From: Rhizobiaceae bacterium
GTDB taxonomy: Bacteria > Pseudomonadota > Alphaproteobacteria > Rhizobiales > Rhizobiaceae
Assembly: GCA_013214695.1 (NCBI GenBank)
Contig: JABSRX010000002.1
Coordinates: forward strand, 58,361 to 98,485
DNA: 40,125 nucleotides
Direction of reading: 5' to 3'
Shown: positions 1-40,125 of the stretch, piece by piece
How the letters are laid out: each line of letters starts with the position of its first letter
Position numbering within the stretch: position 1 is the stretch's first letter
Notes under the pieces: model-generated
The model's input: only the letters and a program-made list of their open reading frames with translations
Told to the model about the DNA's origin: nothing
Database searches by the model: none
Position numbers and translations under genes: made by a program

Positions 1-66
1 CTCGACCGTCTCGATATCAAACCCGTGCAAGCTGAGCTCGAAGCCCAGAATGTGCGGATATATTAA
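1..66 (+). CDS. C-terminal end of an unidentified protein
   Basis: The first 21 codons are open in frame 1 and end in TAA at 64-66. They encode a charged tail ending in NVRIY. The gene starts outside the window, so no function can be given. It runs in the same direction as the methyltransferase-like gene that starts about 50 bases downstream and could belong to the same transcript. The open frame is too short to be sure it is coding, but its amino-acid make-up is plausible for a soluble protein. Confidence 0.45.
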   Translation, partial: LDRLDIKPVQAELEAQNVRIY

Positions 67-117
67 TTCAACCTGCCCGACGGGATGTCGTGGCCATTGC
101 GTCTTGGGAGAACCGTA

Positions 118-1251
118 ATGACAAAAATTCTAACCAGCCATGTCGGTTCGCTACCGCGCACTCAAAAAGTGGTCGATTTCATTTTCGCACGCGAAAAGGA
201 ACAGTCTTACGACCAGGCCGAGTTTGATGCCGTGATGACGGAAGCGGTTGATGAAACCGTGCGCCGCCAGGTCGAGGCGGGCGTCGACATCGTGTCGGAT
301 GGTGAGACCTCGAAGATCTCCTACGCAACCTATGTCAAAGACCGCTACACCGGCTTTTCCGGCGATAGTGATCGCAACGCCCCGGCCGATCTGAAGATGT
401 TTCCAAGCTTTCTGGAGCGTCTTGCCGACAGCGGTGGCACACCGACCTATGCGCGCCCGCAATGCACCGGCGATGTTGTGTCCAAAGGTCAGGACGAGCT
501 CAACAAGGACATCGCCAATCTCAAGGCCGCGATGGCCAAGCACGGTGTGGAGCGCGGTTTCATGAACGCCGCGTCGCCAGGCGTCATCTCCCTGTTCCTG
601 CAGAATGTGCATTACCCCAGCCGTGAGAAATACCTTGAGGCGCTGGCCGAAGCGATGCGGGCCGAATACGAAACCATTGTGGGTGCCGGTCTGCAGTTGC
701 AGCTGGATTGCCCGGACCTCGCCCTGTCTCGGCATATGTTCTTCACCGATCTTAGCGACGACGAATTCCTGAGAATTGCTGACATGCATGTCGACGTTCT
801 CAATCACGCGTTGGAAAACATCTCAGCTGAAGACGTGCGCATTCACATTTGCTGGGGCAATTATGAAGGCCCCCATTGCTGCGACATCGACATGAACAAG
901 GTGTTTCCAACGCTGATGAACGCCAAGGCACAGACGCTGCTGTTTGAAACCTCCAATCCGCGCCATGCCCATGAATGGACCGTCTTCCGAGACCGGCGCA
1001 GCGAAATTCCAGATGACAAGATCCTGATGCCTGGCGTGGTCGACACGACGACCAACTTCATCGAGCATCCCGAAGTGGTCGCCCAGCGGGTGGAGCGCTT
1101 TGCCGACATCGTCGGTGCTGATCGCGTGGTGGCCGGATCAGACTGCGGCTTTGGCACTTTTGCGGGCTATGGCTCGGTTGATCCTGAAATCGCTTACGCC
1201 AAGTTAACCGCCTTGAGCGAAGGCACAGCCATGGCTTCATCGCGGATCTAG
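118..1251 (+). CDS. Cobalamin-independent methionine synthase II family protein (MetE C-terminal-like)
   Basis: A 377-residue single-domain protein resembling the C-terminal catalytic half of MetE and the related epoxyalkane:CoM transferase family. These are TIM-barrel enzymes that use zinc to activate a thiol for alkyl transfer. The N-terminus has the family-typical TSHVGSLPR. Candidate zinc ligands are the His of IHICWGN (about residue 245) and the Cys of GSDCGFGT near residue 340. The MetE N-terminal domain is missing, as is usual in this family. The start is placed at the ATG at 118 because GGGAGA lies just upstream; an in-frame upstream start at 85 has no such support. The alpha/beta hydrolase gene follows after 4 bases, so the two are probably co-transcribed. 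The substrate is unknown: homocysteine methylation, or another thiol alkyl transfer, are both possible. Confidence 0.82.
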   Translation: MTKILTSHVGSLPRTQKVVDFIFAREKEQSYDQAEFDAVMTEAVDETVRRQVEAGVDIVSDGETSKISYATYVKDRYTGFSGDSDRNAPADLKMFPSFLERLADSGGTPTYARPQCTGDVVSKGQDELNKDIANLKAAMAKHGVERGFMNAASPGVISLFLQNVHYPSREKYLEALAEAMRAEYETIVGAGLQLQLDCPDLALSRHMFFTDLSDDEFLRIADMHVDVLNHALENISAEDVRIHICWGNYEGPHCCDIDMNKVFPTLMNAKAQTLLFETSNPRHAHEWTVFRDRRSEIPDDKILMPGVVDTTTNFIEHPEVVAQRVERFADIVGADRVVAGSDCGFGTFAGYGSVDPEIAYAKLTALSEGTAMASSRI

Positions 1252-1255
1252 AGCA

Positions 1256-1966
1256 ATGGCCAGGGACAATTTCGATGGCGTGATTTTTCTGCCAGGCCTG
1301 CTGTGTGACGCAAAACTGTTTGCGCCTCAGGTTGCAGCGCTGGAGGCATCCTACGACATCGAAATTCCCAATCTGGGAGCCTATGATTCCTTCGAAAAGA
1401 TGTCTCAGGCTGTGCTCGATGAAAGCAAGTTCGAGCGCATCGCCCTGGCCGGTCTGTCGATGGGTGGGGCGCTGGCCATGAACATGGCCCGCTGGCATCC
1501 GGACCGGATCGAGCGCCTGGCCATTTTGGATGCCAATCCACGGGCCGACGACGATGCCCGGCGCGCCAACCGCCGACGTCAATTGGACGCAGCGCGGGAG
1601 TCCGGGGTTGGTCAATTGACGCGCGGCGAGTTGTCAATGGTCTATCTGGCACCGCACAATCAGACGCCGGAACTGATCGATATCGCCGTGCAGATGGCAG
1701 AAGGCCATGGTGTCGACGTCTATGCAAGGCAGTTGAACGCGCTGATGACGCGGCAAAGTTCCATCGATGATCTGCCACATTATACGGGCCAGACCCTGGT
1801 TCTGTGCGGTGAGATGGATGCGCTCTGCCTGCCACAATGGCATGTCGAAATGGCTGAGTTGATGCCCAATGCCAGCCTGTCTCTGATTGCCAATGCCGGC
1901 CATCTGGCGACTATTGAGGAACCCGAGGCGGTCAATGCAGCTCTTTTGGAATGGCTTCGGCGTTGA
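1256..1966 (+). CDS. Alpha/beta hydrolase
   Basis: A 236-residue alpha/beta-hydrolase-fold protein. The nucleophile elbow is GLSMGG (Ser near residue 69). The loop bearing the catalytic His is in NAGHLATIEEP near the C-terminus, and an acidic residue in CGEMDALC fits the third member of the triad. The oxyanion-side motif FLPGLLCD lies near the N-terminus. There is no signal peptide, so it is probably cytoplasmic. It starts 4 bases after the methyltransferase-like gene and is followed by a strong terminator, so the two genes form the end of one transcription unit. The fold assignment is secure; the substrate (an ester, lactone or thioester) cannot be told from sequence. Confidence 0.85.
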   Translation: MARDNFDGVIFLPGLLCDAKLFAPQVAALEASYDIEIPNLGAYDSFEKMSQAVLDESKFERIALAGLSMGGALAMNMARWHPDRIERLAILDANPRADDDARRANRRRQLDAARESGVGQLTRGELSMVYLAPHNQTPELIDIAVQMAEGHGVDVYARQLNALMTRQSSIDDLPHYTGQTLVLCGEMDALCLPQWHVEMAELMPNASLSLIANAGHLATIEEPEAVNAALLEWLRR

Positions 1967-1990
1967 TCCTAAAAGCCTGAAAAAGCATAA

Positions 1991-2026
1991 AAAAAACCCG
2001 CCTTGGCTGAGCCAGGCGGGTTTTTC
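1991..2026. terminator. Bidirectional rho-independent terminator
   Basis: A GC-rich stem (CCCGCC at 1998-2003 pairing with GGCGGG at 2016-2021, extended by TGGC/GCCA around a TGA loop) is preceded by a run of A and followed by a run of T. It can therefore end transcription from both sides: the hydrolase from the left and rpmE from the right. Confidence 0.85.
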
Positions 2027-2049
2027 GTAATTCGAATTGATCGGGCTGT

Positions 2050-2271
2050 TTAGAGGCCCAGACCACCAAATTTCTTGTTGAATTTGGAAACACGGCCGTC
2101 GCGGTCGAGAACCTGGCCACCGCCACCTGTCCATGCAGGATGGGATGTCGGGTCAACGTCGAGGTTCATCACGTCGCCTTCTTTGCCCCATGTGGAGCGT
2201 GTTTCATATTCAGTGCCGTCGGTCATGACCACTTTGATTGTGTGGTAATCCGGATGGATATCGGCTTTCAT
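2050..2271 (-). CDS. rpmE: 50S ribosomal protein L31 (bL31), cysteine-free form
   Basis: A 73-residue ribosomal protein recognised by [10 protein letters not shown] at the start and by the STWGKEGD and SHPAWTGG motifs further on. bL31 sits at the 50S-30S interface of the ribosome. The protein has no cysteine, so it is the zinc-independent form common in alphaproteobacteria. The start is placed at the ATG giving MKADIH; an ORF extended by six residues (MNRTKT) does not match the family and the sequence AGGACG sits upstream of the internal start. It shares its terminator with the convergent hydrolase gene and is divergent from the ABC exporter gene. Confidence 0.95.
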
Positions 2272-2414
2272 CGTCTTCGTCCTGTTCATAGCCGGACCAT
2301 GCTCTCAATGGAGGACATGTGTGCCGGGCTGTTTATGATAGTAAAGAAGTCTATCTTGTTCCAAACTCGTCAGAACGTGATAAGCAACTTTGAATTTCGT
2401 GCCGCAGCCTATAC

Positions 2415-4241
2415 ATGAAGGTTTCCGGCAAGACAAGAAGGCAACAGGCGTCAATCGTGAGCAAAATTAACAAGGAAGAAAGCAAAGACCGGTTGGGTTT
2501 GCGCCCGCTGACACGCTTGTTTCCCTATGTCCTGCGCTACAAGGGTCATCTTGTTGGCGCACTGGTGTTTCTGGCCCTGGCAGCCGCAACAACCCTGTCT
2601 CTGCCGCTTGCCGTTCGCTCGATGATCGACAATGGCTTCACCAAGGCAGACAGCACCTTTGTCGATAACTACTTCTACGCCCTGTTTGCCATTGCCGCCG
2701 TTTTGGCCATCTCCAGTTCAATGCGTTATTACTTCGTCATCTGGCTTGGCGAGCGGGTGGTCGCGGATCTGCGCAACGAGGTGTTTGCCCATCTCACAAA
2801 ATTGTCGGCCAGCTTCTTCGATACCTCCAAGACCGGTGAATTGGTGTCCCGCCTGACGGCCGACACGACACAGATCAAGAGTGCGGCTGGAGCAACGGCG
2901 TCGATGGCGCTGCGCAATGTTGTGCTGATCATCGGCGCGATTTTCGGCATGATCTATACCAGCCCCGGCCTGTCGCTGATTGTGCTGGTGGCGATTCCGA
3001 TCATTGTGCTGCCGATCTTTGCCTTTGGACGCAATGTGCGCCGCAAGGCCCGTCATGCCCAGGACAAACTGGCCGACGCTACCGCCTATGCGTCAGAATC
3101 GATTTCCGCGGTGCGCACGCTGCAGGCCTTCACCAACGAAAGGCTTGTTTCAGGCCGTTTCTCTGATGCGGTTGAAAACGCCTTTTCCGCGGCCCGTTCC
3201 TCGGTCGCCGCCCGCGCCTTTCTGACCGCCTTTGCCATTTTCATGATCTTCGCAAGTGTGGTCGCCGTTCTGTGGATTGGCGCAGGCGCCGTTCTGGATG
3301 GCCGCATGAGTGCCGGCCTGTTGGGACAATTCCTGCTGTTTTCCGTGATGGCAGCCGGGGCCCTGGGTGCCCTTTCTGAAGTCTGGGGTGAACTGTCCCA
3401 GGCAGCCGGTGCCGCGGAGCGCCTGAGCGAACTTCTCGATACGGATCCGGAAGTCAAGGAACCGGACAATGCGATCGCATTGCCCGAGGAGGCCAAGGGT
3501 GCGATCGAATTCGAAAACGTCTGCTTTTCCTATCCAACCCGGCGCGACCATCTGATCGTCAAAGAGCTCAATCTGCAGGTGAAGCCTGGGGAAACCGTGG
3601 CGCTGGTCGGTGCTTCAGGGTCGGGCAAAAGCACCTTGTTCAACTTGGCACTGCGCTACTACGACCCGACCACGGGAACCGTGCGCATGGACGGTGTTGA
3701 TATTGCGCAGGCATCGCCGCAGGAAGTCCGCAGCCGCATTGCACTGGTGCCACAGGACACGACGATTTTCGCCATGTCGGCGGCCGACAATATCCGCTTT
3801 GGCATGCCGGAAGCGACCGACCAGCAGGTCGTCGAGGCCGCCAAACTGGCGCTGGCTGATGAATTCATCACCCAGATGAAGGACGGCTATGAGACGGTTG
3901 TTGGTGAACGGGGTGTTACCCTGTCGGGCGGTCAGCGCCAGCGCATCGCCATTGCCCGGGCGATACTAAAGAACGCACCACTGTTGCTCCTCGACGAGGC
4001 GACCAGTGCGCTGGATGCCGAAAGCGAGAAACTGGTCCAGAAGGCGTTGGATGGCCTCATGGTGGGCCGTACCACGATCGTCATTGCCCACCGCTTGGCA
4101 ACGGTGCTCAAGGCCGACCGCATTCTGGTCATGGACGGCGGCAAGTTCGTTGAAGAGGGTACCCACGAGGAACTGGTGGCCAAAGACGGCATCTACGCCC
4201 GTCTGGCACGTCTGCAGTTCGAAACCGAAATGGCCGCCTGA
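2415..4241 (+). CDS. ABC exporter, fused permease and ATPase (MsbA/multidrug type)
   Basis: A 608-residue half-transporter. The N-terminal part (about residues 45-300) has membrane segments including LVGALVFLALAAATTLSLPL, YALFAIAAVLAIS and IVLVAIPIIVLPIFAF. The C-terminal ATPase domain has Walker A GASGSGKST near residue 399, the signature LSGGQRQR near 503 and Walker B LLLLDEATSALD near 523, followed by the H-loop IAHRL. It should work as a homodimer in the inner membrane and export a lipid or hydrophobic compound. No clear ribosome-binding site precedes the ATG at 2415; a GTG at 2457 is an alternative. It is divergent from rpmE. Its stop lies only 2 bases from the end of the convergent ACT-domain gene. 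Lipid A export is possible but not shown. Confidence 0.93.
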   Translation: MKVSGKTRRQQASIVSKINKEESKDRLGLRPLTRLFPYVLRYKGHLVGALVFLALAAATTLSLPLAVRSMIDNGFTKADSTFVDNYFYALFAIAAVLAISSSMRYYFVIWLGERVVADLRNEVFAHLTKLSASFFDTSKTGELVSRLTADTTQIKSAAGATASMALRNVVLIIGAIFGMIYTSPGLSLIVLVAIPIIVLPIFAFGRNVRRKARHAQDKLADATAYASESISAVRTLQAFTNERLVSGRFSDAVENAFSAARSSVAARAFLTAFAIFMIFASVVAVLWIGAGAVLDGRMSAGLLGQFLLFSVMAAGALGALSEVWGELSQAAGAAERLSELLDTDPEVKEPDNAIALPEEAKGAIEFENVCFSYPTRRDHLIVKELNLQVKPGETVALVGASGSGKSTLFNLALRYYDPTTGTVRMDGVDIAQASPQEVRSRIALVPQDTTIFAMSAADNIRFGMPEATDQQVVEAAKLALADEFITQMKDGYETVVGERGVTLSGGQRQRIAIARAILKNAPLLLLDEATSALDAESEKLVQKALDGLMVGRTTIVIAHRLATVLKADRILVMDGGKFVEEGTHEELVAKDGIYARLARLQFETEMAA

Positions 4242-4243
4242 TC

Positions 4244-4645
4244 CTATTTTGATTGAGCAGCGAGCTTTGCCAAAATCTCCAGGGCGTTCTGCTCACGGCC
4301 TTCGGGCACAAACAGGTGATCGTGATAGAAACCGGCCACCGGATTGACCCCCATGCCCGCCTTGGCCAGTTCTGTCGCAATGCGCGCCATGAACCCGACC
4401 GCCTCCAGGGAGGAGTGCACGTCCAGCGTGATCATGCGGCATGGAAAGGCGTAGTCGATCCCGGCGGCATCGGCCTGCTCCTGCTCTAGAATGAGGGTGG
4501 TTCCTTCGGCCTCGCGGAACATCATGCGCGGGGTCAGGTTGGGTGGAATCGCATCGTCGGCCAGGGTAACGAAAACATAGACGCCGTCGACCAGTTCCGC
4601 TTTCAGGCTCTTCAGCAGAACGTCGATGTTAAGCTCGCCGGTCAA
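4244..4645 (-). CDS. ACT-domain protein (DUF2241-like)
   Basis: A 133-residue soluble protein with an ACT-like pattern: a beta strand in DGVYVFVTL, FREAEGTTLIL in the first half, and SLEAVGFMARIATELAKAGMG followed by YHDHLFVP in the second. ACT domains usually bind amino acids or other small ligands, but this stand-alone family has no assigned role. The start codon is TTG and overlaps the stop codon of the upstream SDR gene in a TTGA arrangement, so the two are translationally coupled. There is essentially no space between its end and the convergent ABC exporter gene, and no terminator is visible there. Confidence 0.8.
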   Translation of the reverse strand: MTGELNIDVLLKSLKAELVDGVYVFVTLADDAIPPNLTPRMMFREAEGTTLILEQEQADAAGIDYAFPCRMITLDVHSSLEAVGFMARIATELAKAGMGVNPVAGFYHDHLFVPEGREQNALEILAKLAAQSK

Positions 4646-5400
4646 ATGGAGCCTGCCTCAACCATATAATTGTTGGCTGTGCACATGGCGGCATCGTCTG
4701 AGGCCAGGAAGACCACCATCCGGGCCACATAGACGGGCTCGATCAGATCCTTCAGGCACTGGCGGTTGCGGTGATTTTCGATCGCCTCTTCAGTTACCCA
4801 GAGTTCCTTTTGACGGTCGGTCATGATCCAGCCGGGCACCACCGTGTTGACGCGGATGCGGTGGCCGCCAAGGTCCCGCGCCATGGTGCGGGTCAGGCCG
4901 TGAACGGCTGCTTTGGACGTGGTATAGGCCGGCATGTCGCCGCCGGCTTCCCACCAGGAATTGGAGCCCATATTGATGATCGATCCGCCGCCGGCCTCGA
5001 TCATGCCCGGGGCCACGGCCTGGATGGCAAAGAAGTGGTGGCGCAGATTGGTGGCCTGACGCTCGTCCCAATATTCCGGCGTGACATCCTGCCAACCGTG
5101 CCGGTCATCGCGTGCCGCGTTGTTGACCAGCACCGTCGCCGGTCCGAGCCTTTCGGCCAGTTTGGCAAAGGCGGACTTGAGCTGATCGATATCGCGCAGG
5201 TCGCACTTTTCGAAGGCCACGTCGCCGGACAGGCTGGCGCAGAGCTCGGCGCTGGTCGCCTCGTCCATGTCGATAAAGCCGACCTTTGATCCCTGATCCA
5301 CAAAGGCACGCACCATGTCGGCCCCGATGCCCGACGCACCACCGGTGATGAAAACGGTCTTGCCTTTGAGGCTCGGATAGATGGCAAAATTGGAAGTCAT
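4642..5400 (-). CDS. SDR family NAD(P)-dependent oxidoreductase
   Basis: A 252-residue classical short-chain dehydrogenase. The Rossmann motif TGGASGIG is near residue 20, the structural NNAA motif near 90, and the catalytic Ser (INMGSNSW) and YTTSK (Tyr and Lys) near 145-163. The cofactor loop has an acidic residue (FIDMD), which suggests NAD rather than NADP. It resembles sugar dehydrogenases of the xylose or galactose 1-dehydrogenase group, but this is a weak guess from general appearance. It is the first gene of a two-gene unit with the ACT-domain gene; GAGAAAG upstream fits a ribosome-binding site. Confidence 0.88.
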   Translation of the reverse strand: MTSNFAIYPSLKGKTVFITGGASGIGADMVRAFVDQGSKVGFIDMDEATSAELCASLSGDVAFEKCDLRDIDQLKSAFAKLAERLGPATVLVNNAARDDRHGWQDVTPEYWDERQATNLRHHFFAIQAVAPGMIEAGGGSIINMGSNSWWEAGGDMPAYTTSKAAVHGLTRTMARDLGGHRIRVNTVVPGWIMTDRQKELWVTEEAIENHRNRQCLKDLIEPVYVARMVVFLASDDAAMCTANNYMVEAGSI

Positions 5401-5504
5401 ATCTTTCTCACTCTACGGTGCGGGACAATTGCTCCTGCGATAACAGACCGTCGTTGCGATGCAAAGACGGTGGAGAGCGCAACTTTTCTTGACGGCTCTA
5501 AAAG

Positions 5505-6539
5505 CTACTTTTCGGTCAGCTTAAGCTCAATGCGGCGGTTGCGATCACGCGCCTGCTGGCTGTCTTCGGGATCAAGCGGTTGGAATTCGCCAAACCCGGC
5601 CGCCACCAGCCGCTTGGCTGGCACGCCTTGTTCGATCAGGTATTTGACAACCGATGTGGCGCGACCGGAGGACAGTTCCCAGTTGTCGCGATACCGACCC
5701 GTGCCGCTCAGCGGAATGTTGTCGGTGTGACCATCGACCCGCAATACCCATTCGATTTCGTCGGGAATTTCCTTGCCGAGTTCGATCAGCGCCTTGGCCA
5801 GCTTGGTCATTTCACCAAGCCCTTCTTCGTTCAAATTGGCGCCACCAGACGGAAACAGAACTTCCGACTGGAAGACGAAACGGTCACCGACGACACGGAT
5901 ATCGTCGCGGTTGCCGAGGATTTCACGCAGGCGACCGAAAAAGTCTGAACGGTAGCGGTTGAGTTCCTGCACTCGCTTGGCCAGGGCCACATTCAGCCGC
6001 TTGCCAAGATCGGCAATTTTGGTGGAGCTTTCGCGGTCCTTGATTTCGGACGCTTCAAGCGCGTCTTCCAAGGCAGCGATTTGTTTTCGCAAAGCTGAGA
6101 TCTGTTGGTTCAGCAGGCTAACCTGGTTCATCGCCCGCTTGGTCACTTTGCGCTGATCGTCCAGCGTGTCTTCCAGCTCTTCGGCCCGCTGTTCAGCGCT
6201 GGTGGCAGCACCGGCACCGCGGGCCAGCAGGGCCTCCAAGCGCGACTGTTCCTCCTTGCTGTCACCCAGCGACGCGGTCAGCGTGCGGATCTGATCTTCC
6301 AGGTCCTGATTGGCCGAGCGTTCCAGCGACAGCAGTGCGGTCAGTTCGTTGAGCTGGCTGTTGAGGCGGTTGAGCACCGTGTCTTTGCCGGTGATTTCTT
6401 GGCTCAGGATGAACTGTGCCAACACGAACACCGACAGCAGGAACATGATGGCGAGCAAAAGCGTCGACAGGGCATCAACAAAGCCCGGCCAGTAGTCGAC
6501 CCGCTCCCCCCTTGCTTTGCGCCCGCGACTCAGCGCCAT
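5505..6539 (-). CDS. MotB/OmpA-like stator subunit with long coiled coil
   Basis: A 344-residue protein. It has one N-terminal membrane helix (about residues 18-42) containing Asp22 in the sequence PGFVDALSTLLL, which matches the proton-binding Asp of MotB-type stators. A long stretch of heptad-like sequence (about 50-190, rich in E, L, Q and R) predicts a coiled coil. The C-terminal OmpA-like peptidoglycan-binding domain has RVDGHTDNIP followed by WELSSGRA. It should form an ion-driven complex with the MotA-like protein encoded just upstream (3 bases between them) and anchor it to the cell wall. No flagellar, Tol or TonB gene is nearby. The coiled coil is much longer than in flagellar MotB. 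The process that it drives is unknown. Confidence 0.87.
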   Translation of the reverse strand: MALSRGRKARGERVDYWPGFVDALSTLLLAIMFLLSVFVLAQFILSQEITGKDTVLNRLNSQLNELTALLSLERSANQDLEDQIRTLTASLGDSKEEQSRLEALLARGAGAATSAEQRAEELEDTLDDQRKVTKRAMNQVSLLNQQISALRKQIAALEDALEASEIKDRESSTKIADLGKRLNVALAKRVQELNRYRSDFFGRLREILGNRDDIRVVGDRFVFQSEVLFPSGGANLNEEGLGEMTKLAKALIELGKEIPDEIEWVLRVDGHTDNIPLSGTGRYRDNWELSSGRATSVVKYLIEQGVPAKRLVAAGFGEFQPLDPEDSQQARDRNRRIELKLTEK

Positions 6540-6542
6540 GGC

Positions 6543-7556
6543 TTAAAATCCGTCTTTTGGTTTGCGTGTTGTGCGCGGCGGTGGTGCCGACTTGTCCATC
6601 GTTCGGTTCAACTGTTCCAGCAGTCGCTTGACGTCGTTTTGCGACTTGCTCTGGGTTTCCACCCAGTCGCGGATCAGCTGCTGCTCGCTGCGCATGTGCT
6701 TGACCAGGGCCTGAATGCCCTCGGCGAGGCTGGCCATGGCGGCCGTGGTGCGGGCACCGCCACCGCCTTCTTTGACCTGGCTGGCAATGCGTTCCATCGC
6801 CTGAGTGACGTCCTGACCGCCGGCTGCAGCAGCCTGAAAGTCGCTGTTCAGATCGGTTACTGAAGACAGCCAGTTTTCCAGTTCCAGATAGAAGCGATTT
6901 TGGGCCTGACCCGACTGCAGGTCGAGAAAGCCGAGCACCAAAGATCCAGCAAGGCCGAACAAGGATGAGGAAAAGGCTGTGCCCATACCGTCCAGCGGCG
7001 CCCGAAGACCTGATTTCAAGGCGTCAAGAATGTCGTTGGTATCGCCTGAATTTGGGTTCAATGACCCGATCGTGTCACCGATGGACCCGATCGTGCTGAG
7101 CAAGCCCCAGAAGGTGCCGAGCAGGCCGAGGAAAACCAGCAGGCTGATCAGGTAGCGGGAAATTTCACGTCGCTCGTCCAGGCGGTTGCCGATCGAATCG
7201 AGAATAGACTGGGTTGACCCCGTCGACAGGGCAACATCGGATTTGCCCCCCAGCATGGCTTCCATTGGTGCCAACAAGACCGGCTTGCGCCGTCGTTCAT
7301 CGGCCTGACCCTTACGGAAGGAATTGACCCAGGCGACCTCCGGCATCAGTCGGATGACCTGTAAAAAGGCCAGGATGATGCCAACCAGAAGCACCCCCAG
7401 GATCAATCCGTTGAGTCCGGGATTGGTCGAAAAATTCTCAAAAATCTGCCGGTTCAAGATCAGCACCAGGAACGCAACCAGTGCAATGAAAATGAGCATC
7501 GAAAACAGATAGACTCGGGGGGATGAAAGCTTGTGGGGGTCGTATTCACGCGCCAT
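6543..7556 (-). CDS. MotA/ExbB-like stator subunit
   Basis: A 337-residue membrane protein. Two N-terminal segments (about 20-40 and 55-75) are followed by a cytoplasmic stretch and two further helices containing ISLLVFLGLLGTFWGLL and the SSSLFGLAGSLVLGFLDL motif, the hallmark of the MotA/TolQ/ExbB family. The C-terminal 100 residues are soluble and helical. The start is placed at the ATG at 7556 (MAREYDPHK) because AGGAG lies upstream; a longer reading from 7595 is less likely. It is followed at once by the MotB-like gene, so the two form a proton-channel pair of the 5:2 rotary-motor type. Known relatives in rhizobia are annotated as MotA or biopolymer transporter without a defined function. 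Confidence 0.87.
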   Translation of the reverse strand: MAREYDPHKLSSPRVYLFSMLIFIALVAFLVLILNRQIFENFSTNPGLNGLILGVLLVGIILAFLQVIRLMPEVAWVNSFRKGQADERRRKPVLLAPMEAMLGGKSDVALSTGSTQSILDSIGNRLDERREISRYLISLLVFLGLLGTFWGLLSTIGSIGDTIGSLNPNSGDTNDILDALKSGLRAPLDGMGTAFSSSLFGLAGSLVLGFLDLQSGQAQNRFYLELENWLSSVTDLNSDFQAAAAGGQDVTQAMERIASQVKEGGGGARTTAAMASLAEGIQALVKHMRSEQQLIRDWVETQSKSQNDVKRLLEQLNRTMDKSAPPPRTTRKPKDGF

Positions 7557-7742
7557 GCGAGGGAAGCTCCTGTGAGGGCGCCAAAGCGCCACCATGCTTA
7601 TCGACTAACCGGTCATTCGGCTGCGGCGAACGAGAAAACAAATCACCTATGCCCTGTGTACCGCAATTCGAGCGGCAGTTGAATACAGGAATGCGCGGAA
7701 TTCAAGGCGTTGCGCCCTGAACATCCGCATCTTTTGCGCTGA

Positions 7743-8552
7743 TCAGCCCTCTGACATGCCCTTTGGTAAGGGGCGGTTCAAGATCGAGCGCAATTTGCCA
7801 TGGATGATCTCATTGCCAGCGACAATGCGGCCTGATTCGTAGATCGAGGCATTTGGGTCCGGTTCGGAAACAAATCCGCCCGCCTCGCGGATCATCAACA
7901 TGCCGGCAGCAACATCCCAGGGCGACAATCCGGCTTCCCAATAACCGTCAAAACGACCGGCAGCGACATAGGCCAGGTTGAGCGCCGCAGATCCTGTGGC
8001 ACGCACGCCAGCGGTTTGGGTCATGATGTTGCGTTGCTCAAACAGCGCCACCCCATGGCCCTTCTTGTTGAGCGCCGGAACACCGGTGGCAATGACGCAG
8101 TCTTCCAGGGCTGAACGGTTTGCCACCCGCATGCGGCGGTCGTTGACAAAAGCGCCACGGCCCTTTTCAGCGGTGAACAGTTCTTCGGTAATAGGATTAT
8201 AGATCACACCGGCCATCAACTGTCCGGCCGTCTCCAGCGCAAGCGACACCGCAAAGAACGGATTGCCGTGCAAATAGTTAGTGGTGCCATCCAGTGGATC
8301 GATGATCCAGCGGTGATCCGAGCCTGAATCGATTTCGCCACCTTCTTCCATCAGGAAGGAATAGCCGGGGCGGTCCTTGTTGAGAGAATCGCGCAGCGTC
8401 TTTTCAGCCTTCAGATCAGCCTGCGAGACGAAGTCACCGGGACCCTTCAATGAAATCTGCAGATGTTCGACTTCGCCAAAGTCCCGGGTCAGCGAGCGAC
8501 CAGCTTTGGTGACAGCATTGACCATCACATTGAGGAGCGCAGAACGGGCCAT
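7743..8552 (-). CDS. suhB: Inositol monophosphatase family protein (SuhB-like)
   Basis: A 269-residue member of the inositol monophosphatase family, magnesium-dependent phosphatases acting on sugar or inositol phosphates. Metal ligands are visible in LMEEGGE (near residue 68), IDPLDGTTNYLHG (near 84) and SPWDVAAG (near 210). In other proteobacteria, SuhB also takes part in rRNA antitermination. Its length is normal for the family. It lies between the stator pair and the Sel1-repeat gene, all on the minus strand but with gaps of 97 to 186 bases, so it may have its own promoter. Confidence 0.9.
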   Translation of the reverse strand: MARSALLNVMVNAVTKAGRSLTRDFGEVEHLQISLKGPGDFVSQADLKAEKTLRDSLNKDRPGYSFLMEEGGEIDSGSDHRWIIDPLDGTTNYLHGNPFFAVSLALETAGQLMAGVIYNPITEELFTAEKGRGAFVNDRRMRVANRSALEDCVIATGVPALNKKGHGVALFEQRNIMTQTAGVRATGSAALNLAYVAAGRFDGYWEAGLSPWDVAAGMLMIREAGGFVSEPDPNASIYESGRIVAGNEIIHGKLRSILNRPLPKGMSEG

Positions 8553-8649
8553 GATTATCCTATGTTGGTCGACTAGACCGAAAGATGCGGGAATTTGAAC
8601 CGCGATTGATCACACTTTTGCTTTGGGTTCAAGCCGTCGCGGGCGTAGC

Positions 8650-9729
8650 CTAGCCACGAATCGAATATAACAGGCCGCGAGTCAGCTGGTTGGCGGCCTC
8701 GATGGCCCGTCTTTTGTCGATTTCGGGCATCGCCTGGAACACCCGGTCCAACTCGGTATCGTTGAAACCTGCCCGTCGGGCAATGATGTGCCAGGCGCCG
8801 GCACGGATCAGATCGGGTGGGTTTTCGCCAGCAAAGGCGTGGATGCGGGCCAGCCGGTTTTGCGCCACGACGTTGCCCTGTACAGCAGCGCGGGTAAACC
8901 ACACCCGTGCCTCTTGCGTGTCGGTCTTTCCACCACGTCCATTGGCCAGCCAGACGCCATATTCAACCTGCGCGGTGTCCAAGCCGCCCTGCGCGGATTT
9001 CTCGAGCCAGCTGCGCGCCTTTTCATCGTCGGAAAACGGAACGCCCCTGGCCTCCGCCCAAATGTTCGCCAGCGCATATTGTGCATCCGCGATGCCGGCT
9101 TCGGCCGCCTTGCGATAATAGGGCAGAGCGATTTGAAAGCCTTTCCAAGTGGGGCGCCGGGCGGTGATGAACTGGGCGACGTTGAACTGAGCGCGCGGGT
9201 GGCCGGCATCGGCAGCCTTGCGCATAAATTCTTCCCCCAGTTCCTTGTTCTGAGGAACCACGTCCCCCTGCAGCAGCAGGTTGGCATAGGTGAACTGGGC
9301 TTCGCGCCCGCCGCCCTCAGCGGCAAAGCGGTACCACTCGGCGGCCTTCTCCTTGTCCTGTGCGGCTCCCAGACCATTCCAATAAATTTCGGCGATCAGG
9401 GTTTGGGCTGCCGGGTCGCCGCTTTCTGCCCGCGGCAGCGCCAGTCGCAGCGCGGTCAGATAATAGCCGCGCTGATAAGCGCCAAAAGCGAGATCTGGGG
9501 CGCGTTCGGAATCGGCGAGGCCGGGATCCACATTGGCATCGGCATTGGGCCCGGATATTGGCGCCGGAAACTGCGGGCCTTCAATCGGGCGTTCGTATTT
9601 TGGCTTGGTTTCGGCCTGGGCGTCAGAGCCTGATTGCAGACCAAGCGCTATGCCAAAAACAACGGAGAGCGTCATCGCCGACAGGGTCGGGCCCGGCTTA
9701 ATCTTCGACAGTTTCAAAACGCGGCGCAT
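8650..9729 (-). CDS. Exported Sel1-repeat (tetratricopeptide-like) protein
   Basis: A 359-residue protein with an N-terminal signal segment (MTLSVVFGIALGL within the first 40 residues, with a likely cleavage site near AQAE). It then has a run of Sel1 repeats of about 36 residues between roughly 80 and 300. Repeat cores visible include AAEWYRFAAEGGGREAQFTYANL, shown here only in part, ALPYYRKAAEAG and ARVWFTRAAVQG. Such repeats form helical solenoids that bind other proteins, here probably in the periplasm. Its start overlaps the end of the ThiE-like gene by 32 bases, so the pair is coupled. The specific partner is unknown. Confidence 0.85.
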   Translation of the reverse strand: MRRVLKLSKIKPGPTLSAMTLSVVFGIALGLQSGSDAQAETKPKYERPIEGPQFPAPISGPNADANVDPGLADSERAPDLAFGAYQRGYYLTALRLALPRAESGDPAAQTLIAEIYWNGLGAAQDKEKAAEWYRFAAEGGGREAQFTYANLLLQGDVVPQNKELGEEFMRKAADAGHPRAQFNVAQFITARRPTWKGFQIALPYYRKAAEAGIADAQYALANIWAEARGVPFSDDEKARSWLEKSAQGGLDTAQVEYGVWLANGRGGKTDTQEARVWFTRAAVQGNVVAQNRLARIHAFAGENPPDLIRAGAWHIIARRAGFNDTELDRVFQAMPEIDKRRAIEAANQLTRGLLYSIRG

Positions 9730-10393
9730 GTTGATCTAGAAGTTCGTTGACATGTTTGACCCGGCTGGCAGCCGTAGACGGTTTCATTGCATCACTATCA
9801 GGCGCAAAAATGGCATTGCCCAAGGCAACAAACTCAGCGCCGGTCTCTGCAACGGCCAAGGCGCTTTGCGGATCGCTGCCGCCCATGACGATGCAGGGAA
9901 TTTCCACCATCTGAGACCACCATTGGCCAAGATCGAGGTTCTTTGGGTGCGGTTCGGGGCGAATATCACCGCCCGGCTTGCCGAACATCAGGTAGTCCGG
10001 ATGCAATTCTCCCAAGGTCAGCGCATTGTGACGGGTTTTGACATTGGCCGCGCCAACCATCAGGCGCGGCGAGAACTTGTCTATTGCCGCTTCAAGCGCC
10101 GCTGGATCCTGACCCAGTTGCAATCCGTCGGCACCGACCCGACCGGCAATCCGGCTCTGATCCGCGATGACAGCGGCCACGCCACAATCTTGAGTTGTGG
10201 TAACAAGTGCCTCTACAGCCTCTTGAAAGGCTTCTTCTTCAAGCTGATTCGGTGAGAAGATGACGCTGGCGACATCGCCACTGGAGAGGATTTCCCGCAA
10301 TGCCTGAGGATTGCAGGCTGCCATCTCATCCGGTCCCATGCAGAGGACCAGGCGGCATCGGTCAAGAGGCGTAATGTCGGCGTCGTTTTGCAT
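9698..10393 (-). CDS. Thiamine phosphate synthase/TenI-like protein
   Basis: A 231-residue TIM-barrel protein of the ThiE/TenI family. GADGLQLGQ, a counterpart of the family GxHLGQ motif, is near residue 100; FGKPGGDI occupies the phosphate-binding loop region; and PCIVMGGSD precedes a final GAEFVALGNAIF. The canonical pyrophosphate-binding residues are not all conserved, so it may not make thiamine phosphate. The start chosen is ATG 10393 (MQNDADI), since the 11 residues upstream look non-native; the ribosome-binding site is weak and the start is uncertain. It overlaps the Sel1-repeat gene by 32 bases. Rhizobial genomes often have such a second, divergent ThiE. Confidence 0.75.
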   Translation of the reverse strand: MQNDADITPLDRCRLVLCMGPDEMAACNPQALREILSSGDVASVIFSPNQLEEEAFQEAVEALVTTTQDCGVAAVIADQSRIAGRVGADGLQLGQDPAALEAAIDKFSPRLMVGAANVKTRHNALTLGELHPDYLMFGKPGGDIRPEPHPKNLDLGQWWSQMVEIPCIVMGGSDPQSALAVAETGAEFVALGNAIFAPDSDAMKPSTAASRVKHVNELLDQHAPRFETVED

Positions 10394-10500
10394 AGCTTCG
10401 CCATAAAGCGCGCATGCATGGCGCACAAGGCCAATTCAGAGCTGGCGGCAATATCGGCTTTAATTGCCCCCAGCAATTGATAATTTTGGACTTTCGAGGA

Positions 10501-10671
10501 TTAGTTTGCAGCTTTGAGCCGCGCAATCTCATCTTTTAGTTTCAACTTGCGGCGTTTTACGCTGGCAAGTTCTTCATCGCTCACCGAAGGACGGGTGATC
10601 AGAGCAGCAAGTTCTGACTCCAGTATCTGGTGGCGTTGTTCAAGCTGTTCGACATGCGCGGATATGGACAT
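10501..10671 (-). CDS. DUF465 (YdcH-like) small coiled-coil protein
   Basis: A 56-residue protein, almost entirely helical and charged. The family pattern is HVEQLEQRHQILESELA, then KRRKLKLKDEIARL. The function of DUF465 is unknown. The ATG at 10671 is chosen since GAGAGGA lies just upstream; two longer starts (10689 and 10719) are possible. A second DUF465 gene begins about 180 bases away on the other strand, so the two may share a regulatory region. Confidence 0.85.
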   Translation of the reverse strand: MSISAHVEQLEQRHQILESELAALITRPSVSDEELASVKRRKLKLKDEIARLKAAN

Positions 10672-10849
10672 AATTTTCCTCTCGTTCATGGTTTCACATC
10701 TATAGGTAGAATCTGTCACATAAACTTCAAGGTGTCGAGAAATTTGCCCCTTGGCTGACCAGCCTGTGAATGGTTTTGAGGAAATGCTGTTCGGGCTTGG
10801 CCTTAGCCGGGGGAGGGGTTAGAAGGGCCACTCACAAGGGAACCGAAGC

Positions 10850-11056
10850 ATGAGCGACGATCAGGATCAGGCGCAGGCCAGAATGAAGCTGGCTCGTTTG
10901 CAGCTGGAACATGATGATTTTCACGCTGCCATTGATGCGATGGTCGCCCAGCGTTGCGACCCGTTGCAGGTTCAGCGGATGAAGAAAAAGAAGCTGGAAC
11001 TGAAAGACCGCATCGCCAAGGTCAAATCCACCCTGATCCCGGATATTATTGCATGA
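10850..11056 (+). CDS. DUF465 (YdcH-like) small protein, first gene of the purE operon
   Basis: A 68-residue, highly charged helical protein ending in the [14 protein letters not shown] stretch that defines DUF465, very like the ending of the divergent paralogue. AAGGGA precedes the ATG at a good distance. Its stop overlaps the start of purE in an ATGA arrangement, so it is translated in step with purE and purK. This link with purine synthesis genes is also seen in other rhizobia, but no role is known. Confidence 0.87.
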
Positions 11057-11544
11057 GAAACGATTCCAAGCCGGTGGCCGTGATCATGGGCAGCCAGTCT
11101 GACTGGCAAACCATGCGCCATGCCACGGAAATTCTTGAAAAACTCGATATTGGCTTTGAGGCCAAGATCGTTTCGGCCCATCGCACACCTGACCGCATGT
11201 TTGAGTTTGCCAAAGGCGCCAAACAGCAGGGGTTTAAGGTCATTATTGCTGGTGCCGGTGGCGCCGCACACCTGCCGGGCATGGTCGCTTCATTGACCTC
11301 GCTGCCGGTGTTCGGTGTGCCGGTTCAATCAAAAGCGCTTTCGGGGCAAGACAGCCTGCTGTCGATCGCGCAGATGCCGGCCGGTATTCCTGTTGGTACG
11401 CTGGCCATCGGTCAGGCGGGGGCGGCCAATGCAGCCCTGCTGGCAGCCGCCGTTCTCGCGGTATCCGACGATGATCTGGCCGAACGTTTGGACGCCCATC
11501 GTGCGGCTCAAACAGCCTCGGTCGCGGATGTGCCTGTTGACTGA
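11053..11544 (+). CDS. purE: N5-carboxyaminoimidazole ribonucleotide mutase
   Basis: A 163-residue class I PurE. It converts N5-CAIR to CAIR in de novo purine synthesis. Family motifs are MGSQSDW near the N-terminus, SAHRTP (catalytic His), [11 protein letters not shown] and [12 protein letters not shown]. Length is normal. The start is the ATG overlapping the end of the DUF465 gene. The following purK overlaps its end by 17 bases. PurE with PurK replaces a single-step carboxylase and works in the cytoplasm. Confidence 0.97.
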
Positions 11545-12634
11545 CGTGAAGCAATTAACTGCGCCGCTGGGGCCAAACGCCACGATCGGCATTATCGGAG
11601 GCGGTCAGCTGGCCCGCATGCTGGCGAGCAGCGCCGCCCGGTTGGGCTTTCGAACCGTTGTTTTGGAACCCGGCGAAGGCTGTCCGGCGGCCCAGGTTTG
11701 CAATCACCACATCGTTGCGGCCTATGACGATGCTGAAGCCCTCAATGAGCTGCAGAATACCTGCGATGTGGTCACCTATGAGTTTGAAAACGTGCCGCTT
11801 TCCGCAGCCGACCACTTGCAGTGTCAGGTGCCGCTTTATCCGCCGGCGCAGGCCTTGAAAGTGTCGCAAGACCGCCTGCTGGAAAAGCAGTTCCTGCAGG
11901 ACGCTGGCCTTCAGGTGGCCGATTTCCACAATGTGGAAACCGCCGAGGACCTCGCCGCTGCGCTGCAGGATTTTGGCGGTGGCATTCTGAAGACCCGTCG
12001 CTTTGGCTATGATGGCAAAGGCCAGCACGTGTTCGATGGTGCCGATCAGGGTGATCTCGACGCCGTGTTGGCCGAACTGGGCGGTGGGCCTTTCGTGCTG
12101 GAACGCAAGATCAATTTCGTCAGCGAGTTTTCAGTCATTGCCGCGCGGGCGGTGAATGGCACAACGCTCGCCTACGATCCGTCGACCAACCTGCATGAGG
12201 GCGGCATTCTGCGCCGCTCAACGGTGCCGGGCGCGCTCGGCGACGCGACTGCTAACCGCGCCCGATCCATGGCGACGACGCTGCTTGAAGCCTTGGACTA
12301 TGTCGGCGTGATCGGTGTGGAATTCTTCCTCACCTCGACGTCAGAAGAGTTGGGCCTGCTGATCAACGAATTTGCGCCGCGGGTGCACAATTCCGGTCAC
12401 TGGACTCGCGAGGCCTGTGCGACGTCGCAATTTGAGCAGCACATGCGGGCGGTTGCCGGCCACCAATTGGGCTCGGTTCAGCGCTACCACGATTGCGAAA
12501 TGCTCAATTTGCTTGGCGACGAAGCGCTGAATATCGAGTCCTATCTCGCCGAACCCTCCACTCAGGTCACCCTGTATGGCAAACTGGAAGCGCGTGAGGG
12601 ACGCAAGATGGGGCATGTCACCCGGTTGAAATAG
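11528..12634 (+). CDS. purK: 5-(carboxyamino)imidazole ribonucleotide synthase
   Basis: A 368-residue ATP-grasp enzyme that makes N5-CAIR from AIR, bicarbonate and ATP, feeding PurE. The N-terminal [12 protein letters not shown] motif, [20 protein letters not shown] in the ATP-grasp domain and [15 protein letters not shown] near the metal site are all present. The start is taken at the ATG at 11528, which overlaps purE by 17 bases; there is no obvious ribosome-binding site, and a GTG at 11546 is an alternative. Translational coupling to purE probably explains this. The gene ends about 175 bases before rpsU. Confidence 0.96.
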
Positions 12635-12726
12635 CCAAACTTCCGGGCCTTTCAGGCAAATCAATGCTGGACAAAGTGTTGGAGGTTGGCTAAACCAAAC
12701 TCAGTCGGTTCCCTGCGGGGTTCCGA

Positions 12727-12780
12727 GAGGACTGTTTGTTGCCGATAGCTTTGAGTGCTGGCAAGCAAACCTGATCTCTG
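12727..12780 (+). promoter_or_regulatory. Structured leader hairpin upstream of rpsU
   Basis: GTTTGTTGCC at 12734-12743 can pair with GGCAAGCAAAC at 12760-12770 with one bulged base, and an outer AGAG/CTCT pairing could extend the stem. There is no T-run after it, so it is not a plain purK terminator. It ends about 40 bases before the rpsU GTG start and could be part of the rpsU leader. Function is inferred only from position and pairing. Confidence 0.35.
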
Positions 12781-12809
12781 AAAATGAAACGAAAGAATGG
12801 GAAAAGCCC

Positions 12810-13034
12810 GTGCAAGTCGTCGTACGTGACAACAATGTTGATCAAGCCCTCCGCGCTCTGAAAAAGAAGCTGCAGCGTGAAGGCGTTTTCCGCGAAATGA
12901 AACTGCGGAATTTTTATGAAAAGCCATCTGAAAAGCGCGCCCGCGAAAAGGCTGAAGCCGTGCGCCGCGCCCGCAAACTGGCTCGCAAGCACGCCCAGCG
13001 TGAAGGTTTGATCCCAGGCAAATCGCCTCGTTAA
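12810..13034 (+). CDS. rpsU: 30S ribosomal protein S21 (bS21)
   Basis: A 74-residue basic ribosomal protein. It matches bS21 by [20 protein letters not shown] at the start, then [11 protein letters not shown] and [12 protein letters not shown]. bS21 helps initiation on the small subunit near the anti-Shine-Dalgarno region. The start codon is GTG, preceded by GGGAAAAG. It lies between purK and a TPR lipoprotein gene, with a structured leader upstream and a cluster of hairpins downstream, so it is probably expressed as its own short transcript. Confidence 0.96.
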
Positions 13035-13042
13035 GCCCGCCA

Positions 13043-13155
13043 GGTCCGTTCTGCCCGTTTGGCAGAATTCGGACCGGTGCCGCGTCGCCGCGGTTTTGCC
13101 GAAATTCGGATATAGAAGTTGTAGGGTGGCCGATGTTAAAGTCGGGCGCCCTTTT
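13043..13155 (+). terminator. Cluster of three hairpins after rpsU
   Basis: First stem: GGTCCGTTCTGCC at 13043-13055 pairs with GGCAGAA and CGGACC at 13061-13075, with two unpaired T. Second stem: CCGCG at 13080-13084 with CGCGG at 13089-13093, followed by TTTT. Third stem: GGGTGGCCGA at 13124-13133 with TCGGGCGCCC at 13142-13151 (one mismatch), followed by TTTT. The second and third are terminator-like. Together they should stop transcription from rpsU; three in a row is more than is needed. Confidence 0.65.
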
Positions 13156-13238
13156 CGTATTCTGGCTAATTGGTTATTACCAGTTTCAGGTTTCATCATC
13201 TTGCCAGAATTGATGGCATAAGGGACAGTCGCTTCACA

Positions 13239-14105
13239 ATGATCCATCCGTTGCGTTCGATATTGCCTCTTGTTGCTGCCGCCAAGGCGCGGTTGGCTTT
13301 TGCCCCAAGCTCTGCCGTTTTGCTTGCTGCGGCGCTCGCCCTGTCCGCCTGCACCACGTCCAATTCCGTCAAAGGATTGAGCCTCGAGAAGGAGCAGGGC
13401 AGCGAAGAGAACATTTCCTCGCTGACCCGGGTTGTCGAGCGTAATCCGCGTAATCCGGAAGCCTACAATGTGCGTGGCTCGGCTTATGGTCGCGCCGGTC
13501 AGTTTGACAAGGCGCTAGAAGATTTCAACAACGCGATCCGGCTGAACCGCCGTTACTATCAGGCCTTTTCAAACCGGGCGTTGATGTACAAGAACACCGG
13601 CAAATACAACGACGCGATCCGTGATTACAATTCGGCCCTGGCGATCAACCCCAATTATACCGAAGCCTATGTCGGCCGTGGCGATGTATACGATCAAGCC
13701 GGCCGCCCGCAACAGGCTCTGCGCGACTACAACCGCGCAATTGCCCTGGGCACCACCAATCCCCGCGCTTATCACCGTCGCGGCATTCTGCTGCAGCGCC
13801 AGCGTAACCACGCCGCGGCGATCGAGGATTTCTCCAAGGCCCTGTCCCTCGAGGATCAGCGCCCAGAGCCATGGAATGGCCGCGGCCTGTCCTATCTGGC
13901 CACCGGCGCGTTGGAAAATGCCTTGGAAGACTTCAACACAGCGCTGAAGTTGGATGACCGATATGCGGAGGCTTGGACCAATCAGGCATTGGTCTACGAA
14001 CAGCGTGGCAACAAGAAGCGGGCGTTCAAGAGTTATGCCCGCGCGGTTGCGTTGAAGCCGGACTATGCACCGGCCCGCGAAGGCATGAGCCGCACACGCA
14101 GTTAG
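13239..14105 (+). CDS. Tetratricopeptide-repeat lipoprotein
   Basis: A 288-residue protein. A signal sequence ends in the lipobox LSAC, with the lipidated Cys at residue 38, so it is probably attached to a membrane in the periplasm. From about residue 57 onward it has roughly six TPR units (for example PEAYNVRGSAYGRAGQFDKAL and PNYTEAYVGRGDVYDQAG in part). TPR lipoproteins of this kind serve as docking proteins in outer-membrane assembly, polysaccharide export or cell-wall work. The start is the ATG at 13239 because it gives a good lipoprotein signal; an upstream reading from 13170 would hide it. It converges with the cytochrome oxidase subunit gene. Confidence 0.87.
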   Translation: MIHPLRSILPLVAAAKARLAFAPSSAVLLAAALALSACTTSNSVKGLSLEKEQGSEENISSLTRVVERNPRNPEAYNVRGSAYGRAGQFDKALEDFNNAIRLNRRYYQAFSNRALMYKNTGKYNDAIRDYNSALAINPNYTEAYVGRGDVYDQAGRPQQALRDYNRAIALGTTNPRAYHRRGILLQRQRNHAAAIEDFSKALSLEDQRPEPWNGRGLSYLATGALENALEDFNTALKLDDRYAEAWTNQALVYEQRGNKKRAFKSYARAVALKPDYAPAREGMSRTRS

Positions 14106-14121
14106 TTTGCCCGATTCGTTT

Positions 14122-14141
14122 GGCCGCGGAATGTCGCGGCC
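14122..14141 (+). terminator. Possible terminator hairpin after the TPR lipoprotein gene
   Basis: GGCCGCG at 14122-14128 pairs perfectly with CGCGGCC at 14135-14141 around a 6-base loop, 16 bases after the stop codon. There is no T-run on the plus strand, so termination would be weak or would need Rho. Confidence 0.45.
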
Positions 14142-14197
14142 TGACAAATTCAGAGCTTTTCAGAACAGCTATGGATTTAGTGCTGGCGCTTGGCCGA

Positions 14198-14419
14198 TTA
14201 GGCCAGGATTTTGGCAACAATCATCAAGACGATGAAGACCAGAGTGCCACCAATCAGGCCACCGCCCATGAAGAAGCCAACGGCCATGGCGAGCAGCAAA
14301 GCAACATTGAACAGAATGCCCCATTTGGTCAGCAGCAGGAACATGGAATAGGTCTGTTCGTGCTCGGGGTAATCCATCGGTGCCCCGTCTTCATTCAGCT
14401 CATAAGTTTGATCGGCCAT
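14198..14419 (-). CDS. aa3-type cytochrome c oxidase subunit IV
   Basis: A 73-residue protein with a short soluble N-terminus containing MDYPEHEQTYSMFL and then KWG. Two hydrophobic stretches follow (LFNVALLLAMAVGFFMGG and LIGGTLVFIVLMIVAKIL). This matches the small bacterial aa3-oxidase subunit IV family of alphaproteobacteria, whose members sit beside the catalytic subunits in the inner membrane; the classical family protein has one helix and its role is dispensable. AGGTG lies upstream of the ATG. The genes for the main oxidase subunits are not in this window. Confidence 0.85.
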   Translation of the reverse strand: MADQTYELNEDGAPMDYPEHEQTYSMFLLLTKWGILFNVALLLAMAVGFFMGGGLIGGTLVFIVLMIVAKILA

Positions 14420-14436
14420 TTTTTATTCACCTAATG

Positions 14437-14499
14437 TGGCACGTGAGGGTGTGCCATTGCGCTGCAGCGACAATTAACCCATGCCCACCAGTTTGGGCA
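14437..14499 (-). other. Two short hairpins between the Omp10-like and oxidase genes
   Basis: TGGCAC at 14437-14442 pairs with GTGCCA at 14451-14456, and TGCCCA at 14482-14487 pairs with TGGGCA at 14494-14499. Both are perfect 6-bp stems. They lie between the end of the Omp10-like gene and the start of the oxidase subunit gene. They may be a weak terminator and a leader structure, but neither has a T-run. Confidence 0.3.
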
Positions 14500-14538
14500 A
14501 GAGAGGTAAGTTAAATTTGCGTCACTTAGCGGTGAAAA

Positions 14539-14940
14539 TCAGCTTCTTTTGAGGTTGAATGGTGAACCAATCGTTGGAACACAATACATTGTGTCGTCTG
14601 TCAGGCGGTCACATTTGGCCTGGACGGCTGTGTTCGTCGCGGCACCAACAAATTCAAGATCAACCTGTTTGTCGGACACGACCTTGTAATTGCCCTTGGC
14701 CAGCGGTTTGCTGGTCGACGGGGACCGTGAAACAAAAATACCGTCCTTGAATTCGGCTTCATACACGCCCTGGGCCGCCGCGTCAGTTGGCAGCCAGACA
14801 CCATTGAGGGCAGCGCCTTCCTTTGGCGTCAGCGACGATTCGATACCCGAGCCGGTATTCGAGCGGAAGCCGCCCGACTGGCAGGCCGTCAAAAGGGCAA
14901 GGCTTGTAAGGCCGATGATGGCGGTAAAACTGTTTCGCAT
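14539..14940 (-). CDS. Omp10-like outer-membrane lipoprotein
   Basis: A 133-residue protein with a lipoprotein signal ending in LLTAC (Cys at residue 20). The mature part has a beta-rich pattern: LNGVWLPTDAAAQGVYEAEF, FVSRSPSTSKPLAKGNYKV and two cysteines in AKCDRL and MYCVP that may form a disulphide. From memory this matches the layout of Brucella Omp10 (the W, the repeated LAxGNY and the paired C...C near the end). The role of Omp10 is not settled. GAGGAG lies upstream of the ATG. It is likely transcribed alone. Confidence 0.68.
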   Translation of the reverse strand: MRNSFTAIIGLTSLALLTACQSGGFRSNTGSGIESSLTPKEGAALNGVWLPTDAAAQGVYEAEFKDGIFVSRSPSTSKPLAKGNYKVVSDKQVDLEFVGAATNTAVQAKCDRLTDDTMYCVPTIGSPFNLKRS

Positions 14941-15026
14941 GGTGCCACTCCTCGTCTGGACGCACTAATAGGCAATCATTTGGCCCAAACCATGACGGCT
15001 TCAGTTTAAGATAATCATAAATTTAG

Positions 15027-15060
15027 TCAAAAACCGCGAATTTTGTTTAGATTTCGCGGT
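15027..15060 (-). terminator. Rho-independent terminator overlapping the pepF stop
   Basis: Read on the minus strand, ACCGCGAA at 15060-15053 pairs with TTCGCGGT at 15040-15033, followed by a run of five T. The stop codon of the oligoendopeptidase gene is in the loop. It should end transcription of that gene. Confidence 0.7.
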
Positions 15061-16903
15061 CAACGGCCTCAAGTTCGTCGATCAGACCCTCGATAACCGC
15101 CAAGCCCTTTTGCCAGAATGAGGCTTCGCTCGCATCCAATCCAAACGGCGCCAGCAGTTCGGAGTGGTGTTTTGACCCGCCGGCGCGCAGCATGTCGAAA
15201 TATTTCTCCTGAAAACCGGATTCGGAGTTCTGGTAGATCGAGTAAAGCGAGTTCACCAAACAGTCGCCGAAGGCATAGGCATAGACGTAGAACGGCGAGT
15301 GAATGAAATGCGGAATGTAGGTCCAGAACGTCTCGTAGCCGGGGCCGAGCTTGACGGCAGGACCCAGGCTCGATTCTTGTACGGACATCCAGCACTCGCA
15401 GATCTGATCGGTGGTCAACTCGCCGTTACGGCGCGCTTCGTGGACCTTGCGTTCAAACATGTAGAAGGCGATCTGCCGGACCACTGTGTTGATCATGTCT
15501 TCTACTTTGGCGGCCAGCATCGCCTTGCGTTCGCGCGGTGACTTTGTGCCCTGCAGCAGGGAGCGGAAGGTCAGCATTTCACCAAAAACGCTTGCTGTTT
15601 CCGCCAGTGTCAGTGGCGTTGACGCCATCAGCGCCCCCTGACCACCGGCCAGAACCTGGTGCACGCCGTGGCCCAATTCATGCGCCAGTGTCATCACATC
15701 ACGGGGTTTTCCTTGATAGTTCAGAAGGATATAGGGATGAACCGCTGGTACGGTGGGATGCGCAAAGGCGCCGGGAGATTTGCCTGGGCGCACCGGCGCA
15801 TCGATCCAGCCCTTGTCGAAGAAATCGCGGGCAATATCAGCCATCGACGGAGCAAAGCCATGATAGGCCTGCAGCACCGTTTCTTGAGCCTCGTCCCACT
15901 TGATGACCCGCTGCGGACCTTCGGGCAGCGGTGCGTTGCGGTCCCAGTGATTGAGCACATCCATGCCCATCCATTTGGCCTTCATGGCGTAATAGCGGTG
16001 TGAGATCCGCGGGAATGCGTCTTCCACGGCCGATACCAGGGCGTCGACCACCGGGCGCTCGACACGGTTGGCCAGGTGGCGGGAGTCGGCAACATCCTCG
16101 AACCCGCGCCAGCTGTCGCTGATCTGCTTGTCCTTGGCCAGCGTATTGGTAATCAGCGTGAACAGGCGGATATTGTCCTGAAAGGTTGCTGCCAGCGCAT
16201 CAGATGCCGATTTGCGAACCTCTGACGATTTGTCCTGAAGCAGGTTGAGCACTGGTTCGATGGCCAGTTCCTCACCGTCGATCTCAAAACGCAGGCCGGA
16301 CATGGTTTCATCGAACAGGCGGTTGAATGCCGACGCTCCGGTGGCTGATTTTTCCAGAAACAGCCGCTCAATCTGATCCTCCAGCTGGAAAGGCTTATCG
16401 AGGCGCAAATCCGTCAGCCATGGCAGGTAGTAGGCGAGTTTTTCGGTGGTCTGCGCTGCCTCGTTTATCGCTTTGTCGGCCAACTGGTTGAGTTCCAGTG
16501 TGAAAAACAGCAAATGGCTGCCCGCCGTGGTCAATCTCTCCTGCACGTCGCCATAGAATTTGCCATTGGCCGGGTCGACGGAATCGCCGGCGTAGATCAG
16601 ACCCGCATAGGAGATGATGCGGCCCAGTTCTTCTTCGAGCTTTTCGTAATCGACGATCGCCTGAGCCAGCCCATCACCGCTTTCAGCCAACAGTTTGCTC
16701 AGTTTGCCCTTGTAGGTCTTTTCAAAGCCGCGCGCCTTTTCAACGGCACTGTCGAAGTCGCGTTTGAAGTCATCCGATGCCATGCCCGGATACAGATCGT
16801 TAAGGTTCCACTCGGGTAGCTTGCCAAATTCAGAGTAAACGTGGCTGGCGGAGTTTGCCGCTTCGGCGGCGGCCGCAGGTGCAATTGGGTCTACGCGGTT
16901 CAT
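15047..16903 (-). CDS. pepF: Oligoendopeptidase F family (M3 metallopeptidase)
   Basis: A 618-residue M3-family zinc peptidase that degrades short peptides in the cytoplasm. The metal site is TLAHELGHGVHQ (HExGH, His near residue 407), with the third ligand Glu expected in LAETASVFGE about 25 residues later. The downstream YIPHFIHSPFYVYAYAFG segment is typical of PepF. Start: the ATG at 16903 (MNRVDPIA) has GTGAGG upstream; a GTG five codons earlier is less likely because it would use that same sequence. It is divergent from the response-regulator gene. No signal peptide is present. Confidence 0.95.
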   Translation of the reverse strand: MNRVDPIAPAAAAEAANSASHVYSEFGKLPEWNLNDLYPGMASDDFKRDFDSAVEKARGFEKTYKGKLSKLLAESGDGLAQAIVDYEKLEEELGRIISYAGLIYAGDSVDPANGKFYGDVQERLTTAGSHLLFFTLELNQLADKAINEAAQTTEKLAYYLPWLTDLRLDKPFQLEDQIERLFLEKSATGASAFNRLFDETMSGLRFEIDGEELAIEPVLNLLQDKSSEVRKSASDALAATFQDNIRLFTLITNTLAKDKQISDSWRGFEDVADSRHLANRVERPVVDALVSAVEDAFPRISHRYYAMKAKWMGMDVLNHWDRNAPLPEGPQRVIKWDEAQETVLQAYHGFAPSMADIARDFFDKGWIDAPVRPGKSPGAFAHPTVPAVHPYILLNYQGKPRDVMTLAHELGHGVHQVLAGGQGALMASTPLTLAETASVFGEMLTFRSLLQGTKSPRERKAMLAAKVEDMINTVVRQIAFYMFERKVHEARRNGELTTDQICECWMSVQESSLGPAVKLGPGYETFWTYIPHFIHSPFYVYAYAFGDCLVNSLYSIYQNSESGFQEKYFDMLRAGGSKHHSELLAPFGLDASEASFWQKGLAVIEGLIDELEAVDREI

Positions 16904-16976
16904 GTTCAGATTCCTCACCGAATCGGCGGTGTAAGTGGGGACTTCTGTGCTCCTAGCACCATAAGATGCAACACTG

Positions 16977-16991
16977 TTAACGGATTGTTAG
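16977..16991 (+). promoter_or_regulatory. CtrA-like box upstream of the response-regulator gene
   Basis: TTAA, seven bases, then TTAG: one mismatch from the alphaproteobacterial CtrA site TTAA-N7-TTAA. It lies in the divergent region between pepF and the sigma-54-type regulator gene. Chance occurrence is possible. Confidence 0.3.
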
Positions 16992-17072
16992 CCAGATCGC
17001 TTAAGCCAGCGTTCAGAGGCCTGTGCCAGTTTGAGATTCCGAGCCTTTTCGCGAGCCAGAGTTTCAAACGGT

Positions 17073-18614
<1,542 letters not shown>

Positions 18615-18705
18615 AAATCGGCCCCAAAGCCCGCAAAATGAAAGCTTGCGTCGCCTTTTCTGCAAAGTTGGGTGCGGTCTTTAATTATCCTGTCGAAACG
18701 CTATA

Positions 18706-18720
18706 TTAACCATAGATTAG
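18706..18720 (+). promoter_or_regulatory. CtrA-like box upstream of the DUF882 gene
   Basis: TTAACCATAGATTAG: TTAA-N7-TTAG, one mismatch from the CtrA site, and containing the common TTAACCAT form of the half site. It lies about 135 bases before the cell-wall hydrolase gene, a type of gene that could plausibly be under cell-cycle control. Confidence 0.38.
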
Positions 18721-18853
18721 CAGTATGGGGTACGCCATCAATTCACCGCATTGTGTCGGTACGACTTGACGGGATGTTGCGGCAGTAACTTGGTGGCGAA
18801 AAAACGGATCAGATCTTGGCCGTTTCTTTGTATTGAAGGCATATCGATCCGTT

Positions 18854-20821
18854 ATGAAACCGGCCAGTTTTCAAGACACTTGCTGTAAGCATTCGCCATC
18901 GGTTGTCGCCGCCCATCGTGGCGTGTTTTTGCTTGCCCTGTTCGTTTTGTGCCTGGGCTATGACGCGGCAACCACGGCTTTCGCCGAAACCCGCACGCTG
19001 AAAATGTACTTCACCCACACGCGGGAAAGCGCCACCATCACCTTCAAAAAGAACGGCAAGTATCTGCCGGCCGGTTTGAAAAAGGCCAACCGTTTCCTGC
19101 GCGACTGGCGCCGCAAGGAACCGACAAAGATGGACCCGGCCTTGCTCGACCTGGTCTGGGAAGTCTATCAAAAGAGTGGTTCCCGGCAGCCAATCAATGT
19201 GATTTCGGCCTATCGCTCACCGCGCACCAACAACATGCTTCGTCGGCGCGGCCGCGGTGTCGCCAAGACCAGCCAGCACACCAAAGGTAAAGCGCTCGAT
19301 TTCTTTCTGCCTGATGTCAGTGTGGCAAAGCTGAGAGCTTTGGGCCTGCAGGCACACCGGGGTGGGGTTGGCTATTATGCCGGCTCCTTTGTGCATCTCG
19401 ATACCGGCAGTGTGCGTCACTGGCCGCGTATGAGTTCCCGCCAGTTGAAGAAGGTCTTTCCTGACGGCAAGACGATTCACATTCCGTCCAACGGTAAGCC
19501 GCTGAAGGGTTACAAGATCGCCCGAGCCAATCTGAGGAAGGGGCTCAATGCCGACGGGTCGTCGCGCAAAACCAGCGTTCGACGTACTCTGCTGGCCACC
19601 TTGTTCAACAACAGCAATGACAACTCAGATCAAAACGAAGGCGCGACCCCGTCCAGACGTCCCGTCCTCGATAAGCCGGTTCAGGCAGCGGCGCTTCCGC
19701 GTCGCCAGCGGCCCGCCACCGGCCCTGATCCGTTTTCTTTGGAGAACAGGGCAGCAGCAAGCCAGTCACCTGTGCCGCAAGGCCGTGTTGCTGTACCGAG
19801 CCTTCGCCCCACTTTGCCGCGTCCCGCACCTGATACCATCAACGACAATGCGATCGTCGTAGCCGCAGCCGAACCAACCGATACACCGGAAGCCACCCTG
19901 CAACCGGTTTCCACCGAACTGGCACTCGCCGCTCCAGAAGCCTTGCCGAACGTGTTGCGTCCGGCTGCCGATATTCCGGACGCCGGGGCACCGGCCTCGA
20001 ATGCATCGCTGACGCCTGTAGCGGATACTGGGACGCAGGTCGCCCTCGGGGATCTGTCACCAGGGCGTTCGGCCCCGACACCCCGCGCACCGATCACAGA
20101 TGTTGCAGCGGCTCCACAATCAACCGAGCAGCTTGAGGTTGAGCAGTTAAAGTCGCGCATTGAGACAGCCTTGGCACGAGGCCGTGTGGCGACACCGGCA
20201 GAAACCGCCGCCGAGCAGCAAAGCAACAGCCAACTGGCTGAAGCGCTGAAGTCCATTCCAGTGCCGAAGACACCCAACGAACGTCCGGCGGAAACCCAGT
20301 TGGCACTTGCCGCGCTGCCGGAACCGACCTTGCGAAATTCAGCCCTTACGACCACAAGCGAGCTGAACGAACCACAGCCGGTGGTCGATCAATCCAGATT
20401 TGCTGCCCTCGACGCGTCTGAAGCGTCGACACCATCACTGCGCCAGGAATTGCGACCTGAACTGATTGCCGCGTCGGCCGATCGACTGAAAGTGCCGCTG
20501 CCATCGTCAAATCCAGAGCGTGAGGCTGCTGTTGCCACTGCGGCAAACAGCGCGCCGTCAAGCGATGCTGATCCAAGCTATGATCTCAGTCTGGGAGATC
20601 TGGATGGAAGCTCGGTCAAGAAGTGGGCTGTATCCTTGTCGACACGTGTGGGCCCATCTGCGGTCTTGACCGCGCCAAACTATCAGGAAAGCACCCGCCA
20701 AGAAGCGCCGAACCGCGTCTATTCAGCCGGTTTCGCCCAGGCGCGCTTTACGCTGAAGTCGGACAGTTTCAGTGGCAAGGCCCTGACCCGCGTGGCCTTT
20801 GCGTCTTTCAATACAAACTGA
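18854..20821 (+). CDS. DUF882 murein endopeptidase-like protein with long disordered tail
   Basis: A 655-residue exported protein. An N-terminal signal segment (GVFLLALFVLCLGY) is followed by a DUF882/YcbK domain of the M15 peptidase type (about residues 45-200). Its metal ligands are His and Asp in SQHTKGKALDF near residue 142 and His in FVHLDTG near 182. These enzymes cut peptide cross-links in peptidoglycan. The remaining 450 residues are rich in A, P, S, T and E and appear disordered, with a short ordered-looking end (KKWAVSLSTRVG onward). Usual members are only about 180-300 residues long in gammaproteobacteria. Start: the ATG at 18854 is preferred over a TTG at 18833. It converges closely with the DUF1465 gene. 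Confidence 0.88.
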   Translation: MKPASFQDTCCKHSPSVVAAHRGVFLLALFVLCLGYDAATTAFAETRTLKMYFTHTRESATITFKKNGKYLPAGLKKANRFLRDWRRKEPTKMDPALLDLVWEVYQKSGSRQPINVISAYRSPRTNNMLRRRGRGVAKTSQHTKGKALDFFLPDVSVAKLRALGLQAHRGGVGYYAGSFVHLDTGSVRHWPRMSSRQLKKVFPDGKTIHIPSNGKPLKGYKIARANLRKGLNADGSSRKTSVRRTLLATLFNNSNDNSDQNEGATPSRRPVLDKPVQAAALPRRQRPATGPDPFSLENRAAASQSPVPQGRVAVPSLRPTLPRPAPDTINDNAIVVAAAEPTDTPEATLQPVSTELALAAPEALPNVLRPAADIPDAGAPASNASLTPVADTGTQVALGDLSPGRSAPTPRAPITDVAAAPQSTEQLEVEQLKSRIETALARGRVATPAETAAEQQSNSQLAEALKSIPVPKTPNERPAETQLALAALPEPTLRNSALTTTSELNEPQPVVDQSRFAALDASEASTPSLRQELRPELIAASADRLKVPLPSSNPEREAAVATAANSAPSSDADPSYDLSLGDLDGSSVKKWAVSLSTRVGPSAVLTAPNYQESTRQEAPNRVYSAGFAQARFTLKSDSFSGKALTRVAFASFNTN

Positions 20822-20844
20822 TTTTCGACAGCTAGAGCCGGACT

Positions 20845-21387
20845 TTAGTCGCGGAAGCGGGGATCAAAGGCGGTTTCCAGCAGCGCGCGTTGGGAAGCGA
20901 CCGGGTTGTCCTGGCGCACCGGCTCATCAGCCTCTTTATTGCCGTAGATTTCTGAATCCAGCCGTTGAATGCGCTTTTGCAGCGCGACCGAGCGGTGGAT
21001 CAGGTCAATGAACAGGTCCGGCAATTCATCCCAGCCGGCGCCGCCCATATGAGACTGCAATTGATGCAGTTTGATGTTCTGCTTTTCCGCCACCACCTGC
21101 TCGGTGGTCATTTCGCCCTCGGCGACGGCGCGTTGCAGCAGCAGCCAAGACGCCAATTGCATCAGGCGTGTGGTCAGGCGCATGGATTCTGCGCCGTAGA
21201 CGGCGGAGGCCGTTTTCGACAGGCCCCGGGCCGCCTCACGTCCGTCGGAATCCAGAAACGCGGCGGTTTCCTCGACTAGGTCCATGCCATAGCTGAACAA
21301 CTCGCTGAACCGGCTCGACGCGGCAAAATGGTCGGCCAAGCGTACAGGCGAAGACTTGCTATGAGAGCCGTGCTCGTTGTCCATCAT
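20845..21387 (-). CDS. DUF1465 family protein
   Basis: A 180-residue helical, soluble protein. It matches the alphaproteobacterial DUF1465 family by GMDLVEETAAFLDSDGR and the strongly conserved ESMRLTTRLMQLASWLLLQR, followed by AVAEGEMT. The family has no accepted function; it is conserved in chromosomes of many alphaproteobacteria and is sometimes linked to cell-cycle genes. Two adjacent ATG codons could be the start. A CtrA-like box lies about 210 bases upstream. The 3' end is 23 bases from that of the convergent DUF882 gene. Confidence 0.87.
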   Translation of the reverse strand: MMDNEHGSHSKSSPVRLADHFAASSRFSELFSYGMDLVEETAAFLDSDGREAARGLSKTASAVYGAESMRLTTRLMQLASWLLLQRAVAEGEMTTEQVVAEKQNIKLHQLQSHMGGAGWDELPDLFIDLIHRSVALQKRIQRLDSEIYGNKEADEPVRQDNPVASQRALLETAFDPRFRD

Positions 21388-21469
21388 GTTAAAACCACTG
21401 CCAAAATCGACCTACTTTGTAGAAGGGAAGGGCAGAGGGGTAAAGTGGGGCATCTGAGCCCCAGGCAAA

Positions 21470-21503
21470 AAAAGGCCAAAAAAAAGAGCCGCAGGCGGCT
21501 CTT
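21470..21503 (-). terminator. Rho-independent terminator (minus strand)
   Basis: AGAGCC at 21485-21490 pairs with GGCTCT at 21497-21502 around a GC-rich loop. On the minus strand the stem is followed by a run of eight T. It lies downstream of the DUF1192 gene and upstream of the DUF1465 gene, so it should separate these two transcripts. Confidence 0.75.
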
Positions 21504-21594
21504 GAAAGTTAACAGGGAGGCTCACTCAAGAATAGGGAAATATAAAATTACCCAACCTCGGGGGAGTACCTGCCTTTATTAACACCCATAAAGC

Positions 21595-21609
21595 TTAACA
21601 AACCGTTAA
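21595..21609 (-). promoter_or_regulatory. CtrA box (TTAA-N7-TTAA)
   Basis: TTAACAAACCGTTAA is an exact match to the alphaproteobacterial CtrA recognition pattern and reads as such on either strand. It lies just beyond the stop codon of the DUF1192 gene and upstream of the DUF1465 gene, but the terminator at 21470-21503 lies between it and DUF1465, so its target is unclear. Confidence 0.4.
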
Positions 21610-21635
21610 TGTGGTTAATTCAGGACAGTTTTTCG

Positions 21636-21827
21636 CTAGCTTTTGAAAAATTGATGGGCCGCATCAAGGCTCTTGGACTTCTTTATTTTCTCGTTCTTCA
21701 TTCGCTCAATTTCTTCGGTCAACAGTGCGATGCGTTCATCCAGGTCGTCCAGCGAAAATGTCGACAGGTCACAACCCAGGGTGATGTCCTTGCTGCGGGT
21801 GAACTGAGCTTCATTTTCATCAAACAT
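21636..21827 (-). CDS. DUF1192 family small protein
   Basis: A 63-residue protein with the family core LGCDLSTFSLDDLDERIALLTEEIERMK followed by a short charged tail ending in AHQFFKS. The core is split here as seen in the DNA: SLDDLDERIALL is the best-conserved stretch. The C-terminal half should form a helix or coiled coil. The family is widespread in alphaproteobacteria and its function is unknown. AAGGACG is upstream of the ATG. It is divergent from the TrcR-like gene and ends before a T-rich terminator. Confidence 0.85.
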   Translation of the reverse strand: MFDENEAQFTRSKDITLGCDLSTFSLDDLDERIALLTEEIERMKNEKIKKSKSLDAAHQFFKS

Positions 21828-21891
21828 GGTCGGACGTCCTTCTGCTGTCGTGCCTCGTTATAACGCAAAGGGGAGAGGGTCACCAGCGAGC

Positions 21892-21920
21892 CCGTGAAAC
21901 ACAATGATTGCATTTCACGG
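21892..21920. promoter_or_regulatory. Inverted repeat in the DUF1192/TrcR divergent region
   Basis: CCGTGAAA at 21892-21899 and TTTCACGG at 21913-21920 form perfect 8-bp arms 13 bases apart. The site is between two divergent genes, 65 bases from one start and 130 from the other. The spacing is about two helix turns centre to centre, which fits binding by a dimeric repressor. No regulator is known for it. Confidence 0.4.
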
Positions 21921-22048
21921 CCATCGCGCGTATATCACGGTCGATCCCTAAAACGTGGCAAACTTCCACGGCTCACCCAAAACCCGGGCGAGCAAACGGG
22001 GAAGGTTTATTCTCGATGCGCTCAGCATCCAACCAAGGACAATAAACG

Positions 22049-22756
22049 ATGGCGACGAAACTTCTTATGCCCAAAGCAACCGCTGTATGGTTGGTGGACA
22101 ATACCGCTTTGACCTTCGATCAGATCGGTGCCCTGTGTGGTCTGCACACGCTGGAAGTCAAATCCATTGCCGACGGCGATTCCGCCCAGGGCATCAAGGG
22201 CCTTGATCCGATCCAGACCGGCCAGTTGAGCCGCGAGCAGATCAAGGAAGCGGAAGCCGACCCGGATTCCCGCCTGACCCTGCTGGAGCCAAAGGTTGTT
22301 GTCCCAGAGCTGAAGAAGAAGGGCCCGCGCTATACGCCAGTATCGCGTCGCCAGGACCGTCCCAATGCCATCCTGTGGCTGGTGCGCAGCCATCCTGAAA
22401 TGCGCGATTCCCAGATCATCCGTCTGGTCGGCACCACCAAAACCACGATTGCCGCCATCCGCGATCGCACCCATTGGAATTCCGCCAATCTGCAGCCAAT
22501 GGACCCTGTGACCCTCGGCATCTGCAGCCAGATTGATCTGGATTTTGAAGTGGCCAAAGCCGCCAAATACCTGCCACAGGTCGAAGAAGCTGCCGTTGAA
22601 GATGGTCTGCTGCCGGCTTCTGAAACTCAGATTGTTGAGCCGGAATTCGATCCCCAGAAGAGCGAAGAAATCGACGCAGACAGCGTTTTCAAGAACTTCG
22701 GTTCGCTGGGTGGCGACAGCGACGGCAGCGACGGCGACAGCAACTCGAACGCCTAA
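22049..22756 (+). CDS. trcR: DUF1013 protein, TrcR-like cell-cycle transcriptional regulator
   Basis: A 235-residue protein recognised by LLMPKATAVWLVDNTALTFDQIG at the start (given in part: PKATAVWLVDNT), LCGLHTLEVKSIADGD, and RPNAILWLVRSHPEMRD followed by a second helix-turn-helix-like stretch (IIRLVGTTKTTIAAIRDRTHWN). This is the DUF1013 family, named TrcR in current annotation and described as a cell-cycle-linked regulator of alphaproteobacteria; I rely on memory for that name. The C-terminal 40 residues are acidic and Ser/Gly/Asp-rich, probably disordered. AAGGACAA precedes the ATG. It ends 6 bases from the convergent SDR gene. Confidence 0.87.
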   Translation: MATKLLMPKATAVWLVDNTALTFDQIGALCGLHTLEVKSIADGDSAQGIKGLDPIQTGQLSREQIKEAEADPDSRLTLLEPKVVVPELKKKGPRYTPVSRRQDRPNAILWLVRSHPEMRDSQIIRLVGTTKTTIAAIRDRTHWNSANLQPMDPVTLGICSQIDLDFEVAKAAKYLPQVEEAAVEDGLLPASETQIVEPEFDPQKSEEIDADSVFKNFGSLGGDSDGSDGDSNSNA

Positions 22757-22762
22757 TCGCGC

Positions 22763-23539
22763 TCAATCCACCGTATAGGCCAGGCCCAGTCGACCGCCAT
22801 CCGCGTAGATGGTCTGGCCGGTGATGTAGTCGGCATCGCTGGACGCCAAAAAGGCGGCAATGCCAGCGATCTCGGCCGGTTCCCCGACGCGTCCAAGCGG
22901 CGTACGTGCCAATACTTTTTTCTTGGCCTTAGCGTCGCTGTTGACCGCTTCCATCATTTCCGTGGCGATTGAGCCAGGACCAATGGCGTTAACACGAATG
23001 CCATAGGGGGCCAGATATTGCGCCAGCACGTTGGTCAGCTGGCGCACCCCGCCTTTGGAAATCGTGTAGGGAATTTGCGATGCAATCGCCAGTTTCGCGT
23101 TGATCGATGACATGTTGATGATGCAACCGGCAGGGCCGCCGCTTTTCACCCGTTTGATCATCGACTTGGCGACAGCCTGAGAGCACAGAAACGGCCCCTT
23201 CAGATTGACCCGCATCACCTGTTCGAAATCGGCTTCCGAAATATCGAGAAAGTCGCCTCCCAACACAACGCCGGCATTGTTGACCAGAATATCAATATCG
23301 CCATAGGTGTCGGCGGTTTCAGCGACCAGGTTGTGCACGTCCAGGCGTTCTCCGACATCGGCACTGACATAGGAGACATTGCCCAGTTTACCGAGTTCAT
23401 CAGCCGCCGCCTCGCCCCTTTCGTCATCGATGTCGGCAATCACCACCTGGGCCCCTTCGCTCAAAAAGCGATGGGCAATGGCATAGCCGATCCCCCGGGC
23501 GGCGCCGGTGACAATGGCGGTTTTTCCCGAAAATCTCAT
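22763..23539 (-). CDS. SDR family dehydrogenase, last gene of the importer-sugar operon
   Basis: A 258-residue classical short-chain dehydrogenase. The cofactor motif TGAARGIG is near residue 12, Asp in IADIDDE suggests NAD, NNAG is near 92, and the catalytic Ser and YTISK are near 142-160. The ending [19 protein letters not shown] is typical of sugar or polyol dehydrogenases. AAAGGA is upstream of the ATG. It follows the aldose-epimerase gene after 47 bases. In context it probably oxidises the sugar, or a derived alcohol or aldehyde, brought in by the transporter encoded upstream. The substrate is not known. Confidence 0.88.
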
Positions 23540-23586
23540 TGGCTGAATCCTTTCGGTTATGGCGCCTGACCAGGACAGGACCGGTT

Positions 23587-24618
23587 TTAGGCCTTGGTGA
23601 AGCGATACTCGGTGACCTGCCGCAAGTCTTCACCCGGACGCACAATGGCGTTGGGGAAGTTGTCGTGATTTGGCGCGTCTGGCCAATTCTGGGTTTCCAT
23701 GCAAAAGCCGGCATAGGCCCCATAGGCCTCACCCTGCAACCCGGGAACCGGCGTTGCGACCTTATGCCCGGCGTAGAACTGCAGGCCAGGCTCGGTGGTC
23801 GCAACGGTCATCTGAACCCCCGACACGGCGGACTTTGCAATCGCCACATCCTGCAGGCCACGGCGGCCATTGCTGAGGCAGAAATTGTGGTCGTAGATGA
23901 GGTCGCCGCTCGCATCGCCGCCCAGATCGCGGCCGATCGGCTTGGCGGTTTGAAAGTCGAAGGGCGTGCCAGCAACCGCAACAACGTCTCCGTTGGGAAT
24001 CAGCGCGTCGTTCACCGGTAGATAATGCTTGGCGAAGATCTGAACTTCATGGTCACGGCAGTCTGCCTCGCCGCTGAGATTGAAATAGGAGTGATGGGCG
24101 AGGCCGGCAGGCGTCGGCGCGTCGCTGCGCACGCTGTAGGCAATGTGCAGGCAACCATCGTCCTTCAGTGTGAAATCGCAGGTCATCGCGCAATTGCCGG
24201 GGAAACCCATCGTACCGTCCGGATCGTCCAGCGTCAGATAGACGTGGGAACTGCCAAGGTCGGCGATCTTCCAGTGGCGTTTGCCAATGCCCGCCGATCC
24301 ACCGTGCAGCGTGTTTTCGCCGTTATTGGTGTCGGTGAGAAACTTTTGCCCGTCGATCTCAAAGCTGCCGCCACCAATGCGGTTGGCAAAGCGGCCAACT
24401 GTTGCGCCAAAATAGGGCGAGTGAGCCGGGTAATCGGCGAAATTGTCGAAGCCCAATACCAGCGGTGGTTGATGGCCTTCCAGCCGCAGATCCTGCAGAA
24501 TGGCTCCCCATGTGAGAATATTGGCAGTCAAGCCGCCGCCAGTCAGCGTTACTCGATAGACGGATTGCCCATCCTCGGTCTGACCGAAAATTTCCTTGTT
24601 TGCGCCCACAATTGTCAT
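23587..24618 (-). CDS. Aldose 1-epimerase (mutarotase)
   Basis: A 343-residue GalM-fold enzyme that interconverts alpha and beta anomers of a free sugar. Family motifs are ATVGRFANRI near residue 75, ENTLHGG (His) near 98, GLAHHSYFNLSG (catalytic His) near 175 and FCMETQNWPDAPNH (catalytic Glu) near 305. Its start overlaps the stop of the PfkB kinase gene (ATGA). The substrate sugar is not shown by the sequence. A mutarotase is useful where an enzyme downstream, here a dehydrogenase or kinase, needs one anomer. Confidence 0.92.
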   Translation of the reverse strand: MTIVGANKEIFGQTEDGQSVYRVTLTGGGLTANILTWGAILQDLRLEGHQPPLVLGFDNFADYPAHSPYFGATVGRFANRIGGGSFEIDGQKFLTDTNNGENTLHGGSAGIGKRHWKIADLGSSHVYLTLDDPDGTMGFPGNCAMTCDFTLKDDGCLHIAYSVRSDAPTPAGLAHHSYFNLSGEADCRDHEVQIFAKHYLPVNDALIPNGDVVAVAGTPFDFQTAKPIGRDLGGDASGDLIYDHNFCLSNGRRGLQDVAIAKSAVSGVQMTVATTEPGLQFYAGHKVATPVPGLQGEAYGAYAGFCMETQNWPDAPNHDNFPNAIVRPGEDLRQVTEYRFTKA

Positions 24619-25511
24619 GCTCTGTCCCTCAGGAAATCCATCACTTCTTGACGCCTCGGTGCCCCGTCGCGTCCCCCTTTACGTTCGCACTTGATCGCTG
24701 CAGCGGCGCTGGCAAAGCGGATGGCTTCAGCCTCGTCCATGCCTTCGCCCAGCGCAAGCGTAAACGCTCCATGCCAAACGTCACCGGCACCCAACGTGTC
24801 GACCGGCGTAATGTCAAATGCCGGAAACCAGGTGACCGCCCCATCCTGTGCCATGGCCACGCCGTTCTCGCCATCGGTGACAATGACTTTGCCCGGCAGC
24901 ATGGCGTCTGCCTTCAGGGTGGATTCAGCCACATCTGTAAGACCGGTGAAATCGAGCGCGCCTTGCGCTGAGAAGGCCACGTGGCTGGCCGCCTGCACGG
25001 CTGCTTCGGCCTCCAGGACCGGCGCTTCCGCGTCCATCACGCCGGGCAGACCCCGCGCCTTGGCCAATTCCATGGCGGCAAGAGCCCCGTCGCCCCACCG
25101 CGTGTCGGCCAGCACCGCCGCCAGGTCCGCCGGAGCGGCGTCGGCCATCCAGGCACCCGTTGTCGGCAAATCCGTGTCCCGGTAATTCATGATTTGCCGT
25201 TCTCCTGTGCCATCAATATAGATTGAGGAAAACGATGAACGGCGGTCAACGTGGCGCTTGACCAGTTCGGTTTGAACACCATCGCGTTGCAGATCGGCCA
25301 AGATCATATCGGCAATCTGATCGTCGCCCAGGCGCGATGCCAGATGAGCGTCTCCTTCCAGCCGCGCGATGGCCACCGCCGCGTTTGCCGCATTGCCACC
25401 GCCACTGATCGCCGCGCCGGAGGCCCGGTATTTTTCCGGCAGGCGCGGGAACCCATCCATGTGAAAGACAAAATCGAGAACGGCGACACCTGCCACCAGA
25501 ATAGAAGTCAT
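24615..25511 (-). CDS. PfkB family sugar kinase (YihV/ribokinase-like)
   Basis: A 298-residue ribokinase-fold kinase. The N-terminal part has GVAVLDFVF and SGGGNAANAAVAIARL, and the C-terminal ATP and catalytic motif is DTLGAGDVWHGAF with catalytic Asp near residue 243. Compared from memory with E. coli sulfofructose kinase YihV, it shares the spacing and sequence of LPEKY, RLGDD, GERQIMNY, VLADTRWGDGA, AFSAQG and GGRDG/GGRAG near the end. These include the Asn and Arg positions near the sulfonate pocket. Many alphaproteobacterial kinases share this look, so the substrate remains open. It starts on the stop of the permease gene (ATGA) and overlaps the epimerase gene in the same way. Confidence 0.88.
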   Translation of the reverse strand: MTSILVAGVAVLDFVFHMDGFPRLPEKYRASGAAISGGGNAANAAVAIARLEGDAHLASRLGDDQIADMILADLQRDGVQTELVKRHVDRRSSFSSIYIDGTGERQIMNYRDTDLPTTGAWMADAAPADLAAVLADTRWGDGALAAMELAKARGLPGVMDAEAPVLEAEAAVQAASHVAFSAQGALDFTGLTDVAESTLKADAMLPGKVIVTDGENGVAMAQDGAVTWFPAFDITPVDTLGAGDVWHGAFTLALGEGMDEAEAIRFASAAAAIKCERKGGRDGAPRRQEVMDFLRDRA

Positions 25512-26203
25512 GCAACGCTCGGTTTGGGTATGCGGTTTTCCAACCAGCCGAATATGACGACGATGATGCCGGTCAGCAAGACGTAGATTCCGGCAACCAA
25601 CAGAAGCGGTTCGTAAACCAGGAACGTGTCCTGACGCACCTCGGTGCTACGGCCAAACAGCTCATAGATGGTGATGGTCGCCGCCAGCGGGGTGGCCTTC
25701 AGGGTCAACACCACTTCGCCGGCAAGTGTCGGGAAGACGTTCTGTACAGCGCGGGGCAGCCAGATGCGGTAAAGGATTTTGAACGGGCTCATGCCCATGG
25801 AACGGGCCGCTTCCAATTCCCCCTTAGGCACGCCGGCAAAGGCGCCGCGCATGACCTCGCCAACATATCCCGCCACCGACAGGGTGAAGGCGACAATGGC
25901 ATAGGGGAAGGCAGCGCGTAGGACGGGCCATAGGAAGGATTCGCGGATGCCCTCGATGGAGGGAAACAACTCACCAACGCCATAATAGATCAGCCACAGC
26001 TGGATCAGCAGCGGTGTGCCGCGGATGGTCGTGCAGAACCCCCGCGCAATCGCCGCCAGCCAACGCGGACCGGTGACCTGAACCAGGCCGATGGGGACCG
26101 ACAGAAGGAAGCCCAGCGTGCTGCAAATGACCAGCAGCTGGATGGTTAGCCAGAAGCCGGAGATCAGCTTGTCGGAATATTCAGGAAGCCACGACCAATC
26201 CAT
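25508..26203 (-). CDS. Polar amino acid-type ABC transporter permease (HisM-like)
   Basis: A 231-residue inner-membrane permease of the polar amino acid uptake family. The ABC-coupling loop is in ELEAARSMGMSPFKILYRIWLP. About five hydrophobic segments are present (for example LLVICSTLGFLLSVPIGL and LLLVAGIYVLLTGIIVVIFGWLE). The start is placed at ATG 26203 (MDWSWLPEY), 11 bases after the end of the HisQ-like gene with AGGACG between; the longer ORF start would overlap it. It ends on the start of the kinase gene. It should pair with the HisQ-like permease as a heterodimer. Confidence 0.92.
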   Translation of the reverse strand: MDWSWLPEYSDKLISGFWLTIQLLVICSTLGFLLSVPIGLVQVTGPRWLAAIARGFCTTIRGTPLLIQLWLIYYGVGELFPSIEGIRESFLWPVLRAAFPYAIVAFTLSVAGYVGEVMRGAFAGVPKGELEAARSMGMSPFKILYRIWLPRAVQNVFPTLAGEVVLTLKATPLAATITIYELFGRSTEVRQDTFLVYEPLLLVAGIYVLLTGIIVVIFGWLENRIPKPSVA

Positions 26204-26213
26204 CTTGCGCGTC

Positions 26214-26924
26214 CTAAGCCATGGCCTGACCGCGCCGATAGCGGGCTTCAACCCGCCGGAAGACGGCGTTGGAGATCAGGGTCACGCAGAGATAGATCAC
26301 GGCCGCAGCAGCGTAAAACAGCAGATAATTGCGGGTGGAACCGGCAGCCGTTTTGGTGGCCGAGGCCAGTTCGAAAAAGCCGACAACGGCCAGCAAGGCC
26401 GTGTCCTTGGTGACGATCAGCCACAGATTGGCAAGGCCGGGCAGGGCGAACGGAATCATCGCCGGAATGAGAATGCGGTAGATCGACTGGCTGCGCGACA
26501 TGCCGTAGGCGAGCGCTGCCTCTGTCTGACCACGGGGCACTGCCAGCATGGCGGCACGGATCACCTCGGTGGAATAGGCGCCTTGAACGAAACCCAGAAC
26601 AATGATGCCGGCGACCAGACCGCTGATATCGATCGGGTCAAAGCCGAGACTCTCCAGTCCGTTATTGAGGGCCGCCGTGCCAGCATAATAAAGCAGCAGG
26701 ATCAGCACCAGTTCGGGAACCGCACGGATCAGGGTTGTGTAAGTGGTCAACAGCCAGCGCAAAGGCGCCGGGCCGTGAATTTTGCCCAGGGCCCCAAGCA
26801 GGCCAATGGTCAGGCCCAAAGCATAGGCGCCAATGGCGATCTGCATGGTGCTCAGCAAGCCAGACAGCAGCGAGAGGCCGCGACCAGGCGGCTCAATCCA
26901 AAGCAGTTGCAGGCTTTCAAACAC
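26214..26924 (-). CDS. Polar amino acid-type ABC transporter permease (HisQ-like)
   Basis: A 236-residue permease with the EAA-type loop QTEAALAYGMSRSQSIYRILIP and about five membrane segments (for example MQIAIGAYALGLTIGLLGAL and NYLLFYAAAAVIYLCVTLI). The start codon is GTG, with GGA upstream. A perfect 12-bp hairpin lies between the binding-protein gene and this one. It is the third gene of the operon. With the HisM-like protein it should form the channel for the substrate delivered by the periplasmic binding protein. Confidence 0.92.
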   Translation of the reverse strand: MFESLQLLWIEPPGRGLSLLSGLLSTMQIAIGAYALGLTIGLLGALGKIHGPAPLRWLLTTYTTLIRAVPELVLILLLYYAGTAALNNGLESLGFDPIDISGLVAGIIVLGFVQGAYSTEVIRAAMLAVPRGQTEAALAYGMSRSQSIYRILIPAMIPFALPGLANLWLIVTKDTALLAVVGFFELASATKTAAGSTRNYLLFYAAAAVIYLCVTLISNAVFRRVEARYRRGQAMA

Positions 26925-26943
26925 AGTCAGTCCAATCGGAAAT

Positions 26944-26971
26944 GGCTCACCCGATCAGTATCGGGTGAGCC
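26944..26971 (-). other. Perfect 12-bp hairpin between binding-protein and permease genes
   Basis: GGCTCACCCGAT at 26944-26955 pairs perfectly with ATCGGGTGAGCC at 26960-26971 around a 4-base loop. There is no T-run. It sits 7 bases past the stop of the binding-protein gene, the usual place for an RNA-stabilising or attenuating hairpin that makes the binding protein more abundant than the permeases. Confidence 0.75.
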
Positions 26972-26978
26972 GAACGGC

Positions 26979-27752
26979 TTATTTGCCGTAGATGTCGAAG
27001 TCGAAATATTTCTTCGCGATTTCGTCATAGGTACCGTCTTCCAGAACCTTGGCGATGGCCGCGTTGAACTTGGCGCGCAATTCGCCATCGCTCTTGCGCA
27101 GACCGACACCAACGCCTTTGCCGAAGACGGCTTCATCGTTGAGATAGGCCTTGATTTCGAAGTTCTTGCCAGCATCACCGCTGAGGAAGTCGGCAAAGGC
27201 CAGCGAGTCGCCGACAACAGCGTCGACGCGACCGGCAACGAGGTCGTTATTGTGCTCGTCGAAAGCCTGATATGTTTTTACTTCGTCAGCCGTGTCCGAG
27301 AAGTATTTCTTCGCGTAGTCGGCATGGGTGGTGGAGACCTGAACGGCAACGATCTTGCCTTTCACGCTGTCAGGGCTGCCGTCAATGCTGGCTGACTTAG
27401 CTGCAACCATGGCAGCTGGCGTGTTGTAGTATTTGTCGGAAAAGTCGATGACCTTCATGCGCTTTTCGGTGATCGACATGGACGCGAAGATCGCGTCGAT
27501 TTTCTTGGCGTTGAGGGCCGGAATGATGCCGTCCCATGCGATTGGCGTCCAAACGCAGGTCTCACCCATGGCTTCACAAATCGCATTGCCCAATTCGATT
27601 TCAAAGCCGGTGCGGTTGCCGTTGGCATCCTGGTCGGCAAATGGTGGATAGGGTGCGGAATCAAGACCAAGCTTGATTTCAGCGCTGGCGGCAGACACGC
27701 CGAGGCCGGCGGCAAACACCGTGACGGCAAGAAGGGCTTTAAGTGATTTCAT
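26979..27752 (-). CDS. Periplasmic substrate-binding protein, polar amino acid type
   Basis: A 257-residue family 3 solute-binding protein. A signal peptide ends near SAASAEIKLG. The body has the lysine/arginine/ornithine-binding layout: APYPPFADQDANGNRTGFEIEL in part, CEAMGETCVWTPIAWDGIIPAL in part, and ASMSITEKRMKVIDFSDKYYN in part, with Asp in ARVDAVVGDS-like position (GRVDAVVGDS). AAGGGAG is upstream of the ATG. The likely ligand class is a cationic or polar amino acid or a conjugate of one, but the operon partners are sugar enzymes, so the true ligand may differ. Confidence 0.92.
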   Translation of the reverse strand: MKSLKALLAVTVFAAGLGVSAASAEIKLGLDSAPYPPFADQDANGNRTGFEIELGNAICEAMGETCVWTPIAWDGIIPALNAKKIDAIFASMSITEKRMKVIDFSDKYYNTPAAMVAAKSASIDGSPDSVKGKIVAVQVSTTHADYAKKYFSDTADEVKTYQAFDEHNNDLVAGRVDAVVGDSLAFADFLSGDAGKNFEIKAYLNDEAVFGKGVGVGLRKSDGELRAKFNAAIAKVLEDGTYDEIAKKYFDFDIYGK

Positions 27753-27770
27753 TTGTTTACTCCCTTGGTA

Positions 27771-28553
27771 CTAATGAACCGATTTGACGAACGCTCTGCA
27801 GCGTTCACTTGTTGTATTGTTGAACACCTTGTCAGGTGTCCCTTCCTCTTCAACCAGCCCCTGGTGAAGAAAAATGACGTTGCTGGAGACATCACGGGCA
27901 AAAGCCATTTCGTGGGTCACCAAAATCATTGTGCGGCCTTCTTCGGCAATGCCCTGAATCACCTTCAGCACCTCGCCGACCAGTTCCGGATCAAGCGCCG
28001 ACGTGGGCTCATCAAACAGCATGGCCTGCGGTTCCAAGGCCAGCGCGCGGGCAATCGCGGCGCGCTGCTGCTGGCCACCGGACAGGAAGGCCGGATACTG
28101 GTCCCGCTTCTCATACAGACCCACCCGCTGCAGCATGGCCTCGCATTTCTCCCGTGCTTCAGCCTTGCTCTGACCGAGCACATGTACCGGTGCTTCCATG
28201 ACGTTTTGCAGGACCGTCATATGGCCCCAGAGATTGAAGTTCTGGAACACCATGCCGAGATTGGTGCGCAGCCGTTGAATCTGTTTCTTGTCAGCTGGAT
28301 GCATTTCGCCATTGCGCGGAGGGGTGAACTTGATCGCCTCGCCGGCGATCTCGATATTGCCGGCCGATGGCAGTTCCAGCAGGTTGATGCAGCGCAGAAA
28401 GGTTGATTTCCCGGAGCCCGACGCACCGATGATGGAGATGACGTCACCATCATGGGCATCCAGCGAAACCCCCTTGAGCACTTCCAGGCTTCCAAAGTTT
28501 TTATGCAGGTCGGTCACCCGTACCGCGCTATTGGCGCCAGAAGTTGAACTCAT
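27771..28553 (-). CDS. Polar amino acid-type ABC transporter ATPase (HisP/GlnQ-like)
   Basis: A 260-residue ATPase with Walker A GASGSGKST, Q-loop VFQNFNLWGHMT, signature LSGGQQQR, Walker B AMLFDEPTSALDPE and H-loop LVTHEMAF. It has the small insert before the Q-loop (EMHPADKKQIQRLR) usual in the HisP/OccP subfamily. The start chosen is the ATG at 28553; a TTG five codons earlier is possible. It is the first gene of a seven-gene minus-strand operon, so the promoter should be between it and ureG, in roughly 28554-28680. Confidence 0.93.
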   Translation of the reverse strand: MSSTSGANSAVRVTDLHKNFGSLEVLKGVSLDAHDGDVISIIGASGSGKSTFLRCINLLELPSAGNIEIAGEAIKFTPPRNGEMHPADKKQIQRLRTNLGMVFQNFNLWGHMTVLQNVMEAPVHVLGQSKAEAREKCEAMLQRVGLYEKRDQYPAFLSGGQQQRAAIARALALEPQAMLFDEPTSALDPELVGEVLKVIQGIAEEGRTMILVTHEMAFARDVSSNVIFLHQGLVEEEGTPDKVFNNTTSERCRAFVKSVH

Positions 28554-28681
28554 ATTGCCCCCGGACAAAACTCTACTGCAGTTCTATTGGCGAAAAACAT
28601 AGCAATTACAACACTTAATATGTTGATTGCCCATGAGCACGCCCCTGATGGCGCCTACCATTGCATCATGCAGCGCCACAC

Positions 28682-29299
28682 TCAAGAGTGCATCAGGCCG
28701 CCCTGATGACATATGAATTTAACAATGTTTTCCACGCCCTTGCCGGCCCGCAGATCGGTGAATTCCGTTGTCAGGTTCGGACGCGCATTGGCGGCATCGC
28801 CGCGCATCCGATCAAGGTCTGCCCCGACATGGGGCGCCAGATCGGTCTTGTTGACCAGCAACAAGTCTGAGCGGGTGATCGCCGGCCCGCCCTTGCGCGG
28901 AATGTCGTCGCCTTGCGCCACCGACACCACATAGATGGTCAGATCGGCGAGATCTGGCGAAAAGGTCGCCGCCAGATTGTCGCCACCGGATTCGATAAAG
29001 ATAACGTCGAGGTCCGCGTGACGGCCGTTCAGTTCGTCAATGGCGCGCAGGTTGATCGACGCATCTTCGCGGATCGCCGTATGGGGACAGCCGCCGGTCT
29101 CGACACCGATAATGCGGTCTGATGGCAGTGCCTGCATGCGCACCAGTGCATCGGCATCTTCACGGGTGTAGATGTCGTTGGTGATCACGCCGACGGAAAA
29201 GTCGCTGCGCATGGCTTTGCAGAGTTTTTCTGTCAGAGTGGTCTTTCCGGAACCGACGGGGCCGCCGATGCCAACCCGCAAGGGGCCATTGCTGCTCAT
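28682..29299 (-). CDS. ureG: Urease accessory GTPase
   Basis: A 205-residue SIMIBI-class GTPase that delivers nickel to apo-urease with UreD, UreF and UreE. The P-loop is [10 protein letters not shown], followed by the conserved [15 protein letters not shown] nickel-site region (Cys and His in CPH), IESGGDNL and the guanine-specificity motif VNKTDL. Length is normal. Its start overlaps the stop of ureF (ATGA). It is the last gene of the urease cluster. Confidence 0.97.
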
Positions 29300-29952
29300 G
29301 ATCGAAATATCCTTGAGGTCATTGTTTCGTGGTTCATTGCCGCCATGTCGGTTGTCAGCGCGAAACTGCCAAGATCATCCAGGCTGCTGCGGGCAGCGCT
29401 GGCGCTCGCGGCCACAAGGGTGCCTTCCAATTCATGCTGCAAAGCAACGGCCGCCTGTTGACCCAGCGACATCAATCGCAGCGCTGCCTGCAATTGATTG
29501 CTGATGGCGGCCTGCAAAAAGGCGTGCAGCACCTGGTCGGCTTCAAGCCGCATATGCGCCGCAACAGCGCCGACAGCAACGCAATAGGCGCAGGGTTGTG
29601 GTAGAGGGAGATCGTTGTCCTGAAGCCAGGGCTGGGCCGCCTTGGCAAAGGCGTTGCCCAGATTGACAGTTTCCTCATACCGCCCCGAAGAACCGGCCAG
29701 GGCAAGCGCCAGTTCGTTGACGGCATCAATATCCGCCTCATCCCGCATGGCTGCAGCCAATAGAATGGCGTCATTGCGCAGCCACCCCATGGTCAGGCTG
29801 GTTTCGATCCATCCCTTCAGGTCATCTTTCGATTTGATCACCGCCGAGGCACCCGAACAGGCTGTCTCCAGCCCGGCCGAGTAGGCAAAGCCGCCGACCG
29901 GGAAAACCGGCGACAACAGCGTCATCAGGTGAATCAACGACGTATCAGTCAT
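29296..29952 (-). CDS. ureF: Urease accessory protein UreF
   Basis: A 218-residue helical accessory protein. It has the family marks [16 protein letters not shown] at the N-terminus and [18 protein letters not shown] toward the end. It forms a complex with UreD and UreG that acts on urease and gates GTP hydrolysis. The start is the ATG at 29952 (MTDTSLIHL), which overlaps the end of ureE by 8 bases; a longer ORF begins within the ureE His-rich tail and is not credible. Confidence 0.94.
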
Positions 29953-30397
29953 GGTGGTGATGGTGGTTGCTGTGGGCGTCCCCATAGGCGCCGCCTTCCG
30001 GGTCGAACGGGGCCGACAGGTCCTGAACCTGCGCGCCCAAACCTTCCAGCATGTCCCGGATAACCGGGTCGCGCCGGATCAGCAGCCGGTCGCCTTCGAT
30101 CTGAGCGGCCAGATGGCGGTTGCCGATCTGCCAGGCCAGCGACAGCAGGTGCTGCCCATCGCGGCCGGTCACTTCATAGAGTTCTTCGGGCGCCGCCTGC
30201 ACCTCGATCACCGTGCCGTCGTCCAACACCAGCCCCTGACGGTGGCGCAGCAAAGTCGCCTTGGGCAGGTCGAGCAGAAACTCGATGCCACCGTCCGACT
30301 TCAGCGCGATGCGTCTGCGATGGCGGGCCGTTTCGTCCAGCGTGATCGTGTCGACAGGATCGTGGCAGTGATCGATGATTTCAGATGCTGTGCGCAT
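29945..30397 (-). CDS. ureE: Urease accessory nickel-binding protein UreE
   Basis: A 150-residue nickel metallochaperone. The N-terminal domain has the DETARHRRRIALKSDGG stretch; the central domain has the conserved AWQIGNRHLAAQI (metal-binding His in GNRH); and the C-terminus is His-rich, ending in HSNHHHHHD, which would bind extra nickel. It passes nickel to UreG. It lies between the ABM monooxygenase gene (4 bases upstream) and ureF, so all are in one transcript. Confidence 0.95.
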   Translation of the reverse strand: MRTASEIIDHCHDPVDTITLDETARHRRRIALKSDGGIEFLLDLPKATLLRHRQGLVLDDGTVIEVQAAPEELYEVTGRDGQHLLSLAWQIGNRHLAAQIEGDRLLIRRDPVIRDMLEGLGAQVQDLSAPFDPEGGAYGDAHSNHHHHHD

Positions 30398-30401
30398 GGG
30401 T

Positions 30402-30704
30402 TTAGAGAATTTTCACCGCATCTTCTTCGACGTCGATGATCTCGATCTTCCGGCTGGTGAAATAGGGGCTGCCAGCGTCACGCCAGACCTTGAAGTGTTC
30501 CGCATTGAAATGTCCGTCAAGCGCTTCCTGGCTCTCCCAGCGTTCGACGAAGACCAGTGTGTTTTCATCGGTCAGGCTCTGGTGAAGGTCGTAGGAAATG
30601 CAGCCCTCTTCCTGGCGCGTCGCGGCGATACAGGTTTTGGCGTCGTCGATGAATTCGGACAATGTGCCGGGTTTGTAAGTCAGGGTGGCAACCAGATAAA
30701 TCAT
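30402..30704 (-). CDS. ABM-domain protein, putative quinol monooxygenase
   Basis: A 100-residue single-domain protein of the antibiotic biosynthesis monooxygenase fold. The pattern is MIYLVATLTYKPG, then RQEEGCISYDLHQSL, VFVERWESQEALDGHF and HFKVW. Such dimeric ferredoxin-like proteins (YgiN type) act on quinols or other aromatic compounds, or serve other small-molecule roles. The start is placed at ATG 30704; the longer ORF lacks support. It lies just ahead of ureE in the urease cluster. A role in ureolysis is not known; it may simply be carried in the operon. Confidence 0.85.
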   Translation of the reverse strand: MIYLVATLTYKPGTLSEFIDDAKTCIAATRQEEGCISYDLHQSLTDENTLVFVERWESQEALDGHFNAEHFKVWRDAGSPYFTSRKIEIIDVEEDAVKIL

Positions 30705-31298
30705 GCAAAAACAGCCCTTAAAGTGCGCCGAAGTGAAGGCTTTATCGTGACCCAAAACGCCTGTCACAACAAGGTCTGTGAGCGGTGAAAGCGCCGATTG
30801 GCGCCGATAAATTCAGGAATGTTGACCGCAGATTGATGCACTCTCCAAGTCCCGCAGATTGGCCAGGATTTTTGAGCGTTGAACGTCGACCATGGGGGCT
30901 ATGGTCGGCATTTCATCCTGGCTCCAGGTCGCAAACTGATCCCACTGCGCCACCTCGCTGTGCAGGGTGGACAGCATCGAGCGGTAGACCTTGTGAACAG
31001 GGCTGCCAGGGACGATACACAGGTCCTGGCGCATGTTCAATCTGCTGGGCTTGGAGCATACTGTAACCCAAAATCAGCCAGGAAGTACTCGCAGGCAGAA
31101 TCACGATGGCAACGAAACGGATCATTCTTCCGCTCCTGTTTTGGGTCAGACTTCGTATGATAGGTTGAGTACTCTACTGTGGCCGAGGAGAAAGCCGGTT
31201 AAATCTACAAATCTCAACCTGGTCCCAATGAACGGTCAATGAACCGCCATTAACACTGCACAATTATTATATTTGTTGAAAAGCGCGTAACTAGCTGA
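30705..31298 (-). other. 594-base gap in the urease cluster between ureC and the ABM gene
   Basis: This stretch holds the apparently broken small exported protein at 30813-31125 and otherwise no gene I can support. The 173 bases between ureC and that gene, and the 108 bases between it and the ABM gene, show no strong terminator. Whether ureE-ureF-ureG are read from the ureC transcript or from a promoter in this gap cannot be told by eye. Confidence 0.5.
30813..31125 (-). pseudogene. Small exported protein, apparently frameshifted
   Basis: A strong ribosome-binding site (AGGAG, 8 bases before the ATG) starts a frame at 31125 with a signal-like N-terminus (IRFVAIVILPAST, then WLILGYSMLQAQ). 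After about residue 28 that frame becomes Arg/Pro/Gly-rich and ends near 30913. The neighbouring frame (+1) is open from about 31040 to 30813 and reads as ordinary protein (RQDLCIVPGSPVHKVYRSM, then DQFATWSQDEM and SKILANLRDLESASICG). Joining the two near 31030-31050 would give a secreted protein of about 100 residues. A one-base insertion, a sequencing error or programmed shifting could all explain it. I do not recognise the family. Confidence 0.5.
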
Positions 31299-33011
31299 TC
31301 AGAAGAGGAAATATCTCTGTGCCATAGGCAATTCCGACGCTGGTTCACAGGTTAACAGCTCGCCATCTGCCCGCACTTCGTAACTTTCCGGATCGACTTC
31401 GATTTCCGGTGTCGCGTCGTTGAGAATGAGCGACGCCTTGGAGATTCCGCTGCGGGTATTCTGCACCGCCAACATTTCCTTTTCGACGCCGAGGCGGTCG
31501 CGCAGGCCGTCGTCGATCGCCGCCTGGGAGACGAAGTTCACTGACGAGTTGGTCAGGTTCTTGCCAAAGGCGCCAAACATCGGCCGCATGTGGACTGGCT
31601 GAGGGGTCGGGATCGAGGCATTCGGGTCACCCATCGGAGCCGCAGCAATCGAACCACCGATCAATACCATCGCCGGTTTGACACCGAAGAAGGCCGGATC
31701 CCACAGAACCAGGTCGGCCCGCTTGTCGACTTCGATGGAGCCGATCTCGTGGCTGATGCCATGGGCAATGGCCGGGTTGATCGTCACCTTGGAGATATAG
31801 CGGCGGACCCGGAAATTGTCGTTGTCGCCGGTTTCCTCAGCCAGCGCACCGCGCTGCTTTTTCATCTTGTCGGCTGTCTGCCAGGTGCGGATCAGCACCT
31901 CACCGACGCGGCCCATGGCTTGGGAGTCGGAAGCGATGATCGAGAAGGCGCCCATGTCATGCAGGATATCCTCGGCGGCAATCGTTTCGCGGCGAATACG
32001 GCTTTCGGCAAAAGCGATGTCTTCGGGGATCGAGCTGTCGAGGTGATGGCAGACCATCAGCATGTCCAGGTGCTCTTCCAGCGTGTTGACCGTGTAAGGG
32101 CGTGTCGGGTTGGTGGACGAGGGCAGGACATTGGGCAGGCCGCAGACCTTGATGATGTCCGGTGCGTGCCCACCGCCGGCACCTTCCGTGTGGAAAGCGT
32201 GAATGGTACGGCCCTTCAGCGCCTCGATGGTGTTTTCGACAAACCCGGATTCGTTCAACGTGTCGGTGTGGATCATCACCTGCACATCGTGGGCATCAGC
32301 AACCGACAGGCAATTGTCGATAGCTGCAGGCGTTGTGCCCCAGTCCTCATGTAGTTTCAGCGCGCAGGCGCCGCCCATCACCATTTCATGCAGGGCACCG
32401 GGCAGGGCGGCATTGCCCTTGCCGGACAGGCCGAGATTCATCGGGAAGGCGTCAAAGCTCTGCAACATGCGCCCGATATGCCAGGCGCCGGGTGTGCAGG
32501 TGGTGGCCAGGGTTCCGTGGGCCGGGCCGGTTCCGCCACCCAACATGGTGGTGATACCAGAATGCAGGGCTTCCTCAATCTGCTGCGGGCAAATGAAGTG
32601 AATATGGCTGTCAAAACCGCCAGCGGTGAGGATCTTGCCCTCGCCAGCAATTGCCTCGGTACCGGGGCCGATGACGATGTCGACATTCGGTTGCGTGTCC
32701 GGGTTGCCGGCCTTGCCGATGGCGGCGATGCGGCCATCGCGCAGACCGACATCGGCCTTGTAGATGCCGGTGTGATCCACGATCAGCGCATTGGTGATCA
32801 CCGTATCCACGGTGCCCTGTTCGCGGGTCGCCTGTGATTGGCCCATGCCATCGCGAATGGTTTTGCCGCCGCCGAACTTAACTTCCTCGCCATAGGTGGT
32901 GAGATCGCGTTCCACCTCGATGATGAGATCGGTATCTGCCAGCCGAACCTTGTCACCGGTGGTGGGGCCATACATGGCTGCATATTCGGAACGGACAAGC
33001 GTGGCGGGCAT
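31299..33011 (-). CDS. ureC: Urease subunit alpha
   Basis: The 570-residue catalytic subunit of urease, which splits urea into ammonia and carbamate. Nickel ligands are visible: two His in GGFDSHIHF near residue 135, the carbamylated Lys in ALKLHEDW near 218, His in [10 protein letters not shown] near 247, His in [12 protein letters not shown] near 273, and Asp in [10 protein letters not shown] near 361. The mobile-flap Cys and His are in MVCHHLD near 320. Length is typical. It works with UreA and UreB in the cytoplasm. It follows the LprI-like gene after 11 bases. Confidence 0.98.
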
Positions 33012-33022
33012 GGGAGAGCTTT

Positions 33023-33424
33023 CTATTCTTCGAGCAGGGAGTTGAGTTGTTGGGTGCGCTGACGGGTCAGTGTAGCACGGCAGGAGTGGACGATCAGAGG
33101 CTCAATTGATCCGCCGCGGTATTTGAACCCTTCGGTTTCGCAATGGCCATCGCGAAAGGCGATCCAGCTGCGCTGGGCGTTCAGCAGGGCATCGGGCATG
33201 CCGCGAAACGGCTCGCCGAGTTCGGCGTCACGTGCCTTGAGCTCACCGAAGACCCGTTTCCAAGTGGTGTTGAGTTGGCGGTCTTCGGCCTCAAACTCCT
33301 TCAGGGCACAAAAATTCATGCCCTGTTGCGGCAGATTGCCAGGATCGCTGCAATCGATATCCTGGGCTGTCAGCGGCGAGGTGCTGGCAGCAGCAAGGAT
33401 AAGACTGGCAAGCAGAACCCGCAT
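33023..33424 (-). CDS. LprI-like (DUF1311) periplasmic protein
   Basis: A 133-residue protein with a signal peptide ([20 protein letters not shown]) and the DUF1311/LprI core: cysteines in [23 protein letters not shown] and HSCRAT, and the LNTTWKRV and [16 protein letters not shown] stretches. This fold is known from lysozyme-inhibitor lipoproteins in mycobacteria, but most members have no tested role. The ATG is used as start; it shares one base with the ureB stop (TGATG), so translation is coupled to ureB. A periplasmic protein between the cytoplasmic urease subunit genes is unexpected, though extra ORFs in rhizobial urease clusters are known. Confidence 0.85.
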
Positions 33425-33729
33425 CAAAGCTGCCCCATGACCTTCTGATTAAAGCCATAGACGTGACGATCACCACCGATCGGTACGAGAGTCACATCCC
33501 TTGTCTGTCCAGGCTCAAAGCGCACCGCCGTGCCGGAAGCGATGTCGAGGCGCATGCCATAGGCCTGGTCCCGATCGAACTGCAGGGCTTCGTTGGTCTC
33601 ATAAAAATGGTAGTGGCTGCCAACTTGAACCGGGCGGTCGCCTGCATTAGCCACCTGAATTGTGATGGCCTCGCTGTCCGCATTCAAAGTGATCGAGCCT
33701 TCCTGAGGGATGATTTCTCCAGGTTTCAT
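33424..33729 (-). CDS. ureB: Urease subunit beta
   Basis: A 101-residue structural subunit of urease. It starts with MKPGEIIP and has the well-conserved [19 protein letters not shown] and [24 protein letters not shown] (both given in part). AGGAG is upstream. It lies 11 bases after ureA and overlaps the LprI-like gene by one base. Length is normal. Confidence 0.97.
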
Positions 33730-33740
33730 GGGTCTGCTCC

Positions 33741-34043
33741 TTAGCGGATGGGCTGATGAACGGTGACCAGTTTGGTCCCATCCGGAAATGTCGCTTCCAC
33801 CTGAATGTCGTGGATCATATGGTCGATGCCCTCCATGACCTGATCGCGGCTGACGACATGGGCGGCCGCTTCCATCAGATCGGCGACGGATCGGCCGTCG
33901 CGGGCGCCTTCGACGACAAAGTCGGTGATCAGAGCAACGGTTTCCGGGTGATTCAGCTTGACGCCACGGGCCAGCCGCTTGCGAGCGACTTCGGCGGCCA
34001 TGGCGACCAGTAATTTGTCCTTTTCACGCGGTGTCAGCAGCAT
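33741..34043 (-). CDS. ureA: Urease subunit gamma
   Basis: A 100-residue structural subunit, starting [20 protein letters not shown] and having the conserved [37 protein letters not shown] (in part) and ending HQPIR. It assembles with UreB and UreC as a trimer of trimers. It lies 35 bases after ureD. Length is normal. Confidence 0.97.
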
Positions 34044-34078
34044 GATGTTTGACCTCTCTCCTCACAGCCATTTGCTGT

Positions 34079-34984
34079 CTATATTGCCCAAACTTTCGGC
34101 ACCTGCGCCTCAAAGTTGAGCAGGTTGATCAGCGGAACCAGCTTCTTGCGCAGTTCATAGCCATCCTTCGCAATGACCCGTGCAAGGAGCTTGCCATTCC
34201 AGACGGAAGCACCGCTTTTGTTGGTGTCGCCAGTGTCGTTCAGGATCTTGCGAACGTCCAACAAATGTCCCTCGGCACCGGGGGAGACCAGCAAGACCGT
34301 GGCCATTGCCGCGTTGCCGTCGGTGGTGAAGGGCTGATTGATGGTGCTGGCAATGTCGCCTGCCACCCGCAAATCTTCGGCGTGGATCAGCTTGCCCTGT
34401 TGGCGGATGCGCCAGCGGTCGTGCAGGCTCCCGTTGGTGACCTGTTCGCCCATCGCTCCGCGGCCAAAAATCACCGATTCGACAAACAGCGCCTCAGCAT
34501 CGCGATCCAGATCGGCATTGAGGGTGCGCGACAAATGGCCCCGATCGAACAAAATGGTCTCCTGCGGCAACCAGGCGAGCTTGCCGTTTTGTGCGACTTT
34601 CACATTGATGTCGACTTTGGCCGTGTCCGCAGGCGCCTTGTAGACTCGTTCGCAGGCCTGGCTGGTGATGCTGGCAAAAGCCCCTTGTTCGACCTCGACC
34701 CCCCAGGAAATCCTGTCGCCACCGGTCATGCCCCCGGATGAATTGATCAGAACGGCTTCCAATGCGGTTCCGGCAGACCGGGGAATGCGCGCTTTGCCGC
34801 AGCCGGACTGATAGAGACGGACGATTTCCGATTTGCCCGAACCCGGCCCCACGGATATCTCGACAGTCCCGCGCGCGCGCTGGGCACTGGCTGCTGGGGC
34901 CGCTGTCGCGGCTATCGCGGCTGTCGCCGCCGTCGCCGCTGGCGGGCTGGTTTGGCTATTGGTGTCGGAGGAGGCAGCAATCAT
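34079..34984 (-). CDS. ureD: Urease accessory protein UreD
   Basis: A 301-residue accessory protein that scaffolds UreF and UreG on apo-urease. Family marks are NSSGGMTGGDRI near residue 90, QACERVYKAP and FDRGHLSRTLNADLD (in part). Its first 35 residues are an unusual run rich in Ala, Thr and Pro. The start is the ATG at 34984 (MIAASSDTN); an upstream extension to 35134 is Cys-rich, unlike the family, and would run into the divergent gene. It is the first gene of the urease cluster and is divergent from the Liv/Urt-type binding-protein gene. Confidence 0.95.
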   Translation of the reverse strand: MIAASSDTNSQTSPPAATAATAAIAATAAPAASAQRARGTVEISVGPGSGKSEIVRLYQSGCGKARIPRSAGTALEAVLINSSGGMTGGDRISWGVEVEQGAFASITSQACERVYKAPADTAKVDINVKVAQNGKLAWLPQETILFDRGHLSRTLNADLDRDAEALFVESVIFGRGAMGEQVTNGSLHDRWRIRQQGKLIHAEDLRVAGDIASTINQPFTTDGNAAMATVLLVSPGAEGHLLDVRKILNDTGDTNKSGASVWNGKLLARVIAKDGYELRKKLVPLINLLNFEAQVPKVWAI

Positions 34985-35120
34985 TGCCACACAATGACAA
35001 CGACAGGCGCTGCATTGCAAGTGGTTTTCGAAGTTGACAGATCGGCCGCAATTGGGTGGTGTGCAGTGGGCTCGAAACGCAGCTGCGTTCGGGCAATAAA
35101 GAATTACTTGGGAGAAGATT
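34985..35120. promoter_or_regulatory. Divergent control region between ureD and the importer operon
   Basis: 136 bases separate the two divergent starts. It holds a perfect 14-bp palindrome (AACGCAGCTGCGTT at 35076-35089), flanked by near-matching CGA/TCG bases, about 32 bases before the binding-protein start. TTGACA at 35034-35039 could be a plus-strand -35 element, but the matching -10 element is poor. GGGAGAAG serves as ribosome-binding site for the importer gene. I see no clear sigma-54 site. Confidence 0.5.
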
Positions 35121-36260
35121 ATGCTTAAATCCATTGCGGCCCTTGCCGCGGCCTCATCGTTGTTGCTGGCTGGCCTTGCTCACGCTGAACCTTTGAAGGT
35201 TGGAATGATCACAACCCTGTCCGGTGGCGGCGCTGGCTTGGGCATTGATGTGCGCGATGGCTTCATGCTGGCGGTCAAGCAGTCGGGCAATTCCGACATC
35301 ACCGTGGTGGTCGAAGATGATCAGCGGAAGCCGGACATTGCCGTTCAACTGGCCGACAAGATGATCCAGAGCGAAAAGGTCGACGTGCTGACCGGCATCA
35401 TCTGGTCGAACCTGGCCATGGCGGTGGTCCCGGCTGCGGTTGCCCAGGGCAAGTTTTACCTGTCGCCCAACGCGGGTCCTTCGGCTTTGGCTGGCAAAGG
35501 ATGCCATCCCAACTACTTCAATGTCGCCTGGCAGAACGACAACCTGGCCGAAGGTGCGGGCGCCTATGCGAAATCTGCGGGCTACAACAACAGCTTCATC
35601 CTGGCGCCGAACTATCCGGCCGGCAAGGACTCGCTGACCGGCTACAAGCGCACCTATGGCGGCGGTGTTGCCGGCGAGATTTACACCAAGCTGGGTCAGA
35701 CAGATTATGCGGCCGAGATCGCCCAGATCCGCGATTCCGGTGCTGACAGCGTCTACTTCTTCCTGCCGGGTGGCATGGGGATTTCGTTCATGAAGCAATA
35801 TGCCGCTTCCGGCGTGAACATCCCGCTGGTCGGTCCTGCCTTCTCGTTTGACCAGGGCATCCTGCAGGCCGTCGGCGCCGCTGCACTGGGCGTGAAGAAT
35901 TCCAGCCAGTGGTCGAAGGACATCGACAACGAGACCAACAAGGCCTTCGTTGCGTCCTTCCAGAAGGAATATGGCCGTCTGCCATCGCTTTATGCGAGCC
36001 AGGGTTTTGACACGGCTAATCTGCTGCTGTCCGCCATGGGCAAGGCTGATGTGAAAAACGCTGATGCCTTCCGTGACGCGCTGCGCGCCGCTGACTTCAA
36101 CAGCACACGCGGTTCCTTCAAGTTCACCAGCAACCACCACCCGATCCAGGACATCTTCGTTCGTGAAGTGATCAAGGAAGGGGACGTGTTCACCAACAAG
36201 ATTGTTGCCACAGCTCTGACCGGCCACGGCAACCACTATATTGATCAGTGCAAAATGTAA
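35121..36260 (+). CDS. Liv/Urt-type periplasmic substrate-binding protein
   Basis: A 379-residue family 6-type binding protein. A signal peptide ends near AGLAHAEPLKVG. The body has TTLSGGGAGLGIDVRDG, VDVLTGIIWSNLAMAVVP, APNYPAGKDSLTGYKRTYGG (in part) and GFDTANLLL. It differs from the well-defined UrtA urea-binding group, which is longer. Its place next to ureD points to urea, a short amide or a branched-chain amino acid. GGGAGAAG is upstream of the ATG. A terminator-like hairpin follows it, which should keep its mRNA more abundant than that of the permeases. Confidence 0.88.
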   Translation: MLKSIAALAAASSLLLAGLAHAEPLKVGMITTLSGGGAGLGIDVRDGFMLAVKQSGNSDITVVVEDDQRKPDIAVQLADKMIQSEKVDVLTGIIWSNLAMAVVPAAVAQGKFYLSPNAGPSALAGKGCHPNYFNVAWQNDNLAEGAGAYAKSAGYNNSFILAPNYPAGKDSLTGYKRTYGGGVAGEIYTKLGQTDYAAEIAQIRDSGADSVYFFLPGGMGISFMKQYAASGVNIPLVGPAFSFDQGILQAVGAAALGVKNSSQWSKDIDNETNKAFVASFQKEYGRLPSLYASQGFDTANLLLSAMGKADVKNADAFRDALRAADFNSTRGSFKFTSNHHPIQDIFVREVIKEGDVFTNKIVATALTGHGNHYIDQCKM

Positions 36261-36284
36261 TTGCTGAACACAGTCGAACAACCA

Positions 36285-36309
36285 ACGGGCCGTTCGCGGC
36301 CCGTTTTTC
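36285..36309 (+). terminator. UUCG-loop terminator/attenuator after the binding-protein gene
   Basis: ACGGGCCG at 36285-36292 pairs perfectly with CGGCCCGT at 36297-36304 around a TTCG tetraloop, followed by TTTTT. It is a very stable terminator placed between the binding-protein gene and the permease genes, so read-through should set a lower level for the latter. Confidence 0.8.
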
Positions 36310-36332
36310 GTGCTGCTACCGGTACGGGTTGA

Positions 36333-36381
36333 GCGGCGAGACGGGCGGCGTTAAGGGCGGCGTTAAGGGCAGCGAGACGGG
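36333..36381 (+). repeat. Short tandem repeat in the operon spacer
   Basis: Two exact copies of the 12-base unit GGGCGGCGTTAA (36343-36354 and 36355-36366) are followed by a partial copy. They are flanked by GCGGCGAGACGGG and GCAGCGAGACGGG, which differ by one base. The array ends just before the ribosome-binding site of the first permease gene. Confidence 0.7.
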
Positions 36382-36386
36382 GTAAG

Positions 36387-37307
36387 ATGAGCCTGGCGTT
36401 ATTCCTGGAACAGGTTTTGAACGGCCTGCAATTCGGCATCATGCTGTTTGTCATGGCGGCCGGGCTGACGCTTGTCTTCGGCGTGATGGGTCTGATCAAT
36501 CTCGCCCATGGGTCGCTCTATATGGTCGGTGCCTTTGCCTGTGCCGGCGTGGCCACGGCGACCGGTTCCTTCTGGCTCGGACTGGCCGCCAGTCTGGTGG
36601 CGGCGGCCATTGCCGGCGTGATCGTCGAAATTGTCGTCATCCGAAGGCTCTACGCCCGCGATCACCTTGATCAGGTGCTGGCGACCTTCGCCCTGATCCT
36701 GATGTTTTCGGAAGGCACGCGCTATCTGTTTGGATCCTTCCCGCTCTATCTCGACACGCCGGAAATTCTGTCCGGTCCGGTAACTTTCTTCGGCGGCTTC
36801 CAATATCCATCCTACCGTCTGGCGATCATTGTCGTTGGCTTTGCCGTCGCCGCCGGGCTGTTTTGGTTGATCAGCGCGACGCGCCTTGGCATCCGCATTC
36901 GCGCCGGCGAAAGCGACCGGGAAATGATCACCGCCCTGGGAGTGGATATCGGCAAATTGTACACCGTGGTATTTGCCCTTGGCGCGGCACTGGCCGGTTT
37001 TGCCGGGGCGCTGGTCGGGGCGATCCAGTCGGTCCAGATCGGCATGGGGGAACCGGTGCTGATCCTCGCCTTTGTGGTCATCGTCATCGGCGGGATCGGG
37101 TCGATCCCCGGTGCCTTGGTTGCCGCGATCCTGGTCGGCCTGACCGACACTTTGGGCCGGACGCTGCTGCCGCTCGCATTTGGGACTTTCATGGATCCGA
37201 GCTCTGCCACGTCGACCGGGTCGGCGCTGGCGTCGATGCTGATCTACATTCTGATGGCCGTTGTGCTGGTCTTCAAACCCACCGGATTGTTTGGAGCCAA
37301 GACGTGA
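36387..37307 (+). CDS. Liv/Urt-type ABC permease (LivH-like)
   Basis: A 306-residue inner-membrane permease of the branched-chain amino acid uptake family. It has GLTLVFGVMGLINLAHGSLYMVGA (in part) at the start, the EAA-like loop ESDREMITALGVDIGKLYTVVF (in part), and GGIGSIPGALVAAILVG near the end. About eight hydrophobic segments are seen. GGGGTAAG precedes the ATG. Its stop overlaps the GTG start of the next permease gene. Confidence 0.93.
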   Translation: MSLALFLEQVLNGLQFGIMLFVMAAGLTLVFGVMGLINLAHGSLYMVGAFACAGVATATGSFWLGLAASLVAAAIAGVIVEIVVIRRLYARDHLDQVLATFALILMFSEGTRYLFGSFPLYLDTPEILSGPVTFFGGFQYPSYRLAIIVVGFAVAAGLFWLISATRLGIRIRAGESDREMITALGVDIGKLYTVVFALGAALAGFAGALVGAIQSVQIGMGEPVLILAFVVIVIGGIGSIPGALVAAILVGLTDTLGRTLLPLAFGTFMDPSSATSTGSALASMLIYILMAVVLVFKPTGLFGAKT

Positions 37308-38284
37308 AGCGCGAGAACTGGGTCAGCGGTATTTTCATTGCCGGCGGTTTGCTGCTGGTGGCAGCCGCCTGGCTGGGTGACGAGCCCTTCGTCATCACGC
37401 TGGCCACGAAAGTGGTGATCCTGGCGCTGGCCGGGGTCGGCCTGAACCTGGCGCTGGGCCATGGCGGGCTGGTGTCGTTTGGGCACGCGGCGTATTTTGG
37501 CCTCGGCGGTTACGCCATGGGCATTCTGGCCTATCACGCGCAAAGCTATGAACCGCTGGAACTCGGCTGGCTGGTCATTGAGGGCACCAAATCAATGCCG
37601 GTGATCTGGCTGGTGGCGATGGCCACCGCCGTTCTGTTTGCCCTGCCGATTGGCCTGCTCAGCCTGCGCACCAGCGGTGTCTATTTCATCATGATCACGC
37701 TCGCCTTTGCCCAGATGATCTACTATTTCGCCATCTCCTGGCCGGCCTATGGTGGCGAGGATGGCCTGTCGATTTATGTGCGCAATTCCTTCCCGGGGCT
37801 GAACACGCTGGATCCGATTCAGTTCTTTCTAATTTGCGCGGTGGTCCTGGCGATCTGTCTGTTTCTGGTCGATCGGCTGGTCAAGTCGCGCTTTGGCATG
37901 GCCCTGGAGGCGGCGCGTCAGAACCCGCAGCGGGTCACCCATCTCGGCATCGACCCGCTGAAGATCAAGCTGACAGTGTTTTTGATTTCCGCCGCGATCA
38001 CCGGTCTGGCCGGGGCGCTCTATGCCGACCTGAACCGCTTCATCAGCCCGACCATGCTGTCCTGGCAGGTGTCCGGCGAGATCATGATCTTTGTCATTCT
38101 TGGGGGCGTTGCCCGCTTTGCCGGGCCGCTCGCCGGGGCGACCCTGTTCATCGTGCTGGAGCATTTCCTCGGCGGCATGACCGAGTTCTGGCAGTTCTGG
38201 CTTGGCCTGTTGCTGCTGGTGGTCATCCTGTTTGCCCGGGGCGGCATTATTGGCCTGTTGGCCGGGGAGCGGCGCCATGACTGA
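37304..38284 (+). CDS. Liv/Urt-type ABC permease (LivM-like)
   Basis: A 326-residue permease with LNLALGHGGLVSFGHAAYFGLGGYAMG (in part), SLRTSGVYFIMITLAFAQMIYYF (in part), EAARQNPQRVTHLGIDPLKIKL (the coupling loop, in part) and ARFAGPLAGATLFIVLEHFL near the end. The start codon is GTG, overlapping the stop of the LivH-like gene (GTGA). The upstream extension of the same frame is a shadow of that gene. It overlaps the next gene by 8 bases. Confidence 0.92.
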   Translation: MKRENWVSGIFIAGGLLLVAAAWLGDEPFVITLATKVVILALAGVGLNLALGHGGLVSFGHAAYFGLGGYAMGILAYHAQSYEPLELGWLVIEGTKSMPVIWLVAMATAVLFALPIGLLSLRTSGVYFIMITLAFAQMIYYFAISWPAYGGEDGLSIYVRNSFPGLNTLDPIQFFLICAVVLAICLFLVDRLVKSRFGMALEAARQNPQRVTHLGIDPLKIKLTVFLISAAITGLAGALYADLNRFISPTMLSWQVSGEIMIFVILGGVARFAGPLAGATLFIVLEHFLGGMTEFWQFWLGLLLLVVILFARGGIIGLLAGERRHD

Positions 38285-39044
38285 GGTTAAGAGCAACGAT
38301 GTCGTGCTGGCGCTGAGCCAGTTGACCAAGCGGTTTGGTGCCTTGAGCGCCAATGAAGATGTCAGTCTCGATCTGCGCCAGGGGGAAATCCACGCCCTGA
38401 TCGGCCCCAATGGCGCGGGCAAATCAACGCTGGTCAAGCAGGTGGCCGGCGAAATGCGTCCCGACAGCGGCACCATCCGCTTCAACGGGGTCGAGATCAA
38501 CGGGCTGGACTGCGCCGCGCGGGCGCGGGCCGGGCTGGGCCGTACGTTCCAGATCTCCTCACTGATTGCGGAATTCACCGTGCTGCAGAATGTCATGCTG
38601 GCGGTGCAGGGCGAGCAGGGCCGGTCGTTTGGCATGTGGCGGCGGTTTTCCAAAGACGCCGACTTGCTGGAGCGCGCCCAGGGTTATGTCGCCGAGCTCG
38701 GCCTGCAGGACCGCGCCGACATCCGGGTGTCGGAACTGTCCCACGGCGAACGGCGCCAGTTGGAAATGGCGATGGCGCTGGCGCTGCAGCCCAAGGCCTT
38801 GCTGCTCGATGAGCCCTTGGCCGGGATTGGTCCGGCCGGCAGTCTGGAAATGACCCAATTGCTGAAGGCCCTGAAGCAGAAAGTGCCGATCCTGCTGATT
38901 GAGCACGACATGGCGGCGGTGTTTGAACTGGCCGACCGGATTTCCGTCATGGTCTATGGCCGCATCATTACCACCGGCACGGCAGAAGAAATTAAAAGCA
39001 ATCCGCAGGTGCAGGAAGCCTATCTCGGACAGGAGGCGTCATGA
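38277..39044 (+). CDS. Liv/Urt-type ABC ATPase (LivG-like)
   Basis: A 255-residue ATPase. Walker A is GPNGAGKST, followed by GRTFQISSLIAEFTVLQNVMLA (Q-loop, in part), the signature LSHGERRQLEMAMAL, Walker B LLLDEPLAGIGP and the H-loop LIEHDMAAVFELADRI. The signature with SHGE rather than SGGQ is normal for LivG. The start is ATG 38277; the frame upstream is a shadow of the permease gene. It overlaps the LivF-like gene by 4 bases. Confidence 0.94.
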   Translation: MTEVKSNDVVLALSQLTKRFGALSANEDVSLDLRQGEIHALIGPNGAGKSTLVKQVAGEMRPDSGTIRFNGVEINGLDCAARARAGLGRTFQISSLIAEFTVLQNVMLAVQGEQGRSFGMWRRFSKDADLLERAQGYVAELGLQDRADIRVSELSHGERRQLEMAMALALQPKALLLDEPLAGIGPAGSLEMTQLLKALKQKVPILLIEHDMAAVFELADRISVMVYGRIITTGTAEEIKSNPQVQEAYLGQEAS

Positions 39045-39730
39045 CCGCCCTGTTGAATGTGCAAAATCTGTCGGCTTTTTATGGTCCCTCGCAGGCCCTG
39101 TTCGATGTCAGTTTTTCGATCACCGAGGGGCATCTCGTCGCCCTGATGGGCCGCAACGGCATGGGCAAGTCGACGACCGTTGGCGCCATCTGCCGGATGG
39201 TCGACGTGCGCGGCGGACAAATCGCATTCGCCGGCCACAACCTGCTGAAGCTGAAACCCCATCTCGCCGTCCAGACCGGGCTGGGTCTGGTGCCAGAAGG
39301 CCGCCGCTGTTTCCCCAATTTGACGGTCCGGGAAAACTGCATGGCCGCCGCGCGGCCCGGGCACTGGACCTTTGAACAGGTCTCCGACCTGTTCCCGAGG
39401 CTGGCCGAGCGGCGCGACCAGATGGCGAATACCCTGTCGGGCGGTGAGCAACAGATGCTGGCGATTGCCCGGGCGTTGATGACCAATCCAAAGCTGTTGC
39501 TGCTCGACGAGGCTACAGAAGGGCTGGCACCGGTGGTGCGCCAGGAAATCTGGGCCGCGTTGCATGAGCTGAAGGGCACCGGCCTGTCCATCCTGCTGAT
39601 CGACAAGACGCTCAGCGAGCTGCTGGAGATCGCCGATCATTGTGTGATTCTGGAGAAGGGCGAAACCGTCTGGGACGGCGTGCCCGCGGATCTGACGACG
39701 GATATCAGTAACCGCTTTCTCGGGGTTTGA
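39041..39730 (+). CDS. Liv/Urt-type ABC ATPase (LivF-like)
   Basis: A 229-residue ATPase with Walker A GRNGMGKSTT, GLVPEGRRCFPNLTVREN (Q-loop region), signature LSGGEQQML and Walker B LLLLDEATEGLAP. The H-loop position reads IDKTLSE, lacking the usual His, which is common in LivF. AGGAGG gives it a very strong ribosome-binding site. It is the last gene of the operon and, with the LivG-like ATPase, drives the importer. Confidence 0.94.
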   Translation: MTALLNVQNLSAFYGPSQALFDVSFSITEGHLVALMGRNGMGKSTTVGAICRMVDVRGGQIAFAGHNLLKLKPHLAVQTGLGLVPEGRRCFPNLTVRENCMAAARPGHWTFEQVSDLFPRLAERRDQMANTLSGGEQQMLAIARALMTNPKLLLLDEATEGLAPVVRQEIWAALHELKGTGLSILLIDKTLSELLEIADHCVILEKGETVWDGVPADLTTDISNRFLGV

Positions 39731-40125
39731 GTGAGGCGCGGGTTTTGCGTGCGCGCGGTTTATGTTTGCGCTCACGCTGTCGGGCGGCAAAGCCGCCCTT
39801 CGCTCCGCATTTTTATTATTGGGGGCGCTTCGCGGCTCGCCTATCGGCGGGCTGACACTTTGCCACCGAATTTGCCTCACCTCGAATACGGCAAGCTCCG
39901 TAATGCTGGCACATCAGTTTCCGTAGAAGACGGCGAAGAGCCGTCCGGGCCGGTCAGGCCCGCCCCCGCGGAGCGGCGGCGCAGCCGCCTGCGTGAGCGC
40001 AAACATAAACCGAGCAAGTTCCACTGTTCCCGCGCCCGCTGAACCCAGCGTCCGGGTATTGAATTTGCAGCAATCATCGAATTTCCCATCAACAATTGCT
40101 CGGAGAGGATGCTTCCAGGCACCAA
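39731..40125. other. Final 395 bases: no supported gene; inverted-repeat element
   Basis: No open frame here looks like a real protein: those present are rich in Arg, Pro and Gly and have no recognisable motifs. The stretch holds the inverted repeat described in a separate entry, several GC-rich hairpins, and about 110 bases of unremarkable sequence at the end. The minus-strand frame reaching the window edge cannot be judged. Confidence 0.5.
39757..40011. repeat. 255-bp element with 21-bp perfect inverted repeats
   Basis: GGTTTATGTTTGCGCTCACGC at 39757-39777 (21 bases, with the last base closing the arm) is the exact reverse complement of 39991-40011. Inside each arm is a similar hairpin (GGGCGGC AAA GCCGCCC on the left, GGCGGC TGC GCCGCC on the right), and both continue into GCTCCGC, so the arms are alike over about 45 bases. 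I see no target-site duplication. It may be a small non-autonomous mobile element or a family of intergenic repeats. Confidence 0.6.

Follow-up and report, generated by a model that had tools for sequence, protein, structure and literature searches.

A YihV-type kinase and a mutarotase in an amino acid importer-type operon, proposed as the displaced half of a hybrid sulfo-EMP pathway in a Rhizobiaceae bacterium

Results

In a Rhizobiaceae bacterium (GenBank assembly GCA_013214695.1), a PfkB kinase and an aldose 1-epimerase encoded in the same operon as an amino acid-type importer are probably (at roughly 78%) the relocated half of a sulfo-EMP pathway of hybrid type, the rest of which is encoded on other contigs of this genome. 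This reading was reached because the kinase is YihV-like, because an isomerase and an aldolase occur in an operon on another contig (C179) that lacks a kinase, and because relatives hold the kinase inside that operon. From protein families, conserved residues, co-occurrence and gene orders we infer all of the activities, sulfoquinovose (SQ) as the substrate, and the joint action of the local kinase and the remote operon.

Operon layout and conservation

The window, a stretch of 40,125 nucleotides from contig JABSRX010000002.1, contains seven minus-strand open reading frames that fill positions 22,763–28,553 (Table 1). The tight packing described in the initial annotation was borne out, as were its two ATGA overlaps (permM/kinase and kinase/GalM), and Pfam and NCBIfam models recovered the protein classes it had proposed: an ABC ATPase, an LAO-type SBP_bac_3 binding protein, two BPD_transp_1 permeases, PfkB, Aldose_epim, and adh_short_C2. 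The real start of the HisM/ArtM-like permease may be downstream of 26,251. Relatives of the ATPase (81–94% identical) were present in five genomes of the genus, and the flanking UreG had matches of 81–84% at three loci (L027, L031 and L033).

Table 1. Features of the operon and its flanks (window coordinates)
Feature	Position	Strand	Basis
TrcR, conserved flank outside the operon	22049..22756	+	PF06242, 216 bits
SDR oxidoreductase	22763..23539	-	adh_short_C2
Aldose 1-epimerase (GalM-like); proposed sulfoquinovose mutarotase	23587..24618	-	PF01263, 276 bits
PfkB kinase, YihV type; proposed sulfofructose 1-kinase	24615..25511	-	PDB, AlphaFold2/Foldseek, tree, residues
ABC permease, HisM/ArtM-like	25508..26251	-	PF00528; ATGA overlap with kinase
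ABC permease, HisQ-like	26214..26924	-	PF00528; NCBIfam HisQ, 190 bits (cut-off 319)
Periplasmic binding protein, LAO (lysine/arginine/ornithine) family	26979..27752	-	TIGR01096, 234 bits (cut-off 256)
ABC ATPase, HisP-like (LAO/polar amino acid type)	27771..28553	-	NCBIfam HisP, 374 bits (cut-off 466 not reached)
UreG, urease operon, flank outside the system	28682..29299	-	Named by eye from translation

The gene order is conserved and not due to chance. A search of 14 other genomes of the genus, as had been suggested, found the full seven-gene order in four (G002, G004, G009 and G012), with proteins 60–94% identical and TrcR adjoining every time. Urease genes occupied the other end of the operon in G009 and G012 and were not found in the stretches examined in G002 and G004; because the importer stands there without adjoining urease, the link to urease is not general. 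The G007 locus has six genes, with the SDR missing and the kinase and GalM kept, while G001 and G006 have the kinase, GalM and SDR with the importer absent; the importer and the SDR are thus separable from the kinase and GalM. A 39-residue remnant of the ATPase directly before the kinase in G006 suggests that the importer alone was lost, and G011 has the LAO-type importer with no kinase.

Kinase and mutarotase

The resemblance of the kinase to YihV, proposed in the initial annotation from many shared positions, was found in both sequence and fold, with YihV the nearest solved relative by each measure. The kinase is 39% identical to the E. coli sulfofructose kinase YihV, its PDB matches were led by 7ag6 (199 bits; 2rbc, 152; ribokinase, 93), and the first eight Foldseek rows for its AlphaFold2 model (pLDDT 94.8) were YihV (TM 0.89–0.95). 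It carries Lys27, Asn109, Arg138, and Asp244, the first three of which we take to be residues of the sulfonate pocket. Lys27 and Arg138 were invariant among 23 kinases; Asn109, stressed in the initial annotation, differed from one kinase to another within this operon type.

In a phylogenetic tree, an analysis that had also been suggested, loci with an SftI-like isomerase supplied most of the kinases in the clade of the window kinase: window-type kinases lie within a 65-row clade to which such loci contribute 45 rows, with context labels covering only the rows of opened neighbourhoods. YihV paired with a sulfo-EMP-like kinase (L091; support 100/99) outside the 112-row clade holding the window kinase, and a same-genus kinase from a TRAP operon (G003) was not sister to it. 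The enzyme is proposed to be a sulfofructose 1-kinase. An Amadori (fructosyl-amino-acid) pathway is disfavoured, as the fructoselysine-kinase model scored 50 bits against a cut-off of 247.

The mutarotase has LHGG, HHSYFNL, and ETQ motifs that match, when mapped by eye, the conserved His, His, and Glu of mutarotases given in the excerpt of PMC5902678. Among the 80 named kinase loci, 35 had a GalM of at least 35% identity, and the notion that a mutarotase suits a sulfoquinovose pathway was supported; the protein is proposed to be a sulfoquinovose mutarotase.

The remote TRAP operon

Contig C179 of the same genome encodes LacI, DctQMP, a MauG-like protein, a LacD-type aldolase, an SftI-like isomerase, and a Gfo/Idh protein, with the aldolase and isomerase 77% and 64% identical, respectively, to their counterparts in G035. 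Neither a kinase nor GalM was found around this operon. By homology, isomerase, kinase, and aldolase are therefore all present in the genome when C179 and the window are taken together, and the earlier remark that sulfoquinovosidase, isomerase and aldolase are missing is true of the locus but not of the genome, where all three occur on another contig. In many relatives this type of kinase lies inside the TRAP operon, at L037, L074, L077 and L079 next to the aldolase, and in some it has SuyAB-type genes as neighbours. The core sulfo-EMP genes thus occupy two contigs here, a split also seen in the cultured relative G012, and one cluster in relatives such as L037, L079, and L134.

The only NCBIfam match of the isomerase was sulfoquinovose isomerase SftI (NF048012; E = 8e-83, nearly full length), at 278.6 bits; since this is below the curated cut-off of 700, it is termed SftI-like and is not, by this model, a member of the family. 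The aldolase scored 330 bits to 8tnf, 122–135 to LacD, and 71–73 to YihT, and this weak YihT match places it outside the E. coli YihT subfamily. The Gfo/Idh protein scored 385–407 bits to 8zn9, 8qc3, and 8qc2, with the next match at 76; 8QC2 and 8QC3 are SqgA sulfoquinovosidases (PMC10755693). The GH188 sulfonate site is described in passages of PMC11465081 as R166, L170, and K172, an R-x3-L-x-K spacing that is present in the C179 protein along with full-length similarity to SqgA (numbering matched by spacing) and in all 48 related loci that were scanned, where some genomes count twice. The protein therefore appears, by homology, to be a GH188-type sulfoquinovosidase that keeps the sulfonate-binding residues. 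The GH31 protein of L074 was rejected as a sulfoquinovosidase, as it is YicI-like (~346 bits, compared to 145 for YihQ).

The TRAP binding protein had 93 relatives in the PDB, most of them DctP subunits without a name of their own; an isethionate-binding protein came fourth (99 bits) and sialic-acid-binding proteins ranked lower, and the comparison named no sugar for it. The TRAP binding protein of L037 has counterparts near a GH188-type gene in G001 (84%) and G013 (87%), and in G001 genes of the alkanesulfonate-monooxygenase, flavin-reductase, and aldo-keto-reductase types are also nearby, forming a sulfo-SMO-like cluster. In G000 and G002 the TRAP operon is preceded by a palindrome, AATGGTACCGGTATCATT, that is a candidate operator. 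The window lacks it even with four mismatches allowed, and shared regulation through it was dropped. A third contig carries SuyA/SuyB/SlcC/ComC-type genes in a row (sulfolactate sulfo-lyase type), with the ComC-like protein scoring under its curated cut-off, and SuyB occurs in the genus both with and without the kinase. A sulfolactaldehyde dehydrogenase was not pinned down, the best candidate being a 53% match at C387.

In the proposed pathway, SQ or SQ glycosides would be imported by the TRAP system, SQ released by the GH188-type NAD-dependent sulfoquinovosidase, and its anomers opened or interconverted by the window mutarotase. The SftI/SqvD-type isomerase would convert SQ to sulfofructose, the window kinase would form sulfofructose-1-phosphate, and the LacD-type class I aldolase would cleave this to dihydroxyacetone phosphate and sulfolactaldehyde, which may be oxidized to sulfolactate and then desulfonated by SuyAB.

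Co-occurrence and alternative readings

Among 396 other genomes of the order, the isomerase was present in 30, the kinase in 53, and both in 29 (Fisher p = 2.6e-28, not corrected for kinship). Nine of the 29 belong to a single genus, g97, and its kinase falls together with YihV in the tree. The 80 named kinase loci included an SftI-like isomerase in 46, aldolase in 42, Gfo in 37, DctP in 31, SuyA in 11, SuyB in 10, and ComC in five; many of these loci are cut by contig ends. Gene lists came from a home-made caller, which yields some false ORFs and overlooks some genes.

It is unlikely that the kinase and mutarotase instead act on another sugar (e.g., a sulfotagatose formed from sulfofucose, or a ketohexose without a sulfonate group), with the C179 operon served by a different kinase or persisting as a relic, though several distributions fit this reading. 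The isomerase was missing at the cut-off in 24 of 54 kinase-bearing genomes of the order, including G337, with a kinase placed among those of Bosea next to urease (L081); in Bosea-type relatives the kinase accompanies urease, in some also GalM, and the isomerase is missing. The same-genus genome G001 (100% complete) keeps the kinase, GalM, and SDR, while its isomerase match is distant and no match to the LacD-type aldolase was found in it. Further, a sulfofucose cluster with PF00294 and PF01791 genes, possible sulfotagatose enzymes that were not induced, appears in the excerpt of PMC12421959. Set against this are the kinase in 29 of the 30 isomerase genomes, the lack of any kinase found around the C179 operon, and the isomerase-associated clade of window-type kinases. 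As for a different kinase, the genome has nine other PfkB matches, only three of which could be aligned sufficiently for inclusion in the tree, where they lie far outside.

The importer and the SDR were both assigned to the system by the initial annotation, the former as the carrier of a charged sugar or conjugate, and neither assignment was supported. The best solved relatives of the binding protein are LAO proteins, and an alignment indicates that it keeps Asp11, Tyr14, Ser70, Ser72, Arg77, Thr121, and Asp161 of LAO, with Phe52, Ser69, and Leu117 replaced; we presume that these are ligand residues. The importer resembles LAO systems for basic amino acids and is most likely a passenger, a co-transcribed or adjacent neighbour with the separate job of basic amino acid uptake. 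That it carries the pathway substrate (sulfosugar, amino-sugar, or sugar-amino-acid conjugate) is very unlikely: the three replaced residues, the ATGA overlap with the kinase, the matching run of importer and kinase genes in five further same-genus genomes, and a polar amino acid ABC system divergent beside a 39% kinase relative, LacD-type aldolase, and SDR in G051 (L040) are offset by the mostly kept LAO residues, the kinase pair without importer in two relatives (G001 and G006, the latter with its ATPase remnant), the importer without kinase in one (G011), and the TRAP importer that the pathway operon already has. Relatives of the SDR (51–70% identical) occur in 132 of the 396 other genomes, compared to 53 for the kinase, and in four opened neighbourhoods they lay near RcdA in three (L267, L268 and L269), near TrcR in two (L267 and L269), and near neither in L270. 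The SDR is probably a resident of the TrcR/RcdA locus and a passenger outside the sugar pathway. A role as SQ dehydrogenase, sulfolactaldehyde reductase, or sulfopropanediol dehydrogenase is highly improbable; it stays with the kinase and GalM in G001 and G006, though it is missing from G007, and is 37% identical to an annotated HpsO, a level that is ordinary within the SDR superfamily. No sulfoquinovose dehydrogenase was named among the best 60 of 737 solved SDR matches, many of them generically named. Sulfo-ED, which includes SDR-family enzymes according to the excerpt of PMC12133307, was set aside on the evidence of the SDR, which among those 60 matches was not nearest to any named sulfoquinovose dehydrogenase and looks like a locus resident.

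A more elaborate form of the two-locus sulfo-EMP reading is quite unlikely; in it, an operon for basic-amino-acid import next to urease has taken over the commitment step of sulfosugar breakdown, the kinase and mutarotase are expressed along with nitrogen uptake instead of the TRAP operon, and the pathway ends in desulfonation and is controlled by nitrogen, not by sugar. The importer/kinase overlap in the window implies a shared transcript; nitrogen control of the kinase and mutarotase is speculation, compatible with the missing AATGGTACCGGTATCATT.

Comparison with known systems

The proposed pathway shares with the E. coli sulfo-EMP (yih) system a PfkB-type sulfofructose kinase, a class I aldolase family (PF01791), the mutarotase role, and the same proposed intermediates, but differs in its SftI/SqvD-type isomerase (not YihS), an aldolase nearer to LacD and 8tnf than to YihT, a GH188-type rather than GH31 sulfoquinovosidase, the TRAP importer, and the separate locus of the kinase and mutarotase. 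Passages of PMC9594981 describe sulfo-EMP2 and hybrid clusters in which a SqvD-type isomerase (PF02952) is combined with other isozymes, including a hybrid with SqvD replacing YihS; here, the kinase is PF00294 and not a PfkA-type SqiK, and the aldolase PF01791 and not a class II SqiA. The actinobacterial GH188 clusters, as presented in the excerpt of PMC11465081, likewise combine GH188, SF kinase, SFP aldolase, ‘fucose isomerase’, sulfolactate sulfo-lyase, and a phosphoglycerate-type dehydrogenase, though with an ABC importer instead of TRAP, the kinase in the cluster, and Tyr at GH188 position 170 (Leu here by alignment); one of the two lacks the aldolase, and they are termed possible new sulfoglycolytic pathways. 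The window importer resembles LAO/HisJ amino acid ABC importers in all four subunits and most binding residues, but its genes overlap with, and are followed by, those of a kinase and mutarotase of sulfosugar type.

A literature search of titles and abstracts found no split kinase of this kind, though one may still be published. A survey excerpted from PMC13372026 kept only genomes with all sulfoglycolysis hits within 10 ORFs, and surveys that need all such genes in a short span are likely to overlook this genome and those of its sister species. The same excerpt gives sulfo-SMO as the prevalent route in Hyphomicrobiales and Rhodobacterales, to which a working pathway would add a sulfo-EMP route of hybrid type, equipped with an importer and desulfonation genes of its own. 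It would also offer an example of a pathway drifting apart into two loci and material for testing the selectivity of YihV-type kinases and LacD-type aldolases towards sulfosugars. The desulfonation genes resemble the SuyAB/SlcC/ComC sulfolactate degradation of Cupriavidus and Paracoccus in the SuyA/SuyB-type pair and the side-by-side D-2-hydroxyacid and Ldh_2-type dehydrogenases, but lie on a separate contig and in the genus occur also without the kinase; P. seriniphilus has the same arrangement of SuyA/SuyB and dehydrogenases as this genome.

Conservation of the window operon and its importer

The seven minus-strand genes of the window encode, in order of transcription, an ATPase, a binding protein, two permeases, a PfkB kinase, an aldose 1-epimerase (mutarotase), and an SDR. 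The coordinates and both of the ATGA overlaps read in the initial annotation were confirmed. TrcR and RcdA flank one end of the operon and ureG (named by eye) the opposite end. Using a cut-off of E up to 1e-30, the kinase was present in 8 of the 14 congeneric genomes compared, with the full seven-gene order in G002, G004, G009, and G012, an operon lacking the SDR in G007, and a kinase within a TRAP operon in G003. G001 and G006 possess the kinase, mutarotase, and SDR and lack the importer; directly before the kinase, G006 retains a remnant 69% identical to ATPase residues 1–39, judging by which the importer alone seems to have been lost and the kinase kept. Urease genes occur at the other operon end in G001, G009, and G012, and none were found in the stretches of G002, G004, G006, and G007; as the urease flank is not general in the genus, an already speculative nitrogen-control reading is slightly less likely. 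The gap between mutarotase and SDR seems to tolerate insertions; it holds a cysteine-desulfurase-like gene in G001 and a NitT/TauT-like ABC system in G006 (both named by eye).

The window binding protein is a member of the lysine/arginine/ornithine (LAO) family and, in alignment, retains Asp11, Tyr14, Ser70, Ser72, Arg77, Thr121, and Asp161, with Phe52, Ser69, and Leu117 replaced, positions that we take to be the ligand residues of the LAO protein. A 60% relative occurs with an ATPase and permeases in G011, a genome with no such kinase; by eye, its neighbours are a sulfatase-like gene on one side and, on the other, convergent genes of inositol type. Within the order, 132 of 396 other genomes carry an SDR relative, and of the four neighbourhoods opened, three contained RcdA and two of these also TrcR (within ~6 kb), with neither in L270. 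Based on the LAO residues, the kinase-free G011 importer, and the SDR genes near RcdA and TrcR, the importer and SDR are probably neighbours that serve other functions; the evidence for this is circumstantial, because a transcript common to importer and kinase is implied by their overlap. In G051, a 39% kinase relative, HpcH-type and LacD-type aldolases, and an SDR adjoin a divergently oriented ABC system for polar amino acids; the amino acid importer and kinase themes come together there independently.

Coordinates of features in the window and in compared loci
Feature	Locus	Position	Remark
Seven-gene operon	window	28553-22763	minus strand
ureG	window	28682-29299	urease flank
Cysteine-desulfurase-like gene	L031 (G001)	11412-12671
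ATPase remnant	L032 (G006)	9306-9413
NitT/TauT-like ABC system	L032 (G006)	11397-13712
Importer without kinase	L235 (G011)	6335-16776
Amino acid importer and kinase relative	L040 (G051)	774-9575
MauG-like di-haem protein	L112 (own genome)	9601-11418	CCP_MauG
MauG-like di-haem protein	L035	7721-9541	CCP_MauG
GH31 glycosidase	L074	4140-6257	TRAP operon end
GH31 glycosidase	L077	11833-13953	TRAP operon end
Palindrome	L112 (own genome)	14803-14820	candidate operator
Palindrome	L115	16880-16897	candidate operator
Sulfo-EMP2-like run	L244	128-9907	plasmid pZZM402

Relationships of the kinase

Among solved proteins, the window kinase was closest to the E. coli sulfofructose kinase YihV (199 bits), followed by the uncharacterised sugar kinase 2rbc (152 bits) and ribokinase (93 bits). 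A Foldseek search with its AlphaFold2 model (mean pLDDT, 94.8) returned the same order, the first eight rows being YihV chains (TM 0.89–0.95, 38–39% identity) and the next 2rbc and then ribokinases. Lys27, Asn109, and Arg138, which presumably form the YihV sulfonate pocket, are all found in the window kinase. Lys27 and Arg138 were invariant over 23 aligned relatives, while position 109 varied even within the same operon type, so that Asn109 is not diagnostic. The likeness to YihV proposed at first reading therefore holds for overall proximity and for the presence of Asn109 and Arg138, but not for Asn109 as a marker.

In a 122-row tree, eight window-type kinases formed one clade (100/99) nested in a 65-row clade (100/98), of which 45 rows came from isomerase-bearing loci; the row nearest to the window-type kinases was that of Salaquimonas L134, whose operon is complete (support for the grouping 90/77, not starred). 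YihV paired with the kinase of L091, a sulfo-EMP-like (sulfoglycolytic EMP) cluster with a YihQ-type GH31 (NCBIfam PRK10426, 990 bits), outside the 112-row clade that includes the window kinase. Three PfkB paralogues of the own genome were placed far off, and Bosea-type kinases adjoining urease formed a separate clade. Wider-family kinases beside urease, some with GalM, were seen in Bosea and kin (L155, L176, L182, L184, L191, L196, L198, L200, L202, L208) and in G337 (L081); the urease neighbours of the Bosea-type kinases and of the window kinase are seemingly two independent cases.

The TRAP operon and its predicted cargo

In relatives, the kinase operon comprises a TRAP importer, a LacD-type aldolase, a fucose-isomerase-like protein, and a Gfo/Idh protein, often with GalM and a MauG-like protein whose role is not evident. 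Contig C179 of the own genome (locus L112) carries a TRAP operon of this kind; no kinase or GalM turned up there. The initial annotation's remark that isomerase and aldolase are lacking is thus correct for the window locus but not for the genome, as both are on C179. Aldolase and isomerase accompany the window-type kinase in seven of eight genomes, the own genome being one of the eight; the exception is G001, which lacks an aldolase match and has only a distant match for the isomerase. TRAP operons with no kinase in view were also present in G002, G004, G006, G007, G009, G012, and G018. As the own assembly is in 394 contigs and 94.7% complete, a second kinase could be hidden, though the same lack recurs in these seven genomes.

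The only NCBIfam model matched by the C179 isomerase was that of the sulfoquinovose isomerase SftI; the match covers almost the full length (E 8e-83) and scores 278.6 bits, short of the curated cut-off of 700. The aldolase, assigned to PF01791 through its G035 relative, best matched 8tnf (330 bits) and LacD (122–135 bits), with YihT weak (71–73 bits). The Gfo/Idh protein matched 8zn9, 8qc3, and 8qc2 at 385–407 bits, compared to ≤76 bits for all others; 8zn9 carries a generic name only, and PMC10755693 assigns the structures 8QC2, 8QC3, 8QC5, 8QC6, and 8QC8 to SqgA, an NAD-dependent sulfoquinovosidase of family GH188. The R-x3-L-x-K spacing of the GH188 sulfonate site, R166, L170, and K172 in PMC11465081, was present in the own-genome protein and in 48/48 scanned related loci (some genomes counted twice). 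At L074 and L077 the end of the TRAP operon, occupied elsewhere by the GH188-type gene, is taken by a GH31 glycosidase, which in L074 resembles YicI and not YihQ. An identical 18-base palindrome, AATGGTACCGGTATCATT, a candidate operator, lies upstream of the TRAP operon beside a LacI-type gene in L112 and L115.

G001 has a TRAP binding protein that shares 84% identity with its counterpart in the L037 operon and lies near a flavin reductase, an aldo-keto reductase, a GH188-type protein, and a protein whose best match is alkanesulfonate monooxygenase (242 bits against a cut-off of 518). PMC13372026 gives this kind of gene set for sulfo-SMO; GH188 is described as near-universal in Roseobacter sulfo-SMO clusters in PMC10755693. 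G013 has a similar neighbourhood (judged by eye; binding protein 87% identical). The occurrence of L037-like binding proteins near such gene sets suggests that the TRAP importer carries sulfoquinovose (SQ) or SQ glycosides.

Co-occurrence and downstream sulfolactate genes

Gene families, conserved residues, and co-occurrence were read directly from the genomes, and all pathway activities are predictions. Of 396 other genomes evenly drawn from the order, 53 had the kinase (E up to 1e-55) and 30 had the isomerase (E up to 1e-60), with 29 having both (Fisher p = 2.6e-28, ignoring kinship). Genus g97 supplied 10 of the 30 isomerase genomes, and in the one opened (G255, L091) the kinase groups with YihV. 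The GH188-type protein occurred in 36 genomes, 15 shared with the kinase and 14 with the isomerase, and at that cut-off was missing from about two thirds of the kinase genomes.

On own-genome contig C44 (L234), SuyA-, SuyB-, SlcC-, and ComC-type genes are consecutive; the SuyA and SuyB names, for proteins annotated as UxaA-family hydrolases, are assumed from gene context. The best model for the ComC-type protein was L-sulfolactate dehydrogenase (187 bits; cut-off, 500). A SuyB relative in Cupriavidus pinatubonensis (66.5%) adjoins annotated hpsN and hpsO, and one in Paracoccus seriniphilus adjoins dehydrogenases of the hydroxyacid and Ldh types together with a putative sulfate exporter. SuyB was within the kinase neighbourhood in 10 of 80 named loci (e.g., Hoeflea L137 and L151; Nitratireductor L149, L152, and L156). 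Of 16 genomes tested, 15 had a close SuyB protein (73–85% identical), whether or not the kinase was present, so SuyB alone is no pointer to SQ. For the step from sulfolactaldehyde to sulfolactate, the best GabD-type match in the own genome (53%) is on C387.

Counting against the SQ pathway reading are the isomerase missing from 24 of 54 kinase genomes, the separate clade of the urease-linked Bosea-type kinases, the G001 kinase and mutarotase with no isomerase or aldolase, the below-cut-off scores of the C179 isomerase and C44 ComC-type protein, and the candidate operator, searched for in the window and absent.

Comparison with known systems

The actinobacterial clusters of PMC11465081 have nearly the same enzyme set, and GH188 is placed in sulfo-EMP clusters in PMC10755693, so this type of enzyme combination has precedents. 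As far as the literature searched shows, the alphaproteobacterial TRAP version, with a PF00294 kinase and mutarotase split off into an amino-acid importer operon, is new. On a Zymomonas mobilis plasmid, one run with no annotated kinase encodes an annotated class II aldolase, an aldose epimerase, an SftI-like isomerase (39%), a Gfo/Idh protein, an MFS protein, and a succinate-semialdehyde-type dehydrogenase, and looks like a sulfo-EMP2-type cluster.
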